A stretch of 50,911 nucleotides of DNA from an uncultured bacterium (GTDB lineage: Bacteria; Verrucomicrobiota; Kiritimatiellia; RFP12; UBA1067). Every line of letters starts with the position of its first letter. The stretch's first letter is position 1. The notes beneath the pieces were generated by a model. It was not told the origin of the DNA, ran no database searches, and saw only the letters and a program-made list of their open reading frames with translations. The position numbers were made by a program, and so were the translations under genes. Shown here one piece after another: positions 1 to 50,911 of this stretch. The stretch covers positions 1 to 50,911 of the forward strand of contig CACYQU010000009.1 in the NCBI GenBank assembly GCA_902776615.1, given 5' to 3'.

Positions 1-235
1 GTCATCCCTCCCGCGCTTCACCTCGTAGCGGTGCGTTTTCTTTCGCTCCATCAGCGGCGGCGCTTTCCGCGCCGCCTTGGTTTGACCCAAACTTGCTGGG
101 CTTTGTGGCGAGAAGCCGGTTATGCGCCGGGGAGGACATGTGGTATGTTTGCTATGGTTTGTCGAGAGAGCGGCGAATCAAGCCGCACATTGACAAGGCA
201 AGGTAGGCAAGGGCGTTACGCGGAGGCGGGGGTTT
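1..235. other. Window edge without a recognised gene; GC-rich hairpin at 56-76
   Basis: No convincing gene is seen here. An 8-bp stem (GGCGGCGC at 56-63, GCGCCGCC at 69-76, loop TTTCC) is followed by TTGGTTT and could be the terminator of a gene lying left of the window. The T-run is poor, so this is only a possibility. The stretch from 77 to 235 shows nothing recognisable. Confidence 0.35.
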
Positions 236-244
236 TGGTATAAT
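236..244 (+). promoter_or_regulatory. Extended -10 promoter of the L,D-transpeptidase gene
   Basis: TGGTATAAT. With +1 expected seven bases after the last T (about 251), the ATG at 255 lies only about 4 nt into the transcript. An in-frame ATG at 243 overlaps the -10 element and would not be transcribed. Confidence 0.7.
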
Positions 245-254
245 GTGCCGCGGA

Positions 255-1190
255 ATGACTTTATGCCTTTTGAATTCGCTGATGGTCTGCGCCGCAATGA
301 CGTTCGCCGAGACCAAGACACTCGCCGTGCAGATATGCCTGGATCGCGCGGGATGCTCGTGCAATACCATCGACGGACAGTGGGGGCGCAAATCCCAGTC
401 GGCGCTCGAACACTACTGCCGCGACAGGCGCATCCCCGTGCCGAACTCTCCCGAGGCCGCGTACGACACGCTCTTCTCGAAGGAAAAGAACCTCTTCAAA
501 CGGGCAACCGTCACATCCGCCGACATCGACTCGCTCGTCCGCATGCCCGACACGCCCGCGGAGAAGTCGGCGCTGGACCGCATGGGCTACGCAACAATAA
601 AGGAGATGTTCGCCGAGCGCGGACATATGAGCCGGCGCGGACTGGAGAGGCTGAATCCCGGCGTGGACTGGGAGAAGATCAAGGCGGGCGACACAATACT
701 CCTGCCGGACTTTCCGCCGATGGAAAGCGAACTCGCCGCGTGGCCGAGATCGCGGCCGAACGCGCCCAAGCGCCCCGACGCCGCTCTCGTAAAAGTTTCC
801 CTCGCGCGCTGCGAGATAACGGCCTACGACAAGTCGGGCCGTCTGCTGGGGCTTTACCCTTGCTCGATCGCGCGCAGCAAGGCGAAGCTGCCGCCGCGCG
901 GCGTTTTGAAGCTTGCCACGCCCGTCGCAAACCCCAACTACACATACACGCCCGACTTCGTTCCGCCGGGGGCGAAGGTTTCACGCCACATACTGCCGGC
1001 CGGTCCGCGGTGTCCCGTAGGCGTGGCCTGGCTGGGACTGGATCTCGCCGGATACGGAATACACGGCACGCCTACGCCGGAGACGATCGGCAACGCCGAG
1101 TCGCACGGGTGCTTCCGTCTGTCGAACTGGAACGCGGCCAGGCTCTACGCGCTGTGTCCAGTTGGGGTTCGCGTGCTGATTGAACCGTAG
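255..1190 (+). CDS. L,D-transpeptidase (YkuD fold) with peptidoglycan-binding-like and LysM-like N-terminus
   Basis: Predicted periplasmic peptidoglycan cross-linking enzyme of 311 residues. Residues 1-18 form a signal peptide ending near CAAMTFA. Residues about 26-65 resemble a PG_binding_1 unit (IDGQWGRKSQSAL). Residues about 112-155 look like LysM (NPGVDWEKIKAGDTILLP). The C-terminal half is a YkuD catalytic domain with H270-GT and S283-H-G-C-F-R; Cys286 is the expected acyl-enzyme nucleophile. I chose ATG 255 because the earlier in-frame ATG lies inside the promoter. The gene stands alone, ahead of rnd, which has its own promoter. Known for the family: Cys-dependent 3-3 cross-links or lipoprotein attachment. 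Which of the two applies here cannot be told. Confidence 0.88.
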   Translation: MTLCLLNSLMVCAAMTFAETKTLAVQICLDRAGCSCNTIDGQWGRKSQSALEHYCRDRRIPVPNSPEAAYDTLFSKEKNLFKRATVTSADIDSLVRMPDTPAEKSALDRMGYATIKEMFAERGHMSRRGLERLNPGVDWEKIKAGDTILLPDFPPMESELAAWPRSRPNAPKRPDAALVKVSLARCEITAYDKSGRLLGLYPCSIARSKAKLPPRGVLKLATPVANPNYTYTPDFVPPGAKVSRHILPAGPRCPVGVAWLGLDLAGYGIHGTPTPETIGNAESHGCFRLSNWNAARLYALCPVGVRVLIEP

Positions 1191-1201
1191 ACGGTGAAAG
1201 A

Positions 1202-1210
1202 TGGTATAAT
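1202..1210 (+). promoter_or_regulatory. Extended -10 promoter of rnd
   Basis: TGGTATAAT. The predicted +1 is near 1217, giving a leader of about 24 nt that contains a GAGG ribosome-binding sequence at 1227-1230, 10 nt before ATG 1241. Confidence 0.75.
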
Positions 1211-1240
1211 ACGCGCATTCACATTTGAGGACATTGGACG

Positions 1241-2338
1241 ATGGGAGACCTGATTGTCACAACGGCCGCGCTCGAAGCGGCGTGCGAGGCAGCGAGAAGC
1301 GGCGGCTATCTCTCGCTCGACACGGAATTCGTCTGGCGGCAGACGTATTTGCCGCAACTGGGCATAGTGCAGCTCGGCGCCGGCGGAGAGTGCCGGGCGG
1401 TGGATTGCGCGAAGGGGCTCGACCAGTCGCCTCTCGGCGCAGCCGTGGCGGACGAATGCATAGTGAAGATTCTGCACGACGCCCGCCAGGATCTTGCGCT
1501 CGTCAAGCGCTACACGGGCGCGAGCCCGAAGAACGTGTTCGACACGCAGCTCGCAGCCGCCTTCGCGGGGTTCCCTTCCGGAATCGGACTGCAAAAGCTT
1601 CTCTTCGAGGCGCTGGACATCGGCCTCGCCAAAACCGAAACCTGCACCGACTGGACGCGGCGGCCGCTTTCCGAAGCGCAGATCCGCTATGCGCTCGACG
1701 ACGTGCGCCATCTGGCGGCGCTTCGCGAGGAGCTTCTGCGTCGCGCGGACGGCCTCGGAACACGCGCCTGGCTGGAGGAGGAGATGACACGCTACAACGA
1801 CGTCGCGCTCTATGACGAATGCGTTCCCTCCGAGATGTGGCGTCGCGTGAAGCTGCGCCGCGCAAAACTGGACAGGCGAGGTTTCGCGGTTCTTCGCGCC
1901 GCGGCGGAATTGCGCGAGAAGCTTGCAATGGAGTGGAACCAGCCGCGAACATGGCTTGGAACCGACGAATCCCTGGTAGAGATGGCCGAACGCGGGCGCG
2001 TGGGCAGGCTCGTGCACAGACTTGGCGGCGGACGCGCCGCGCAGCTGCGCGCCCTCTATGAGGAGGCTGTGGCCGCAGCTCTCGAGACGCCGGAGGACGA
2101 GTGCCCCGAAGACCCCCGGGTGCACTACATAAGCGAAGTGCTCGACGCGGCCGATAAGGCTGTTGACTGGCTTGAGAAACGTTCCGCCGAGCTGCACGTA
2201 GACCATGCGGCGATAGCAAATCGTGCGACAATTACCGCATTCGTGGACAACGTGGCCGACGAGAGCAATCCGCTCGCATGCGGCTGGCGCTGGGAGGCGG
2301 TCGGGCGCGATATGGCAGAGCGTTTCGGCGTCGACTAG
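1241..2338 (+). CDS. rnd: Ribonuclease D-like 3'-5' exoribonuclease
   Basis: Cytoplasmic DEDDy exonuclease that trims tRNA and other small RNA 3' ends; 365 residues, close to E. coli RNase D. The catalytic set is visible: D27-T-E29 (Exo I), H79-D80-A-R-Q-D (Exo II) and Y150-x3-D154 (Exo III, the DEDDy form). The region from about 200 to 290 (LDRRGFAVLRAAAELRE through SLVEMAERGR) fits an HRDC domain. The start at 1241 is supported by GAGG 10 nt upstream. It is a monocistronic + strand gene; its stop is followed by an array of 22-bp repeats and then mnmE. Confidence in the family is high; the exact RNA substrate is inferred. Confidence 0.92.
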   Translation: MGDLIVTTAALEAACEAARSGGYLSLDTEFVWRQTYLPQLGIVQLGAGGECRAVDCAKGLDQSPLGAAVADECIVKILHDARQDLALVKRYTGASPKNVFDTQLAAAFAGFPSGIGLQKLLFEALDIGLAKTETCTDWTRRPLSEAQIRYALDDVRHLAALREELLRRADGLGTRAWLEEEMTRYNDVALYDECVPSEMWRRVKLRRAKLDRRGFAVLRAAAELREKLAMEWNQPRTWLGTDESLVEMAERGRVGRLVHRLGGGRAAQLRALYEEAVAAALETPEDECPEDPRVHYISEVLDAADKAVDWLEKRSAELHVDHAAIANRATITAFVDNVADESNPLACGWRWEAVGRDMAERFGVD

Positions 2339-2372
2339 AGCCGCCTGAAACGGCTCGTCAGGAAGGTCGGAA

Positions 2373-2526
2373 TTCACCCTAAGGGGCAAGTCGATTCACC
2401 CTAAGGGGTAATCCAATTCACCCTAAGGGGTATTTCAATTCACCCTTAGGGGTAATTCGATTCACCCTTAGGGGTATTTCGATTCACCCTTAGGGGTAAT
2501 TCACTTCACCCTTAGGGTGATTGTTT
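2373..2526. repeat. Seven-unit 22-bp tandem repeat with a CCCTAAGGGG / CCCTTAGGGG dyad core
   Basis: TTCACCCT recurs at 2373, 2395, 2417, 2439, 2461, 2483 and 2505, an exact 22-bp period. Units 1-3 carry CCCTAAGGGG and units 4-6 CCCTTAGGGG, i.e. the TA/AA centre switches midway. Unit 7 ends as the near-palindrome TCACCCTTAGGGTGA. Each core has imperfect dyad symmetry (AATT-ACCC / GGGT-AATT). The array lies between the rnd stop and the mnmE promoter. There are no unique spacers, so it is not a CRISPR array. A protein-binding or transcript-end function is possible but unknown. Confidence 0.95.
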
Positions 2527-2561
2527 CCGAGCCTCAGACCATCCAAAATCGAGGCTGAATA

Positions 2562-2570
2562 TGGTATAAT
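2562..2570 (+). promoter_or_regulatory. Extended -10 promoter of mnmE
   Basis: TGGTATAAT. Predicted +1 near 2577; leader of about 32 nt to ATG 2609 with GAGGAG at 2593-2598. Confidence 0.75.
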
Positions 2571-2608
2571 GCCCAAGTGCAGCGGACAAAAAGAGGAGTG
2601 TGGAAGAA

Positions 2609-3883
2609 ATGGAAGAGCGACAAACCATAGCGGCCGTGGCCACGGCCCCGGGGCGAGGCGGCGTAGCCATCGTCAGGGTTTCGGGGCCTGACGCTTTCGC
2701 TGTCGCAAAAGCCGTCGCCGGGCGAACGCCAGGGCCGGGACGCTTTGCCTTCGCGTCGTTTCGCAATAGCGACGGCAAACTTCTCGACCGCGGCGTGCTG
2801 CTCTGCTTCGCCGCGCCACACAGCTACACCGGCGAAGACGTGGCGGAGCTGCAGTGCCACGGCGGGTCGGTGACGCCGCGACGCATTCTGGACGCGTGCT
2901 TTGCGGCGGGGGCCCGCCTCGCAAGACGCGGCGAATTCACCGAGAGGGCTTTTCTCAACGGACGAATCGATCTCAGCGAGGCCGAAAGCGTAATAGAGCT
3001 TGTCGATGCGCAGACACAGCGCGCCGCAGACGATGCGCTTGCGCGGCTCGGCGGCGAAACGTCGCGCATTTGCCGCGCACTCTACGAGCGAGCGCTTGAA
3101 CTGTCGTCCACGCTGGAACACGCGCTGGACGTCGACGAAGGCGAACTTCCCGGCGGCTTCGCGGAGAAGGCGACGGACGATCTCGCCGCGCTTCGCGCCG
3201 ACTGCGCAAAGGCCCTGGCGAAAGCGGAAGGCGGCCGCCTGCTGCGCGAAGGCGCGCTTGTGGTGCTGGCCGGTCCGCCGAACGCCGGCAAGTCGTCCCT
3301 GATGAACGCGCTTCTCGGCTCGAACCGCGCGATAGTCTCGTCAACGCCGGGCACCACGCGCGATTCGATAGAGGAATCGCTTGATATTGGCGGGTGGCCT
3401 GTCAGACTGGTCGACACGGCAGGCCTTCGCGACTCCGCCGACCCGGTGGAAAGCGAGGGCGTGAACCGCGCCGAGGCGCTCGCGGCCTCCGCCGATATCG
3501 TGCTTTGGCTTGGCGGCGAAACTCCGCCGGAGGAACTGGCGGCGGCGACCTTGATCGTCCACTCGAAGTGCGATATCGCGCGCGGCGCAGGCCTGAACGT
3601 ATCGGCCAAGACGGGCGAAGGCCTCGACGACCTGGAAAACGCAATCGCCGCCAGACTCGACAAACTCGCAGGGAGGTCCGCCGATTCTTCCGCGACGCCA
3701 TCTGCGCGGGAGCGCGCCCTGCTCAGCGAAGCGCATAGCGCCCTCGCCGGTGTTCCGCCCGACATGGTGCTGGCGGCAAACGCCGCACGCAGCGCAGCAA
3801 CCGCGCTAGGCCGTCTGGTGGGCGCGGAATATTCGCGCGACATTCTGGACGCGCTGTTTTCACGGTTCTGCGTGGGGAAATAG
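2609..3883 (+). CDS. mnmE: tRNA uridine-5-carboxymethylaminomethyl modification GTPase MnmE
   Basis: GTPase partner of MnmG; together they install cmnm5U at tRNA wobble position 34. 424 residues, slightly short for the family (about 450). The N-terminal tetrahydrofolate-binding domain shows the typical [18 protein letters not shown] start. The G domain has G1 GPPNAGKSS at 222-230, TTRD switch I, G3 DTAG from D269, and a G4 SKCD ending at D322. The protein ends in FCVGK, keeping the essential C-terminal Cys (C421). A GTG lies three codons upstream at 2600, but GAGGAG at 2593-2598 is spaced properly only for ATG 2609. Its partner mnmG lies 40 kb away beside the presumed origin. It converges with the next gene with a 2-nt gap. 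Confidence 0.96.
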
Positions 3884-3885
3884 CC

Positions 3886-4617
3886 TTACCGCGCGGAACC
3901 GCCGTTCAGTTGCGGCGGCGCCGGAAGAGGCGCCATGCCGCGTTCGTGCAGACGCGCGTTCAGTCCGAGCCATGTCTGGTAGAGGTGGCTTTCCGGCACG
4001 CGCTGGAGGCTCTCGGCCGCATGGTCGCGAAACTCGCGCTCTTTCTGCTGGCGCTCCTCGAGGAAGTCCATGTACTGTCCGACGCTTTCGCCCGACGCGA
4101 GATGCGCGCGCATCTCTTCGCGCAGGCCGGCTATTATGTTCTTCAGCTGACGTATCTCCTTCGGCTCGCCTTCAACATACGCGACGCGCCCAGAAAGCTC
4201 GGCGGGAAACGCCGCGATCTCGTCGGCGGTCATCAGCGGAGCGAGCGCGTTCGAACCGGGCTGGGCATAGGCGGCGAGGAAGCGGTCGAGCGGACTTTTC
4301 AGGACGTCAACCCAGTCGGTGTAGACGCCTGCCGCTATTATCGAAGCGTCGCCGTAAAGCTGGGCGCGCGCGGCGGGGGCGCGGTCGTCCCCGGCGCGAA
4401 GGGCCGCGCCGACGGCGCAGACGAGCGCGGCCGCCAGCGCCGCGATCACCGCCGCGACAGCCCAGGGCCGCCAGTTCACGGGGTCGTCGCCCACGAGTCT
4501 GTACGGCCTTACCCCCTGCTTGCGCAGAAGCGCGTACGCGTTCTCGCGGCTCCGCGCCTTTATCCAGCCGGACCTGTTCTCGTTATCCTTCGTCTGATAG
4601 AAATACTGATACTTCAC
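3886..4617 (-). CDS. Membrane protein with a GspF/PilC-like N-terminal motif; function unknown
   Basis: 243 residues. Residues 1-43 (YFYQTKDNENRSGWIKARS, then A..LLRKQGVRPYRLV) resemble the small cytoplasmic N-terminus of type II secretion F proteins, where a modified G-W motif is followed by A-x-x-x-LR-x-QG-x-x-P. One membrane segment spans about 51-73 (WAVAAVIAALAAALVCAVGAAL). The rest is a charged, probably helical periplasmic part (EIRQLKNIIAGLREEM through EERQQKEREFRDHA). It lacks the T2SSF membrane domains, so it is not a secretion platform. It starts with GTG one base after the stop of the DUF2723 gene (SD AGGAAG), so the two are translationally coupled. Function not recognised. Confidence 0.72.
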   Translation of the reverse strand: MKYQYFYQTKDNENRSGWIKARSRENAYALLRKQGVRPYRLVGDDPVNWRPWAVAAVIAALAAALVCAVGAALRAGDDRAPAARAQLYGDASIIAAGVYTDWVDVLKSPLDRFLAAYAQPGSNALAPLMTADEIAAFPAELSGRVAYVEGEPKEIRQLKNIIAGLREEMRAHLASGESVGQYMDFLEERQQKEREFRDHAAESLQRVPESHLYQTWLGLNARLHERGMAPLPAPPQLNGGSAR

Positions 4618-4618
4618 T

Positions 4619-7600
4619 TTACTTCCTGCGTTGGAAAAGCGGCAGGGCGATTTCGTACAGCTCCTGGTCGCGCTGCAATCTCTCGAACAGCAGCTGCGGG
4701 GCGATCTTGTAGCCTGCTATGAAGCTTCTCTGCGCGGCCTGCCTGCGGCCCGTGCGATGCTGTATCTTCGCCAGGTCGGCCCAGGCGAGCGCGTCCTTCG
4801 CAGGCTCGATGCGGAGATACTTCTCAAGGCATCTTTCGGCGTCGGCGTCGAGCCTCGCGTCCACGAGCATCGCGGATATCGCCTGAAGCAGGGCAGGGTC
4901 GGAGACATCGTCGAAAATCGTGCGAACCATCTGCGCGGCCTCCATCGTGCGGCCCATTCCGTAATAGCATCTGGCGAGCATGAACGTTTCGGCCGTCGGC
5001 AGTTTTCCTCCCTCGCGGCGGCGTCTGGCCTCCAGCGACTCGGCCTGCGCGTACAGGGCGCGAAGGCGCCCGACGACATCCCTGAGCGGCGCCGTGCGCT
5101 TGTTCCTGGGGTCGATGAGGTCGGTGTAGTCCATCAGCTCTATGGCGACATCCCACTTGCGGAACGGCAGCAGACACTCCTGCGCGTAGCGGAACGCGGC
5201 CTCTGGCGACGCGGGATATAGAAGGCACGCCTCGCGGAAAGCCTGCGCCGCCTCCGCATAGCGGTTTTGGCTCACATAAAGGCCGGCGAGCGCCGCGCGC
5301 AGCTTCGAGAAGGCTTTCTGCCCGGCGAAGTCGCGGCGGTACATCGGATCCTTGAGAAGGCGGCGCACGTACCAATCCCAGAAATCGCGGTCCTTCGCGG
5401 CGGTCTTCGCGTCGTAGGGCGTCTTCTCGGCGTTGATCTTCATTATCAGGCCGTGCGGCGAGAGGTAGGGATACATCCACTTTATGACGTAGCTCTCCTC
5501 CACATAGAACGAGTGGCGCAGGCGGTCGTGGTCGAACATCATCTTCGTGAGGATGCCGTTGATCTCCATCACGCCCAACGCGCCCGTGACCTGCACTTTG
5601 CCGTTTTCGATCTTCAGGTCGCCGTTCGCCTGGCGCACGCCGCGCTGCACTTCATCGACATAGATGTTGAACGCCTCGCCGCTGTCGTCCTTGGACGGTA
5701 TCCATATCTCGTCGCCGTAGAGGTCGCGCTGCACGCTCATGTAAGTGTCGTCGGCGAGCGCGTTCTGCGTGATGAGATACACGTCGGGACGGTAGTCGGC
5801 CGCGTATATCATGTACGTCGGCACGAAACGCCCCGGATCCGTTCCGCCGAAGAATATCGAAAACGGCTCCATGGCCTCGGGCCAGTCCGGGTCGGGGAGA
5901 GGCTCCTCGTCGGCGACCAGCTGCTCTTTGATCGCCTTCGCGCCGTCAAGCTGGTACGCGCCGAACTGCCAGCCGAAGGTGTGGCCGTTCTGCTCGCACC
6001 CGCCCAGCTCGAAGACCATGCGGTCGTCGGTGTAGTTCTGCACGATCGGCGCCACCGCCGCCACGACGACCGCAAGCGCCGCGAGGGCGATCGCAAGGCG
6101 GCGCGCACCGTTCGCCGGCGGCAGACCTTCCGCCCTGGCGCGGGCGCGGGCCTTGAGCGCCAGCGCGCCGGCGAAGACGAGGCCGTAGCCGATCCAGAGG
6201 GCGATCATCGCATGGGACGAAATGAACTTCACCTTCTGGATGAAGCCGTCCTGCACGTCGCCCTTCACGTTCGCGAGCAGTATCAGCAGGAACGACATCA
6301 TGAGGAAGCACGCGGCCGCCGCGCCCATCCACTGCCAGAAGGTTTTCTTCTCGGCCTTCCTTACGACCCAATGGCCCGCGATGAAGGGAACGGGCGCGAA
6401 CAGCAGCATCACATCGGTGAACTGCAGCTTTACGTCGCCGAAGTAGTGCATCATCTGCTTGCCCATGAAGTCCAGGAAGTGGCCCACGCTCTTGAAGCCG
6501 GGCACCCCGATCGCCTCGTACTGTCCGCGCATGATCGCATGCTTGAAACCTTCCCACGTGCGTGGATAGCCCCAGTTCATCGGCGGGTTCCTGAGATCGG
6601 ACACTATCGGCATGTATGCGTAGAAGCTTATGCCGAGCTGGGCGAAGAACGCCGCGCCGGCGACGCTGCGCCCGTTCGGCAGGGTAAGCCAGGCGAGGGC
6701 GAGAAGCACGAAGTTCCACGCTATCGGCCAGCCGAACCACCAGCTCTGCGGATGGGTGAGGCCGTTCATCGCGCCGTGCCGCAAAAGCGTGAACACCGCG
6801 ATGTGCATGCCCGCGACGGGAATCGCGAAGCAGAGGCCCTTCTTCGTAGGCGCGGCAAGCGCGAACAGCACGATCAGCAGCAGCCAGAAAACCGCCGTCG
6901 ATTTGCCCCACGGATACTTCGGCCCCATATAGCCCGCGTCGCCGGCCATCGGCACGGCAAGCGCGAACACTATCGCAAGCAGGGCAAAACCCGCCGACGC
7001 CGCGAGAAGCTTGAGCGGCTTCGGCTCGGTAGGCTTTTCGGCAATCTCAAGCGCGGCAAGCGCGGCGGCCACGACCGAGGCCGCGACAAACGCGGCTATC
7101 AGCGCGTAGCGCCACGGCTCTATCAGCGGCGCGACCGGCGCATAGATCCCGCTCCATTCGTTCTTGCCGACGAACACGAAAGACGAGAGGAAAATCAGCG
7201 CCGCGCCTGCGCCGCCGCAGAAGAGCACGGCCTTGCGGCGCTTCTCGCCGTCCTTGAGAACGGCGGCCGCGACAAGCGAGGCCACCAGAACCGCAACGCC
7301 AAGCGCGATGAAGAACGTCGACGGGCAGCCCGAAACCGATTGGAGCGCGGCGTGCTTGTTGATGGCGTCGGCCTGCATGTAGCGGTCGGCCCTGACCAGC
7401 TGGCCGATCTTGAGCACCTGGTACGAAAGCGCCACGGGTATGAGATACGTGAACACGTCGCGGAAGAGCGCGATGTTGGTCATCATGATCACGATCGCAA
7501 GCGGCACGATGGCGAACAGCAGAACCTGGTAGTTGGTGAGCCCAAGGCCGAACACGAACGCCGTGAGGAAAAGCATCTTGTCGGACGGCCTTCTCATCCA

Positions 7601-8182
7601 GCGGTACGACAGCAGAAACACCCACATCAGGAACAGCGCGTTCAGCGAGTATATCTCCACTATGGTGGACTGCGACCACTCCACCGGCGAAAGCGAGAAC
7701 GTCAGCGCGCCGGCGACGCCGCCGCCGTATGCGAGGATTCCGGAAGGCTCGCCGGCTTTCGGCAGAGCTGCAGCGTCGGCGACATCCTCCCTGCCGCCGA
7801 TGAAGTCGTGGGCCGAGCGGCATATCAGCATCGCCGTGCAGCCCGCGGCGAGCGCGCCCGCGACGGCCGAGAAGCAGCTTATCGCCCAGGCGGGCGTCGG
7901 GTGGCCCATGTATGCGACCCATGCGAACAGCTTGCAGAATATCCAGCTGCACAGCGTCCAGAACGGATACCCCGGCGGATGCGGAACGCCGAGATGCGCG
8001 CCAGCCGTGGCAAGCTCGCCGGAATCCTCCAGTCCGACCGAAGGGCCAAGCGTGAAGAAGTACACCGCAAACGTGGAGAGAGTGGCAGTCCAAAAAGCAG
8101 CCCAGTCCAAACGCGTAAAGAAGCGTTCGTCCGACCTGGTCTTCCACGCACCGACCAGCCTTGAAAGAACATTCTGACTCAT
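4619..8182 (-). CDS. DUF2723 (GT-C-type) polytopic membrane protein with C-terminal TPR region
   Basis: 1187 residues. The N-terminal domain carries the DUF2723 signature: L-E52-D-S-G-E56-L near the end of the first loop, and H68-PPGYP. This family (also TMEM260/POMT-like) is believed to be lipid-linked-sugar-dependent glycosyltransferases of GT-C topology; the acidic pair in the first loop would be catalytic. Roughly a dozen hydrophobic segments follow up to about residue 715, interrupted by a loop-rich part at 225-330. Residues about 740-960 form a soluble domain, and 985-1187 look like TPR repeats (A-x-x-GLYVSQNRYAEAAQAFREA). The start codon lies about 2 nt after the predicted +1. The next gene begins 1 nt after the stop. 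The sugar and acceptor are unknown. Confidence 0.85.
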   Translation of the reverse strand: MSQNVLSRLVGAWKTRSDERFFTRLDWAAFWTATLSTFAVYFFTLGPSVGLEDSGELATAGAHLGVPHPPGYPFWTLCSWIFCKLFAWVAYMGHPTPAWAISCFSAVAGALAAGCTAMLICRSAHDFIGGREDVADAAALPKAGEPSGILAYGGGVAGALTFSLSPVEWSQSTIVEIYSLNALFLMWVFLLSYRWMRRPSDKMLFLTAFVFGLGLTNYQVLLFAIVPLAIVIMMTNIALFRDVFTYLIPVALSYQVLKIGQLVRADRYMQADAINKHAALQSVSGCPSTFFIALGVAVLVASLVAAAVLKDGEKRRKAVLFCGGAGAALIFLSSFVFVGKNEWSGIYAPVAPLIEPWRYALIAAFVAASVVAAALAALEIAEKPTEPKPLKLLAASAGFALLAIVFALAVPMAGDAGYMGPKYPWGKSTAVFWLLLIVLFALAAPTKKGLCFAIPVAGMHIAVFTLLRHGAMNGLTHPQSWWFGWPIAWNFVLLALAWLTLPNGRSVAGAAFFAQLGISFYAYMPIVSDLRNPPMNWGYPRTWEGFKHAIMRGQYEAIGVPGFKSVGHFLDFMGKQMMHYFGDVKLQFTDVMLLFAPVPFIAGHWVVRKAEKKTFWQWMGAAAACFLMMSFLLILLANVKGDVQDGFIQKVKFISSHAMIALWIGYGLVFAGALALKARARARAEGLPPANGARRLAIALAALAVVVAAVAPIVQNYTDDRMVFELGGCEQNGHTFGWQFGAYQLDGAKAIKEQLVADEEPLPDPDWPEAMEPFSIFFGGTDPGRFVPTYMIYAADYRPDVYLITQNALADDTYMSVQRDLYGDEIWIPSKDDSGEAFNIYVDEVQRGVRQANGDLKIENGKVQVTGALGVMEINGILTKMMFDHDRLRHSFYVEESYVIKWMYPYLSPHGLIMKINAEKTPYDAKTAAKDRDFWDWYVRRLLKDPMYRRDFAGQKAFSKLRAALAGLYVSQNRYAEAAQAFREACLLYPASPEAAFRYAQECLLPFRKWDVAIELMDYTDLIDPRNKRTAPLRDVVGRLRALYAQAESLEARRRREGGKLPTAETFMLARCYYGMGRTMEAAQMVRTIFDDVSDPALLQAISAMLVDARLDADAERCLEKYLRIEPAKDALAWADLAKIQHRTGRRQAAQRSFIAGYKIAPQLLFERLQRDQELYEIALPLFQRRK

Positions 8183-8190
8183 AGGTCAAT

Positions 8191-8199
8191 ATTATACCA
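8191..8199 (-). promoter_or_regulatory. Extended -10 promoter of the DUF2723 gene, next to the upstream terminator
   Basis: On the minus strand TGGTATAAT; predicted +1 near 8184 and ATG at 8182, so nearly leaderless. The TTTTT of the upstream terminator tail runs into the TGG of this promoter. Confidence 0.75.
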
Positions 8200-8204
8200 A
8201 AAAT

Positions 8205-8231
8205 CCCCGGCGCCTAGACCAAGCGCCGGGG
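8205..8231 (-). terminator. Intrinsic terminator of the outer-membrane barrel gene
   Basis: A perfect 9-bp GC stem (CCCCGGCGC at 8205-8213, GCGCCGGGG at 8223-8231, 9-nt loop) followed on the minus strand by ATTTTTGG. It lies 43 bp beyond the stop of the gene ending at 8274. Confidence 0.85.
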
Positions 8232-8273
8232 CCTGTACAACCAAAGACAGGATTTGAGGAAATGCGGCGACCG

Positions 8274-9185
8274 TCAGAATGCGGCGGTAAGCGCGAGGCC
8301 ACAGACGAACTGGCGCGAATCGCGATACTTGTCGCCATGGCCCCACTCGCCGTTGTAGTCGCGGGCGGCGTGGCGCATGTTGCGGTCGAAGATGTAGTCG
8401 TAGTAGGCGACATAGGCCGAGAGGCTCAGGTTCCCGCAGATGTTCCAGGTGAACTCGCCCTTGATGTTCGTGTCCATAAGACCCGCATGGTCGAAGCCGT
8501 CGGTCGTCTCGCCGAAGTATCCGGCCGTACGCCGGGAGTTGCCGAAGCCCTGGCCGACCGAAGGACGGAACGCGAGCACGGGGTCGTCGTCTTCGCTCTC
8601 GCCGTCGATGAGCGCGAACTCGTGACCTATCTCGAAGTTGACGTAGGTGCCGTCGTCGGCCATGAGGTCGCGCTCGATGGCGAGCGTCGGCTCCAGCCAG
8701 AGGTCGCCGAGCGAAAGCTCGAGGTTGAGGTACTGCGTGTCGTCCATGCTGTCGTGGTGGCGCGGGATGTACTCGTAGATGTAGTTGAAGTCGACCGAGA
8801 GCGCGCCGAGCGTCTCGCCGAGATCGAAGTCGTGCGTCGCGCCGACGATGCCGTCGAGCGTCGTGTACTTGAACGCGCGGTTTCCGTAGCCGCCGCGCTT
8901 GCCGTTGCCTTTTGTCGCGTCGAATATAGCCTCTACGCCGAAGTAGAGCGTGTCGAAGAACGTCACCGTAGCGCTCGGCGTGAGGATGGGATCCTTGCCG
9001 TCGACCACGCCGTAGGTGAGGTACTTCGAGTCGAACGCGAGGCCGAACTCGCCGGAGACGAACGCATCGTCCTCCTCCTCGGCGAGGACATCCTTGTCCG
9101 CCGCGCAGCCGCACTTGCATGTCTCGGCGAAAAGGGTTGATCCTAGAGTCAGCGCCGCAACCGCGGCAATCAGTTTTGCATTCAT
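8274..9185 (-). CDS. Secreted outer-membrane beta-barrel-like protein
   Basis: 303 residues. Residues 1-20 form a signal peptide (MNAKLIAAVAALTLGSTLFA) followed by a Cys cluster (TCKCGCAADKD). The rest alternates short hydrophobic/aromatic strands and acidic turns, e.g. VSGEFGLAFDSKYLTYG and LSAYVAYYDYIFD, and ends in ALTAAF with a C-terminal Phe, the usual mark of an outer-membrane barrel. No enzymatic motif is seen. SD AAGGAAAAG lies just upstream of ATG 9185. The gene ends at a strong intrinsic terminator. It follows the feo operon on the same strand, but I see no promoter in the 65-bp gap, so cotranscription is possible. The solute carried, if it is a porin, is unknown. Confidence 0.75.
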   Translation of the reverse strand: MNAKLIAAVAALTLGSTLFAETCKCGCAADKDVLAEEEDDAFVSGEFGLAFDSKYLTYGVVDGKDPILTPSATVTFFDTLYFGVEAIFDATKGNGKRGGYGNRAFKYTTLDGIVGATHDFDLGETLGALSVDFNYIYEYIPRHHDSMDDTQYLNLELSLGDLWLEPTLAIERDLMADDGTYVNFEIGHEFALIDGESEDDDPVLAFRPSVGQGFGNSRRTAGYFGETTDGFDHAGLMDTNIKGEFTWNICGNLSLSAYVAYYDYIFDRNMRHAARDYNGEWGHGDKYRDSRQFVCGLALTAAF

Positions 9186-9250
9186 TGTCTTTTCCTTTGC
9201 ATGTTTTCTCCTTGTGTTTTACCGGTTGATCAAATCGCATGGCACGCAAA

Positions 9251-9409
9251 TCACCGCCCGTTGCAGCCGGTGCACGACGGGCACTTGCCCGGGCATGTTT
9301 TGCGGCTGCAGCCGCATTCGCATGGCGCGCCCTTCTTCAATGTGCGCCATACGGCGAACGCGGCAAGCGCCAGCACCGCTGCGAAAACCGTCGCGGATGC
9401 GGCGTTCAT
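9251..9409 (-). CDS. FeoB-associated Cys-rich membrane protein
   Basis: 52 residues. One membrane helix (residues about 4-21, ATVFAAVLALAAFAVWRTL) is followed by a Cys-dense tail with seven cysteines (CECGC, TC, KC, C, C). This matches the small FeoB-associated Cys-rich family found directly after feoB. The chosen ATG at 9409 lies one base after the feoB stop, with GGAGGCGAGG as SD, so translation is coupled. The family is thought to help iron transfer; a metal-binding role for the Cys tail is inferred. Confidence 0.85.
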   Translation of the reverse strand: MNAASATVFAAVLALAAFAVWRTLKKGAPCECGCSRKTCPGKCPSCTGCNGR

Positions 9410-9410
9410 C

Positions 9411-11795
9411 TCACCTCGCCTCCTTGCGAGCCGGGCGCAGAACGAACCACGCCGCCGCAATGTCCGCGAGAATCGCGACCGCCGTCCAGACCCCGAACGA
9501 ACCGCCCGCGCAGAACATTCCTATCTGGTATACCGACATCGCAAGCACATAGCCCACGAGCAGCTGGAAGCCGACCGCGAACCATCCCCACGCTTTCGAG
9601 CCCATTTCGCGGAACGTGACGGCGATGGCCACCATGCACGGCGGTATGAACAGGTTGAAGAGCATGAACGACATCGCCGCAAGTTTCGGGTAGTCGCTGA
9701 ACGTGCCAAAGAGCGCCGTGATGTTGGAGGCCGTTGTCGCGCCGTCGAAGCCGGCCGCGACGAGCCCGAGAGTCGCCGTCGCCTGCTCCTTGGCGATCTC
9801 GGCCGAAACCGAGGCGGCCGCGCCCTGCCACGTGCCGAAGCCGAGCGGCGCGAAGAACCACGCTATCCAGCCGCCCATCGTCGCGAGCATCGAGCGGTCG
9901 ATGCCATCTGCGCCGACGAGGTTGAAGTGGAAGTCGTAGTTCATGATGAACCAGAGGAACACGCACGCGGGGAAGATTATCATGCCGGCTTTGAGCATGT
10001 AGGCCTTTACTCGGTTCCATGTGTGGTGCCATATGCCGGAAAGCGTGGGCATGTGATAGGCGGGAAGCTCCATCACGAACGGCGCGGGGTCGCCCGCGAA
10101 CGCGCTGGACTTCTTTAGCGCGATGCCGCCGAGAACGATGATGGCGATTCCGATCACGTCCATCAGCGGAGCGACATACCACATCTCGCGGAAGAACACC
10201 GCCGCGAACATGGCGATGATGACCGTCTTCGCGCCGCACGGAATGAATGTGGCGAGGATGATCGTCATGCGCTGGTCGCGCTTGTTCTCGATGGTTCTCG
10301 CGGCCATCACGGCGGGCACGCCGCAGCCTTTGCCTACGATCATCGGGATGAAGCTCTTGCCGGACAGGCCGAACTTGCGGAAGAGGCGGTCCATGATGAA
10401 CGCCACTCGGGCCATGTAGCCGCAGTCCTCGAGGAAAGAGAGGAAGAGGAACACGACGAAGATAACGGGAACGAATCCGAGAACCGTCGAGACGCCGCCC
10501 CACGCGCCGTCGTTGACAAGGCTCGCCACCGTGTCGTTGACGCCCATCTTTTCGAGCGCGCCGCCGATCAAAGCGCCGATTCCCGGAACCCACACGCCGT
10601 ATGCCGAGGGATCTGGCTCTTCGACAGCCTTGGCCGCATTGTATGCAGCCTCGTCAACTTGCCACTCTTCGGCAGTTTCGCCGGTTTCCTCGTCCTCGAC
10701 GGACGCGGTTTTCTCGCCGGCCTCCCATGCCTTTATGGTGGCTTCGGCCTTCGCATAGTCTTCGCAGGCGGTCCCGTAATCCCGGCCGTCCACCTCGTGC
10801 GTCGTGAATGGAAGGTGCCACCCGTCGCCGAGGAAGCCGTCGTTCGCCCAGTCGGTGAGAACGGTACCCGGGCCACCCTCCGCCACCGCTATCCACCACA
10901 TTGCGCAGAGCGAAAGTATGAAGATGGGCAGGGCGAGGATTCTGTTCGTGACGATCTTGTCGATCCTGTCGGAAAGCGTCGCCTTGTTTCTGCGCTTTTC
11001 GCTCTTGGTGAGCGACTTGTCCATGAGGTTCTTGATGAACTCGTAGCGCTGGCTGGTTATGATCGACTCGGCGTCGTCGTCAAGCTCGCGCTCGCAGTCG
11101 CGGATATGCTCCTCGATGTGCTTAAGGTCGCCGACGCCGATGCCGAGATCGCTGATGATCTCGCGGTCGCGCTCGAATATCTTGATTGCGTACCAGCGTA
11201 TGGCGGACTTCCTCACCTTCCCCTGGATCGACTCTTCGATATGGGCTATCGCGTGCTCTACCGAGCCGCTGAAGACGTGCGGAACCTCGCTCTTGCGCGC
11301 CGCCCCCTTCTCCGCGAGCTCTACCGCCTTCATCGCGGCGTCGCGCCCGCCCTCGTTCTTTACGGCGCTTATCCCGACAACCTCGCAGTTGAGCGCCTTC
11401 GCGATTCTGGCGAAGTCGATCTTGTCGCCGTTCTTCCGGACGACGTCCATCATGTTGACGGCCATCACCATCGGGATTCCGAGTTCGGCGAGCTGTGTGG
11501 AGAGGTACAGGTTGCGCTCGATGTTCGTACCGTCGACGATGTTGATTATCGCATCGGGATTCTCCTCGACGAGGAATCTGCGCGAAACCTTCTCCTCCAG
11601 CGAATACGGCGAAAGGGAGTAGATGCCGGGGAGGTCCTGTATGACGACATCCTTTCGACCCTGGAGGATTCCGTCTTTCTTTTCGACCGTCACTCCAGGC
11701 CAGTTGCCGACATACTGGTCGGACCCCGTAAGCGCGTTGAAAAGCGTGGTCTTGCCCGAATTGGGATTGCCCGCAAGTGCTATCTTGATTGACAT
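9411..11795 (-). CDS. feoB: Ferrous iron transporter FeoB
   Basis: Inner-membrane Fe(II) uptake protein of 794 residues. The N-terminal G domain has G1 GNPNSGKTT (9-17), switch I VGNWPGVTVEKK, G3 DLPG (54-57) and a G4 variant NMMD. The membrane part shows the Gate motifs (CGYMARVAFIMDRLFRKFGLSG, and later GCGVPAVMAARTI). Between about residues 315 and 400, after the first membrane helix, there is an unusually long acidic Glu/Ala-rich extra-membrane insertion (EDEETGETAEEWQVDE) that I do not associate with standard FeoB. It lies in an operon with two feoA genes upstream and the Cys-rich partner downstream. Confidence 0.96.
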   Translation of the reverse strand: MSIKIALAGNPNSGKTTLFNALTGSDQYVGNWPGVTVEKKDGILQGRKDVVIQDLPGIYSLSPYSLEEKVSRRFLVEENPDAIINIVDGTNIERNLYLSTQLAELGIPMVMAVNMMDVVRKNGDKIDFARIAKALNCEVVGISAVKNEGGRDAAMKAVELAEKGAARKSEVPHVFSGSVEHAIAHIEESIQGKVRKSAIRWYAIKIFERDREIISDLGIGVGDLKHIEEHIRDCERELDDDAESIITSQRYEFIKNLMDKSLTKSEKRRNKATLSDRIDKIVTNRILALPIFILSLCAMWWIAVAEGGPGTVLTDWANDGFLGDGWHLPFTTHEVDGRDYGTACEDYAKAEATIKAWEAGEKTASVEDEETGETAEEWQVDEAAYNAAKAVEEPDPSAYGVWVPGIGALIGGALEKMGVNDTVASLVNDGAWGGVSTVLGFVPVIFVVFLFLSFLEDCGYMARVAFIMDRLFRKFGLSGKSFIPMIVGKGCGVPAVMAARTIENKRDQRMTIILATFIPCGAKTVIIAMFAAVFFREMWYVAPLMDVIGIAIIVLGGIALKKSSAFAGDPAPFVMELPAYHMPTLSGIWHHTWNRVKAYMLKAGMIIFPACVFLWFIMNYDFHFNLVGADGIDRSMLATMGGWIAWFFAPLGFGTWQGAAASVSAEIAKEQATATLGLVAAGFDGATTASNITALFGTFSDYPKLAAMSFMLFNLFIPPCMVAIAVTFREMGSKAWGWFAVGFQLLVGYVLAMSVYQIGMFCAGGSFGVWTAVAILADIAAAWFVLRPARKEAR

Positions 11796-11811
11796 CTCCG
11801 CCGATCCTTTC

Positions 11812-12033
11812 CTACTCGACCTCGACCTTGGCCGCTTCGTCCTTGCGGATCGAAAGCTCGTAGCCGCGAACCGTGAGCTCTATCGGGTCGCCGAGCGGGG
11901 CGACCTTGCGAACGGTCACCTGCGCGCCCTTTGTGAGACCCATGTCCATTATGCGGCGCTTCACAGCGCCTTCGCCGTGGAGACGCGCGACCTTCGCCGT
12001 CTCTCCTATTTTCATGTCGCCTATCGTTTTCAT
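11812..12033 (-). CDS. feoA: FeoA domain protein (first of the pair next to feoB)
   Basis: 73 residues forming one SH3-like FeoA domain: MKIGETAKVARLHGEG, then a RRIMDMGLTKGAQVTV core and PIELTVRGYELSIRKDEA. FeoA acts with the FeoB G domain in Fe(II) import. It lies 16 nt upstream of feoB and 31 nt downstream of a second, divergent feoA, so the operon carries two single-domain FeoA proteins. Confidence 0.92.
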   Translation of the reverse strand: MKTIGDMKIGETAKVARLHGEGAVKRRIMDMGLTKGAQVTVRKVAPLGDPIELTVRGYELSIRKDEAAKVEVE

Positions 12034-12064
12034 TGCTGATGCTTCCTTGAGTTGCGGTAAATGC

Positions 12065-12283
12065 TCAGGCGGCCTCGACCATTATCCGGCGGGCCAGGTC
12101 TTCATTCACGGCGATGCGGCTTTCCTGCACGCCGAGAATCATGCTGCCGTTCATCACCTGCACGATCGACACCACCACGCCCGGAACGAATCCGAGCGAC
12201 CCCAAATGCTTCTTGACCGAATCGCCGCCCGTGACCACCGTCACGCGCGCCCTTTCGCCAACCTTCATCATTGCCAACGGCAT
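12065..12283 (-). CDS. feoA: FeoA domain protein (operon-leading copy)
   Basis: 72 residues with the FeoA pattern: MKVGERARVTVVTGGDSVKKHLGSLGFVPG and ILGVQESRIAVNEDLARRI, clearly diverged from the neighbouring copy. The frame is open further upstream to a TTG at 12316, but AAGGAG sits at the right distance before ATG 12283, which I take as the start. It is the first full gene of the feo operon; the promoter, at 12361-12369, leaves a leader of about 71 nt containing a possible 9-codon ORF. Confidence 0.88.
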   Translation of the reverse strand: MPLAMMKVGERARVTVVTGGDSVKKHLGSLGFVPGVVVSIVQVMNGSMILGVQESRIAVNEDLARRIMVEAA

Positions 12284-12323
12284 TTCCGCTGATCTCCTTT
12301 TTTCCTGTTCAACCAAGTTTGCC

Positions 12324-12353
12324 TCAACTCATTTCGCTAGTCTCGGCTAACAT
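12324..12353 (-). CDS. Possible 9-codon leaderless upstream ORF before feoA
   Basis: Reads MLAETSEMS then TGA. Its ATG at 12353 would be base 2 of the transcript predicted from the -10 element at 12361-12366. Many transcripts in this window appear leaderless, so this ATG could be translated. Evidence is position only; it may have no function. Confidence 0.3.
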   Translation of the reverse strand: MLAETSEMS

Positions 12354-12415
12354 GGCGCGTAGTATACCATAATCCGCCCGAAGTTAGCAAGGGGAAATTT
12401 TACATGGCTAACATG
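12345..12415 (-). promoter_or_regulatory. feo operon promoter flanked by GGCTAACATG direct repeats
   Basis: The minus-strand promoter is TTGCTA, 18 bp, TATACT (extended TGGTATACT at 12361-12369). The 10-mer GGCTAACATG occurs at 12345-12354 (over the predicted +1) and at 12406-12415 (upstream), 61 bp apart in the same orientation. An inverted GTTAGC half-site at 12384-12389 overlaps the -35. This layout suggests an operator pair for an iron or redox regulator; the regulator is not identified. Confidence 0.5.
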
Positions 12416-13100
12416 TGCCCGCGCCGCGCTGCCACGCCACGGGCTCAAGGCCCCTGGCTGACAGATATTCGTTGCACTTTCTGAAGTGTCCGCAGCCGAA
12501 GAAGCCGCGGTGCGCCGAGAGCGGCGAGGGATGTGCGCATTCGAGCACGAGGTTCTTGGCGCGGTCCACATAGGCTGCCTTGCGCTGCGCATATGATCCC
12601 CACAGAAGGTACACGAGCCCTTCGCGGCGCGTGGAGAGTTCGCGGATCACGGCGTCGGTGAACGTCTCCCACCCGCGGCCCTGGTGCGAGCCCGCCATGT
12701 TCGCTCCGCCCGAGACGGTGAGCGTGGCGTTCAGCAGCAGCACGCCCTGGTCCGCCCAGTGCGAAAGGTCGCCGCCGCGATTGCGGAACGGCGTTCCGTA
12801 CTCGCTTTCGAGTTCCTTGTAGATGTTGACGAGCGACGGCGGCAGATCGACGCCGTCGCGCACCGAGAAGCAAAGTCCGTGGGCCTGGCCGGGATTGTGG
12901 TACGGATCCTGCCCGATGATGACGACCTTCACCTTGTCGAACGGAGTGCGGTTGAACGCCTCGAATATGAACTTGGCCGGCGGATAGACCACGCCCGATC
13001 TGTAGGCCGCGCGGACGAACTCCGCAAGCTTTGCGAAATATCCGCTTTCGAACTCCGGCGCGAGAACGCGCTTCCACGATTCCTCTATCTTGACGTCCAT
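12408..13100 (-). CDS. ung: Uracil-DNA glycosylase (family 1)
   Basis: Base-excision repair enzyme that removes uracil from DNA; 230 residues, the standard length. Motif A is G63-QDPYH68-NPGQAHGL with catalytic D65; motif B is HPSPLSAHRGFFGC near residue 190. The ATG at 13100 is exactly the base predicted as +1 from the -10 element at 13107-13112, so the mRNA should be leaderless. The frame continues further upstream, but that extension would run through the promoter. The stop codon lies inside the upstream GGCTAACATG repeat of the feo promoter. Confidence 0.96.
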   Translation of the reverse strand: MDVKIEESWKRVLAPEFESGYFAKLAEFVRAAYRSGVVYPPAKFIFEAFNRTPFDKVKVVIIGQDPYHNPGQAHGLCFSVRDGVDLPPSLVNIYKELESEYGTPFRNRGGDLSHWADQGVLLLNATLTVSGGANMAGSHQGRGWETFTDAVIRELSTRREGLVYLLWGSYAQRKAAYVDRAKNLVLECAHPSPLSAHRGFFGCGHFRKCNEYLSARGLEPVAWQRGAGTC

Positions 13101-13106
13101 GGCGCG

Positions 13107-13115
13107 ATTATACCA
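13107..13115 (-). promoter_or_regulatory. Extended -10 promoter of ung (leaderless)
   Basis: On the minus strand TGGTATAAT; predicted +1 coincides with the A of ATG 13100. Confidence 0.75.
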
Positions 13116-13132
13116 CAATTCCGCAACCGGCG

Positions 13133-13978
13133 TCACCGCTCGGAGCGAAGCGCGGGGTCGAGCCGGTCGCGCAGGTAGTCGGCGAGATGGTTGAACACGA
13201 GCACCAGCGTGAAGATCGCGAGCGTGGTGAAAGCCATCTCCCACCACACGCCCTGCCACAATCTGAGGCGCGCGTTGTTTATCATCACGCCCCACGAAGG
13301 CTCGCCCTGCACGCCGATTCCGAGGAACGAGATGAACACTTCGGTCGAGACGGCCGAGGGGAAGCGTATCGAAAACTGTATCAGTATTATGTGCGCGACG
13401 TTCGGCAGGATGTGGCGGAACATTATGCGCGCATTTGAGTAGCCCAGAACCTTCGCCGCCTGGACATAGGCGCGGTCGCGGTGCTTGATGGTCTCGGCGC
13501 GTATTGTCCGGCACACGCCCACCCATGTCGTCAGGCCTATGCCCAGATAAATGCCGAGGAGACCCTGTCCGACGACGAGCGAGATTGCGAGTATGAACAG
13601 AAGGCCGGGCATTGACGCGACTGTCGCGCATAGCCACACGACGGCCGAATCGACCTTGCCGCCGAAGTATCCGCCGAGCAGTCCGAGAAGAAGCCCGAGC
13701 GGAATCGCGATGAGCGACGTCATTATCCCGACGTGAAACGCTATTCGCGCACCCTGCACGAGCCGCAGGGCGACGGGGCGGCCGAGATTGTCGGTGCCAA
13801 GCCAGTGCTCTGCGGACGGCGGACGGTAGCGCGCCTCGAGATTGACGGCGTTGTACGCGGGCGTCACATCGCGCGAACGCGCCACGCGATACTGCACCTC
13901 GCCGTAGACGGCAGCCGCGAAGTACAGCGCAAGCGCGGCAAGGCAGAGCTTTACCGAAAACTTCAAGACGCGATCCAC
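13133..13978 (-). CDS. ABC transporter permease of the DppC/OppC type, orphan
   Basis: 281 residues with the oligopeptide/dipeptide permease signature: LGTDNLGRPVALRLVQGARIA after a first membrane helix, GLLGGYFGG, and an EAA-type loop (YVQAAKVLGYSNARIMFRHILPN) that contacts the ATPase. Five to six membrane helices are visible. No partner permease (DppB), binding protein or ATPase is in the window, so the rest of the importer must be elsewhere. It starts with GTG inside the cmk 3' end (16-nt overlap), suggesting translational coupling in the long operon. The substrate, probably a peptide, is inferred from family only. Confidence 0.85.
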   Translation of the reverse strand: MDRVLKFSVKLCLAALALYFAAAVYGEVQYRVARSRDVTPAYNAVNLEARYRPPSAEHWLGTDNLGRPVALRLVQGARIAFHVGIMTSLIAIPLGLLLGLLGGYFGGKVDSAVVWLCATVASMPGLLFILAISLVVGQGLLGIYLGIGLTTWVGVCRTIRAETIKHRDRAYVQAAKVLGYSNARIMFRHILPNVAHIILIQFSIRFPSAVSTEVFISFLGIGVQGEPSWGVMINNARLRLWQGVWWEMAFTTLAIFTLVLVFNHLADYLRDRLDPALRSER

Positions 13979-14640
13979 TCCGCAGGGAGCGCCTTCATCA
14001 CCGTCTCGACGACCTCTTCGAGAGTGAGATCGCTCGAATCTATCTCAAGCGCGCCGTCGGCTTTCCTGAGAGGGGCGTACTTGCGCGTGGAGTCGATCGC
14101 GTCGCGCGCGAGGAGCGAGGCTTTCACCGCCTCGGCGGTCTGGTTCGCGATCCCCTTCTCGACCTCCTCCTTCTGGCGGCGAACCGCACGCGCCTCGGCG
14201 GACGCCGTAAGATAGAAGCGCGCCGGCGTATCGGGGAAAACCGCCGTAGTGATGTCGCGCCCTTCGACGACAAGGTTTCCGAACCGCGTCATACCCTTGA
14301 GAATCGCCGTCACCTTGTCGCGCACAGGCTTTTCGCGTGCGACCTTGGAGGCGTTGGCGTTGATCTCGGGGGTGCGGATGCGGTCGCCCGGCGCCTCGCC
14401 GCCGACGTAATAGGCGATGTGGCCGGCCTCGGGGCGGCATTCGATGTCGACGGTTTCGGCGAACGCGGCGATCGCCGCGGGGCTTTCAAGGTCGACGCCG
14501 TGCACGAGACTCTGCCACGTCATGATGCGGTAGAGCGCGCCGGAATCGACATGCAGATAGCCCAGACGCTCGCCGACAATGCGCGACACGGAACTCTTTC
14601 CGGCACCGCTCGGCCCATCGATTGCAATTATGTTAGACAT
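13963..14640 (-). CDS. cmk: Cytidylate kinase
   Basis: Phosphorylates CMP/dCMP; 225 residues, the usual length. P-loop GPSGAGKSS close to the N-terminus, VVEGRDITTAVFPD in the middle, and a lid-region KLN-like segment with Arg residues (SAEARAVRRQKEEVEKG). An in-frame ATG 11 codons upstream exists, but MSNIIAIDGPSGAGKSS matches the family start. Four nucleotides after the exchanger stop; overlaps the ABC permease. Confidence 0.93.
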   Translation of the reverse strand: MSNIIAIDGPSGAGKSSVSRIVGERLGYLHVDSGALYRIMTWQSLVHGVDLESPAAIAAFAETVDIECRPEAGHIAYYVGGEAPGDRIRTPEINANASKVAREKPVRDKVTAILKGMTRFGNLVVEGRDITTAVFPDTPARFYLTASAEARAVRRQKEEVEKGIANQTAEAVKASLLARDAIDSTRKYAPLRKADGALEIDSSDLTLEEVVETVMKALPAEWIAS

Positions 14641-14644
14641 GGTT

Positions 14645-15688
14645 TCAGACGTGTGTTTCGTGATAGATGACAAGAGCCGTGTAGGCCAGGAATATGAAAG
14701 TCCACAACGCGCCCTCGAAGCGGTTGAAGCTTCCCGGTTCGCGCGGTCTGCGCCAGTTGACGCCGAAGACCGTTATCGCCAGCGATAGGACGATCGTCAT
14801 CGGCAAGTCGCGCAGGATTATGTAGCGCGAAAAGCCCGTCGCGGGCGAAATGCCTGTAGCGAGGCCGACGACGGCCAGCATGTTGAAGAAGTTCGAGCCG
14901 ACTATGTTCCCCAGCACGAACTCGTGCTCGCCGCGCCTCGCGGACGCGATCGCACTCGCAAGTTCCGGCAGGGATGTTCCCGCGGCGATTATCGTAAGGC
15001 CTATCATGAGGTCTGAAACGCCTACCGCGCGCGCGAAGTCGACCGCTCCCCATACGAGCATGTGCGACGAGCCGATAAGCACGACAAGCCCGATCGCGAG
15101 CTTCACCCATGCGACTACGATCCGCAAACGCCCGACCCGCCTGTAGCGCGGGTCGGCGAGCATCCTCGCTGTCGGCGCGCGCCCTTTAACCGGTTCGTCG
15201 GCGACGGGCGCGACGCCGCTCGTCTTCTGGTCGAACCAGCAGTAAAGCGGCAGCAGAAGCGCGAACACCGCGAGCATGGCAAGCGCCTCGACGCGCGAAC
15301 ATACGCCGTCGCGCAAGGCGAAGATGGCCCCCGCAGAAATCGCCGCAAGCGCCGGGCCGGCAATATAGGCCGTCGCAGGCTTCACGGCGAGCGGGCGTAT
15401 CAGCGAGGCGATGCCGAGAATCGCCGCAATGTTGAACACGCAGCTGCCGTAGGCGTTGCCGAGCGAAAGGTTGGAGTGGTTGGAAAGGCCCGACATCACG
15501 CTCACGCACAACTCTGGCGCGCTCGTTCCGAAGCCGATTATGACCATTCCGATCACGAACGGAGATATGCCGAGCGCCTTGGCGACCGACGACGCACCGT
15601 CAACGAACGTGTCGCTCGACCACGCGAGCGCAACAAGCCCGAAAGCCATGAAGACGATGGAAGCCCAAAATGGAATGTCCGTATACAT
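14645..15688 (-). CDS. Na+/Ca2+ exchanger family antiporter (CaCA, YrbG-like)
   Basis: 347 residues, about ten membrane helices in two homologous halves. Alpha-1 repeat: I-G-F-G-T55-S-A-P-E59-L followed by SLGNAYGSCVFN. Alpha-2 repeat: AAGTSLPEL and LGNIVGSNFFN. The acidic Glu residues and the GN..GS..N motifs are the cation-binding residues of this superfamily. A charged cytoplasmic loop lies at about 130-165. Located in the inner membrane; exports Ca2+ against Na+ or H+ by family knowledge. Six nucleotides after rhaB in the same operon. Confidence 0.9.
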   Translation of the reverse strand: MYTDIPFWASIVFMAFGLVALAWSSDTFVDGASSVAKALGISPFVIGMVIIGFGTSAPELCVSVMSGLSNHSNLSLGNAYGSCVFNIAAILGIASLIRPLAVKPATAYIAGPALAAISAGAIFALRDGVCSRVEALAMLAVFALLLPLYCWFDQKTSGVAPVADEPVKGRAPTARMLADPRYRRVGRLRIVVAWVKLAIGLVVLIGSSHMLVWGAVDFARAVGVSDLMIGLTIIAAGTSLPELASAIASARRGEHEFVLGNIVGSNFFNMLAVVGLATGISPATGFSRYIILRDLPMTIVLSLAITVFGVNWRRPREPGSFNRFEGALWTFIFLAYTALVIYHETHV

Positions 15689-15694
15689 CGCGTC

Positions 15695-17113
15695 TCACCG
15701 AACCACCGCAGCCCTCGCCTCCACAAGCCCGGCGAACTCGCCGGCGGCGATCATCTGCACAATAAGATTTCCGATAGCCGTACCTTCGACTGGGCCGGTT
15801 ACGACCTCAAGCCCCGTGGCCCTGGCGGTCAGTTCGTTGAGGTACGCGTCCTGGCAGCCGCCGCCTACGATGTTGAGCGAGGTGTAGGTTTTGCCGGTCA
15901 TGCGGGCGAGGGTCCCGATCGCGTCTGCATAGCACGCTGCGAGAGACTTGTAGACGCACTGCATCAGCGCCCCGATCGTCGTAGGCGCGGCGCCCCTCTC
16001 GGCGGCCGCGGACACAACCTCGCCGATCATTGAATCAGGGTTCATGAAGCGCTGCTGGTTCACATCGACCGTCGTGTCGAAGCTGTCGCCGCGGGCTATC
16101 GCCGAGAGATCGGCGAAGGAGTATTCGCGGCCGGGCTCGCGATCGGCGAGCTTCGCCAGCGCCGCCTCGGTCGCCTCGCCGCCTTTGCCTTCGACATACG
16201 CCACGCCGTTCAGTTCGCGGCGGATGGACTGTATCATCCAAAGCCCCATGATGTTCTTCAGATAGCGGTAGCGTCCCCATGCGCCGCCTTCGTTCGTGAA
16301 GTTCGCCGCGCACGATTCGGGCGTTGTGATCGGCGCCTCGTTCTCGACGCCGAGAAGCGACCAAGTGCCGCTCGAAAGATACACGGCCCTGTCGTCGCGC
16401 GCCGGAACCGCGAGATATGCCGAGCCTGTATCGTGCATCGCCGGCAGCACGACCTTCACGCCGCGGTATTCGCCGACTGTCGCGCCCGGCATCTCGAGCC
16501 TGCCGAAGATCCGCCGCGGAAGCCCGAGGCGGTCGATGAGATCGTAATCCCAATCCTTCTTCGCTGCGTCCAAGAGGGCCGTCGTGGAAGAGTCGGTGTA
16601 TTCGTGGACGATGTTTCCCGTAAGCCTGTAGTTGATGTATTCGGGAATCATCAGGAAGTGCGCGGCCTTCTCCAGCTGTTCGGGATGCTCCTTCTTCAAC
16701 GCCCATAGCTGATAGATGGTGTTGAAGCTCGTTTTCTGTATTCCCGTTCGCGCGTAAAGCTCGGAAAACGTCATAACCGCAGCCTCGATCTCGGCGTCGG
16801 CCCCGGCCGTCCGCGCGTCGCGGTATGCGACGGCGTCGCCGATCATCCCGCCCGTCTCGTCAAGCAGCACGAAGTCCACGCCCCACGTATCGAGGCCGAT
16901 GGACTCTATCGCAGTCTTCGCCATCGCGGCGTCGATGCCGGCCTTCACGCTCTCGACCAGCTTTTCGACGTCCCAGCAGTCGTGCCCCCCGCGGCGCACC
17001 TGCGAGTTGACGAAGCGGTACACCTCCTCAAGAGCGATCTTTCCGTTTTCGACGCGCCCGATGATGTGGCGCCCCGAGCTCGCTCCGATATCAACAGCCA
17101 GATAGTTTTTCAT
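15695..17113 (-). CDS. rhaB: Rhamnulokinase-type FGGY sugar kinase
   Basis: 472 residues. Hallmarks of RhaB: an ASSGRH phosphate-binding start (YLAVDIGASSGRHIIGR), DTWGVDF with the catalytic Asp region, SSGTWSLLGVE and FTNEGG in the nucleotide-binding half, and IVGGGCQD near the end. Phosphorylates L-rhamnulose to L-rhamnulose-1-phosphate in the family. No RhaA or aldolase is in the window; instead fucP-fucI lie 6 kb away and no fucK is seen, so use on L-fuculose is possible. ATG 17113 is preferred over GTG 17119 because AGAGGGG is spaced correctly for it. Confidence 0.9.
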   Translation of the reverse strand: MKNYLAVDIGASSGRHIIGRVENGKIALEEVYRFVNSQVRRGGHDCWDVEKLVESVKAGIDAAMAKTAIESIGLDTWGVDFVLLDETGGMIGDAVAYRDARTAGADAEIEAAVMTFSELYARTGIQKTSFNTIYQLWALKKEHPEQLEKAAHFLMIPEYINYRLTGNIVHEYTDSSTTALLDAAKKDWDYDLIDRLGLPRRIFGRLEMPGATVGEYRGVKVVLPAMHDTGSAYLAVPARDDRAVYLSSGTWSLLGVENEAPITTPESCAANFTNEGGAWGRYRYLKNIMGLWMIQSIRRELNGVAYVEGKGGEATEAALAKLADREPGREYSFADLSAIARGDSFDTTVDVNQQRFMNPDSMIGEVVSAAAERGAAPTTIGALMQCVYKSLAACYADAIGTLARMTGKTYTSLNIVGGGCQDAYLNELTARATGLEVVTGPVEGTAIGNLIVQMIAAGEFAGLVEARAAVVR

Positions 17114-17140
17114 CTGCACCCCTCTTTGTCCTGCAAAACA

Positions 17141-18046
17141 TCACGCCTGCCGGGCGGTGGACTGCACCGCCGCCGAAAGCACGTGCGACTCTCCCGGCGC
17201 AAGCGCCGAAACAGCCTTCGGCCACGCCGTGACCGGCTCGACGCAGACGAACCTGCGCCAGTCGCCATCCTCAAAATCGGCGATCTTCCCCTGCGGGCCA
17301 GGATTCCACACGACCGCACTGCCGCTTCCTGTCGACACCATCGCCACCGCACGGCCAAGCCCGGCGTCCAGCAGAGCGAACTCGTGCTTCGGCGCGGGCG
17401 GAAGCGTGAACACGTGGTCGGCCTCGGTGTTCATCGAAAGGTCGCCCGCGAGAACGTGGTCCGACATGTCCCGCGCGTCCACGTACGAACACCCGTCGAG
17501 ACCCCTCACGGTCGTCTGGTCGCGGTCGCGCACGAGGAAGTAGGGATGAAACCCCGCCGTGAACCCGAACGGCCCGTCTCCCGTGTTCTTGGTTGTGAGC
17601 TTCAGGTTGAGCTTCATCGAGACGGAAACCTTGTACTCGAGGTCGAAGTCGTGAGGCCAGAGCGCCTTGGTTTCGGCGGAGGACTTGAGCCCCAGCGTTA
17701 TTTCGGTCATGTCCTCCGTATACTCCGTTCCGCGCACTTCGAAGGGCATGACGCGCGCGAAGCCGTGCGCCGCCATGCCTTCGATCGCAAGCCGGCCGAA
17801 CTGAGGCCAGCAGACGGGCAGCCCGCCATGGATGGACTCGCCGCGATTGTAGTCGCGCTTCGCCGGGCGGAACAACACAGGGCTGTGGCCGGTCGGCCTG
17901 TACGAAAGCACGTTCGCGCCGAGAAGCGCAATCTCGGCGGTTCCGTATTTGTTGGCGAGCACCACTTCGGGATAGCCCGCGAACCCCGGATGGAACACGA
18001 TTCGCCCGGGTGCGCCGTAGCGGCTGTTGAGTTGATCGACCGTCAT
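17141..18046 (-). CDS. Hexose-phosphate mutarotase-like aldose epimerase (YeaD type)
   Basis: 301 residues. Motifs of the D-hexose-6-phosphate mutarotase branch: GGLPVCWPQFG, HGFAR, FHPYF with the catalytic His, and RFVCVEPVTAWP with a late Glu. Interconverts anomers of phosphorylated hexoses, cytoplasmic. AAGGAGA precedes ATG 18046; a longer in-frame start at 18067 would overlap the previous gene by position and has no SD. It lies directly upstream of rhaB, 27 nt away, which fits a role in sugar catabolism. Confidence 0.88.
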   Translation of the reverse strand: MTVDQLNSRYGAPGRIVFHPGFAGYPEVVLANKYGTAEIALLGANVLSYRPTGHSPVLFRPAKRDYNRGESIHGGLPVCWPQFGRLAIEGMAAHGFARVMPFEVRGTEYTEDMTEITLGLKSSAETKALWPHDFDLEYKVSVSMKLNLKLTTKNTGDGPFGFTAGFHPYFLVRDRDQTTVRGLDGCSYVDARDMSDHVLAGDLSMNTEADHVFTLPPAPKHEFALLDAGLGRAVAMVSTGSGSAVVWNPGPQGKIADFEDGDWRRFVCVEPVTAWPKAVSALAPGESHVLSAAVQSTARQA

Positions 18047-18067
18047 TTGGCAGAGTCTCCTTCCCAT

Positions 18068-19096
18068 TCACTTCTTCGCGAGCATGAACTCGCACATAAC
18101 CGTCGTGCCGTTCGGAATCTTCGACTGTATATCGAACGTATCGGCGACGCGCTTCGAGTTCGCGAGCCCCATTCCGGCCCCGAACCCCATGGAGCGTATC
18201 CAGTCGTTCGCCGTGGAGGTCCCGTCCTGGCAGGCCCACTCCACGTCCTTTATCCCAGGCCCGCGATCCTTGGCGACGATCGTGGCCTTCTCGGTATCGA
18301 GGATGAACGTTATCGACCCGCCGAGGGAATGGATGCAGATGTTGATCTCGAGCTCGTACGCGGCGACGGCCACGCGGCGGACGATCTTGTTGTCGATGCC
18401 GGCATCCTTCATCATCTTCTTGATTTCGTTCGCCGCCTTGCCTGCATTCGAAAGGTCGTTTCTCACAACCATGAACTGGCGCATCGAATAGTACGGCAGC
18501 GCACCCTCGCTCTTCGCGCGATCGTCGGCGGGGGCGGCCTTGCCCTCGAGTTTGGCGATCTCCTTCGTGAGCTCCTGCATGAGTACGCGCGTGACGTCGC
18601 GCTGCGAGACGATGCCTACGAGGTCGCGCTCCTTGTTGAGCACGGGGAAGCGCCCGAACGTGTAGCTCTGGAAGAACTTGATCGCGAACGCGAGCGGCAT
18701 GTCGGCCTCGAGCACGACGAGGTTCGTCGCCATGTGCCGCTGGCACGTGTCGCCGATCCATCCGCCCTCGAGAGCCTTGATGATGTCGTTTACCGAAATT
18801 ATGCCGAACAGTCTCTTGCCCTCGACGACCGGCACGCCAGAAATGTTGTTGAGCTTCATCAGGTGCTGCGCGCGGGCCATCGTATCCGTGCGCGAGACCG
18901 CGATGATGTCGTGGCCGCGCATCACGTCGCGAACGCGCAGACGCTGCAGCAGCTCCATGATGACGAGCGGGCTGTCGTCCGCGCCGGGCAGCCCCGGACC
19001 GGACACCCTTCGCACCTGGTCGTGCGCGGCGAGAATCTCGTCGTCGCTTTTCGACTCGCCGCCGGTCAGGATCTTCGGGCTGTAGACTTCGGGCAT
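18068..19096 (-). CDS. CBS-domain pair fused to a HATPase (anti-sigma/serine kinase-like) domain
   Basis: 342 residues. Residues about 45-190 form two CBS domains (VRDVMRGHDIIAVSRTDT..., GIISVNDIIKAL; then MATNLVVLEAD..., GIVSQRDVTRVL) that usually bind adenosyl ligands. Residues about 215-340 form a GHKL ATPase with N-box VAAYELEINICIH, G1 DRGPGIKD and G2 GFGAGMGLANSKRV, closest to RsbW/SpoIIAB-type regulators. I infer a ligand-controlled ATPase or kinase. It is sandwiched between a DRTGG gene and sugar genes. Similar HATPase, DRTGG and PHP genes sit beside [FeFe]-hydrogenase loci in Clostridia and Thermotogae, as far as I know. Confidence 0.85.
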   Translation of the reverse strand: MPEVYSPKILTGGESKSDDEILAAHDQVRRVSGPGLPGADDSPLVIMELLQRLRVRDVMRGHDIIAVSRTDTMARAQHLMKLNNISGVPVVEGKRLFGIISVNDIIKALEGGWIGDTCQRHMATNLVVLEADMPLAFAIKFFQSYTFGRFPVLNKERDLVGIVSQRDVTRVLMQELTKEIAKLEGKAAPADDRAKSEGALPYYSMRQFMVVRNDLSNAGKAANEIKKMMKDAGIDNKIVRRVAVAAYELEINICIHSLGGSITFILDTEKATIVAKDRGPGIKDVEWACQDGTSTANDWIRSMGFGAGMGLANSKRVADTFDIQSKIPNGTTVMCEFMLAKK

Positions 19097-19107
19097 GGCT
19101 CTGGTAC

Positions 19108-19449
19108 CTACTTCTTTTCGGCTTCGAGGAAGTCGTGTATCCTCACGCAGCTCTCGTACTTCGAGAGCGGCGAAGAAACAAGCGGTATTCCGAGCGTGTC
19201 GGCGACCTGGCACATCGTCTTCGGCAAGGGCTTGGCGTTGTGCACGACAACCGCCATCGCGCCGACGATGTTCGCGGTGCGTATGGCCTGGTCGGACGCG
19301 AGCGAGGTCAGGAGAAGCATGTCTTCGCCGTCGTTCAGGAGCACGTCGCTCATGAGATCGTTTGCCACTACTGCGCCCACGGTCCGGTCGGATTCTCCGC
19401 CGGCCACGAGCGTCCCGTCAAGAGTCTTTACAATATCCTCAATGTTCAT
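19108..19449 (-). CDS. DRTGG-domain protein (copy 1)
   Basis: 113 residues, one DRTGG-type domain: VAGGESDRTVGAVVANDLMSD, then LLTSLASDQAIRTANIVGAMAVVV and IPLVSSPLSKYES. Paralogous to the gene at 20259-20594. The domain is known from phosphotransacetylases and hydrogenase-linked clusters; its ligand is not established. ATG 19449 is about 2 nt from the predicted +1 (leaderless). First gene of the long minus-strand operon down to 13133. Confidence 0.82.
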   Translation of the reverse strand: MNIEDIVKTLDGTLVAGGESDRTVGAVVANDLMSDVLLNDGEDMLLLTSLASDQAIRTANIVGAMAVVVHNAKPLPKTMCQVADTLGIPLVSSPLSKYESCVRIHDFLEAEKK

Positions 19450-19457
19450 GATGCAAG

Positions 19458-19479
19458 ATTATACCATATTTGGTAGAAT
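19458..19479. promoter_or_regulatory. Divergent back-to-back promoters for the two DRTGG/PHP units
   Basis: Minus strand TGGTATAAT at 19466-19458 and plus strand TGGTAGAAT at 19471-19479; only four bases separate the two elements. Predicted +1 sites near 19451 (-) and 19486 (+) are 2 and 3 nt from the start codons of the flanking genes. The two promoters should compete for one polymerase. Confidence 0.7.
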
Positions 19480-19488
19480 AGCGGGGCA

Positions 19489-20241
19489 ATGAAGTTCGAT
19501 CTGCACATACATTCCTGTCTCAGCCCCTGCGCAAACCTGGAGATGTCGCCCGGAGAAATCGTTTCCCGCGCAATATCCGCAGGGATGGGCGGCATCGCCC
19601 TCACCGACCACAACTCGGCCATGAACACGCCCGCCATGGCGCGGCGGGCGAAGGCCGCAGGCCTCGCGTGCCTGTTCGGCCTCGAGGTGCAGACCGCCGA
19701 AGAGACCCACACCCTCGCGCTCTTCGACACGCCCGAACAGGCGCTCGCCATGACGGAATGGGTGTACGCCGCCATGCCCAAGCGCGTCAACGACCCCGAT
19801 ACGTTCGGCGACCAGCCCATCCTCTCGGCCGACAGCGACGAAGACGAGATCGCCGACCTGGAGTGGCGCATCCTCGCAATGGGCTGCCGCAGGACGATTC
19901 CCGAAACGTCGGCGAAGGCGCACGAGCTGGGCGGGCTCTACATCGCCGCGCACATCGACCGGCCGAACTACTCGGTCGTCACGGCGCTCGGCGCAGTTCC
20001 GCGCGCGCCGGACGGATCGCCCTACTTCGACGCGGTGGAGCTCTCGCGCACCGCAGACGAAGCGCAGTGGCTCGCGAAGGCCGAGGACTACGCGCTGACG
20101 CGAAGCTCCGACGCGCACAATCCTGACGATGTCGCGCGGGTATGGACCGAGGCGCCGCTCGCCGGGTTCTCCGTCGCCGAACTGAAGCGCGCGTTCGCAG
20201 GGCACACGACGCGCCTCTCGCCGCGTCTCACGGCATTCTGA
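19489..20241 (+). CDS. PHP-domain phosphoesterase
   Basis: 250 residues. Metal-binding PHP motifs: DLHIHSCLSPC (H6, H8), LTDHN (D40, H41), FGLEVQ, AAHIDRP, and a final SSDAHN. These bind two or three metals and hydrolyse phosphate esters in the family; the substrate is unknown. SP-C-A-N near the start is typical of the hydrogenase-cluster PHP proteins. Nearly leaderless. Divergent from the DRTGG/CBS-HATPase operon and followed by a second DRTGG gene. Confidence 0.87.
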   Translation: MKFDLHIHSCLSPCANLEMSPGEIVSRAISAGMGGIALTDHNSAMNTPAMARRAKAAGLACLFGLEVQTAEETHTLALFDTPEQALAMTEWVYAAMPKRVNDPDTFGDQPILSADSDEDEIADLEWRILAMGCRRTIPETSAKAHELGGLYIAAHIDRPNYSVVTALGAVPRAPDGSPYFDAVELSRTADEAQWLAKAEDYALTRSSDAHNPDDVARVWTEAPLAGFSVAELKRAFAGHTTRLSPRLTAF

Positions 20242-20258
20242 GAAAGGAAACACCGAAA

Positions 20259-20594
20259 ATGACAGTAAGCGAAATAGCAGGGAAGGTCGGCGGCAGAATC
20301 GTCGTCGACAAGCCGGGCGCTGAGGCGAACTACGCGTACGCGAGCGATTTGCTCTCCGACGTGATGGGGCATTGCGGCGACGAATCCGTCCTTGTGACGA
20401 TACAGAACCACCTGAACACGATAGCCGTGTGCACTCTCGCGGGAATAGAGGCGATCGTCATATGCCACGACCGCCCGGTTCCCGACGACATGGCCGAAGC
20501 CGCCGCGCGCGAGGAAGTCGCCATCATAACGACGCCGCTTTCGCAATACGCCGCATCGGTCGCGCTGTCGTCGCTGCCGCCGTCGGCGAAGTGA
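20259..20594 (+). CDS. DRTGG-domain protein (copy 2)
   Basis: 111 residues. Aligns by eye with the copy at 19108-19449: YASDLLSDVMGHCGDESVLVT versus VANDLMSDVLLNDGEDMLLLT, and AIITTPLSQYAAS versus PLVSSPLSKYES. AGGAAA precedes ATG 20259, 17 nt after the PHP stop. It converges on prmC with a 12-nt gap. The two DRTGG proteins could form a heteromer or respond to different ligands; unknown. Confidence 0.82.
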   Translation: MTVSEIAGKVGGRIVVDKPGAEANYAYASDLLSDVMGHCGDESVLVTIQNHLNTIAVCTLAGIEAIVICHDRPVPDDMAEAAAREEVAIITTPLSQYAASVALSSLPPSAK

Positions 20595-20606
20595 GGCGCG
20601 GGTTGC

Positions 20607-21470
20607 CTACGGCAGCGTAGCCATGGCGTAGCGGTCGTGTCCGGCGAAATCGCGCTCTATGCGGATCTCCCCGAAGCCATAGTCCGCCATCAGTTTGGCG
20701 ACGGCTTCGCCCTGCGATTCGCCGATTTCGAAGAACACCGCGCCGCCGCTTTTGAGAATGTTCAGCGCGTCGCCGAGATAGCGGTCGTAGAAGTCGAGAC
20801 CATCCGCGCCGCCATCAAGGGCAATGCGCGGCTCGAAGTCGCGCACGCGCGGGTCGAGCGTGTCGCAGACGGCGCTTTCGACATATGGCGGATTCGAAAC
20901 GAGCACATCGACGACGCCCGGCTCGTCGAAGTCGTCCAGCCCGTCCATCGCCGCAAATTTCACGCGCCCGTCGAGCCCGCACCTCGCCGCGTTTTCCTTT
21001 GCAAGGGCGATCGCGTCTTCGCTTACGTCCGTGCCGAGGAAAACGGCGTCGCCCGCAAATTCGCCGGCGATGCCCAGAATTATCGCCCCCGTTCCTGTTC
21101 CGACGTCCACCACGAACGGCGGCGCGCCGCCCGGCGGGCGCGCGCGCAAATGCGCGAGGACGCGCGTGACGAGTTGCTCGGTCTCGGGGCGCGGAATGAG
21201 CGCGCGCCTGTCGCACTTGAGCGTAAGCGAGCGGAAGTCCCACTCGCCAAGCACGTACTGCAATGGCTCGCCGCCGGCCAGCCGGCGCATGCCGCGGCGC
21301 ATCGCCTCAAGCTGGCGTTCTTCGGCCGTGAGCCCGAGAGCCGTCGCCAGCATTCCGCGCGGACGCTTCAAAAGGCGCGCGGCCAAAAGCTCGGCGGCGA
21401 CCTGTGCGTCGGGAACTCCCTTCGCATCAAGAAACGCCGCCGCCTTGCCTATGGTGTCGCGCCAGAGCAT
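20607..21470 (-). CDS. prmC: Peptide chain release factor N5-glutamine methyltransferase PrmC
   Basis: 287 residues. N-terminal helical bundle, then R-RALIPRPETEQLV, SAM motif VVDVGTGTGAIILGIAGEF, acidic loop GTDVS, and the catalytic SNPPYVES near residue 190, all hallmarks of PrmC/HemK, which methylates the GGQ glutamine of release factors. ATG 21470 gives the normal N-terminus (MLWRDTIGKAAAFL) and lies 4 nt after the preceding stop; the frame is open further upstream inside that gene. Coupled to the DUF3127 gene. Confidence 0.93.
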   Translation of the reverse strand: MLWRDTIGKAAAFLDAKGVPDAQVAAELLAARLLKRPRGMLATALGLTAEERQLEAMRRGMRRLAGGEPLQYVLGEWDFRSLTLKCDRRALIPRPETEQLVTRVLAHLRARPPGGAPPFVVDVGTGTGAIILGIAGEFAGDAVFLGTDVSEDAIALAKENAARCGLDGRVKFAAMDGLDDFDEPGVVDVLVSNPPYVESAVCDTLDPRVRDFEPRIALDGGADGLDFYDRYLGDALNILKSGGAVFFEIGESQGEAVAKLMADYGFGEIRIERDFAGHDRYAMATLP

Positions 21471-21474
21471 CCGG

Positions 21475-21861
21475 TCAGAACGGCATGTCGTCCACATCGC
21501 CCGGATCGGCAATGTCGTCCGGCTCGGCAGGCGAAGGAATAGGCTCTGTCGAAGAGCCGTCGGCCCGCAGCACTTCAAGCTTCAGACCCGTCAAGTCGGT
21601 AAAATACTTCACCTGCCCCTGCGGGTTGGTCCACTCGCGCCCGTCGATGGCGAAGCGTATCTTCGCGCGCTGGCCGGGCTGCACGCCGTCCAGAAGAGCC
21701 GTCGCATCCTTCTTGAAGGTGAAGGCTATGTGGTTGGGCCACTTGCTCTCCTGCCCGACATCGTCGGTCAGCACCACATCGCGCTTGGTGAACCCGCTTG
21801 CAAACGTCTGAAGGTCGAGAACCTTCTCGACAACACCCGTATACTCGTATATCGCCGCCAT
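21475..21861 (-). CDS. DUF3127 protein with an SSB-like acidic tail
   Basis: 128 residues. Residues 1-95 match DUF3127 (GVVEKVLDLQTFASGFTKRDVVL, IAFTFKKD, IDGREWTNPQGQVKYFTDL), a small OB-like domain. A Pro/Glu/Asp linker follows (EPIPSPAEPDDIADPGDV) and the last five residues are DDMPF, like the DD(I/L)PF tail by which SSB recruits repair and replication proteins. I infer a single-strand DNA-binding role; this is not proven. ATG 21861 is supported by AAAAGGAG; the frame upstream is open but would cross the promoter. Confidence 0.8.
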   Translation of the reverse strand: MAAIYEYTGVVEKVLDLQTFASGFTKRDVVLTDDVGQESKWPNHIAFTFKKDATALLDGVQPGQRAKIRFAIDGREWTNPQGQVKYFTDLTGLKLEVLRADGSSTEPIPSPAEPDDIADPGDVDDMPF

Positions 21862-21894
21862 TTCTTTTTCTTCTCCTTTTGTGGAACAGCCTGA

Positions 21895-21903
21895 ATTATA
21901 CCA
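21895..21903 (-). promoter_or_regulatory. Extended -10 promoter of the DUF3127-prmC unit
   Basis: Minus strand TGGTATAAT; predicted +1 near 21888, leader about 27 nt with an AAAAGGAG SD. Diverges from the promoter at 21934. Confidence 0.72.
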
Positions 21904-21933
21904 TATTTCCGCCGCACGCGCCTGCGGCTCTTT

Positions 21934-21942
21934 TGATATAAT
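21934..21942 (+). promoter_or_regulatory. Extended -10 promoter of the phosphomutase-like gene (leaderless)
   Basis: TGATATAAT; predicted +1 near 21949 and ATG at 21951. Confidence 0.7.
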
Positions 21943-21950
21943 AGGCGTCA

Positions 21951-22805
21951 ATGAAAGTCGTGTTTCTTTTTATCGACGGCGTGGGGCTGAGCGAACCTGC
22001 GGCGGACAACCCGGTGAACCCCGAGGTTTGCCCGGCGCTGTGCCGCCTCATCGCCGGGCACTCCGTGCCGATCGACGCGTGTCTCGGCGTGGACGGTCTG
22101 CCGCAGTCGGCCACGGGGCAGGCGACGATGTTCACGGGCGTAAACTGCCCGAAGGCGATGGGCCGGCACTGCGAGGGGTTCCCGAATCCGGCGCTGCGCG
22201 GCATCATCGAAGAGAACAACCTGTTCCTGCAGCTCAAGAAGCGCAACAAGAAGATACGTTTCGCGGACGCGTACCTCGTGGATTCGCCGGACGATCTCAA
22301 GGCGCGCCGCTTCAAGTCGGTGACGACCGTGATGGCGCTGACTGCGCCAGAGACCATTTCGCTGGCGGAAGACCTCGCCCGGAACAACGCCGTAATGCAG
22401 GACATAACGCGCGAGACGATACAGGACCGCTACCCCGACATACCGGTGGTCACGCCGCAGCGCGCGGCGGAACACCTTTTCGGCATCGCGCGCGAAAACG
22501 ATTTCACGCTGTTCGAGTTCTTCCAGACCGACGTTTCGGGGCACTCGCTCGACTACTCGCGCGCATGCGCGGTTCTGCGCGCGTACGACCTTTTCCTGTC
22601 GGCGCTGGTGCGCTACACCGAAGCGGCGGGGCTTACGCTTGTGATGACATCCGACCACGGAAATGTCGAAGCCGTCTCGGAGCGCGGGCACACGCGCAAC
22701 CCCGTGCCGTTCATCGCGCTCGGGCCGAAGGCGGCGTTTCTGCGCGGGAGGGTCAAGTCGCTCGCCGACGTGACGCCCGCGCTTCTCGCCGCCTACGACA
22801 TGTAG
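21951..22805 (+). CDS. Alkaline-phosphatase-superfamily metalloenzyme (phosphomutase/phosphodiesterase-like)
   Basis: 284 residues. Metal-site motifs of the superfamily: FIDGVG with D9 near the start, SATGQATMFTG with the Ser/Thr nucleophile, FEFFQTDVSGH with D and H, and TSDHGNVE followed by GHTRNPVPFIALGP near the end. These match cofactor-independent phosphoglycerate mutases and phosphopentomutases, but the protein is shorter than BPG-independent iPGM (about 510) and PPM (about 390), so I cannot assign the substrate. Nearly leaderless. It converges on fucI with a 4-nt gap. Confidence 0.8.
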   Translation: MKVVFLFIDGVGLSEPAADNPVNPEVCPALCRLIAGHSVPIDACLGVDGLPQSATGQATMFTGVNCPKAMGRHCEGFPNPALRGIIEENNLFLQLKKRNKKIRFADAYLVDSPDDLKARRFKSVTTVMALTAPETISLAEDLARNNAVMQDITRETIQDRYPDIPVVTPQRAAEHLFGIARENDFTLFEFFQTDVSGHSLDYSRACAVLRAYDLFLSALVRYTEAAGLTLVMTSDHGNVEAVSERGHTRNPVPFIALGPKAAFLRGRVKSLADVTPALLAAYDM

Positions 22806-22809
22806 CGCG

Positions 22810-24609
22810 TCACCTGTTGGTGGCGTACAGCGGGCCGAAGTTTCCGCAGGCGCGGTAGTCGGCGCCCGTCGGATCGTCGGACGCGCCGAAGAGCCCCCAG
22901 CAGTGCGGACGGTACACCTGTTCTTCGGGCACGTTGTGCATCGCGACCGGTATGCGCAGCATCGACGCAAGCGTTATCAGATCGGCGCCGATGTGGCCGT
23001 ATGCGATCGCGCCGTGGTTCGCGGCCCAGGCGTTCATCACCGAATAGACATCCTTGAAGCAGCCCTTGCCCGTGAGCCGCGGCGTGAACCACGTGCACGG
23101 CCATTCGGGGTTTGTGCGCAGCATGAGCTTTTCGTTCTGCGCGCGGTCGAGCGCGACCGACCACCCCTCGGCGATCTGCAGCACCGGCCCGAGCCCCTTT
23201 ACGATGCTGATGCGCGTCATCGTAAGCGGCATACCGCCCGGCGTGAGGAACGAGCTCGAGAACCCGCCGCCGCGGAAATACTCCACGCCCGCCGGAACCC
23301 AGCGCGTGGCCTTCATCGTGGCGTCGATATCCTTGTCGGTCACGTTCCACCACTCCTTGAACGTGCGCGCGCCCTTTTCCTTCATCTCGCCGGCGGCGTC
23401 CAGACAGCAGCTGCCCGAATTCAGCAGGTGGATGATTCCCTGGCGGGCGACGCCCTTGAGCCCCTTGCCCGTGGCGCGCTTCACCGACTCGTCGCTCCAG
23501 TAGGTCCGCACGTCCGCAAACATCGACGCCTTGTTGGTGAGCAGGTACATGAGCAGCATGCACGCGCCGTTCAGCGAATCGTTCTCGGTCGCCACGATCT
23601 GCGGCGGCTTGGGGCCGTTCCAGTCGAAGGACGTGTTGCAGAACGCCTCCATGAAATCGCCGTTGGGCCAGTGGTCGGTCCACTGGCGCTGGCCCTGGAA
23701 ACCCGCCGCGATGGCGTTGCGCCCGACGGCCTCTTCGCCGAAGCCCATGTCGGCGAGGCGCGGATTGCCCACCATCATGTCGCGCATGACGATCGCCATC
23801 TTCACGACGTACGCCCAGTCGAGATCCTTCTGTTCGCGCGTCTTCCGGATCGCCTGCGGATTGTAGTCCTTGCCCTCGATGCAGTTCTTGCGAACCCATG
23901 CCATGGCGTTCTTGTACTCCTGGGGGTCGTATATGCCCTCGGCTATGCGGCGCTCGATTTCGCACATGTCCATGTTCTCGGGGCGCATGCCGAAATAGTC
24001 CTGGAAGAAATCCACGTTGACGAACGAGCCTGCGATGCCCATCGCGCTGGAGCCGACCGAAAGATAGCTTTTGCCCTTCATCATCGCAACCGCGAGACCG
24101 GCCTTCACGAAGCGGAGGATCTTCTCCTTCACGTCGTCCGGCACGGAGGTGTCGGTCGCATCCTGCACATCGCGCCCGTAGATGCCGAACGCCGGCATGC
24201 CGCGCTGTGCGTAGCCCGCGAGCATGCAGGCGAGATAGACGGCGCCCGGGCGCTCCGTGCCGTTGAAGCCCCACACCGCCTTCGGGATGTCGGGGTCGGC
24301 GTCCATGGTCTCGGTTCCGTAGCACCAGCACGGCGTGACGGAAAGGGATACGCCCACGTTGCTGTCGCGGAACTTCCTGGCGCACTTCTCCGCCTCGTAC
24401 ACGCCGCCGATCGTCGTGTCGGCGATTACGCACTCGACGGGCGAGCCGTCGGGATATTTCAGGCTGCCGGAGATGAGCCTGGCGGCGGTCTTGGCCATGT
24501 TCATCGTCTGCACCTCAAGCGACTCGCGCACGCCGCGGCGCCTGCCGTCGATTATCGGGCGGATTCCGACTTTGGGGAATCCGTTCATATTCCATACTGT
24601 CTGGGACAT
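22810..24609 (-). CDS. fucI: L-fucose isomerase
   Basis: Converts L-fucose to L-fuculose; 599 residues, the family length. Recognised by [20 protein letters not shown] at the start, [28 protein letters not shown], and the metal/active-site regions with E-D-H residues ([30 protein letters not shown]-type stretches belong to another gene). The start ATG lies one base after the fucP stop with SD GAGAGGAG, so it is translationally coupled to the transporter. No fuculokinase or aldolase in the window. Cytoplasmic hexameric Mn2+ enzyme by family knowledge. Confidence 0.95.
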
Positions 24610-24610
24610 G

Positions 24611-26149
24611 TCAACTCCTCTCTGTTTTTTTGTTGTTCGAGAAAATCAGCGCGTAGGCCAGCACCACCGCAAAGCAGATCGCAGGCACCGCGAACGACGC
24701 CCTGAGCGAGGTCTGCGAAAGCTTGAGGTTGACGTCCCACGCGGTATCGAAGCCGGATACGAGGCGGCACCACACGCTCTGCGTGTCGCCGATTATGCGG
24801 GCCATCCAGGGCGTTATGACGGCGCCGCCGAGAATCGCCATTATCAGGCCCGAGGCCCCGAGCTTGAGGGCCTTCCGGTCGAGACCGCCAAGGGCAATTC
24901 CGTATATCGTCGGGAACATGAGCGACATGAAGCCGCTCATCGCCACAAGGCAGAGTATGTTCGCCGAGAAGGGAAGCCCGCCGGCGGCAAACACGACTTT
25001 CGTCGGCAGATACATCACGCCGGCGCAGCACGCTATCGCGCCGACGGCAAACGCGGCCATCATCTTCGCGGGGTTCAGATACTTCATGAGCCACGTCGCG
25101 ACCCAGCGGCAGACGATGAAGAGCGAAATCGCCATCGTGTAGTAGAGCGCCCCCTGCGCCGGCGTGACGCCAAGCTCCTTCTGGCAGTACACGTTGAGCC
25201 ATGTCCACGCGGCTATCTGCACGCCGACGTAAAAGAACTGGGCGACGACGCCGAACCAGTAGCGGGGCGTCACGAGAAGAGTCGCCAGCACCGTGCGGTA
25301 GTCTTTGGCGAGAATCGTGTATACGAGCGGACCTGTTACGCCGCACAGCACCCAGAGTATCTTGTCCATATCCGGGAAAATGAAGTAGAGCGCCGTCATG
25401 GGAACCACCGAGAACGCAAGCGCCGCGCCGACGTGCGAAAGCGCCGAACGCGAAGGCGCAACCTCCCCCTCGCGCCTCGCCAGGAAGAAGAACCATATCA
25501 GCGCCGCGACCGCGCAAAGCCCGACGTAAGGCGCGCAGACCCAGAAAAGCTCCTTGTCGATGATGCCCTTGAGAACTTCCGGCGCCATTTGCGCGCGCTC
25601 CCCGGCGGTTGCGGGATCGAGGTGGGAAAGGATGAGCTGCTGCGCGAGGACTATGCCGCACATGGAGCCGACGGGGTTGAACATCTGTGCGAAGTTGAGG
25701 CGGCGGACGGCAGTCGCCCCGTCGCCCAGCGAGAGGACGTACGGATTGCACGTAGTCTCGAGAAGCGAACATCCGCCGGCGACGATGAAGATGGCGATGA
25801 AGTAGATGTCGAAACTCTGGGCGATGCACGCGGGTATGTACAGGAGCGCGCCGGTTATGTATATCGCAAGCCCGATAAGCACGCCCTTTCTGTAGCTCAG
25901 CTCCTCGGCGAGAACCGCCGCGAATATCGCGAGAACCGCGTATGCGCCGTAGAACGCAACCTGCACAAGCCCCGCGCGGGACTGGTCCATGGTGAAGATG
26001 CGCTGGAACGCAGGCACCAGATTGTCGGTCATGTTGTTCAGCAAGCCCCAGAGAGCAAAACAGCTCACGAGCATTGCGAACACGGGCAGATGCTTTTTGG
26101 GGACAAGCGCCACCCCGGCTTTCGTCGTGGAAGTCTCGGATTTCATCAT
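24611..26149 (-). CDS. fucP: L-fucose:H+ symporter-like MFS transporter
   Basis: 512 residues, about 12 membrane helices. [18 protein letters not shown] near residue 31, with the acidic residue that binds substrate/proton in FucP, and [17 protein letters not shown] with [11 protein letters not shown] in the middle are FucP-type motifs. The name is supported by direct linkage to fucI. Two tandem ATGs (26149, 26146); the first lies 1 nt after the predicted +1. Its length is above E. coli FucP (438), mostly from longer loops. Confidence 0.9.
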
Positions 26150-26156
26150 GTTGCGT

Positions 26157-26165
26157 ATTATACCA
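26157..26165 (-). promoter_or_regulatory. Extended -10 promoter of fucP-fucI (leaderless)
   Basis: Minus strand TGGTATAAT; predicted +1 at about 26150, next to ATG 26149. No operator-like repeat is evident. Confidence 0.75.
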
Positions 26166-26194
26166 TAACCCCGCCTGCGGTGCTTTCAACCGGG

Positions 26195-29100
26195 CTACCT
26201 TGGTTTTGCGGGGAGAACTTTCACGCGGAAGAATCCGCTAGGTTTCTCGCTGCGGTCGCGCGGCGAACCCCTGACCTTGTGGCTCGTCCCCTCCGCACGC
26301 TCGAACGAGCGGACGTCGTTCTCGAACAACACACCGCCGCCCAGCGCGTCCGAAACCTCGTAGCCGTACCAAAGGCCCCGAATTGCGTTGGAAATCGTGA
26401 CGCTCACCGTCGTGTTGCCGTCATTGTCCTCCTCTACCTCGACCGGCTCGCCCTCCTCGACATGCCCGGCGACAATCGGGGCCGCCACGGTCTCGGGGTT
26501 CGCAACGACTGCGGCCTTGTATTTGCCTGGGCTCCCTTCGACCGGCTCGGCGACGACTTTCAGATACTGCGCGTCAAGTCCGGCGGTGATGTCATCGTCG
26601 CTCAGGGCAGGCTTTGCGTTCGCGACAAGTTCGTCCGCCGCCTCCTGGCTGTCGGCGGCAAAGGGCTCGCTCGACCCTCCGTTGTTCGGAAGCGCCTCGT
26701 GCCACTGCGAATCGCTTGCAACTCTTGCATCGATGGAATCGCACACAAGATATCCGCCTTTGCCGTACGCAAGAGGGAAGTTCTTCTGCGTCACCTTGAG
26801 CGATTGGCAGACCGAGCCGTACTTGTCGTAGATCGCGATCTGCTGCTTGTTGTTCTGAATCTTCTCCCAACCCTTGTCGGAGTAGTCCGCTTGGCTCGCA
26901 GTCCACGACTTAAGCGGCGCGATGCTGCCCTTGCCCTTCTTGTTCTCAAGCGTAACGTGGCAGTGCGCCGTGCCATCTTCGGGGTCGCCCTGCTTCAAGA
27001 AGCACACCGTCACTCCCGCAAGATCAAGCGTGACGGCATCGGAAATGTTCGTGAGCGTGAACCATTCGCCAGCGTCGCCGTCGCCGTCAAGTGTGTTCCC
27101 GTAGAAGGAATGGAGCCGCAGATACTTGAGCTCGTCAGTCTGCGGAATCGCCGAATACACAAGCGCGCCGTCCGCATCATAAAGAGCGACCGGACCCGCG
27201 CCGGTGAACGTGGCGTTGCCGACGATGACCTGGTCCGTCAGCTCGTCGGAGTGCGACGTCACGTATGCACGGCGGTCGGCCACTACATAGATGGAGTCGT
27301 TTGCATCGCAGACAGTGCCAGCGGGGAAGGTGAAGTCGACCGAGAACGCAAGCCGCCATCCGCTCATGTCGACTACTTCATCATTGGCGTTGCGGATGAC
27401 GACAACCTCCGTATCGTAGAGCTGCCCCGCAACGCCAAGCGCTTCGGCATCAGCCGCGTCAAGCGCCGTGAGGTTGGATATGGAGATATTCGGAGCGAGC
27501 GTCTCAACCGGGCTTTGTGCCTTGGGGATACCTGCGTTGAGGTTCGAACCGTAGCCGACTTCCTTCGCCGTGTTGGTGACGGAGTGCGTCACATACAGAT
27601 GCTCGCGGCGCGGCACTACATAGTTGTCCCAGATGTCCTGAATGCCCGCATCCATGTTCGCCGGACGACCGTTGCTCGGCCACACGTCGATTGCGTAGTC
27701 AGAGCCGTTGTTCGGCCATTTGGCGAGATCGAGCGCGGCGTCGGTGCGCATCAAATCGGCCATCTCGCGCATCTTCGCCATGAAAGGCGTATCGCCCTCG
27801 GCTGTACCCGGCGACTTCAATTCCTGATCCATCAGTGTCCTCAAACGGCGCAGATAGAGGCGGCGGAACTTGGCGGACTGCAAGACCGACTCGAAGCCGT
27901 CATTGCCGTAATTTATTGTTGAAGTCATCGCGGATGACGAGTAGCATCTTACACGATTGCCGCCATATAACGGATGGCACTTGAACCAGTCATCCTGTGC
28001 CTTGAGGCCCGAAGCGCCCATACCGCCATCACGATAATGCTGTCCGAACGTCAGGTTGAAGTCGTAGCCTAGCGGCATCCACGTTCCCGTGCCGCGAGCG
28101 CCCTCCTTCATATCCGGGTTGTCGTAGTAGATGCAGACATTCGCCCAAACGTCATCCATCTCCTGCGTAATGCGCGCCGAGGCGAAATAGTTCAGCCACG
28201 CGGGGAGGTTGAACTTCTGGACGACGAACTTCGTGAGCGCGGCGTTGTCGAGACCGTCAGACCCTCCATCCGGCGAACTGGATACCTGCTGCGCCGCGGT
28301 TATCTTGGAGCGCAGCTCGTTCTGAAGCACCGTGATGTCGCTTTCGTTTTCATCGTCCGGCGTTTTCTTTTCAATGCCCCCTGCGGTCGTGCCCGAACCG
28401 CTCTTCAGCGTCCCGACGTTCTTGTAACTGTAGCCGAACTTGTCGAGTCCGTAAACATCCTCGACAAGCTCGTCCGTAAAACGCTCGGAGTTGAATGCGA
28501 GCTGGTAGAACTCGCCGTTCAGGTTGCAGCGCACCGGGAAGTCGAACGGCACGAGGTTGCCCATCTTCTTCCACAGCCAGAACGCGACCATCTGGCGCAT
28601 GCAGCTCGGGTCTGCGAACTCGCTGATGAGCGAAGTCTTGCGAATCTCCTCTATCGGCTCGCCCGTCACACTGTCCACCATCGTAAGCGGATGGGACTTT
28701 GCAAAGCGGAGGCCGTGCCCCTTCTTCGTGAACCCGGCGGAGGTGTTTCCGCGAAGGTCGATTCGCACATAGTCGTAGTAGTTGGAAGTGGACGAATCGT
28801 ATATCGCCACACGCGCCTGGTTCGGGACCTTGGAGCGATCCTGCTTGTCGGCATCGACATCCATCTGCGTCAGGTGGTTGCCGCTCGCGAACATGTGCCA
28901 GGTCGGCAGCATCGCGCTCATCTGCGTCGCTGGGTCAGGCTCGACAATTGTGCCGTACCACTCGTATCCGTCGTCTGGGTTGTTGAAGCTGGGCGAAGTC
29001 CATCCCACTCCTTCGCCGTCGGTAATCAGCACCTTCCACTGCATAAGATGCCCGGCGGCAGGGAAGTAGACCGCCGGAATCGTCGCAGTGTACTGGTCGC

Positions 29101-32100
29101 CCCAGTTTTCGACAGCATTCTTCGTAGTGATGTCGATATCGTTGGTGACGAGCGTCGAATCGTCCAGGTCTTTGCGGAACACGAACTTCAGCGACTGTAT
29201 CTTGTCGGCGGCGCGCGGCGTAAACGTTCCGTCGGGATTCATCACGCCGTTGACCGGCAGCGTCACGACATAGTTCTCGCCCGGCGTGGCCGGCGGGGTC
29301 GGCACCGCGAACTCGTTTGCCAAATCGGTCTTCTTCTGCCCCTTCTTCTCATAGAGCGGGCCGACGTTCGGGCCAATGCGCTTAAGTCCGTCCGTAGACG
29401 TGTTCGCCCTGCCGCGCGTCGGCGTGGGGCAGAGCCAGCGGCGCGTGCCTTCGCCTTCCGCCGCATCGCCGACGATGATCGACCAACCCTCGGGCAAGTC
29501 GCTGGGGATGACGACGGTATCGACGACCGTGCCGCTGTCAGAGTCGCCTCCCGGCGCATGGTAGAGGCGGACGTATGGCGACTTCTTCGGATTCACCTTG
29601 TCGCCCCATACGAGGATGTTGTGTAGATCGGTGCCCATGACCATCGGCTTGCCGTCGAATGTGCCGTGTTCAAACGCACTCACCGTCTGGTCCTTGCTGT
29701 TCGAATAGCGTTCGGACGTGTAGAATATCGCACGGCTGCGCGGCGGCACAAGGCGGGACGGAAAGTTGCCAAAACCCGCCGGATCAGTCTTCTTGCCGCG
29801 GTTCACGCGGATGAAGCGGTAGTCGGCAAGGTCGGCCCACTTGTCGGACGTATTCTCTACCTCTACCCAGCCACTTTCAAGTCCATTCACGTCCATCCCC
29901 TCCATGCCATTCAACGTCTTCGCGTCCGTCGGCTTCGGCATGATCTCGCTGATCCTCAGCACGCACGCGTTCGTTACCTCAGGTTCAATCCCACCGGTTG
30001 TCCTGTATAGGTCAAATACGGCAAGTTGATTCGCTATCGGTTCGCCCGAATAATCTACAAGGAAGTCAAAAGGCGTGAATACGCGCGCGGCAGAAGACGC
30101 AGAAGACAACGCACTGGAATTGTCCGGGCCAAAATCGGTATCGACTGCAAATATCTTCATGCCGGCTATCGGGTAAGTTCCAGCAGAGTCGCTTCCGAAC
30201 GACACTGTTTTCGACACCAGATGAAGATTGTTATTACCCGTCCATTTTATGCCGGCGTCAGATGCGACTTCTACTCCGTCAAGATAGAGCTTTGCACCGC
30301 CCTGTGTCTCGTAGGCAAGCGTCCAGAGATGAATTCCAGAAACATCGAGTACGCTAGATTTGACAGATGATGCCGTCTTGGCCTTGTTGTCATAGTATAT
30401 TATGAACGTGCCATCGCCGTTGGCATAAGCATAGACCCTGTGTTCGTTCGAACCCCTTGCATCGACAATTCCAACGAGAGCCCCTTCGGCTCCGTCCGGC
30501 AGCTCCGCGAGGACGCTCGCAACGACGGCGTTCGTGCTGCCAAAGTCGAGTGTCTGCGTAATGCCAGTCTCGTCGAGGACGAGACCATCGACGTGTGAGT
30601 CCGGCACTTTCGTCGCATCCTGCGGAAACGACCAAGACACTTCGTCGCTTGTCGAAGAGTGAGCGCACTCAATATTCGCAAGGACGATATCCTTGAGCCA
30701 CACGGCATCGTCGGCCTCGGGCGTTCCATCCTTGTAGTCCTCAGAATCATTCATCGCAAAGCGCTGCGAAAACACGAACGTCACCTCGTGCGTTCCCGCA
30801 GGGATGTCAACCTGCGCAGCACTCCAGCTATTCGTGCATTCTGTCTGCGTCAATACCGGCGAATCATCCAAGAGCACATCGAAGTGCGAATAGTTGTTGT
30901 CGGCTATCGTCGTGCCGCCGAAGTACGACTTGTGCTTGAACGAAAGGCGCTTCGGGCCAACTATCGTCGCCTTGAGCGGCGTCGTGCACTGATATGTGTA
31001 GTCGGTCTGCTTGTAGCTGCGAATTGAATCCCCTTCTGTTGTCCAAGGATACTTATTGCTAGTCTGCCACAATCCTTCCGATGGAATATTGGCTAGCTTG
31101 TAGAATTGGACTGTGCGCGTAGGCGACATTACACTGTCTTTCAAATAGGCCACCTTTAGCGTCTTGTCTGCTTTGATATTGAGCGAAACAGCCGACTGCG
31201 TTGCCCAGGCCATATCATTGTCTTTCGTTGGCTCGCTGCCATCCAAGGTATAATATAATGTCGCCCCCTCGACAGGAGCCGCAACCGTTACTTTAATCGA
31301 ATCCTTGAAGACGCACCCAGAAACTATCTTGTCTCCGAATTCGTCGGTAACCATCGTCTCATCTCCATACGGTTTGACGCTATCACGCCATTGCGCTACA
31401 TAACGGCACGTCTCCCGCAAGACTCTGGCGTTATCGTTGTCTGCGTTACCGAGCGTAAATCCAAACTCTCCCGACGATGTAGAGAAGTAAGGCGAGGGAT
31501 GTGCGTAAACATCCGTTCCGTCAACATCGTAAGCCATAATGGTATGACGCTTGGTCTCACCATCCATGAAGTAGTACCCGCGCCCGTAACTGAATGGCGA
31601 ATTGGCCTCACTCTGCGCTCTCGCATGCCCGCACCCCATGTTGTGCGCATTTTCGTGGATCATTGTATGCTGGGTGCCAGTATCTACCGCCACAATGCTG
31701 CAAACGCTAAATGCATCATCGTGGCACCCTGCCACATCAGTATTGGAAGTAAGCGGCGAACTGTTCCCCAGCGTCGCGCCACTAGTATTGACAAGCAGCG
31801 TCACGGTATCTGCCCCATACAGCTCGCGCATTGCCCGTAAGGTTACCGCCGCACCATCCCCTTCCGAAACCATAGCCGGCGCGGTGTCGATATTGTCATA
31901 CGTACCAGACACCTTGCAAACGCCTGCCAATCTATAGGAATAGCATGTGTCCAATTTATTGGTAGCGAGGATATCATTCATCTTGTCGATTTGCTGTTGC
32001 GCAAATTCTTCCAGCGACCTTTCGCCCATATATGTTACCGCTCCATTGTCATATGCTACCAGCACATCCACAACTGGCAAACGGGTCTGATACTCAACAT

Positions 32101-35100
32101 AATTAGGGTCATACTTGTAGCAAAGTTGCGTTGTAGAGTTGCCAAAAACCGCTTTGTAACCTGCGGGCTGCATCTCTAGCTTGTCAATGTTGGCAAAACC
32201 GCCATTCGCGGTCAACATCGGAATCGCGCCATCTTCAGCAGGATTGTCCAAGACAATCCTAAGCTTCGAGCAATCCAGCGAAACCGATCCTGTTATGCTC
32301 AATGCCGCGCCGTTCGCAATCGTCACGGTTGAATTGTTCACGCTCACGCTGGCCACAGTCAACGAATTGGAAAGCAGAAGTCCCGCATCTTGAATATTTA
32401 GATTTGCCGTAGAGAAACCAGATACATCGCAGTCCGCGCCAATTGCCAGATAGCCGTTGTTAACCGTAACGCCTGCTCCGTCCGACTTGGTCGAGAGCGA
32501 GCCAGTGACAACCGCAGAAACAGGATTCCACTGGTCGCCAAACATGGAATCGCTCGCACACTTCAGATTCTTGACGGCAAGCGATCCACAAAGTTTCGCA
32601 CCGCTCCCGTCAAGCGTCACAACTCCGTCGCCCGTGATTGCACCCGAGCCTGTGAGCCTAGCCCCGCTCGCTACGGTATACGCCCCGGCGTTCTCGTGCT
32701 CGGCGTTCAGTGCGAGCGTCATTCCTCCGCCGATTTCCGTAGCCCCACTATAGGTAAGCGCCTCGTCGCCGAAACCATTTTGCACATAAGTCCCCTCACC
32801 CGACAGCTTGATTCCGCCTGTCGAAGTCGAATTACCTACATATACCACATTGTTGACAAGGCATGCATTATTCGAGAATTTGAACGAAGGGCTCCCGTCC
32901 CTCATATACACATACTTGGCATCTGTGGTGGCTGATATGTCGCAGTCCAGCGAAGAATCCGCAGATACGTTCAGCGTCAAGCCATTCATCAAATCAAGTC
33001 CTCGACGACTGCTTGCGCCTTTCAGCAGTATGCTTCCGCCAGCAAAATTCACTGTTCTTCTCAGGCTGTCGCGAGTATTGAATGTTACTGTGCCGCCTTG
33101 TCTAATCGTCAATGTGCTGTTGCCTACATTATATCCTGTCACATCACCTTTTTCAAAAACCAGATTGCCACCATTTTCTACATCAAGTTGCAAACTACCA
33201 AAAAGCCCTTTTCCACCATTGGCATCTCCGGTAAATCTAACTGTACCTTCACCGATAATGAATTTAGATGTATTCCAGTATGTGCCGGTATTGTTGAACT
33301 TTTCAAAAGTCTGCGTCTTACCATTGCCAGGCGCAACTCTTAGCGTCGATGCCGCGCCTACAACGATAGGCGTACTGGGACTGAATGTTGCCGATGAGGA
33401 TGTTGCGTTTGGTCCAAACGGAGCATTGAACGCATATGTCTTCCCGGCTGCCACCGTGAATGAATCCGCCTCCAGTTTCACGGGAACATTGAATGTTACA
33501 TTACCGGAAGGACTGAAGTTTGCGTCCGGAAATGTAATGCTCGCATTATCGTCGCCCTTGTCAAACGTATAGGCTGTTGTCGTAGCGTTAAATGCGACAG
33601 TGCCCGGCACGACTTCGCCTTTTACTGTTACGGTGGACGATGAATTGCCAGAAAGATTGCCGAATGTAACGGATGGAGAAAGACCGTTCTCGAAAGAGTT
33701 TGCTGAATCGTTCCACGAAAGTACGGCAGAATCGCTCATCCAGCGGCCGTCTCCGCTCTGCCCGGCTTCGCCGGACCATGCAAGTGGAACGCTGTCAACA
33801 AACGAAACGCTCTTCAGGAAAAGACCATGTGTGCCGCTTACTGGCTTTGAAGAGTTTTGACCGTACACAAAACGCACATCATGTGTTCCCGCTGGGATAG
33901 AAACTTTTCGTGTAACATCGGCTGAAGATCCGCTCGCATCCAACATCAATTCTTCGCCGTCAATTGTGACACTAAAGGAACTACCGTTGAGGAAAGCTGT
34001 CTTATATGTAAACTCCATAAGCTTTGGTCCATCCACCAAAGTGCCTAGCCATGTTGAATTGTGCAAGGGACCTGTGCCAAAGTTGTAGTTGAATATATAG
34101 GTTTGTGCGCTCTGCCCCCATTCGTTCTGCGGTGAACCTGACCAGATACGTGTGGAATCGCCAAGCCATGTGCTCATGTCCACTCCGCCCTTGTTTCTCG
34201 TCTTGTAGTTCGATATCGCCACGGCGCTGGTTTTGCCATCCACATCAACCGCTATTGCCTTTATTGTCGCATTGCCGCTGACGGCGATTGGAGCGGTGTA
34301 GAGCGATGATTTGGCGGTTGGAGTCGATCCGTCGGTTGTGTAGTAGATTGTCTGGCCGTCACAATCTGTATAAAGAGTCACGTTTATGGTGTTATTGAAC
34401 GAGGCGACGTCACGAGGCGAAAGAATCACTTCTGTCGGATTATCAACCAGTTGCAGGTCATCAAGCCACACGCCAGAATCTAAGTAATGATAATTTCCCT
34501 GTGAATAAACTACGGCTACCCTGTGGAGCCCCGAAGGTATGTCAACATAATCCCTGCGCCATGTCATACTTGACTCAGAGGTCGCAAAAGTTTCCCCTCC
34601 TTCACATACGACCGAAAAGCGTCCCCAGATATTATATCCCTCAGACTGTGAACCAAAATTGGATTTGTGGCGAAAATACAAACGTTTAGGTCCTGCTATC
34701 TCCGTTGCAATGTACGAGACCTTGTCAGCACCATATGCTTCCCCAAATGTATAGTTATGCAACACCGTTGCAGTTCCGTTAGTCCAGTCAGTGGTTGACA
34801 CTGTCTGCCAGGGATAGTCGCCGCTCGTTTCCCAAACAAGTCCTTCGGAGCCTGGGAATGCAGGAATAGATCCTTTGACAAGTCTCACGGAACGCACAGA
34901 TTGCGCCACTCCGTCAACCACTATCGAAGCCGTCAATGTTGTTGTATCTGTTACTGTAATAGTCGAATAAGGGTTATATGGCAATGATTGAGTATTTGGC
35001 GTTGTCCCGTCACTCGTCAAATATATCTTCGCCTCCGAATACTTGCTGTCAACCGAAAGAACAACTTTCATGCTGTTCTCGAAAATGCGGCCGTTTCTAA

Positions 35101-36490
35101 GCTCATTGCCGTTTTCGTCAAGGAATCGCACATCCCATTCATATGGAACTACATGGTTGCGATATGCGCTTACACCAGCACATGTTTCCATCAAGACCCT
35201 ACGATTGTTATTGCTTATCGTAGTACCGATTGAAATTCCATATTCGTCTGGAGTCAGGTCTGGTGAAGAGAAATATGGTGCGGCAGCCCAGCTTAAATAG
35301 TAGTTCCCATCGGCGGTGTTATAGCCCATCACAGTACGATAACGTTTATTGTCCGTCTCAGCGATAAAGTGGAAGCCGCAGGAGTATGTAGTTGACTGAG
35401 GGGCTTTAAACCCATTGTTCCTGTTACTGTGTCCACATCCCATGCAATGCCCGGTTTCGTGAGCCATGGTGTATTCCCTGAATGTACGCTGAATATGACA
35501 GATATTGTATCCATACTGGTTAAGGGCATAACTGCTCATACTGGCAGAATCTACGCCGTACAGGCCATTTGCGATTCCAGTGGTGTATGAGTTCTGATTT
35601 TCATCGACATTCACAAGCAAAGTAACGGTATCAGCACCATAGTAGTCGCGCAATGCCGGGATCTTCTCAAACGGAGCAGCACCTTTGCGCAAGTCGGTCA
35701 ACATTGCATCCGTAATGTTATTGTACTCGCCATCAACTTCTGTTGTACCGACAAGCCGAAATAAAAACTTATCATCCACTTTTGTATTAACAAGAACATC
35801 ATTCATTCTCTGGATTGCAGCATCCGCACAGTCTTCAAGAGAATCCCACTCGCTTTCATCGCGGAGCGCCCACGCTTTAGCCCCTTGATCGAAGGCGACG
35901 AGGATATCTACAACTCTCTTTTGCTCTGCGAGGGGGAATTCATTGCCGGATGCGCCAAGCAGCGTGCGCGACTTTTTGGTTGACGTTGTCTTGGTTTCTT
36001 CGACGGCCGGCTGAGGGACCTCGATATCGCCGCCGCATGTGCCGCACTCGCCGTCATCCATCTGCGAATTGTCGCGCTCGACTATGAGCACCTTGCCGTC
36101 CTTGCAGCGGACGGTGTACTGCCGCCGGTTCATGAAATCGTCCACGGATATGCGGGCGGCCTTTTCGCTTACCTTCACAATCGCCGAGGCCGAACCGTTC
36201 GCATCCTTCGCGATGAAACTCTGCCCCGCGATACCGGCCGGCGGTGCGGAAACGATTCTGAGGGCATAGTCCACATCGCCGAAAAGCCTGAGGTTCAGCG
36301 TGTCGCCTACCGCGACTGCGGGGACTGTCCCCATAACCGCCGGCATCTCCGCGCGCCGCAATACAGGCGCTTCGGCGTCATGCGCAACGCCACAGGTGAA
36401 GTCGAGCGTATACTCCGCCGCACAGGCCGCAACCGACCAAAAGAGCGACGACGCGATAAGCAGCGCCGCCGCATTTTTCCCTCCAGACAT
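26195..36490 (-). CDS. Giant secreted protein: two metzincin domains, chitobiase-like domains, LamG-like, LTD and CotH-like domains
   Basis: 3431 residues with a signal peptide (residues 1-26, ending SVAACA). Metzincin 1: HETGHCMGCGH at 344-354 with Met-turn VMGY. Metzincin 2: HENAHNMGCGH at about 1612-1622 with Met-turn IMAY. Chitobiase-C-like repeats (YYTTDGSTPTA type) near 470-540, 690-770 and 1720-1800. A beta-strand-rich, autotransporter-like stretch at about 900-1430. LamG-like domain about 1960-2130 (YLDGVEV). Lamin-tail-like domain about 2175-2380 (ISEIMPKP). CotH-like region about 2530-2930 (DLRGNTSAGF, GYDFNLTF). Further LTD-like units about 3000-3260. Ends SGFFRVKVLP without a barrel. 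SD AGGAGG before ATG 36490. Likely a surface or extracellular protease/adhesin; substrate unknown. Confidence 0.85.
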   Translation of the reverse strand: MSGGKNAAALLIASSLFWSVAACAAEYTLDFTCGVAHDAEAPVLRRAEMPAVMGTVPAVAVGDTLNLRLFGDVDYALRIVSAPPAGIAGQSFIAKDANGSASAIVKVSEKAARISVDDFMNRRQYTVRCKDGKVLIVERDNSQMDDGECGTCGGDIEVPQPAVEETKTTSTKKSRTLLGASGNEFPLAEQKRVVDILVAFDQGAKAWALRDESEWDSLEDCADAAIQRMNDVLVNTKVDDKFLFRLVGTTEVDGEYNNITDAMLTDLRKGAAPFEKIPALRDYYGADTVTLLVNVDENQNSYTTGIANGLYGVDSASMSSYALNQYGYNICHIQRTFREYTMAHETGHCMGCGHSNRNNGFKAPQSTTYSCGFHFIAETDNKRYRTVMGYNTADGNYYLSWAAAPYFSSPDLTPDEYGISIGTTISNNNRRVLMETCAGVSAYRNHVVPYEWDVRFLDENGNELRNGRIFENSMKVVLSVDSKYSEAKIYLTSDGTTPNTQSLPYNPYSTITVTDTTTLTASIVVDGVAQSVRSVRLVKGSIPAFPGSEGLVWETSGDYPWQTVSTTDWTNGTATVLHNYTFGEAYGADKVSYIATEIAGPKRLYFRHKSNFGSQSEGYNIWGRFSVVCEGGETFATSESSMTWRRDYVDIPSGLHRVAVVYSQGNYHYLDSGVWLDDLQLVDNPTEVILSPRDVASFNNTINVTLYTDCDGQTIYYTTDGSTPTAKSSLYTAPIAVSGNATIKAIAVDVDGKTSAVAISNYKTRNKGGVDMSTWLGDSTRIWSGSPQNEWGQSAQTYIFNYNFGTGPLHNSTWLGTLVDGPKLMEFTYKTAFLNGSSFSVTIDGEELMLDASGSSADVTRKVSIPAGTHDVRFVYGQNSSKPVSGTHGLFLKSVSFVDSVPLAWSGEAGQSGDGRWMSDSAVLSWNDSANSFENGLSPSVTFGNLSGNSSSTVTVKGEVVPGTVAFNATTTAYTFDKGDDNASITFPDANFSPSGNVTFNVPVKLEADSFTVAAGKTYAFNAPFGPNATSSSATFSPSTPIVVGAASTLRVAPGNGKTQTFEKFNNTGTYWNTSKFIIGEGTVRFTGDANGGKGLFGSLQLDVENGGNLVFEKGDVTGYNVGNSTLTIRQGGTVTFNTRDSLRRTVNFAGGSILLKGASSRRGLDLMNGLTLNVSADSSLDCDISATTDAKYVYMRDGSPSFKFSNNACLVNNVVYVGNSTSTGGIKLSGEGTYVQNGFGDEALTYSGATEIGGGMTLALNAEHENAGAYTVASGARLTGSGAITGDGVVTLDGSGAKLCGSLAVKNLKCASDSMFGDQWNPVSAVVTGSLSTKSDGAGVTVNNGYLAIGADCDVSGFSTANLNIQDAGLLLSNSLTVASVSVNNSTVTIANGAALSITGSVSLDCSKLRIVLDNPAEDGAIPMLTANGGFANIDKLEMQPAGYKAVFGNSTTQLCYKYDPNYVEYQTRLPVVDVLVAYDNGAVTYMGERSLEEFAQQQIDKMNDILATNKLDTCYSYRLAGVCKVSGTYDNIDTAPAMVSEGDGAAVTLRAMRELYGADTVTLLVNTSGATLGNSSPLTSNTDVAGCHDDAFSVCSIVAVDTGTQHTMIHENAHNMGCGHARAQSEANSPFSYGRGYYFMDGETKRHTIMAYDVDGTDVYAHPSPYFSTSSGEFGFTLGNADNDNARVLRETCRYVAQWRDSVKPYGDETMVTDEFGDKIVSGCVFKDSIKVTVAAPVEGATLYYTLDGSEPTKDNDMAWATQSAVSLNIKADKTLKVAYLKDSVMSPTRTVQFYKLANIPSEGLWQTSNKYPWTTEGDSIRSYKQTDYTYQCTTPLKATIVGPKRLSFKHKSYFGGTTIADNNYSHFDVLLDDSPVLTQTECTNSWSAAQVDIPAGTHEVTFVFSQRFAMNDSEDYKDGTPEADDAVWLKDIVLANIECAHSSTSDEVSWSFPQDATKVPDSHVDGLVLDETGITQTLDFGSTNAVVASVLAELPDGAEGALVGIVDARGSNEHRVYAYANGDGTFIIYYDNKAKTASSVKSSVLDVSGIHLWTLAYETQGGAKLYLDGVEVASDAGIKWTGNNNLHLVSKTVSFGSDSAGTYPIAGMKIFAVDTDFGPDNSSALSSASSAARVFTPFDFLVDYSGEPIANQLAVFDLYRTTGGIEPEVTNACVLRISEIMPKPTDAKTLNGMEGMDVNGLESGWVEVENTSDKWADLADYRFIRVNRGKKTDPAGFGNFPSRLVPPRSRAIFYTSERYSNSKDQTVSAFEHGTFDGKPMVMGTDLHNILVWGDKVNPKKSPYVRLYHAPGGDSDSGTVVDTVVIPSDLPEGWSIIVGDAAEGEGTRRWLCPTPTRGRANTSTDGLKRIGPNVGPLYEKKGQKKTDLANEFAVPTPPATPGENYVVTLPVNGVMNPDGTFTPRAADKIQSLKFVFRKDLDDSTLVTNDIDITTKNAVENWGDQYTATIPAVYFPAAGHLMQWKVLITDGEGVGWTSPSFNNPDDGYEWYGTIVEPDPATQMSAMLPTWHMFASGNHLTQMDVDADKQDRSKVPNQARVAIYDSSTSNYYDYVRIDLRGNTSAGFTKKGHGLRFAKSHPLTMVDSVTGEPIEEIRKTSLISEFADPSCMRQMVAFWLWKKMGNLVPFDFPVRCNLNGEFYQLAFNSERFTDELVEDVYGLDKFGYSYKNVGTLKSGSGTTAGGIEKKTPDDENESDITVLQNELRSKITAAQQVSSSPDGGSDGLDNAALTKFVVQKFNLPAWLNYFASARITQEMDDVWANVCIYYDNPDMKEGARGTGTWMPLGYDFNLTFGQHYRDGGMGASGLKAQDDWFKCHPLYGGNRVRCYSSSAMTSTINYGNDGFESVLQSAKFRRLYLRRLRTLMDQELKSPGTAEGDTPFMAKMREMADLMRTDAALDLAKWPNNGSDYAIDVWPSNGRPANMDAGIQDIWDNYVVPRREHLYVTHSVTNTAKEVGYGSNLNAGIPKAQSPVETLAPNISISNLTALDAADAEALGVAGQLYDTEVVVIRNANDEVVDMSGWRLAFSVDFTFPAGTVCDANDSIYVVADRRAYVTSHSDELTDQVIVGNATFTGAGPVALYDADGALVYSAIPQTDELKYLRLHSFYGNTLDGDGDAGEWFTLTNISDAVTLDLAGVTVCFLKQGDPEDGTAHCHVTLENKKGKGSIAPLKSWTASQADYSDKGWEKIQNNKQQIAIYDKYGSVCQSLKVTQKNFPLAYGKGGYLVCDSIDARVASDSQWHEALPNNGGSSEPFAADSQEAADELVANAKPALSDDDITAGLDAQYLKVVAEPVEGSPGKYKAAVVANPETVAAPIVAGHVEEGEPVEVEEDNDGNTTVSVTISNAIRGLWYGYEVSDALGGGVLFENDVRSFERAEGTSHKVRGSPRDRSEKPSGFFRVKVLPAKPR

Positions 36491-36514
36491 GTTCCACCTC
36501 CTCTGTTTGGTGCA

Positions 36515-36523
36515 ATTATACCA
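36515..36523 (-). promoter_or_regulatory. Extended -10 promoter of the giant gene
   Basis: Minus strand TGGTATAAT; predicted +1 near 36508, leader about 18 nt carrying AGGAGG. Confidence 0.75.
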
Positions 36524-36561
36524 TAATTTACCCTGCACCGCCCAATCGGCGAACACCACGG

Positions 36562-37926
36562 CTAGTTCTTGAACGAGTGGATCGGCGCAGGTATGCGCCC
36601 GCGGCGCGCGATAAGCCCTTCACACGAGAATTCCGACACCTTCATCACGGGCGCGTGGCCGAGAAGCCCGCCGAAGTTCACGCTGTCGCCGACCTTCTTG
36701 CCCGCGACGGGTATCACCCGAACCGCCGTGGTCTTATGGTTCACCATCCCTATCGCCGCTTCGTCCGCAATCATTCCGCTTATCGTCGCCGCGCTCGTGT
36801 CGCCGGGTATCGCGATCATGTCCAGCCCGACGGAGCATACGCATGTCATCGCCTCAAGCTTCTCTATCGTGAGCGCGCCGGCGTTCACGGCGTCGATCAT
36901 TCCCTGGTCTTCCGAAACGGGTATGAACGCCCCGGAGAGTCCGCCGACATACGAACTCGCCATCACGCCGCCCTTCTTCACCTGGTCGTTCAAGAGCGCG
37001 AGCGCGGCTGTCGTGCCGGGCGCGCCGGGCTGCTCCAGGCCGATTTCGCGGAGGATGTCGGCCACGCTGTCGCCGACGGCGGGCGTTGGCGCGAGCGAGA
37101 GGTCGATTATGCCGAACGGCACGCCGAGGCGTTTCGCGGCCTCTTGCGCGACAAGCTGGCCGACGCGCGTTATCTTGAACGCAGTGCGCTTTATCGTTTC
37201 GCAGAGCGTTTCGAAGTCCGCCCCGCGCATGGACTTCAGCACGTGGTTCACGACTCCAGGACCCGACACGCCGACGTTTATCACGGCGTCCGCCTCGCTT
37301 ACGCCGTGGAACGCGCCGGCCATGAACGGATTGTCGTCGGGCGCGTTGCAAAGGACGACCAGTTTGGCGCAACCGATGGAATCGCGGTCTTTGGTGCGCT
37401 CGGCCGTGGCCTTTACGATTTCACCCATCAGGCGAACGGCGTCCATGTCGATGCCGGTTTTCGTCGAGCCGACGTTCACCGACGAGCAGAGGCGTTCGGT
37501 TGTCGCCATGGCTTCGGGAATGGAACGTATGAGAAGTTCGTCTGCGGGCGTCATTCCTTTGGAGACTATCGCCGAATAGCCGCCTATGAAGTTCACGCCA
37601 AGCTTCTTCGCCGCACGATCGAGGGTTTTGGCGATCTTCACGAAATCGCCGGGCTTTTTGCAGCACGCCGAGCCCACGATCGCGGCGGGTGTTGTGGATA
37701 TGCGCTTGTTGACGACCGGTATGCCGAATTCGCGCCCTATTTCGTCGCCCGTCTTCACAAGGTCTTTGGCGAGACGCGTCAGCTTGGTGTAGATTTTGCC
37801 GCAAGTCGTCTTGAGGGACGTGTCGGCGCAGTCGAGCAGCGACACACCCATCGTAATGGTGCGGACGTCGAGATTCTCCTCGAGGATCATTTTGTTCGTC
37901 TCGAGGACTTCGAATATGTTGATCAT
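36562..37926 (-). CDS. PFL family protein, UPF0210
   Basis: 454 residues. Matches the UPF0210/DUF711 family: [20 protein letters not shown] at the start, [47 protein letters not shown], and a Cys-containing [18 protein letters not shown]. It is related to pyruvate formate-lyase by fold annotation only, and its biochemical role is not settled. It follows an ACT-domain gene by 5 nt; this ACT(UPF0237)-UPF0210 pair is conserved in many bacteria and archaea. Confidence 0.92.
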
Positions 37927-37931
37927 GGCTC

Positions 37932-38204
37932 TCAGACCCTGTGCATCTTCTCGAAAATCTCGCTCTTCTGGCAGCGTATCTTGAGCCCCATCGAAAGGCC
38001 TATCTCGCCGAGGTCGGCCGCTACGTCTTCAAAACTCTTGCGGCATCCCGCGATATCGACGATCATCATCATGTTAAAATAGTCCTGGACGACCGTTTGC
38101 GAAATGTCCAGAATGTTGATTCTGTTCTTGGCGAGATACGCGCTGGTTTTGGCGATGATGCCGACGGTATCTTTGCCCACTACTGTTATGATTGCTTTTT
38201 TCAT
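37932..38204 (-). CDS. ACT-domain protein (UPF0237)
   Basis: 90 residues, single ACT domain: [41 protein letters not shown]. Usually a small-molecule (amino-acid) sensor; here the partner of UPF0210. ATG 38204 is about 3 nt from the predicted +1 (leaderless). The frame is open far upstream but that part runs antisense-like through the promoter and the next gene. Confidence 0.92.
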
Positions 38205-38213
38205 GACGCTTCC

Positions 38214-38222
38214 ATTATACCA
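38214..38222 (-). promoter_or_regulatory. Extended -10 promoter of the ACT-UPF0210 operon
   Basis: Minus strand TGGTATAAT; overlaps the last codons of the XRE/zinc-ribbon gene. Predicted +1 near 38207. Confidence 0.75.
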
Positions 38223-38691
38223 AAACATACGGCTCGCCGCAGTGTGAACACACGGCGCCGTCGTGAACGGCCGCGCCGCAGTTGGGGCAACGCCTTTCAA
38301 GAACCTCGCCGCACATGGCGCAGAACCGCCCGCCAACAGGGTCGGCAACCGCGCGGTCGGGGCGGACGAACAGCCGCCCCTCGACCTCGTATCTGCGGTT
38401 TGACGGACATGACGCATTGGGGCAGAATCCCGTGTGTTCGCCCGCCAAAGGTCTGGTCTCTATTCGCCCGGGCATCGCCTGCGGCGCATCGGCGGACGGT
38501 ATCGCCACTCCGAACTTTTTTGAAAGCTTCTCCACAACATCGTCGTTCAGCTTCGTGCCGTCGCCGCTTTCAAACATGGATATGGCGGACTGCTTGCAGC
38601 CTACTTCGGCCGCAAGCTCGCCTTGCGAAATCTTGGCGGCGCGCCGCGCCGCTTTCACTTTAAAACAGAAATCTGGACTAAGGTTTGTCAC
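38215..38691 (-). CDS. XRE-family HTH protein with C-terminal zinc ribbons
   Basis: 158 residues. Residues about 8-62 are an XRE helix-turn-helix (VKAARRAAKISQGELAAEVGCKQSAISMFESG). Two zinc-binding units follow: FCPNASCPSNRRY (89-101) and the double ribbon FCAMCGEVLERRCPNCGAA plus CSHCGEPYV at the C-terminus, eight or more Cys in CxxC pairs. Such double-zinc-ribbon tails are structural or protein-binding. GTG start 2 nt from the predicted +1. Its promoter lies inside the DnaA-box-like cluster, so DnaA could control it. Confidence 0.82.
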   Translation of the reverse strand: MTNLSPDFCFKVKAARRAAKISQGELAAEVGCKQSAISMFESGDGTKLNDDVVEKLSKKFGVAIPSADAPQAMPGRIETRPLAGEHTGFCPNASCPSNRRYEVEGRLFVRPDRAVADPVGGRFCAMCGEVLERRCPNCGAAVHDGAVCSHCGEPYVLV

Positions 38692-38699
38692 GGGTGCAT

Positions 38700-38728
38700 A
38701 TTATGGACTTTATTTTATCAACTGACAA
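38700..38728 (-). promoter_or_regulatory. Promoter of the XRE/zinc-ribbon gene
   Basis: Minus strand TTGTCA (38728-38723), 17 bp, CATAAT (38705-38700). It overlaps a TTATCAACT box at 38715-38723. Confidence 0.65.
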
Positions 38729-38811
38729 GGGGGATGTTATCAACACTATCAACAGGTTTATCAACACTATCAACAAATGTTCACTACTCTGTTGATAAAT
38801 GCAGTTGATAA
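38715..38811. promoter_or_regulatory. Cluster of seven DnaA-box-like TTATCAACA sites, possible origin sub-region
   Basis: Forward 9-mers: TTATCAACT 38715-38723, TTATCAACA 38737-38745, CTATCAACA 38746-38754, TTATCAACA 38758-38766, CTATCAACA 38767-38775. Inverted: TGTTGATAA 38790-38798, AGTTGATAA 38803-38811. The middle four form a 21-bp tandem unit. The same box recurs in the dnaA-mnmG gap. They differ from E. coli TTATCCACA at position 6. Lies between two minus-strand genes, 3.3 kb from dnaA. Confidence 0.65.
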
Positions 38812-38813
38812 TA

Positions 38814-39533
38814 TCAATACATTCTCTTCAATATCTCCGACGGCAACAGGTACTCTTCGCCGTTTTTATGGGCGATGTTGTACTTTGAGAGTTCTTCCAA
38901 AACCGGGCCGGACAGTATATTGCCGTTGTCGTTGAAGAACTTTTCAAGTGCCGCACGTTTTTTGGCAAGGTTTCCGCTGGACTCGTTCGCCACAAGCACT
39001 CCCTCCAACAACTGCGCCCGGCGGATGCGGCCCTCGGTTTCGGCCTTGTCGCGAGCTTCGCGCACGGCTTCTATTACATGGTCGCGCGTTTCCCCGGGAA
39101 AGCGATCCGGCAATTCCACATCGCGATCCAACAGAGCGAGGGCGTTGGGGTTTCGCGACTGTTCATCGAAGTGGCGTTCCTGTTCGGCGGCAAGTTTTGC
39201 CGTCAGCTCGGCAACCTGTATTTTGAGGGAGTTTACCTCGGCTTGGGCTTTTTCGGCCTGGGCTTTTGCTTTTTTCGCCTCAGCTCTGAGTGTTTCCGCT
39301 TCTGTTTTCAGAGATTCGCTGGTCTGCAACTGCTGCTGGAGGTTTTCCACCTTTTCTTCGAGTTTGGCTTTATCTACGGCCAGTTCTTCAACTACCGCTT
39401 TCTGCACATCCAGTTCGGCAGGTTCGGGCTGTTCGGCGTTATCTTCTGCAGAGGTTTCTTCGAGAACATCTTCATCATCTCCGCCCTTTGCGGCATCCAT
39501 TATGGTTTGGGCGAGAAATTCTTCCATTCTCAT
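38814..39533 (-). CDS. Coiled-coil protein of unknown function
   Basis: 239 residues. An acidic N-terminus (about 15-45, DDEDVLEETSAEDNAEQPEP), a long heptad coiled coil at about 50-135 (ELAVDKAKLEEKVENLQQQL, EAKKAKAQAEKAQAEV), then a globular C-terminal part (LLDRDVELPDRFPGETRDHV, RAQLLEGVLVANESSG). ATG 39533 overlaps the preceding stop in ATGA, so it is coupled to the RNA methyltransferase gene. It is next to the DnaA-box cluster. No family recognised; a replication or structural role would be speculation. Confidence 0.75.
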   Translation of the reverse strand: MRMEEFLAQTIMDAAKGGDDEDVLEETSAEDNAEQPEPAELDVQKAVVEELAVDKAKLEEKVENLQQQLQTSESLKTEAETLRAEAKKAKAQAEKAQAEVNSLKIQVAELTAKLAAEQERHFDEQSRNPNALALLDRDVELPDRFPGETRDHVIEAVREARDKAETEGRIRRAQLLEGVLVANESSGNLAKKRAALEKFFNDNGNILSGPVLEELSKYNIAHKNGEEYLLPSEILKRMY

Positions 39534-40762
39534 ACGGCGTTTTGTCCTTTCAGTTCGCAACCGGGATATATGAATAGCCTACAGTCGATCGGACCGTTGA
39601 AAAACGGAACCCTGGTTCTGTAGTAGAGATTTACCATGCGCGCCAAGTCGGGATTGCCCGTTATGAGGCCGCCGGTCCAGCCGGCGCACTTTTCATTCAT
39701 GAAAGTGCCTATGCGTTCATAGACGGGTGCAAGCTCTTCGTATGTTCCAAGGCGTATTCCGTATTCGGGGTTGAAGAATATGCACCCCTTCCCGTCCGGC
39801 ACGGGAGTTTCGGCAAAGTCGCACGCTTTGAACTCGATATGCTGCGCAACTCCTGCGGCAATGGCGTTGGTGTATGCGTTTTCGATAGCATCCGGCGATA
39901 TGTCGGTGGCTATTATTCGAGGCATTGCAGAAGTGTTTTCCGCATTCTTGGCGTCAATCACCATTTCTTTCCATATCTGTTCAGGGGTCGCGCCGGCGCG
40001 TTGGCGCGGAGCCACCCGCGGCGCGGATTCGTTTGGAATCATGCGCGTATAGCCCTTTACTGACTGGAAAGCGAAGTGACCCTTGAGAGAGCCAGGCGCT
40101 TTGTTCATTGCCATCATGGCGGCTTCTATCGCTGGAGTGCCGCTGCCGCACATTGGGGCAAGGAAAGGATCTTTCCTGTTCCAGTGCATGGCCATGAGGC
40201 ACGCGGCGGCGAGTGTTTCCTGCATTGGCGCGGAACCGGGTATTTTGCGGTATCCGCGCTTGGAAAGAGGTTCGCCGGAAGTGTCGAGATATATTATGAC
40301 CTCGTCGCGCTCCCAATAGACGAAAACGGCGGATCCGATGTTTTCTCCACCTGAATCGGGGCGGCGCTGACAGCGTTCGCGCATGCGATCCGCAATGGCG
40401 TCTTTGGTGTAAAGCGATGGAAGCCTCGTATCGCGTATCGTGCTGTTGTGCACTATCGACGATACCGAAAAGTATCCATCGGCCTCGATAAGGTTTTCCC
40501 AATCTATCGAAAGGGCCGATTCGTAAAGATCCCGTATATTGCGGCAGGTGGTGCGAAGAAGCGGCACAAGCACGCGATGTGCCGTGCGCAGATAAAGGTT
40601 GAGCCTCATCACATCGCGCATCGAGCCGCGTACCACCACGGTATTTTCGGTAACCTCTATGGGCTTGTAGCCCATATCGATCACTTCAATCTCTGTCCAG
40701 CGCGAAAGTTCTTTTGCGCAGGATATTATGATAGGGTAGTTTTTATCCGTCCAAAGCTTCAT
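39530..40762 (-). CDS. THUMP-containing 23S rRNA guanine methyltransferase-like protein (RlmL N-terminal type)
   Basis: 410 residues. THUMP region about 40-160 (VVVRGSMRDVMRLNLYLRTAHRVL), then RGYRK, PMQETLAAACLMAMHW, DPFLAPMCGSGTPAIEAAM (SAM-binding motif I) and IIATDISPDAIENA. The catalytic motif IV reads FFNPEYGIRLGTYEEL near residue 333, i.e. NPEY instead of the usual NPPY. The family makes m2G in 23S rRNA; the target base here is inferred. It lies 42 nt downstream of dnaN in the same direction, with GGTGAA as a weak SD. Confidence 0.85.
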   Translation of the reverse strand: MKLWTDKNYPIIISCAKELSRWTEIEVIDMGYKPIEVTENTVVVRGSMRDVMRLNLYLRTAHRVLVPLLRTTCRNIRDLYESALSIDWENLIEADGYFSVSSIVHNSTIRDTRLPSLYTKDAIADRMRERCQRRPDSGGENIGSAVFVYWERDEVIIYLDTSGEPLSKRGYRKIPGSAPMQETLAAACLMAMHWNRKDPFLAPMCGSGTPAIEAAMMAMNKAPGSLKGHFAFQSVKGYTRMIPNESAPRVAPRQRAGATPEQIWKEMVIDAKNAENTSAMPRIIATDISPDAIENAYTNAIAAGVAQHIEFKACDFAETPVPDGKGCIFFNPEYGIRLGTYEELAPVYERIGTFMNEKCAGWTGGLITGNPDLARMVNLYYRTRVPFFNGPIDCRLFIYPGCELKGQNAV

Positions 40763-40804
40763 CGGTTCACCATTGACCTTTTCTTTTCCTCTGCAAAGAA
40801 CGTG

Positions 40805-41899
40805 TCAGCTTATCCTGAGCGGCATCAGCACGTACAGGAACGGTATGGAGCACTTTATTACGGCAGGCGAATGGCCATTGTTGATGTTGATGGTTATTTC
40901 ATCGTCATCTATCGCCTTGAGAGGATCCATAACGTAATTCGGGTTGAACATTATTTCGATGGTCTCTCCGCCATACTTGATCGGAACCTCGTCTTTCGCT
41001 TCTCCTATCTCGCTTGCGGCGGAAGTTACGGTAAGCCTGTTCGAATCGAAAATGAGCTTCGTGGAATGGGCTTCATCCATAGTCATTACGCTGGCGCGCT
41101 CGAGCGCGTCCAGAAGAAGCTGCCTGTCAATGGCTATAGTGTGCTGGCATTCGGCAGGTATCACCTGGCGGTAGTTCGGGTAGGAATCGTCCATTAGCTT
41201 CGAATATATCTGCACAGATCCTATATTGAAGCTTATCTTTGTATGCTGCACGTTTATCATAACGTCGCCTTCGCCGGCAAGCGAACGCTGCAGTTCCTGC
41301 ACGGCTTTCGAGGGCAGCACTATGTCGCGCTCGGAGGTTTTGGGAAACTCCATCTCTCTCTCCACAAGGGCAAGGCGGCGGCCGTCGGTTGCAACCATCG
41401 TCAGTTTCTCGTCCTTGAAACTCATGAGAACGCCCTTCAAAGTGCGACGGGTATCGTCTTGAGATGCAGCATAGGCGGTCTTTCTCAGCATTTCCTGGAG
41501 AGTCTGCCGCGGAATGGAATATTCGCAGTTTTCTTCCTCGCCTCCAAGTTTTGGAAAATCCGCCTCAGGCTTGCCGTTGAGTTTGTAGCTTGCGCTTCCT
41601 GCACGGATCACTGCCTGTTCATTCGAATCAATCTCTACATCAACACTGCCTTCGGGGGCTTTGCTGATAAGATTGAACAGCAGCTTTACGGGAAGAGTGG
41701 AAGCACCCTCTTCGGCAACTTCGCAATTGACGTTGCTCACTATTGAAATATCGAGATCGGTAGTGGTAAGCTTGAGATTTTCTCCGCGCGCTTCTATCAT
41801 CACGTTTTGCAATATTGGCAACGACCCCTTTCCCGCCACTATGTTCTGGACGGGTTTAAGAGCCTCGATAAACTTCGAACGAATTATGCTGAACCTCAT
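40805..41899 (-). CDS. dnaN: DNA polymerase III beta sliding clamp
   Basis: 364 residues, three-domain clamp. Recognised by MRFSIIRSKFIEALKPVQNIV, LPILQNVMIEA, LKLTTTDLDISI, VATDGRRLALVE, KLMDDSYPNYRQVIP and the C-terminal YVLMPLRIS, the hydrophobic pocket that binds clamp-binding peptides. ATG 41899 is preceded by AAAGGAAA. It is downstream of dnaA on the same strand, separated by a 254-bp gap with its own promoter. Confidence 0.97.
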   Translation of the reverse strand: MRFSIIRSKFIEALKPVQNIVAGKGSLPILQNVMIEARGENLKLTTTDLDISIVSNVNCEVAEEGASTLPVKLLFNLISKAPEGSVDVEIDSNEQAVIRAGSASYKLNGKPEADFPKLGGEEENCEYSIPRQTLQEMLRKTAYAASQDDTRRTLKGVLMSFKDEKLTMVATDGRRLALVEREMEFPKTSERDIVLPSKAVQELQRSLAGEGDVMINVQHTKISFNIGSVQIYSKLMDDSYPNYRQVIPAECQHTIAIDRQLLLDALERASVMTMDEAHSTKLIFDSNRLTVTSAASEIGEAKDEVPIKYGGETIEIMFNPNYVMDPLKAIDDDEITININNGHSPAVIKCSIPFLYVLMPLRIS

Positions 41900-42153
41900 T
41901 TTACTTTCCTTTCTCTGCCCACTCGGGGCTTTGGGTTGTAATTGTATCAAATACTTTAACTGAAATAAAGGGTTATGTTATTACTATTACTTAGGTGTGT
42001 TCACAATGTTGACAACTCGAGAATGCGTTGTGGCACAAGTGTTTCACGCGTTTTGCCATGTTCACTTCTTTTGCCATATCTCGTTCACTCCGTTTCATAA
42101 GACTGCCCGCATGTAGACAAATTCCAATTGATGCACACGTTATGCACAGGCTT
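41900..42153. promoter_or_regulatory. dnaA-dnaN intergenic region with dnaN promoter and one DnaA box
   Basis: AT-rich 254-bp gap without a gene. The dnaN extended -10 on the minus strand is TGATACAAT (41949-41941); predicted leader about 35 nt. A perfect TTATNCACA box, TTATGCACA, lies at 42140-42148 just beyond the dnaA stop. Several near-matches to TGTTCAC/GTTCAC motifs also occur (around 42000 and 42060). Confidence 0.6.
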
Positions 42154-43560
42154 TCAACCTATTCTATCCTCAATTGTAAGACCGAAATCCGAAATGACCG
42201 AAATGAGGTTTTCCTTCAGTTCCGGCTCGACATCTAGCCTCTTGGCGATTGATTTTACTCCGTGCAGAATGGTGGCATGTGTCTTTTCAAACTCCTTGGC
42301 TATCTCAGGAAGGCTCTTTGTGGTGTATTTTCTTGCGATATACATTGCAAGCTGGCGAGGAGTTACGAAAGATGCAGTTCTCTCAGAAGACAGTATCTGC
42401 TGAACCGAGACCGAATACTTTGATGCTACTGAAGACTGAATCTCCTCTATAGTCACCTTCTTCTGCTTTTTTTCCTTCTCTATGAAATCCTTCAGAAGAT
42501 GTGAGAGTATTTCATCGCTCAGTTTTATTGTCCGGTCAAGGCGCATCATCACATTTACCTTGCCTAATGCGCCTTCCATGGCTCTCACATGGCTTTTGAT
42601 GTTCTGTGCTATAAACTTAAGGGAGTCTTCAGATACCGGCGGATCCATCACCTCCGACTTTTTCTTGAGAATGGCAAGCCTCGTTTCATAGCTTGGCTGC
42701 TCGATCTCTTGAACCATTCCCCATTCGAAACGCGAAATGAGTCGTGGTTCTATGCCAGGCAGATCCTTTGGAGCAACGTCGCTCGTCATTACAATCTGCT
42801 TGCCGTCGTTGTGCAGAGAGTTGAAAGTATTGAAGAATTCTTCCTGGAAGTCCTTTCCCCGGCTCATGAATTGTATGTCATCCACAAGAAGAACGTCTAT
42901 TTTTCGGTATCTCTCTCTGAACTGCTGTATCGACGAACTTGTAAGTGCATTTACATATTCATTCAGAAATCTCTCGGCTGTAAGATAGCATACCGATGCC
43001 TTTGGATTGTTCTTCTTTATTTCGTTTCCAATGGCCTGCATGATATGGGTCTTGCCGAGACCGGTTCCGCCATGTATGAAAAGAGGGTTGAATCCTTTCT
43101 TGCCAGGTTCTTTTGCGGCACCTTTTGCAGCCGCATGGGCCCAGCTGTTTGAAGGACCGGTCACGAATTCGTCGAACGTATAATCATCGTTCAACGGCAT
43201 CGTCGAAACGAATAGACTGCTCTTCTCCGGTAAGCGCACTTCAGCATTCTTTTGCTTTGGCACTATTATGGACGGTTTTGCGCTCTCGTCGAATTTGAAG
43301 TCTATGGTTACTGCTTCACCGCCGTCTGACAATATAAGGGCGTTTTTGAGTTTTATGCCGTACGTATCTCTCAAAAGTTCAGCGGCGAATTGATTGCCGG
43401 TGAACACGGTATAATGTCCATTGACCTCTGAAATGGATGTTACCATGGAGAAGTGTCTCTTTGCTTGATCCTTCTCCTCCTGTGAGGATAACGTCGACAC
43501 ATAAAGGCCTACGGCTCTATTCCAAGCCGCTTCTGCTTTAGATTCTGGTGTGTCGTTCAT
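42154..43560 (-). CDS. dnaA: Chromosomal replication initiator DnaA
   Basis: 468 residues. Domain I about 1-75. AAA+ core with Walker A GGTGLGKTH near 165-172, Walker B VLLVDDIQFM, sensor motif TSDVAPKDLPGIEPRLISRFEWG. Domain IV: VTPRQLAMYIARKYTTKSLPEIAKEF, then EKTHATILHGVKSI, where the family usually has GRDHTTV; the aligned loop is T427-H428-A429-T430. The frame is open to 43692, but MNDTPESKAEAAWNRAV matches a normal start and lies about 29 nt after the predicted +1. Binds origin boxes and loads helicase. Confidence 0.97.
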   Translation of the reverse strand: MNDTPESKAEAAWNRAVGLYVSTLSSQEEKDQAKRHFSMVTSISEVNGHYTVFTGNQFAAELLRDTYGIKLKNALILSDGGEAVTIDFKFDESAKPSIIVPKQKNAEVRLPEKSSLFVSTMPLNDDYTFDEFVTGPSNSWAHAAAKGAAKEPGKKGFNPLFIHGGTGLGKTHIMQAIGNEIKKNNPKASVCYLTAERFLNEYVNALTSSSIQQFRERYRKIDVLLVDDIQFMSRGKDFQEEFFNTFNSLHNDGKQIVMTSDVAPKDLPGIEPRLISRFEWGMVQEIEQPSYETRLAILKKKSEVMDPPVSEDSLKFIAQNIKSHVRAMEGALGKVNVMMRLDRTIKLSDEILSHLLKDFIEKEKKQKKVTIEEIQSSVASKYSVSVQQILSSERTASFVTPRQLAMYIARKYTTKSLPEIAKEFEKTHATILHGVKSIAKRLDVEPELKENLISVISDFGLTIEDRIG

Positions 43561-43733
43561 TGCTATTGATCTTTCTTCTGCAAGTTTCGCATTATATGAT
43601 ACCATAATTTCTTCATCGGTGGTTATATGAGTAATATTCATGAGTAAACAACTTATGAACAACAATATGTTTATAACATATGGTATATACAATGGATACC
43701 ATCAGTGAGTCGGTTGCAGAACCTGCTTGTTTG

Positions 43734-43810
43734 TCTCACGCAAAGTGCGCTAAGCCCGCAAAGCAACCCTAAAAACATAACTTCGCGCACTTCGCGCACT
43801 TCGCGTGAGA
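43734..43810. repeat. Long imperfect inverted repeat with CTTCGCGCA triplet
   Basis: The 17-mer at 43734-43750 (TCTCACGCAAAGTGCGC) pairs with 43794-43810 (GCGCACTTCGCGTGAGA) with one mismatch, 43-nt loop. The right arm is part of three 9-bp tandem units, CTTCGCGCA at 43781 and 43790 and CTTCGCGTG at 43799. It is the only GC-rich island in the candidate origin. Confidence 0.85.
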
Positions 43811-44007
43811 TATATTCGGGGATTTTGCAATTACTTCAGTATCATAAAAGAAGGAATTTATTTGTTGATAACCATTTGATAAATGTTCACATAAGTTCAT
43901 AATTAATCTATTGACACATGAGATTTATTTTCTAAAAAGGTATTTATTGATAGTATTTTACCGTTTTTGTGCCATTATATTATCGCATAATGAATAATAT
44001 ATTTTTG

Positions 44008-44037
44008 TTCACAATATAGTAGATAATTTGGTATACT
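44008..44037 (+). promoter_or_regulatory. Promoter of mnmG
   Basis: TTCACA (44008-44013), 18 bp, TATACT (44032-44037), extended as TGGTATACT. Predicted +1 near 44044, ATG 44051: leader about 7 nt, no SD. Confidence 0.7.
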
Positions 44038-44050
44038 CTCGCCTGTCGAC

Positions 44051-46225
44051 ATGAAAAACTCTTACATAAATGTTATAGTGATTGGGGGCGGACACGCCGG
44101 GGCTGAAGCAGCTTTGGCGGCTGCCAGAATGGGTGCCAATACCCTTCTTGTGACTTCTTTGAAAGACGCTATCGCCCGTATGCCATGCAATCCGTCTATC
44201 GGAGGTTTGGCTAAAAGTCACCTTGTCTATGAGCTGGATGCGATGGGTGGAGAGATGGGACGAAACGCCGATGCAACTGCCCTTCAGGCTAAGACTTTGA
44301 ATCTAAGCCGTGGTCCGGCTGTTTGGGCTACTCGCGCCCAATGCGCCAAGCGGGAATATTCGCTTCGGATGCAGCGAGTGATAGACAATCAACCTAACCT
44401 TGAAGTCATTGAAGATAGCGTAATAGATTTGATTGTCCAAAAGCAGAGTATGGAGAGCAAAGATCGTCCAGCAGGTGTTGACGGCTCTCTTAAATGTGTT
44501 GGTGTCAAAACCCTCTCTCATGGTGAATTCTACGCAAGCGCAGTCGTTGTAACAGCTGGTACCTCTCTTAGGGGGCGAATATGGATAGGAAAAGATTGTC
44601 AAGAAAGCGCCGGCGATGACCGCCCGGCAGTAAATCAGTTATCTGAGACACTTTCTCGGCTGGGATTCAACTTGATACGCCTGAAAACCGGCACTCCTCC
44701 AAGGCTCAAGGCAGCTTCTTGCGACTTAAGCAAGTGTGTGAGGCAAGATGGAGAACATCCACGCCCATTGTTCCACGTGGAACAATTTATTGATGATGCT
44801 ATCCCTCGAAACTCTGGCGATATAGACTTATCAAGGGATAGAGACGCAAACCAAGTAAATTCGCATAGTTCTAGTTGTTCTAGCGAGGCTAGAGAGACTA
44901 GTAATGCTAGCGGATCTAGCTGTTCTAGCCGGGCTAGTGGCTCTAGCGGGGCTAGTATTTCTAGTTGCTCTAGCGGGGCTAGCGTTTCTAGCGTTTCTAG
45001 TGATACTAGCGGGGCTAGTATTTCTAGTTGTTCTAGCGTTTCTAGCGTCTCTAGCTGTTCTAGCGTCTCTAGAGGTTCTAGTTTATGTGGCTCCTCCAGT
45101 AGCCCTAGTGATTATGGGTTTGCTGGCAGTATTCTTGCTTCCGCAGGCGGCGACGAAATGTTCCACGTGGAACAAAATATGCCAGAGTACCCTTGCTGGC
45201 AAACGCATACAACGCCTGAAACGCATGATATAATACGCTTCAATCTCGATAAATCGGCGCTGTATGGAGGCGCAATACAAGGCACAGGTGTGAGGTATTG
45301 TCCATCGATAGAAGATAAAATAGTGCGGTTTGCTGATGCAGATCAGCACCATGTTATGCTTGAGCCAGAGAATATCGATGGTTCGGTTATATATCCCAAT
45401 GGTCTCAGTTGCAGTTTGCCGAGGGATGTACAGGAGCGTATGGTTCGATCCGTTCCGGGCTTGGAGCACGCGGAGTTTCTGGCATATGCCTATGCAATCG
45501 AGTATGACGGCATTGATGCGAGGGAGTTGAAGCATTCCCTAGAATCAAAGAGAATTGCCGGATTGTTTTTTGCCGGACAGGTAAACGGCACGACGGGTTA
45601 TGAAGAAGCCGCCGCGCAAGGATTTATGGCTGGTGTAAACGCTGTATTCAGTTCGCGCGGGGAAGAACCTCTGGTAATCAGCCGTCAAGATGCCTACATA
45701 GGCGTGATGATCGACGATTTGGTGACTAAGGGGACAGATGAACCATACAGAATATTCACCAGCCGCGCTGAGCGCAGACTGCTTTTGCGCCAGGATAATG
45801 CCAGATATCGCCTGGTCGATGCGGCAGAGCGAATAGGAATACGCGGCGAGTCCTATATAAATGAGACTAGACATTTCATGGAATTGCTGCAAAAGGGGAT
45901 GTCCTGCAAAGGGACAATGGATGAAATAGATGCATCATTGAGCGAGAAAGCGAGGAGGTATCTTGAGAGAGAACTAGGTATTATGCGACACTACGCGCCG
46001 TATATCGAGCAAGAGCGCAAGGCGGCAGAGCGGGCGAAGCAGGACGAAGCACTGGCGATTCCGCGCTGGCTCGATTACGACAAGTGCGTGGCCGTCAGGT
46101 ACGAGAGCAGAGAAAAACTGAAGAAATACAGGCCAGAGACGCTGGCCCAGGCCGCGCGAATACCCGGCGTAAACCCTAGTGATGTGGCCATACTGGCCAT
46201 AATCATCAAGCGCGGCCATGCATAG
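44051..46225 (+). CDS. mnmG: tRNA uridine-5-carboxymethylaminomethyl enzyme MnmG with a Ser-rich insertion
   Basis: FAD enzyme that works with MnmE on tRNA U34. 724 residues versus about 620-630 for the family. FAD site [19 protein letters not shown] at the start; [56 protein letters not shown]-terminal [14 protein letters not shown]. Between PRPLFHVEQ (241-245) and MFHVEQ (371-375) there are about 125 extra residues, mostly Ser in SS-x steps (274-344), where normal MnmG has a short FSF loop. Both FHVEQ are translations of parS sites. Both flanks are intact and in frame, so the enzyme is probably active. Confidence 0.95.
44769..44784. promoter_or_regulatory. parS centromere site 1 (ParB/Noc-type palindrome)
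   Basis: TGTTCCACGTGGAACA, a perfect 16-bp palindrome (18 bp with flanking T/A). It fits the parS consensus TGTTNCACGTGNAACA. It is in frame inside mnmG and reads as FHVEQ. Confidence 0.85.
44871..45081. repeat. 9-bp CTAG minisatellite inside mnmG
   Basis: CTAG occurs at every ninth base from 44871 to 45078, 24 times in exact register, with a further in-phase copy at 45105. The repeat unit is NNCTAGNNN. The reading frame splits CT|AG, giving Ser-Ser or Ala-Ser steps and keeping the TAG out of frame. CTAG is normally rare in bacterial DNA. Confidence 0.95.
45159..45174. promoter_or_regulatory. parS centromere site 2
   Basis: TGTTCCACGTGGAACA, identical to the site at 44769-44784 and 390 bp (130 codons) downstream in the same frame (FHVEQ again). 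The parAB genes are not in the window. Confidence 0.85.
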
Positions 46226-46271
46226 CCAAATCAATTCGCCCGCATTGAGTTGCGCCGGATGAAGGGAAATA

Positions 46272-46280
46272 TGGTAAAAT
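46272..46280 (+). promoter_or_regulatory. Extended -10 promoter of nfnA-nfnB-response regulator operon
   Basis: TGGTAAAAT; predicted +1 near 46287, ATG 46291: leader about 4 nt. Confidence 0.7.
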
Positions 46281-46290
46281 ATACGAATCT

Positions 46291-47145
46291 ATGAACTGCA
46301 TCAAAGAGAAACGTCAGCTGTCCGACAACGTCTTCTTCATGAAGATCGACGCTCCGCTAATCGCGCGCGAGCGCAAAGCCGGTCAGTTCATCATACTCAT
46401 GGTCGACGAAGAGGCGGGCGAGCGCATACCTCTCACGATCGCCGACGCAGACGAAACCGCAGGAACGATTTCGATCATCTTCCAGACTGTCGGCGCCACA
46501 ACGATGAAGCTTTCGCGCCTCAATGTCGGCGATTCACTCGCCGCCGTGCTGGGTCCGCTCGGCCGCCCGACCGACATACGCGGCGCGAACGGCGAAAAGC
46601 CGGGCCATGTCGTCTGCGTAGGGGGTGGTATCGGCGTCGCGCCGATGCATCCGATCGCCCAGGCCCTCAAAGCCGCCGGAAACCGCGTTACCATAATAAT
46701 GGGCGCGAGGAATAAAAGCCTCTTTGTGATGGAGGACGAAATGCGCCGCATCGCCGGCGACGACCTGATTCTCATGACCGACGACGGCAGTTCGGGCCGC
46801 AAGGGCCTCGTGACCGAGCCTCTCAAGGAACTCTGCGAAGCAGGCGCGGTCGACGAGGTCATAGCGATCGGCCCGCCGATAATGATGAAGTTCTGCGCCC
46901 TGGCGACCAAGCCATACGGCGTCAAGACCGTTGCTTCGCTCAACACGATAATGATCGACGGCACGGGGATGTGCGGCGGCTGCCGCGTATCGGTAGGCGG
47001 CAAGACGAAGTTCGTCTGCGTGGACGGTCCCGAATTCGACGCGCATCAGGTCGATTGGGATCTCATGCTCAAGCGCATGGGCGCGTTCAAGCCCCAGGAG
47101 ACCGCCGCGCGCGACCACATCTGCAATCTTTTCAAGGGGATCTGA
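46291..47145 (+). CDS. nfnA: Small subunit of NADH-dependent ferredoxin:NADP+ oxidoreductase (NfnA/SudB type)
   Basis: 284 residues: FAD-binding barrel (AGQFIILMVDEEAGERIPLTIAD), NAD-binding half (HVVCVGGGIGVAPMHPIAQAL, AIGPPIMMKFCAL), then a [2Fe-2S] ligand set D223-GTGM-C228-GG-C231 and C243. The Asp plus three Cys ligation is typical of NfnA/SudB. With NfnB it forms the cytosolic electron-bifurcating transhydrogenase linking NADH, NADPH and ferredoxin. 3 nt to nfnB. Confidence 0.9.
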   Translation: MNCIKEKRQLSDNVFFMKIDAPLIARERKAGQFIILMVDEEAGERIPLTIADADETAGTISIIFQTVGATTMKLSRLNVGDSLAAVLGPLGRPTDIRGANGEKPGHVVCVGGGIGVAPMHPIAQALKAAGNRVTIIMGARNKSLFVMEDEMRRIAGDDLILMTDDGSSGRKGLVTEPLKELCEAGAVDEVIAIGPPIMMKFCALATKPYGVKTVASLNTIMIDGTGMCGGCRVSVGGKTKFVCVDGPEFDAHQVDWDLMLKRMGAFKPQETAARDHICNLFKGI

Positions 47146-47148
47146 CCG

Positions 47149-48609
47149 ATGACTGCGAAGGAGAGAATGGCGATAGAGCCGCAGGCCATGCCTGAACAGG
47201 ACGCGAAAGTGCGCGCCCGAAACATGAACGAGGTTGCTCTCGGCTACACCGCCGAGATGGCCCGGCGCGAGGCGTCGCGCTGCATGCAGTGCGCGGCGAA
47301 GCCTTGCATGCAGGGTTGCCCTGTCGCAATCAACATACCGGGTTTCCTCGCAAAAGCCGCGGAAGGGGACTTCGAAGGCGCGCTTGCGATCATCCGCGAG
47401 ACGTCGCTTCTGCCGGCCGTGTGCGGGCGCGTATGTCCGCAGGAGAAACAGTGCCAGAAGTTCTGCACAATGGGCAAGCTTCTCAAGGATGTCGACAAAG
47501 CCGTCGCCATCGGACGCGTAGAGCGCTTCGTGGCCGACCTCGCCCGCGAAAAGGCGGCGCAGTCCGCAGGAAAAGGCGCGCCCGCGCCGTCCGCCGCCGC
47601 CGCGCCTGCCGCGCGAACCGGCAAGCGCGTCGCCGTCGTCGGCTCCGGCCCGGCGTCGATCACCTGCGCGGCAGACTGCGCGCGCGCCGGCCACGACGTC
47701 ACGATGTTCGAGGCGTTCCACAAGGCCGGCGGCGTATTGGTTTACGGCATCCCCGAGTTCCGCCTGCCCAAGGCGATCGTCCAGAACGAAATCGACGGAC
47801 TCAAAGCTCTCGGCGTGAAGGTCGAGCTCAACTACGTCGTCGGGCGCACCCGCAAGCTGCGCGACCTTATGGACAAGGACGGTTTCGACGCCGTATTCGT
47901 GGGAACGGGCGCGGGTCTTCCGAAGTTCATGGATATAGAGGGCGAGAACCTCGTAGGCGTATTCAGCGCGAACGAATACCTCACGCGCGCGAACCTCATG
48001 AAAGCCTACGACGAAAAAGGCCACGACACTCCTTTCTGGCACGGACGCCGCGTCGCAGTGCTCGGTGGAGGAAATGTCGCCATGGACGCGAGCCGAATGG
48101 CCTTGCGACTCGGCGCAGAGAAAGTGTATCTCGTCTACCGCCGCAGCGAGGCCGAAATGCCCGCGCGAAAGGAAGAGGTTCATCACGCGAAGGAGGAGGG
48201 CGTCGAGTTTCTGATGCTCCAGAACGCCAAGCGCGTCCTCGGCGACGATCAGGGCCGCGTCGTCGGTCTGGAATGCCTCAAATACGAGCTCGGCGAGCCC
48301 GATGCGTCCGGACGGCGCAGCCCCGTCGCGATTCCCGGCAGCGAATTCACTCTCGACGTCGATACCGTTGTCGTTGCGGTCGGCAATGCCTCCAATCCGC
48401 TCATCCCGGCTACTACCGAGGGCCTCGAAGTCAACAAGCGCGGCAACATAGTCGTCAACCCCGAAACGAACATGACCTCGATTCCCGGCGTGTTCGCCGG
48501 CGGCGACATCGTTCTCGGCGCGGCGACTGTGATTCTCGCCATGGGCGAAGGCCGCCGCGCCGCGGCCGGCATAAACGCGTATCTCGCCGGGAAGGGGAGC
48601 GCGTCGTGA
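47149..48609 (+). CDS. nfnB: Large subunit of NfnAB (glutamate synthase small-subunit-like)
   Basis: 486 residues. N-terminal two-[4Fe-4S] region CMQCAAKPCMQGCP and CGRVCPQEKQCQKFC. A low-complexity Ala/Pro linker near 140-155 (GKGAPAPSAAAAPAARTG), then FAD site VAVVGSGPASITCAADCARAGHDVTMFEA, NADPH site VAVLGGGNVAMDASRMAL, and the GIPEFRLPK and VYRRSEAEMPARKEE stretches. The same fold occurs in GltD, but pairing with NfnA shows NfnB. Overlaps the response-regulator GTG start by GTGA. Confidence 0.9.
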   Translation: MTAKERMAIEPQAMPEQDAKVRARNMNEVALGYTAEMARREASRCMQCAAKPCMQGCPVAINIPGFLAKAAEGDFEGALAIIRETSLLPAVCGRVCPQEKQCQKFCTMGKLLKDVDKAVAIGRVERFVADLAREKAAQSAGKGAPAPSAAAAPAARTGKRVAVVGSGPASITCAADCARAGHDVTMFEAFHKAGGVLVYGIPEFRLPKAIVQNEIDGLKALGVKVELNYVVGRTRKLRDLMDKDGFDAVFVGTGAGLPKFMDIEGENLVGVFSANEYLTRANLMKAYDEKGHDTPFWHGRRVAVLGGGNVAMDASRMALRLGAEKVYLVYRRSEAEMPARKEEVHHAKEEGVEFLMLQNAKRVLGDDQGRVVGLECLKYELGEPDASGRRSPVAIPGSEFTLDVDTVVVAVGNASNPLIPATTEGLEVNKRGNIVVNPETNMTSIPGVFAGGDIVLGAATVILAMGEGRRAAAGINAYLAGKGSAS

Positions 48610-49220
48610 TACGCGTCGCCGTCATCGACGACCACATGGTCGTGCGGGCCGGGCTCAAGTACGTGCTCGAGTCCGACCCGGAGCTCGTCTTCTGCGGCGA
48701 GTGGGGCGGAGGAAAAGGAGCGATGGAGTTTCTTGAGAAGGTTCAGCCCGACGTGACGCTTCTCGACGTGCGCATGCCCGAAAAGAGCGGCATTGAAGTA
48801 TTGAAGGAGGTCCTCGCCAAGCATCCGCGCGAAAAGATCGTGATGCTGACGACATCCGACGCGGCGGAGGACGTATACAGGGCGATAGAAGAGGGCGCGT
48901 TCGGCTATGTTATGAAAGAGTCGCCGATAGAAGTGATAACGGCGGCTGTGCGCTCGGCGGCGTCCGGCGAAGTGTATATGACCGACGATGTCCGCCGCAT
49001 ATACGAAACGCGTCGCGCCATGCCCGGCCTTGCCACGCGCGAGCGCGAGGTTCTCGGTCTCGTCGCGAAAGGCCTCGGCAACCGCGAAATAGGCGAAGCT
49101 CTCGGCATAAGCGAAAACTCCGTAAAGATGCACCTCAAGCGGTGCTATTTCAAGCTTGGAGTGAACGACCGCGCCGAAGCCGTCACTACCGCCATCCAGC
49201 GCGGCTTCCTCACAGCCTGA
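48606..49220 (+). CDS. NarL/LuxR-type response regulator, no kinase nearby
   Basis: 204 residues. REC domain: D8-D9, phospho-acceptor D54 in VTLLDVRMPEKSG, T82/S84, K104 in FGYVMKES. LuxR-type HTH at about 143-200 (LATREREVLGLVAKGLGNREIGEALGISENSVKMHLKRCYFKL). GTG start overlaps the nfnB stop (GTGA), so translation is coupled. A sensor kinase is absent from the window. It might link redox state to gene control; inferred from position only. Confidence 0.92.
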   Translation: MIRVAVIDDHMVVRAGLKYVLESDPELVFCGEWGGGKGAMEFLEKVQPDVTLLDVRMPEKSGIEVLKEVLAKHPREKIVMLTTSDAAEDVYRAIEEGAFGYVMKESPIEVITAAVRSAASGEVYMTDDVRRIYETRRAMPGLATREREVLGLVAKGLGNREIGEALGISENSVKMHLKRCYFKLGVNDRAEAVTTAIQRGFLTA

Positions 49221-49230
49221 GCCCCCCGCG

Positions 49231-49246
49231 CTTCATTAAAATGAAG
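49231..49246. promoter_or_regulatory. Operator O1 of the hipBST module (inferred)
   Basis: CTTCATTAAAATGAAG, a perfect inverted repeat of 7 bp around AA. A related sequence, CTTCACTTTAATGAAA, is at 49293-49308; the two share CTTCAyTwwAATGAAr and are 62 bp apart, on either side of the promoter. This is the layout expected for HipB autorepression. Confidence 0.6.
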
Positions 49247-49265
49247 AAACGACTGCGGCGAGCCC

Positions 49266-49308
49266 TTGACGTCCGACGGAGATTGTGGTATTCTTCACTT
49301 TAATGAAA
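49266..49308 (+). promoter_or_regulatory. hipBST promoter with overlapping operator O2
   Basis: TTGACG (49266-49271), 17 bp, TATTCT (49289-49294) with TGG extension. Predicted +1 near 49301 and ATG 49303, leaderless. O2 (49293-49308) covers the +1 and start codon. Confidence 0.7.
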
Positions 49309-49518
49309 CCGCAAGAAATAGGAACAGTCATCGCCAGAAGGCGAAAGTCGCTGAGGGTCAATCAGCGTGAACTGGCCATGCTCTGCGGAGTTTCGGAGCA
49401 TGCGCTTTGCAATCTTGAGCGCGGTAACGGCAATCCGACTATTGGACTTCTCGGCACTGTTGCGGACGCACTGGGGATGGATCTGAAGATATCCGTGAAG
49501 GATATGGAGTTGTCGTGA
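49303..49518 (+). CDS. hipB: HipB-like XRE antitoxin/repressor
   Basis: 71 residues, almost entirely an XRE helix-turn-helix: IGTVIARRRKSLRVNQRELAML, GVSEHALCNLERGNGNPTIG. It would bind the two palindromes around its own promoter. ATG 49303 is chosen because an earlier in-frame ATG (49285) lies within the promoter. Stop overlaps hipS start (GTGA). First gene of a three-gene module. Confidence 0.88.
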   Translation: MKPQEIGTVIARRRKSLRVNQRELAMLCGVSEHALCNLERGNGNPTIGLLGTVADALGMDLKISVKDMELS

Positions 49519-49832
49519 AGAGCGTAACGGTATATGTCAAAGGGGTTGCTGCCGGGGTGCTCGCCCATTTCAGGCGGGGCGGATACGAATTTCGCTACAC
49601 GCGCGAATATCGGGAGAGCGGACGGCCTTCCGTGGCGTTTTCGCTGCCCAAGAGCCAGGCTGTTCACCGTTCGGACGTGCTGTTCCCGTTCTTCTACGGA
49701 CTTCTTGCCGAAGGGGCTTGCAAAAAGATGCAGTGCCGGATGCTGCGGATTGACGAGAACGATCATTTCACCCGCCTTGCCGAAACATGCAGGCAGGGTG
49801 TGATAGGAGTGGTGTATGTGCTTCCTAGATAG
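49515..49832 (+). CDS. hipS: HipS-like small protein (HipA N-terminal subdomain)
   Basis: 105 residues corresponding to the N-subdomain-1 of HipA (Couple_hipA): VTVYVKGVAAGVLAHFRRGGYEFRYT, then RPSVAFSLPKSQAV and LFPFFYGLLAEG. It is a separate protein rather than fused to the kinase. In E. coli O127:H6 HipBST, the corresponding HipS acts as the antitoxin. GTG start with GGAG at 49506-49509. The hipT start lies 17 nt before its stop. Confidence 0.85.
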   Translation: MKSVTVYVKGVAAGVLAHFRRGGYEFRYTREYRESGRPSVAFSLPKSQAVHRSDVLFPFFYGLLAEGACKKMQCRMLRIDENDHFTRLAETCRQGVIGVVYVLPR

Positions 49833-50745
49833 GGTTCCCGACGTTCTTCCCTTCACAAAAGCCGATCTCCGGCTGCCCGTTGCCGCTCGCAAAGGGCTGC
49901 GCAATTCCATATCGGGCGTGCAAACCAAGGTTTTGCTCGCTCTCGTAGACCGGGAGCTCAGGCTCGTGGATGCCGGCGGAGATTTCATACTCAAACCCGT
50001 ACCGGAAGATTCCCGCGCCAGATTTGCCGCCGATATTCCTGCAAACGAAAACGTCACGATGCAGATGGCTTCTCGCCTCTTCCGCATACAGACTGCCGAA
50101 AACAAGTGCGTCCGGTTTGCCGACGGTGAGCTTGCATATCTTACGCGCCGCTTCGACCGCAGAAACGGCGCGGGCGTCAGGCAGGAGGATCTCTGCCAGA
50201 TTGCGGGGCGCAGCGAGGAAACGCACGGCGAGGCGTACAAGTACGACTTCAGCTACGAGGAGATGGCGGATGTAATACGGCGAGCCTGCCCGGCGTCGCG
50301 CGTAGAGCTGCTCAAGGTCTTCAGGCAGATATTGTTCGACTACCTGTTCGCCAACGGCGACGCACATCTGAAGAACTTTTCGGTCTATGAGAGCGAGGAC
50401 GGGGATTATGTCATGACTCCGGCTTACGATCTGCTGAACACGACGCTGCATTTTCCTGGCGATATCACATTCATGGCGCTGTCGCTGTTCCGCGATCAGG
50501 ACTTCATGACGCCGCAGTTCGAAAGTCTTGGATACTACTCCGAGCCGGATTTTGTGGCACTCGGGAAGTGTTACGGGCTGAGCGAAGCGGCGGTGCGCGC
50601 CATAGTCGGTGAGTTCGTTGCGCAAGAGGCCAAGGTCGCAGACATGGTGGATGCGTCGCTGATGTCCGACGGGGCGAAGGGAGAGTATATGCGCATATTC
50701 CGCGACAGACTCGCGATGTTCCGCCGGGGGGCACCTAACGGGTGA
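49816..50745 (+). CDS. hipT: HipT-like serine/threonine kinase toxin (HipA C-terminal part)
   Basis: 309 residues. Gly-rich/phospho loop S31-I-S33-GVQTK; FILKP with the ATP Lys; PANENVTMQMASRLF; YLTRRFDR; RQEDLCQIAG; catalytic NGD182-AHLKN187-FS; metal-binding YD205. All HipA-type kinase residues are kept, so it should be active. Family knowledge: HipA and HipT phosphorylate aminoacyl-tRNA synthetases and cause growth arrest. The target here is unknown. Overlaps hipS by 17 nt. The stop is followed by a weak CACC/GGTG hairpin and T7. Confidence 0.9.
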   Translation: MCFLDRVPDVLPFTKADLRLPVAARKGLRNSISGVQTKVLLALVDRELRLVDAGGDFILKPVPEDSRARFAADIPANENVTMQMASRLFRIQTAENKCVRFADGELAYLTRRFDRRNGAGVRQEDLCQIAGRSEETHGEAYKYDFSYEEMADVIRRACPASRVELLKVFRQILFDYLFANGDAHLKNFSVYESEDGDYVMTPAYDLLNTTLHFPGDITFMALSLFRDQDFMTPQFESLGYYSEPDFVALGKCYGLSEAAVRAIVGEFVAQEAKVADMVDASLMSDGAKGEYMRIFRDRLAMFRRGAPNG

Positions 50746-50770
50746 CAAAATATTTTTTTCACTACCCCTC

Positions 50771-50799
50771 TTGCACATCCGTGAAGAATATGGTATTAT
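50771..50799 (+). promoter_or_regulatory. Promoter of the last, partial gene
   Basis: TTGCAC (50771-50776), 17 bp, TATTAT (50794-50799), extended TGG. Predicted +1 near 50806, leader about 53 nt. Confidence 0.7.
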
Positions 50800-50858
50800 G
50801 TTCTTATCCGCGCAGGAAAGGTGCGGGTGAAATGCTATCTACACAAAGGAGGAAAAAC

Positions 50859-50911
50859 ATGAAAAAACTAATGACACTGATGGGTGTAACGGCGTTCGCG
50901 CTCGGCGCGTT
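50859..50911 (+). CDS. Secreted protein, 5' end only
   Basis: Starts at ATG 50859 after a strong SD AAAGGAGG. The first 17 residues, MKKLMTLMGVTAFALGA, are a typical signal peptide start. The gene is cut by the window edge, so nothing else can be said. Confidence 0.7.
   Translation, partial: MKKLMTLMGVTAFALGA

What the first reader, a model, noticed from the sequence alone, without database searches (positions are those of the whole stretch)
26195..36490. 3431-residue secreted protein with two metzincins and a CotH-like region
Two full metzincin units (HExxHxxGxxH with Met-turns), each followed by chitobiase-C-like units, then LamG-like, LTD and CotH-like domains in one chain. CotH kinases with LTD are known separately; the joint architecture suggests internal duplication of a protease-binding module and addition of a spore-coat-kinase-like module. 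Possible mucin-targeting surface protein beside fucP-fucI.
Basis: partly seen in the sequence, partly recalled or inferred. Interest (0 to 1): 0.65.

Follow-up and report, generated by a model that had tools for sequence, protein, structure and literature searches.

The report
Giant protease-kinase protein with swappable heads
A ruminant-gut bacterium makes a very long exported protein that carries two zinc-protease units and a spore-coat-type kinase in one chain; related bacteria keep the kinase end but carry other enzymes at the front, such as a sialidase, which suggests that parts are traded between strains.

Summary
ORF 26195-36490 (-) encodes 3431 residues with a signal peptide, two complete metzincins (HExxHxxGxxH plus Met-turn) and a CotH domain. 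The M2 model matches CpaA (Z 21.4) and adamalysins; the CotH model matches Bacillus cereus CotH (TMt 0.74). The architecture recurs in 6 of 61 genus genomes (one frame-broken).

Parts of the interpretation change. (1) The two metzincins are not a recent internal duplication: M2 is one clade, while M1 comes from two lineages with single-metzincin proteins nested inside. (2) CotH was not added once: fused CotH domains do not form a clade. (3) The fucP-fucI adjacency is absent in the two closest species.

The gene is a recombination mosaic. Against its syntenic ortholog, synonymous difference is 0.09 in the prodomain, about 0.85 in M1 and 0.14-0.21 in the CotH core. At the same locus a third species carries a sialidase instead of the metzincins; elsewhere the CotH-LTD end carries SGNH-hydrolase heads.

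Best reading: a secreted CotH-LTD chassis with exchangeable glycoprotein-processing heads; here the head is a double metalloprotease. Protease and kinase activity, and the target (host mucin-type glycoprotein favoured), are inferred. New variant of known kinds.

The parts
26195..36490 (-). whole gene, 3431 aa
36515..36525 (-). promoter-like TATGGTATAAT, followed by AGGAGG before the ATG
35939..36490 (-). signal peptide (about aa 1-25, read from sequence) and prodomain aa 1-184; conserved CxxC (GECGTCGG) is a candidate cysteine switch
   Evidence: 96% DNA identity to G060; Cys 32-40 residues before M1 in 16 of 16 double-metzincin proteins with a complete N-terminus
35141..35938 (-). metzincin M1, aa 185-450; zinc motif aa 344-354, Met388
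34856..35140 (-). chitobiase-C-like unit a, aa 451-545
34421..34855 (-). beta-sandwich/jelly-roll-like unit 1, aa 546-690
   Evidence: similar to unit 3, which is modelled as beta in the M2 model
34196..34420 (-). chitobiase-C-like unit b, aa 691-765
33791..34195 (-). beta-sandwich/jelly-roll-like unit 2, aa 766-900
32111..33790 (-). beta-helix/autotransporter-repeat-like region, aa 901-1460
   Evidence: sequence character (inference); aligned in relatives
31367..32098 (-). metzincin M2, aa 1465-1708; zinc motif aa 1612-1622, Met1652
31082..31366 (-). chitobiase-C-like unit c, aa 1709-1803
30656..31081 (-). beta-sandwich/jelly-roll-like unit 3, aa 1804-1945
30101..30655 (-). LamG-like unit, aa 1946-2130; the join of head to chassis lies at its start
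   Evidence: weak Laminin_G_3 in orthologs; junction alignment
29441..29983 (-). lamin tail domain LTD1, aa 2170-2350
27536..29353 (-). CotH kinase-type domain with N-terminal extension, aa 2380-2985
28061..28156 (-). CotH active-site block: D2779/D2780, N2784, D2810
   Evidence: invariant in 16 of 16 aligned rows; aligned with the corresponding stretch of B. cereus CotH
27131..27493 (-). LTD2, aa 3000-3120
26681..27130 (-). LTD3-like unit, aa 3121-3270
26198..26623 (-). C-terminal domain ending FFRVKVLP, aa 3290-3431; shared by chassis proteins of the genus
   Evidence: no second copy in own assembly

Best explanation
A Sec-exported multidomain protein built from a conserved C-terminal chassis (LTD1 - CotH kinase-type domain - LTDs - C-terminal domain, often preceded by LamG) joined to an exchangeable enzymatic head. 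In this species the head is a double metalloprotease: M1, probably kept latent by a cysteine in its prodomain, and M2, which lacks its own prodomain, linked by chitobiase-C-like, jelly-roll and beta-helix units that probably hold the enzyme on a glycosylated surface. The metzincins most likely cut a glycoprotein (host mucin-type favoured; microbial glycoprotein next). The CotH domain probably transfers phosphate to Ser/Thr of the protein itself or of surface proteins. Homologous recombination within the conserved prodomain and CotH core, and at module borders, swaps heads and alleles between species. Shown: domains, intact catalytic residues, recurrence, head replacement, mosaic divergence. 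Inferred: secretion, latency, activities, substrates, the kinase's role, and recombination as the cause.
For: Domains and catalytic residues. Folds: M2 against CpaA 6o38_A, Z 21.4 over 197 residues, next row 16.4; Foldseek E 1.8e-9; CotH model against 5jda/5jd9, E 2e-12, TMt 0.74, and by sequence E 1e-6. Recurrence: 6 of 61 genus genomes. Same locus, other head: G016 has the ACT and DUF711 genes (DUF711 96%), then a BNR/neuraminidase head on the chassis. The same head, 60% identical, sits on an intact 2688-aa chassis protein in G065. SGNH heads in G034, G076 and G010. Mosaic: pS against G060 is 0.09 (prodomain), 0.85 (M1), 0.80 (LamG) and 0.41 (whole CotH; 0.14-0.21 in its core), against 0.27-0.72 in 8 flanking genes, with a break at about 35,940. 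Trees.
Against: No activity data. The glycoprotein target rests on fold kinship and on the company of sialidase/SGNH heads; CpaA itself shares only 16% identity. An extracellular kinase lacks an obvious ATP source. The CotH model is of moderate confidence (pLDDT 69). The cysteine switch is by position only. Five of ten non-metzincin chassis N-termini examined gave no enzyme domain. Mosaicism could be partly an assembly effect in metagenome-assembled genomes, and two of the compared genes (G016, G021) are frame-broken.
Confidence: 0.5

Rival explanations
1. The protein targets microbial or plant material (biofilm matrix, competitor surface proteins, plant cell-wall proteins) rather than host glycoprotein; the sugar-binding-like units hold it there.
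For: NCBIfam's best hit is Mep72, a biofilm-associated metzincin (E 5e-31, but 108 bits against a cut-off of 645). Related organisms are from rumen and other ruminant gut sites, where plant and microbial matter dominates (titles). Chitobiase-C-like units are not mucin-specific.
Against: The nearest solved catalytic fold by a clear margin is CpaA, an O-glycan-dependent protease (abstract PMC7542363). A sialidase head sits on the same chassis at the same locus.
Confidence: 0.3
2. The mosaic pattern, and some joins, are artefacts: metagenome assembly stitched together strains at near-identical stretches (prodomain, CotH core).
For: All genomes compared in detail are fragmented assemblies (window genome 127 contigs, 87.75% complete). 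Two relatives carry frame breaks in this gene (G021, G016).
Against: The full architecture recurs in four other unbroken ORFs of 3085-3410 aa, with the head-chassis join at the same place in five of six fused proteins. The sialidase-chassis join occurs in two genomes at different loci.
Confidence: 0.1
3. The CotH part is a structural or anchoring domain that no longer acts as a kinase; the chain is only a surface-bound protease.
For: Lamin tail and C-terminal domains surround it; an extracellular kinase has no obvious ATP supply (established knowledge). The residue aligned with the second Asp of the Bacillus WDYD segment is Asn here.
Against: The Asp/Asn/Asp set (D2779/D2780, N2784, D2810) is invariant across 16 of 16 diverged relatives, and the CotH core is among the most conserved parts of the chain.
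Confidence: 0.3
4. Divergent M1 and LamG segments reflect rapid point-mutational selection rather than exchange of segments.
For: M1 is the less conserved of the two metzincins in every fused pair compared.
Against: Synonymous sites are saturated in M1 (pS 0.85) but almost unchanged in the adjoining prodomain (0.09); selection on amino acids alone does not give this. The M1 rows fall in two separate clades.
Confidence: 0.08

Closest known systems
CpaA of Acinetobacter (adamalysin-like O-glycan-dependent protease; PDB 6o38)
   Same: Metzincin catalytic fold, best structural match to M2 (Z 21.4, rmsd 2.6, 197 residues); secreted; preceded or followed by beta domains.
   Different: 16% identity; one catalytic domain; a CpaB chaperone; no CotH/LTD; NCBIfam CpaA score 20 bits against a cut-off of 750.
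Bacillus CotH spore-coat kinase (PDB 5jd9/5jda)
   Same: Fold (TMt 0.74), sequence profile match E 1e-6 and aligned active-site block.
   Different: About 16% identity; long N-terminal extension; secreted giant with LTDs in a bacterium of the Kiritimatiellae group; the second Asp of WDYD is Asn.
Mep72 of Pseudomonas (biofilm-associated metzincin)
   Same: Closest NCBIfam model for the M1 region (E 5e-31).
   Different: Far below the model's cut-off (108 against 645 bits); single metzincin; no CotH (the last two recalled).
CotH plus LTD secreted proteins of Verrucomicrobiota
   Same: CotH occurs in 75 of 288 sampled genomes of the phylum; the chassis here is of this kind.
   Different: A metzincin and CotH in one reading frame was seen, among the listed rows, only in the window's genus (the lists are truncated).
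Polymorphic or modular surface proteins with exchanged N-terminal domains (recalled, no call)
   Same: Conserved end, variable enzymatic end at one locus.
   Different: Heads here are glycoprotein-processing enzymes; no immunity gene, silent cassette or invertase was found or specifically sought.

Membership tests
Metzincin, adamalysin/reprolysin type (Pfam Reprolysin_5 PF13688) | Family profile above the curated cut-off | tested here: met
   58.4 bits against cut-off 27, two stretches; each alone over the cut-off
Metzincin, adamalysin/reprolysin type (Pfam Reprolysin_5 PF13688) | HExxHxxGxxH zinc motif and Met-turn | tested here: met
   M1 aa 344-354 and M388; M2 aa 1612-1622 and M1652
Metzincin, adamalysin/reprolysin type (Pfam Reprolysin_5 PF13688) | Catalytic fold | tested here: met
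   M2 model: Z 15-21 to CpaA, ADAM and snake-venom enzymes; M1 not folded separately
Metzincin, adamalysin/reprolysin type (Pfam Reprolysin_5 PF13688) | Zinc-dependent proteolysis | not testable with these tools
   needs an assay
CotH kinase (PF08757) | Family profile above the curated cut-off | tested here: met
   69.1 bits against 23.8
CotH kinase (PF08757) | CotH fold | tested here: met
   5jda/5jd9 only strong hit, TMt 0.74; model pLDDT 69
CotH kinase (PF08757) | Catalytic residues equivalent to PKA D166, N171 and D184 | tested here: met
   D2779/D2780, N2784 and D2810 align with the CotH block and are invariant in 16 of 16 rows; the equivalence to PKA is from passages of PMC12189002, numbering not mapped residue by residue
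CotH kinase (PF08757) | Phosphotransfer | not testable with these tools
   needs an assay
CpaA (NCBIfam NF033511) | Equivalent-protein score over the curated cut-off | tested here: not met
   20.3 bits against 750
CpaA (NCBIfam NF033511) | O-glycan-dependent cleavage | not testable with these tools
   needs glycoprotein substrates
Mep72 (NCBIfam NF052434) | Equivalent-protein score over the curated cut-off | tested here: not met
   107.9 bits against 645
Lamin tail domain (PF00932) | Family profile above the curated cut-off | tested here: met
   64 bits against 34.3, three stretches
Laminin-G/LamG | Family profile above the curated cut-off | tested here: inconclusive
   no hit in the window protein; 24.5 and 21.8 bits against 27.6 in two orthologs

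The most novel reading that the evidence does not exclude
A genus-wide 'chassis and heads' system: exported CotH kinase-LTD proteins whose N-terminal enzymatic heads (double O-glycoprotease-like metzincin, sialidase, SGNH hydrolase) and whose alleles are exchanged by recombination anchored in the prodomain and the CotH core, so that strains living in the same ruminant gut diversify their attack on sialylated, O-glycosylated host glycoproteins, with a working extracytoplasmic kinase acting on the attached enzyme or the captured substrate.
Probability: 0.25. Interest if true: 0.75.

Novelty: new variant of a known kind. Interest (0 to 1): 0.57.

Why it matters
Each domain is known, but a protease-protease-kinase chain in one exported protein was not found in print in the searches made (open-licence PMC only). 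The head replacement at one locus gives a concrete, testable case of how uncultured ruminant-gut Kiritimatiellae diversify secreted enzymes. It also puts to the test what CotH domains do outside spore coats, since here they sit as a common end on different glycoprotein-processing enzymes. If the metzincins are O-glycan-dependent, they would add two divergent enzyme lineages to a small toolbox for glycoprotein analysis.

Tried and rejected
Rejected: recent internal duplication of the metzincin (tree). Rejected: the CotH C-terminal domain as a general sorting signal, since a search of the window's own assembly found no second copy (best other match E 0.27; assembly 87.75% complete). Rejected: fucose operon linkage as evidence for function, because the syntenic ortholog in G060 has PrmC next to the giant gene and the 20-kb G016 locus has no fucP/fucI. 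Rejected: the idea, held briefly, that the window gene was a unique fusion of two tandem genes; one search showed the same architecture in other genomes, and the two G021 ORFs are halves of one frame-broken gene.

Results against the favoured reading: five of ten non-metzincin chassis N-termini scanned gave no enzyme domain (L058, L067, L070, L167 and L168, the last cut by a contig end; the hits were L066 and L161 sialidase-type, L065, L162 and L069 SGNH). DUF711 was found in 48 of 61 genus genomes, but a chassis gene beside it was seen only in G000, G060 and G016, the three with the closest DUF711 (96-100%). Of 61 genus genomes, 15 carry an M2-type domain (read): 6 are fused to the chassis, 7 are not, and 2 (G081, G082) are undetermined at contig ends.

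Rows left out: the metzincin tree used 56 of 122 domains found. Duplicate loci of the same genome and the distant loci L103-L154 were dropped. The parsimony count of the fused state (6 changes) left out 4 of 17 M2 rows: L080 and L082 at contig ends, and L081 and L085, whose frames stop just after the jelly-roll unit (I treated them as undetermined, though they could be counted as unfused). A name clash for L056 was corrected. Pair lists are truncated, so 'only in this genus' refers to listed rows. Paper searches gave no paper on such a fusion in their listings; I read passages only of PMC7356697, PMC12189002 and PMC6299215, saw abstract starts in listings of the others, and did not read any paper whole.

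Full report
What is there. The minus-strand ORF 26195-36490 encodes 3431 residues. A promoter-like TATGGTATAAT and an AGGAGG ribosome-binding site sit just before the ATG, so the longer GTG start is not needed. Pfam finds two Reprolysin_5 stretches, three chitobiase-C-like units, CotH and three LTD stretches. Comparison with relatives gives a finer map: prodomain 1-184, M1 185-450, chitobiase-C and jelly-roll units 451-900, a beta-helix-like region 901-1460, M2 1465-1708, chitobiase-C and jelly-roll units 1709-1945, a LamG-like unit 1946-2130, LTD1 2170-2350, CotH 2380-2985, LTD2 and LTD3 3000-3270, and a C-terminal domain 3290-3431. These are the only Reprolysin_5 and CotH matches in the window's own 2.35-Mb assembly (completeness 87.75%).

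Catalytic machinery. Both metzincins keep HExxHxxGxxH and a Met-turn; the zinc motif is present in 56 of 56 related domains inspected. The M2 model (pLDDT 85, pTM 0.87) aligns best with CpaA of Acinetobacter (Z 21.4 over 197 residues; the next row is 16.4, snake-venom and ADAM enzymes; Foldseek). The CotH model is of moderate confidence (pLDDT 69), but its only solid PDB matches are the two B. cereus CotH kinase entries (TMt 0.74). A sequence profile finds the same protein and aligns the active-site block. The Asp/Asn/Asp set is invariant in 16 of 16 aligned relatives. A review passage states that CotH keeps residues equivalent to D166, N171 and D184 of PKA (PMC12189002, passages). A cysteine lies 32-40 residues before M1 in all 16 double-metzincin proteins with a complete N-terminus and is not conserved before M2. 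That fits a cysteine switch in M1 only, which is an inference.

How widespread. The named relatives are Kiritimatiellae/Verrucomicrobia metagenome assemblies, many from rumen and other ruminant gut sites (record titles). Among 61 genomes of the window's genus, the whole head-plus-chassis chain occurs in 6: the window, G060 (3303 aa frame), G064 (3193), G062 (3085), G070 (3410) and G021, where a frame change splits it (Pfam on four of the five others, and on the two G021 halves). Fifteen of 61 carry an M2-type domain: 6 fused, 7 without CotH, 2 undetermined at contig ends (read). In a sample of 288 genomes of the phylum, 75 have CotH and 88 have Reprolysin_5. Among listed rows the two share a reading frame only in G000, G062, G064 and G070, all of this genus (lists truncated).

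History of the two metzincins. In a tree of 56 domains, M2 is one clade with full support on a long branch. The M1 domains fall in two places with single-metzincin proteins nested among them; holding M1 together is rejected (AU p 1.9e-5). So the pair is old, and the M1 part has been replaced at least once. The CotH domains of fused proteins do not form a clade either (AU p 4.2e-5; the window's CotH sits with the free CotH of G018). In five of the six fused proteins the join has the same place and a similar linker, between the last jelly-roll unit and the LamG-like unit; G070 differs.

Mosaic at one locus. G060 carries the ortholog at the same place (RlmKL, ACT, DUF711, giant gene, PrmC). Synonymous difference to the window is 0.27-0.72 in eight flanking genes. 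Within the giant gene it is 0.09 in the prodomain, 0.85 in M1, 0.74 in the helix region, 0.78 in M2, 0.80 in the LamG-like unit, and 0.41 over CotH, with 0.14-0.21 in parts of its core. The break lies near position 35,940, at the prodomain-M1 border. This is the pattern of segment exchange, not of selection on amino acids alone. In G016 the same neighbours (ACT, and DUF711 at 96%) are followed by a CotH-LTD chassis gene (frame-broken after LTD1) whose head is a BNR/neuraminidase-type domain with YRIP and two Asp boxes. Its LTD2 and LTD3 are 91% and 87% identical to the window's, while its CotH is 68%. A sialidase head 60% identical to that one sits on an intact 2688-aa chassis protein in G065 at another locus. 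SGNH-hydrolase heads occur in G034, G076 and G010. Five of the ten chassis N-termini scanned gave no enzyme domain.

Most likely working. I read this as an exported CotH-LTD chassis with exchangeable heads. Here the head is a two-site metalloprotease held on a glycosylated surface by beta modules. Host mucin-type glycoprotein is the favoured target because the nearest catalytic fold is an O-glycan-dependent protease (CpaA; abstract of PMC7542363, passages of PMC6299215) and because sialidases ride on the same chassis. For the Kiritimatiellae isolates Pontiella, authors proposed that peptidases give access to glycans of glycoproteins (PMC7356697, passage). The fucP-fucI adjacency does not add to this: it is missing in G060 and in the G016 locus. 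What the kinase acts on is open; the attached head, neighbouring surface proteins or the captured substrate are all possible, and ATP supply outside the cytoplasm is a real objection.

Caveats. All genomes compared in detail are fragmented assemblies, so strain chimerism could add to the mosaic. The repeated architecture in four other unbroken frames argues that the joins are real. M1 was not folded alone, the LamG label is sub-threshold, and no activity is shown.

Verdict. The more interesting point lies outside the original finding: one locus, several heads.

Noticed in passing
window 2560-2570 (+); 19458-19468, 21895-21905, 26157-26167, 36515-36525 (-): TATGGTATAAT occurs 5 times (0.01 expected in shuffles), at 36515 just before the giant gene and at 26157 just before fucP; it also lies near the start of several related secreted-protein genes in other genomes (28 of 176 loci hold it). 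Probably a genus-wide extended -10 promoter element.
   Followed up: partly
L066:4517-12390 (G016): Sialidase-type head on the CotH-LTD chassis at the same locus as the window's double-metzincin head; reading frame broken between LTD1 and CotH.
   Followed up: partly
L065 (G034), L162 (G076), L069 (G010): SGNH/GDSL hydrolase heads on the same CotH-LTD chassis.
   Followed up: partly
window 22810-26149: fucI and fucP lie between the giant gene and PrmC only in the window genome among the syntenic loci seen; apparently an insertion or rearrangement.
   Followed up: partly
L168 (G074:C105): One frame of 2983 aa carries two CotH domains, each with LTDs.
   Followed up: no
window 16982-19492 (+): 836-aa open frame without Pfam match on the strand opposite to annotated-looking genes; probably a shadow frame of the G+C-rich minus-strand genes, like 24335-27922 (+).
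   Followed up: no

Follow-up and report, generated by a model that had tools for sequence, protein, structure and literature searches.

The stretch of DNA analyzed here (the window, a 50,911-nucleotide contig of an uncultured Kiritimatiellia bacterium) raises the question of whether a dense cluster of DnaA-box-like 9-mers, located 3.4 kb past the stop codon of dnaA, is part of a chromosomal replication origin. A sequence-only reading had proposed that this cluster and the boxes of the dnaA-mnmG gap form the two halves of a bipartite origin. The analysis instead favors, with some reserve, two distinct things: an origin around dnaA, and a promoter array that serves a neighboring regulatory gene as a self-operator.

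The cumulative GC-skew minimum of the window contig was found at 43802, and on four other long contigs the minimum was located 1.3-3.3 kb from dnaA; since skew turns at or near dnaA in all of them, the replication origin is placed at dnaA with high confidence. The skew check suggested with the bipartite proposal, as run on the contig, thus gave nothing against dnaA. An origin is thereby located and dissected in a group (Verrucomicrobia/Kiritimatiellia) for which one literature search listed no origin study. The reported divergence of genes from about 43.8 kb is correct for the window contig but does not hold as a general origin mark, because mnmG has the same direction as dnaA in 10 of the 12 genus relatives where mnmG was seen. 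Sites resembling parS were observed within mnmG.

Boxes are located on both sides of dnaA (42154..43623, minus strand, the latter coordinate being the approximate start of homology). Upstream, an inverted box pair of no assigned strand (43653..43676; TTATAAACA-N6-TGTTCATAA on the minus strand) is present in 30 of 33 genus loci, and further boxes, TTATGAACT and TTATCAACA, lie on the minus strand at 43863..43902. The recurrence of the box family in the dnaA-mnmG gap was borne out: three sites (TTATGAACA at 43653, plus strand; TTATAAACA at 43668 and TTATCAACA at 43863, minus strand) were counted against a shuffle mean of 0.38, with 6 of 500 shuffles reaching three, and TTATGAACT (equivalent to AGTTCATAA) closes a pair at 43864-43902. 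The best-conserved element, absent from the earlier list, is in the gap between dnaA and dnaN (sliding clamp; 40805..41899, minus strand). Here, two abutting DnaA-type boxes, TTGTCAACA TTGTGAACA (41998..42015, minus strand), are followed by the spacer CACCT (41993-41997) and by DnaA-trio repeats AAG TAA TAG TAA TAA CAT (41975..41992, minus strand), the likely opening site. Because the count of sites with at most one mismatch in this gap is unremarkable in a single genome (matched in 50 of 500 shuffles), the claim for a downstream cluster rests on the conservation of the whole block (41975-42015) in 52 aligned dnaA-dnaN gaps, 42 of which also fit a stricter box-spacer-trio pattern.

This arrangement, with clusters on either side of dnaA (43653-43902 and 41998-42015), is that of an ordinary bipartite origin and resembles those of B. 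subtilis and C. difficile, in which box clusters precede dnaA and also occupy its gap to dnaN (PMC7561715); the DnaA-trio in the gap and the skew minimum at dnaA are likewise shared. The two systems differ in the box itself (TTRTNWACA here, TTWTNCACA there), in a gap core that here holds two boxes only, in the upstream gene (mnmG rather than rpmH) and in the presence here of a lookalike array 3.4 kb away. At the sequence level, the candidate block matches a basal unwinding system, defined by tandem boxes no more than 3 bp apart, a spacer of roughly 4 bp (16 bp at the most) and at least three N-A-N trios (PMC8287927): its boxes are 0 bp apart, its spacer is 5 bp and it has six trios. The main text of that paper contains no mention of Verrucomicrobia. 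By analogy with B. subtilis, DnaA would bind on both sides of its gene, with strand opening at the trios.

The DnaA protein of this clade departs from the canonical form. In the DnaA of the window the recognition helix reads KTHAT in place of RDHTT (residue numbering after PMC5043019), and the Asp preceding the invariant His is absent in all 77 DnaA sequences. The clade box is TTRTNWACA, not TTATCCACA; it lacks the canonical C at position 6, and the helix is not of the RDHTT type. Canonical TTWTNCACA is matched at three places in the window, of which one (42140) is close to dnaA. An altered DnaA box is thus paired with an altered recognition helix, which has probably changed to match it.

The distant cluster itself was confirmed. 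As had been claimed, seven 9-mers with at most one mismatch to TTATCAACA and a TATNAAC/GTTNATA core, three of them exact, occupy 97 bp (38715..38811, no strand assigned) between orf38.8 and an HTH_3/zinc-ribbon gene. They lie at 38715, 38737, 38746, 38758 and 38767 on the plus strand and at 38790 and 38803 on the minus strand. When the window was shuffled within 2-kb blocks (n=200), the most sites in any 97 bp was one in 178 shuffles, two in 22 and never more; for the 122-bp intergenic stretch that holds the array, the shuffle mean was 0.15 and none of 500 shuffles reached seven. Across the MAG, exact TTATCAACA occurs 17 times (a control pattern, 7), including four in the window, and paired boxes (TTATNAAC within 25 bp) were detected only at 38.7 kb and at 43.65-43.90 kb. 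Between the array and dnaA lie dnaN and two further genes, both on the minus strand: a conserved gene of no assigned function (38814..39560), which is kept in relatives and has no Pfam or NCBIfam match, and one for an RlmL-like THUMP methyltransferase (39530..40762).

The gene on the other side of the array (38215..38691, minus strand) encodes a 158-aa protein with an XRE-type HTH_3 domain (Pfam, 2.9e-11) and a double zinc ribbon (DZR, 1.3e-6). Within the order, an orthologue was identified in 103 of 144 genomes, and the recognition helix is kept throughout. A structure model predicts the HTH helices, with HipB, C.Esp1396I and P22 c2 among the fold neighbors in the PDB; a PDB search by sequence gave no match, and comparison with NCBIfam gave only aMBF1/HipB matches far under the cut-off. 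A likely promoter, TTGTCA-17-CATAAT (38700..38728, minus strand), carries the box AGTTGATAA within its spacer, so that array sites overlap the predicted promoter of the HTH gene itself; similar hexamers occur in many relatives. Since the GTG start is only 8 nt past the second hexamer, the mRNA is perhaps leaderless.

Comparison across relatives indicated that the array belongs to the HTH gene and not to the origin, a conclusion held with considerable confidence. The 300 bp preceding the gene hold at least three boxes in 65 of 75 orthologues. The array accompanies the gene where it has relocated (G001, G107, and G081), as well as in genera where the gene and dnaA sit on different contigs. Among 4,608 tiles from six contigs, only 16 hold at least three boxes, each at dnaA or at the HTH gene. 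In distant orthologues, TATCAAG occurs 10 times in four of nine promoters (0.25 expected), a signal that overlaps in part with a TTGATA promoter hexamer.

Array sites also differ in kind from those beside dnaA. Free EM motif discovery on the promoter and gap sets drifted to low-information AT-rich motifs; site tolerance was gauged instead by counting single-base variants and comparing the counts with those in shuffled sequence. In the genus, T at position 9 was found in 49 array sites versus 4 dnaA-side sites, and G3/T6 in 7 versus 61, such that array sites fail the preferences of the clade's own DnaA sites; Fisher tests of this difference gave 2e-21 for the genus and 1.6e-7 for other genera of the family, values that are too small because the relatives are not independent. 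Spacing differs as well: an inverted pitch of 14-15 was seen in 38 cases at dnaA versus 0 of 32 in genus arrays, where inverted neighbors occur at 10-11 and 20-24 bp alongside many direct repeats. A palindrome, CTTGATATTATCAAG, was seen in G326.

Places, conservation, array-gene linkage, skew and differences in tolerance and spacing were computed here; as to the binding protein and its effect on transcription or initiation, we infer, with modest confidence and from sequence, that the HTH protein is the main reader of the array. It would bind half-sites of the form TATNAAC, both within the promoter of its gene and ahead of it, and would probably repress that gene. HipB, C.Esp1396I and P22 c2 repress themselves. 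They share with the protein described here the HTH_3 domain and sites in and upstream of their own promoters, and differ in that it has a C-terminal double zinc ribbon and 3 to 10 mixed-orientation sites whose consensus overlaps the DnaA box. Against a self-operator stand the 10 of 75 orthologues with fewer than three boxes, the four of nine distant promoters with neither TATCAAC nor TATCAAG, the gene of G122/G096, which has lost its array, and family f3, where the position-9 test showed no difference (p = 1).

The main alternative, a tentative one, takes the array for a genuine cluster of DnaA boxes by which DnaA regulates the HTH gene, perhaps with DnaA also being held near the origin; DnaA would then time expression of the regulator. 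DnaA is known to act as a transcription factor on further regulators of the cell cycle (PMC8203912). With DnaA-box clusters outside oriC and with DnaA-controlled promoters, the array shares the grouping of DnaA-box-like 9-mers before a regulator gene. The most frequent 9-mer is the same, TTATCAACA, in arrays and upstream of dnaA (exact copies across the genus number 60 and 51, where 0.15 and 0.20 are expected), for which a single reader, DnaA, is the simplest account; moreover, array boxes are non-palindromic and variable in orientation and spacing, like DnaA sites, and such arrays occur only at dnaA and the HTH gene. However, tolerance and spacing are unlike those of dnaA-side boxes in the same genomes, TTTTCAACA is present in 9 of 9 dnaA-dnaN gaps of f3 while TTATNAACA is kept in 8 of 11 of its arrays, and TATCAAG of the distant promoters lacks the ACA end and, as judged by sequence, is not a DnaA box.

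Self-regulation by the HTH protein leaves room for DnaA: because the array consensus overlaps the clade's DnaA box, cross-binding is plausible, and DnaA may use the array as weak sites. More speculative still, and rather unlikely, is that across the order the HTH self-regulator occupies the dnaA/oriC boxes in addition to its own array, competing with DnaA as an unrecognized regulator of initiation. Sharing of sites with DnaA in the cell would constitute a new control of initiation, and competition would mean that the closeness of the gene to dnaA is selected; the gene is near dnaA in two families of differing gene order. A literature search, judged by titles, found no XRE/zinc-ribbon protein linked to origins.

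The reading of the 38.7-kb cluster as an origin half, bridged by DnaA across 5 kb to the dnaA-mnmG boxes, is improbable, and this part of the bipartite proposal was not upheld: the cluster follows the HTH gene, skew turns at dnaA, and site tolerance and spacing differ. Gene and array do lie less than 15 kb from dnaA in 29 of 30 genus genomes (mostly 4.3-4.9 kb), and in G122/G096 the array stayed close to dnaA once parted from the gene; yet the two loci are about 98% identical and hence represent a single event, so that this case was dropped as a sign of selection for an array near the origin. Furthermore, none of 30 dnaA loci without the HTH gene in view has a window-like array further downstream. 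The top box counts at these loci are 3-4 per 300 bp (G041, G084, G045, and G049), those of G041 and G084 being located in the dnaA-dnaN gap, which already holds a conserved second half. Clustered lookalikes of the DnaA box next to dnaA are thus not necessarily origin components, a point to bear in mind when origins are predicted by counting boxes. Finally, the idea that the HTH promoter is the origin wherever the gene lies, as two boxes flanking a trio-like GGTGATAATAACCC upstream of it in other genera might suggest, was rejected as highly improbable on skew: in the two genomes tested with the gene on a separate contig (G041:C20 and G084:C218), there is no skew switch at the gene, and on their dnaA-bearing contigs the minimum falls at dnaA.

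The seven DnaA-box-like 9-mers that the sequence-only reading had reported at 38.7 kb are present (38715-38811) in exactly 97 bp, far above chance expectation, and the same 9-mer family was found again, as claimed, between dnaA (42154-43623, minus strand) and mnmG. Within the G000 draft genome (2.35 Mb, 127 contigs, 88% complete; the window is the entire 50,911-bp contig G000:C9), pairs of boxes are confined to these two sites. The origin position had also been placed correctly, with a cumulative GC-skew minimum at 43802 in the window. On a 184-kb contig of G009, the skew traces a clean V that is lowest at 127.8 kb, with dnaA at 129.3 kb, and the minima in G016, G041, and G084 likewise lie 1.3-3.3 kb from dnaA. 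The further proposal, that the array and the dnaA-mnmG boxes are two halves of a bipartite origin, was right as to layout and place but misassigned one half, since the array is tied to the HTH_3/double-zinc-ribbon gene (38215-38691, minus strand).

Read from right to left, the window carries mnmG (plus strand), an AT-rich gap, dnaA, a 254-bp gap, and dnaN (40805-41899, minus strand), followed by an RlmL-like methyltransferase gene, orf38.8 (conserved, of unknown function), the array, the HTH gene, an ACT-domain frame, and a DUF711 gene. Most genus members seen keep the order dnaA-dnaN-methyltransferase-orf38.8-array-HTH gene; orf38.8 (38814-39560, minus strand), conserved beside the array in the genus, had no Pfam or NCBIfam match. 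Among the named relatives found, two Verrucomicrobia MAGs came closest, UBA4286 and UBA7008 (82% and 58% identity, respectively, over the best DnaA segment).

Comparison across the order ties the array to the regulator gene, which is present in 103 of 144 genomes. At least three boxes lie within 300 bp upstream in 65 of the 75 loci with sufficient upstream DNA, the exceptions being G122, G096, G041, G024, G025, G055, G033, G045, G049, and G060. When six contigs or contig parts were scanned in overlapping 300-bp tiles, 16 of 4,608 tiles held at least three boxes, every one at dnaA or the HTH gene. The array accompanies the gene where it has relocated to another contig (G001), shifted by ~2 kb (G107), or come to lie directly upstream of dnaA (G081), and it stays beside the HTH gene in genera with that gene and dnaA on separate contigs. 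Among 30 dnaA loci with no HTH gene in view (0.9 to 6 kb scanned downstream of each), the top counts per 300 bp were four boxes in G084 and three in G041, G045, and G049, those of G084 and G041 falling inside the dnaA-dnaN gap. The counter-example is G122/G096, counted as one event, in which the array remained and the HTH gene has none. In six loci from several other genera (L189, L191, L194, L195, L198, and L201), the array upstream of the HTH gene has at its centre a conserved block in which two boxes enclose a trio-like stretch, GGTGATAATAACCC or a near match. On G016:C38 (L119) there is a second copy of the HTH gene, again with an array and with orf38.8, methyltransferase, ACT, and DUF711 genes as neighbours; its protein is 76% identical to the window's, G016's own copy sits on C30, and the C38 copy is perhaps contamination of that MAG.

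The origin's second half, overlooked previously, is, on the strength of its conservation, the dnaA-dnaN gap block. Among 52 aligned gaps of the family, the best-conserved block is ACTTGTCAACATTATCAACAA-CCTAATAATA (mean conservation of 0.76 in the top 20-column windows vs a median of 0.53), and a strict pattern of a box followed within 9 bp by TAMTW matches 42 of the 52. In the window, the block runs from 42015 down to 41975 on the minus strand as TTGTCAACA-TTGTGAACA-CACCT-AAG-TAA-TAG-TAA-TAA-CAT, in agreement with the criteria that PMC8287927 sets out for a basal unwinding system, and resembles the trio of C. difficile oriC2, which PMC7561715 places in the dnaA-dnaN gap. Taken alone, the window's gap is unremarkable: it has a single 9-mer that differs from TTATCAACA at no more than one position, a count reached in 50 of 500 shuffles. 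Upstream of dnaA, an inverted box pair with a 5- or 6-bp gap occurs in 30 of the 33 loci of the genus and in 12 of 23 loci from the family's other genera. Together, this pair and the gap block give a bipartite layout like those of B. subtilis, H. pylori, and C. difficile, as described in PMC8235120 and PMC7561715; the likeness to the first two had been proposed before, with the array in place of the gap.

The two classes of sites in the genus share the core TTATCAACA (60 in arrays, 0.15 expected; 51 on the dnaA side, 0.20 expected) and differ in tolerance. In array sites, T is tolerated at position 9 (49 sites, 23 of 33 genomes) and A at position 1 (35 sites), with G at position 3 or T at position 6 scarce (7 sites). 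The dnaA-side sites, which lie upstream of dnaA and in the gap, tolerate G at position 3 or T at position 6 (61 sites, 32 of 33 genomes), with T at 9 scarce (4 sites). The Fisher p values, 2e-21 for the genus and 1.6e-7 for the family's other genera, overstate the difference, because relatives are not independent. In family f3, the same test showed no difference (p = 1), though TTTTCAACA is present there in 9 of 9 gaps and TTATNAACA in 8 of 11 arrays. Upstream of dnaA, inverted neighbours have a pitch of 14 bp (31 cases) or 15 bp (7), a spacing seen in 0 of 32 inverted neighbours in genus arrays (10-11, 20-24, and once 33 bp); direct neighbours there are chiefly 8-12 bp apart.

Nine full-length orthologues of the HTH protein, from eight genomes outside the order, provided a distant comparison. 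Their promoters contain 10 copies of TATCAAG (4 of 9 promoters; 0.25 expected) and three of TATCAAC (2 of 9), with neither in 4 of 9. TATCAAG lacks the ACA end of the DnaA box, and the promoter hexamer TTGATA overlaps part of this signal. The recognition helix, GCKQSALSMFE, is kept across the order, and our reading is that TATCAA would be the core recognised by this protein. Its predicted model (mean pLDDT of 84) contains the HTH helices and has among its fold neighbours HipB, C.Esp1396I, and P22 c2, all self-regulating repressors. In the window, the HTH gene's likely promoter (38700-38728) has one box within it. Most likely, then, the array is a self-regulatory operator of the HTH_3/zinc-ribbon regulator, with a site that overlaps the clade's DnaA box; DnaA and the HTH protein may share sites in the cell, which is the point of interest. 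In 48 of the 86 genomes in which both the HTH gene and dnaA were placed, they lie on the same contig at most 15 kb apart. This applies to 29 of 30 genomes of the genus, 12 of 12 of genera g10, g15, and g19, 7 of 12 of f3 (with the HTH gene on one or other side of dnaA), and 0 of 32 elsewhere. Thus, closeness to dnaA was gained at least twice or often lost, which would fit a replication tie without proving it.

At the recognition helix of DnaA, B. subtilis reads GRDHTTV, and Asp before the invariant His was found in 0 of 77 aligned proteins of the order (T 42, S 13, N 11, K 9, E 1, Q 1); Ala immediately follows the His in 69 of 77. PMC5043019 assigns base-specific contacts to E. coli DnaA residues 432-435. 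The presence of A/T, not C, at box position 6 fits the altered helix, as a correlation only.

Two exact parS-like palindromes, TGTTCCACGTGGAACA, lie at 44769-44784 and 45159-45174 within the mnmG reading frame (44051-46225); being 1 to 2 kb from dnaA, they indicate the same origin placement. Among the papers listed for parS with gidA or mnmG, none had a title on such an arrangement. One palindrome stands at each end of a Ser-rich insertion (~120 aa) located after PRPLFHVEQ in MnmG. Sites with at most one mismatch occur in 10 of 10 genomes searched, at one place per genome. In 13 genus loci with a long mnmG frame all exact sites of the locus (1 to 6 copies) fall within the frame, and G029 (family f2) has two. 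An expanded enzyme loop thus seems to house a centromere array. Elsewhere in the window, 26195-36559 (minus strand) is one open frame of 3,454 aa; judged by eye, its product looks in part like a secreted protein and includes the metalloprotease-like stretch HENAHNMGCGH.

Follow-up and report, generated by a model that had tools for sequence, protein, structure and literature searches.

Evidence for a hipBST toxin-antitoxin module with paired operator-like sites and a HipS without the Trp65 wedge residue in an uncultured rumen-type Kiritimatiellae bacterium

The window analyzed here, a 50,911-nucleotide stretch of DNA, is the entire contig C9 of a 2.35-Mb assembly that is 88% complete. Its right end carries what is very probably a type II toxin-antitoxin module of the hipBST kind, with no part damaged (probability of about 0.88, judged from sequence). 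HipBST is an already known system, characterized in detail in two gammaproteobacterial examples; what is new here is the placement and conservation of the putative operators, the missing wedge residue of HipS, the shortened HipT, and a set of reordered relatives. We infer that HipT is toxic and that HipS neutralizes it. The HipA N-lobe cap would be present as an independent copy, HipS, that binds HipT beside its Gly-rich loop, and this binding would keep HipT from ATP. HipB, alone or with HipT/HipS, would bind both operator-like sites and repress the operon, O2 covering the −10 end, the predicted transcription start, and the hipB start codon (Table 1).

Table 1. Features of the predicted hipBST module (window positions)
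Feature	Position	Strand	Description
O1, distal operator-like site	49232-49245	.	TTCATTAAAATGAA; starts 71 bp before the hipB ATG
Predicted hipBST promoter	49266-49294	+	−35 TTGACG, 17-nt spacer, −10 TATTCT; consensus scan 9/12
O2, proximal operator-like site	49294-49307	.	TTCACTTTAATGAA; from the −10 end across the hipB start codon
hipB	49303-49518	+	71-aa HTH protein, putative autorepressor; HTH_3 5.7e-7
hipS	49515-49832	+	GTG start, 105 aa, HipA N-subdomain-1 protein, putative antitoxin
hipT	49816-50745	+	309-aa HipA_C kinase, putative toxin; PF07804 3.8e-41

An earlier note on this DNA had read hipB, a 105-residue hipS, and hipT as separate overlapping genes in the order of HipBST. Gene calls and HMM families agree with this, with overlaps of 4 nt (hipB/hipS) and 17 nt (hipS/hipT), and the gene order, domains, nearest solved relatives, loop motif, and operator-like pair all fit. 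In an HMM scan, hipB matched TIGR03070 (couple_hipB; 6.2e-12) under that model's cut-off, and hipS matched PF13657 (Couple_hipA; 6.6e-16) and TIGR03071 (8.4e-19), the latter over its cut-off. HipB, at 65 to 72 aa, consists of little more than its HTH. An in-frame GTG upstream (49285) was rejected as the hipB start, as relatives share the ATG and the GTG is not conserved. A scan for an intrinsic terminator 3′ of hipT found none. Compared with relatives at 62 to 81% protein identity, dN is far below dS in hipB, hipS, and hipT, with changes mostly at third codon positions. Against locus L036, dN and dS are 0.17 and 1.09 for hipB and 0.13 and 2.95 for hipS, dS in the hipBST comparisons being near or beyond saturation. 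All three are thus maintained proteins, and the substitution pattern indicates that they are under purifying selection.

By sequence, profile, and structure, the nearest matches of HipT are HipT kinases, ahead of HipA. Its matches in the PDB were Legionella HipT (1.2e-25), E. coli O127 HipT (1.5e-22), and HipA (5.3e-7), and a profile built from 19 relatives scored the same three at 218, 147, and 65 bits. When an AlphaFold model (mean pLDDT, 88; pTM, 0.89) was searched with Foldseek, ranks 1 to 11 were all HipT chains, with HipA behind them. The S-I-S motif previously noted in the kinase loop lies at residues 31 to 33 (SISGVQTK) and fits the S-aliphatic-S pattern of the largest HipBST subgroup. 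The kinase motifs (loop, lysine, catalytic D/H/N, and Mg-binding D) are intact, with K38, K60, D182, H184, N187, and D205 present. The residues published as essential in O127 HipT, K64, K86, H212, N215, and D233 (PMC9325769), correspond to K38, K60, H184, N187, and D205 here and are invariant in a 19-sequence alignment. N-subdomain 1 is absent from HipT and has a gene of its own, hipS. The description of a complete HipA-type kinase holds for the core but not for the N terminus, which has about 26 residues fewer ahead of the loop than that of O127 HipT (S31 here, S57 there); the N-terminal mini-domain of the E. coli protein is mostly missing. The closest relatives of the window share this shortening, whereas a Cys-containing N-terminal stretch is retained in Bacteroidota relatives and the other HipBST clade.

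HipS likewise resembles solved HipS proteins. Its best match in the PDB was Legionella HipS, HipS(Lp) (1.6e-13), with O127 HipS at 2.6e-7; a further comparison gave HipS(Lp) at 8.7e-23, HI_0666 at 4.2e-21, and O127 HipS at 6.3e-19, with HipA at only 6.8e-12. In E. coli, Trp65 of HipS is placed next to the active site, and the W65A change abolishes neutralization (PMC10627512). The aligned residue here is Ala68. We read this alignment column across a tree of 61 rows (60 loci, and the assembly's own hipA as the outgroup). In the window's branch of 47 rows, the position is taken by Ala, Val, Ile, Glu, Ser, Thr, Pro, Arg, or Asp and never by Trp, whereas Trp occurs in two other branches, one with (S/T/A)-V-P loops and one formed by the pair L061/L062. 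The tree is a quick one with long branches and unsupported forks, and deep placements are tentative even with support of 91 at the 47-row fork. The Glu and Gly that precede the wedge position are invariant in the HipS alignment. Trp65 is a mechanistic rather than a defining feature of HipBST, present in many HipS proteins but not all. HipS(Lp) has Ile at this position and neutralizes HipT by turning the P-loop into a helix, which blocks ATP (PMC9325769). With Ala there, HipS of the window cannot use the E. coli Trp65 wedge, and HipS in its clade would neutralize without it, probably by P-loop displacement as in Legionella HipST. The Ala and the loss of most of the O127 HipT N-terminal mini-domain both speak against a hipBST assignment.

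The earlier note had also described two matching 16-bp palindromes, 62 bp apart, flanking the promoter. The spacing and placement were confirmed (62 bp from start to start, either side of TTGACG-17-TATTCT), but only O1 is close to palindromic over 16 bp. O1 (CTTCATTAAAATGAAG, 49231-49246) pairs at 7 of 8 positions; O2 (CTTCACTTTAATGAAA, 49293-49308) pairs at 5 of 8, an imperfect palindrome in which the TTCA/TGAA half-sites are intact, so that both sites have the form TTCAN6TGAA. With up to 2 mismatches, CTTCAYTWWAATGAA matched four times in the window (0.19 expected; none of 100 shuffles reached four), and the exact 15-bp motif occurs in the 2.35-Mb assembly at O1 and O2 only. We compared the 39 loci of the window's branch for which hipB was available, counting the window itself. 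A perfect TTCAN6TGAA at −9, covering the hipB ATG, is found in 36 of them, and O1, with at most one mismatch, lies at −69, −70, or −71 in 37, as against 0.7% of shuffled upstream sequences. The flanks of the sites vary between loci, and most relatives have a −10-like hexamer at the matching place. Chance palindromes were rejected on the basis of this conservation and of genome-wide uniqueness. We infer that O1 and O2 are HipB operators. The spacing of 61 to 62 bp is about six turns of B-DNA, which would put both sites on one face. As the −10 hexamer ends 8 nt before the hipB ATG, transcription should begin within a few bases of that codon, and the hipB message is probably leaderless. Other HipBST clades have different paired sites in similar places; upstream of hipB, the (S/T/A)-V-P clade carries TATACCC...GGGTATA-like sites rather than TTCAN6TGAA. 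These bacteria thus harbor two HipBST clades, the second of which (L030 to L033, L066, L068, and L069) combines (S/T/A)-V-P loops and a HipS Trp with repeated TATACCCGATCGGGTATA-like sites upstream of hipB.

The module is ordinary for its lineage and differently placed among genomes. The earlier suggestion that its occurrence here extends the architecture did not survive as a claim of rarity: a HipT match at 1e-25 is present in 45 of 388 genomes sampled evenly across the phylum. Of the 115 genomes in the window's family, 74 gave a match to a HipA-like kinase (E ≤ 0.001), mostly a weak one, and about 22 loci match HipT at an identity of at least 45% over most of its length. Tight overlaps and the B-S-T order recur across family and phylum, nearly all fetched loci with complete flanks having that order. 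Two loci of the same family, L018 (397-1810) and L021 (1283-2693), instead have the order hipB-hipT-hipS, with a 4-nt hipT/hipS overlap and the same operator-like pair upstream of hipB. The parts seen of a kinase-superfamily survey describe hipBST and hipJS, and no mention of a hipB-hipT-hipS order was found in them. Relatives of up to 42% identity lie on plasmids, many of them of Bacteroidota, and in contigs classified as viral, where the complete trio was present in five cases out of six. In the relatives retrieved, none of the four window genes upstream of hipBST was found beside the module, which thus has a different genomic setting in them.

HipS and HipT align with the N- and C-terminal parts of HipA and their genes overlap, as they would if a canonical hipBA operon had its hipA frameshifted into two pieces, by decay to a pseudogene or by assembly error. 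We give this practically no credence and rejected it on account of the relatives and the hipB-hipT-hipS loci: the identical split and overlaps are present in dozens of genomes, L018 and L021 have hipS as a separate gene after hipT, both proteins are closer to HipT and HipS than to HipA, and dN is far below dS. Nor is the split a general habit of this assembly, since it also holds an ordinary hipB-hipA pair (L001, contig C83). Other HipA_C matches in the assembly lie on contigs C94, C66 (apparently broken or cut), and C36 (a lone kinase).

An alternative that accepts the split is that HipS is non-inhibitory, serving as a cap, folding partner, or co-repressor of a HipT-like kinase that is restrained by HipB or by autophosphorylation, the wedge residue being absent. 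The inactivity of W65A in E. coli and the non-Trp residues throughout the window's branch would suit it. It is unlikely, however, given that HipS(Lp), with Ile there, still neutralizes HipT by moving the P-loop, that the preceding Glu and Gly are invariant, and that HipB is so small. As for the TTCAN6TGAA pair, it might be the site of another regulator or be conserved only as promoter and coding sequence; O2 overlaps the −10 and Met-Lys/Met-Asn start codons, which constrains some of its bases, and binding by HipB is itself a prediction. We consider this very unlikely: O1 lies in noncoding DNA upstream of the −35 and keeps its position, the flanks differ, the pattern is found nowhere else in the genome, and the other clades have paired sites of their own. 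Within the hipBST reading, we suggest only tentatively, as a possibility short of an even chance, a distinct HipBST lineage centered on Kiritimatiellae, with wedge-free HipS and with HipB-HipT complexes that bridge operators some six turns apart and block the transcription start and the leaderless hipB start codon together. The clade offers a natural test of the Trp-wedge model, with dozens of HipS proteins that have other residues at the very position where W65A inactivates the E. coli protein. Together with the hipB-hipT-hipS relatives, the near-constant spacing of the putative operators is clean material on how HipB, HipS, and HipT share repression and neutralization.

The closest named relatives of the window are Kiritimatiellae metagenome-assembled genomes (MAGs), several from ruminant digestive tracts, in keeping with the PVC bacterium proposed earlier. 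A location near the origin is plausible as well: GC skew changes sign at about 40 to 42.5 kb, adjoining mnmG (44 kb), and a turn at 40000-42500 would fit a replication origin 7 to 9 kb from hipBST. Inside mnmG (44051-46225) are two exact 16-bp parS-like palindromes, TGTTCCACGTGGAACA (44769-44784 and 45159-45174), both in frame and encoding FHVEQ. They bracket a Ser-rich TCTAG-repeat insert of about 370 bp and have no further copies in the 2.35-Mb assembly. At 50772-50799, 5′ of a truncated signal-peptide-like gene at the contig end, is a promoter-like TGCACA-16-TATTAT partly similar to the hipB promoter.

Known targets of these kinases are class I synthetases, TrpS for O127 HipT and GltX for HipA. 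TrpS was not found in the window's assembly, but it is present in 20 of 20 other sampled relatives, so the absence is most likely a gap in the MAG, and we no longer take it to mean that the target differs. In relatives from the same genus, TrpS carries the usual KMSKS loop; this loop is universal and decides nothing on the target. Neither TrpS nor GltX rescues Legionella HipT (PMC10653801), so for HipT of the window a class I tRNA synthetase, for example TrpS, is only a reasonable first guess.

Among known systems, hipJS modules also combine a small kinase with a separate HipS as putative antitoxin, but they are bicistronic, without hipB, and have hipS downstream of the kinase gene rather than upstream (PMC8262856). 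E. coli O127:H6 HipBST (PMC6581861; PMC10627512) shares with the window the B-S-T order, overlapping genes, split HipA, and S-I-S loop, and its HipT has the same catalytic residues and fold at 27 to 28% identity in structural alignment. It differs in HipS (Trp65 rather than Ala) and in the length of HipB (107 versus 71 aa). The Legionella pneumophila system (PMC9325769; PMC10653801) is the best-scoring solved relative; like the window, it has a HipS without Trp at the wedge position, and its several spaced operators upstream of hipB resemble the putative pair of the window. Its HipT has an S-V-Q rather than an S-I-S loop. Between its three operators are gaps of 53 bp, and the operator closest to hipB lies 24 nt before the gene, whereas the window has two putative operators 62 bp apart, one of them on the start codon. 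The Legionella motif differs from that of the window and is reported to be missing from the E. coli promoter (PMC10653801). HipBA of E. coli K-12 and Shewanella, whose operon is autorepressed, has a HipA_C kinase with an HTH partner, as the window does. Its HipA is a single chain of about 440 aa, which has no counterpart in the window and matches HipT clearly less well than HipT proteins do.
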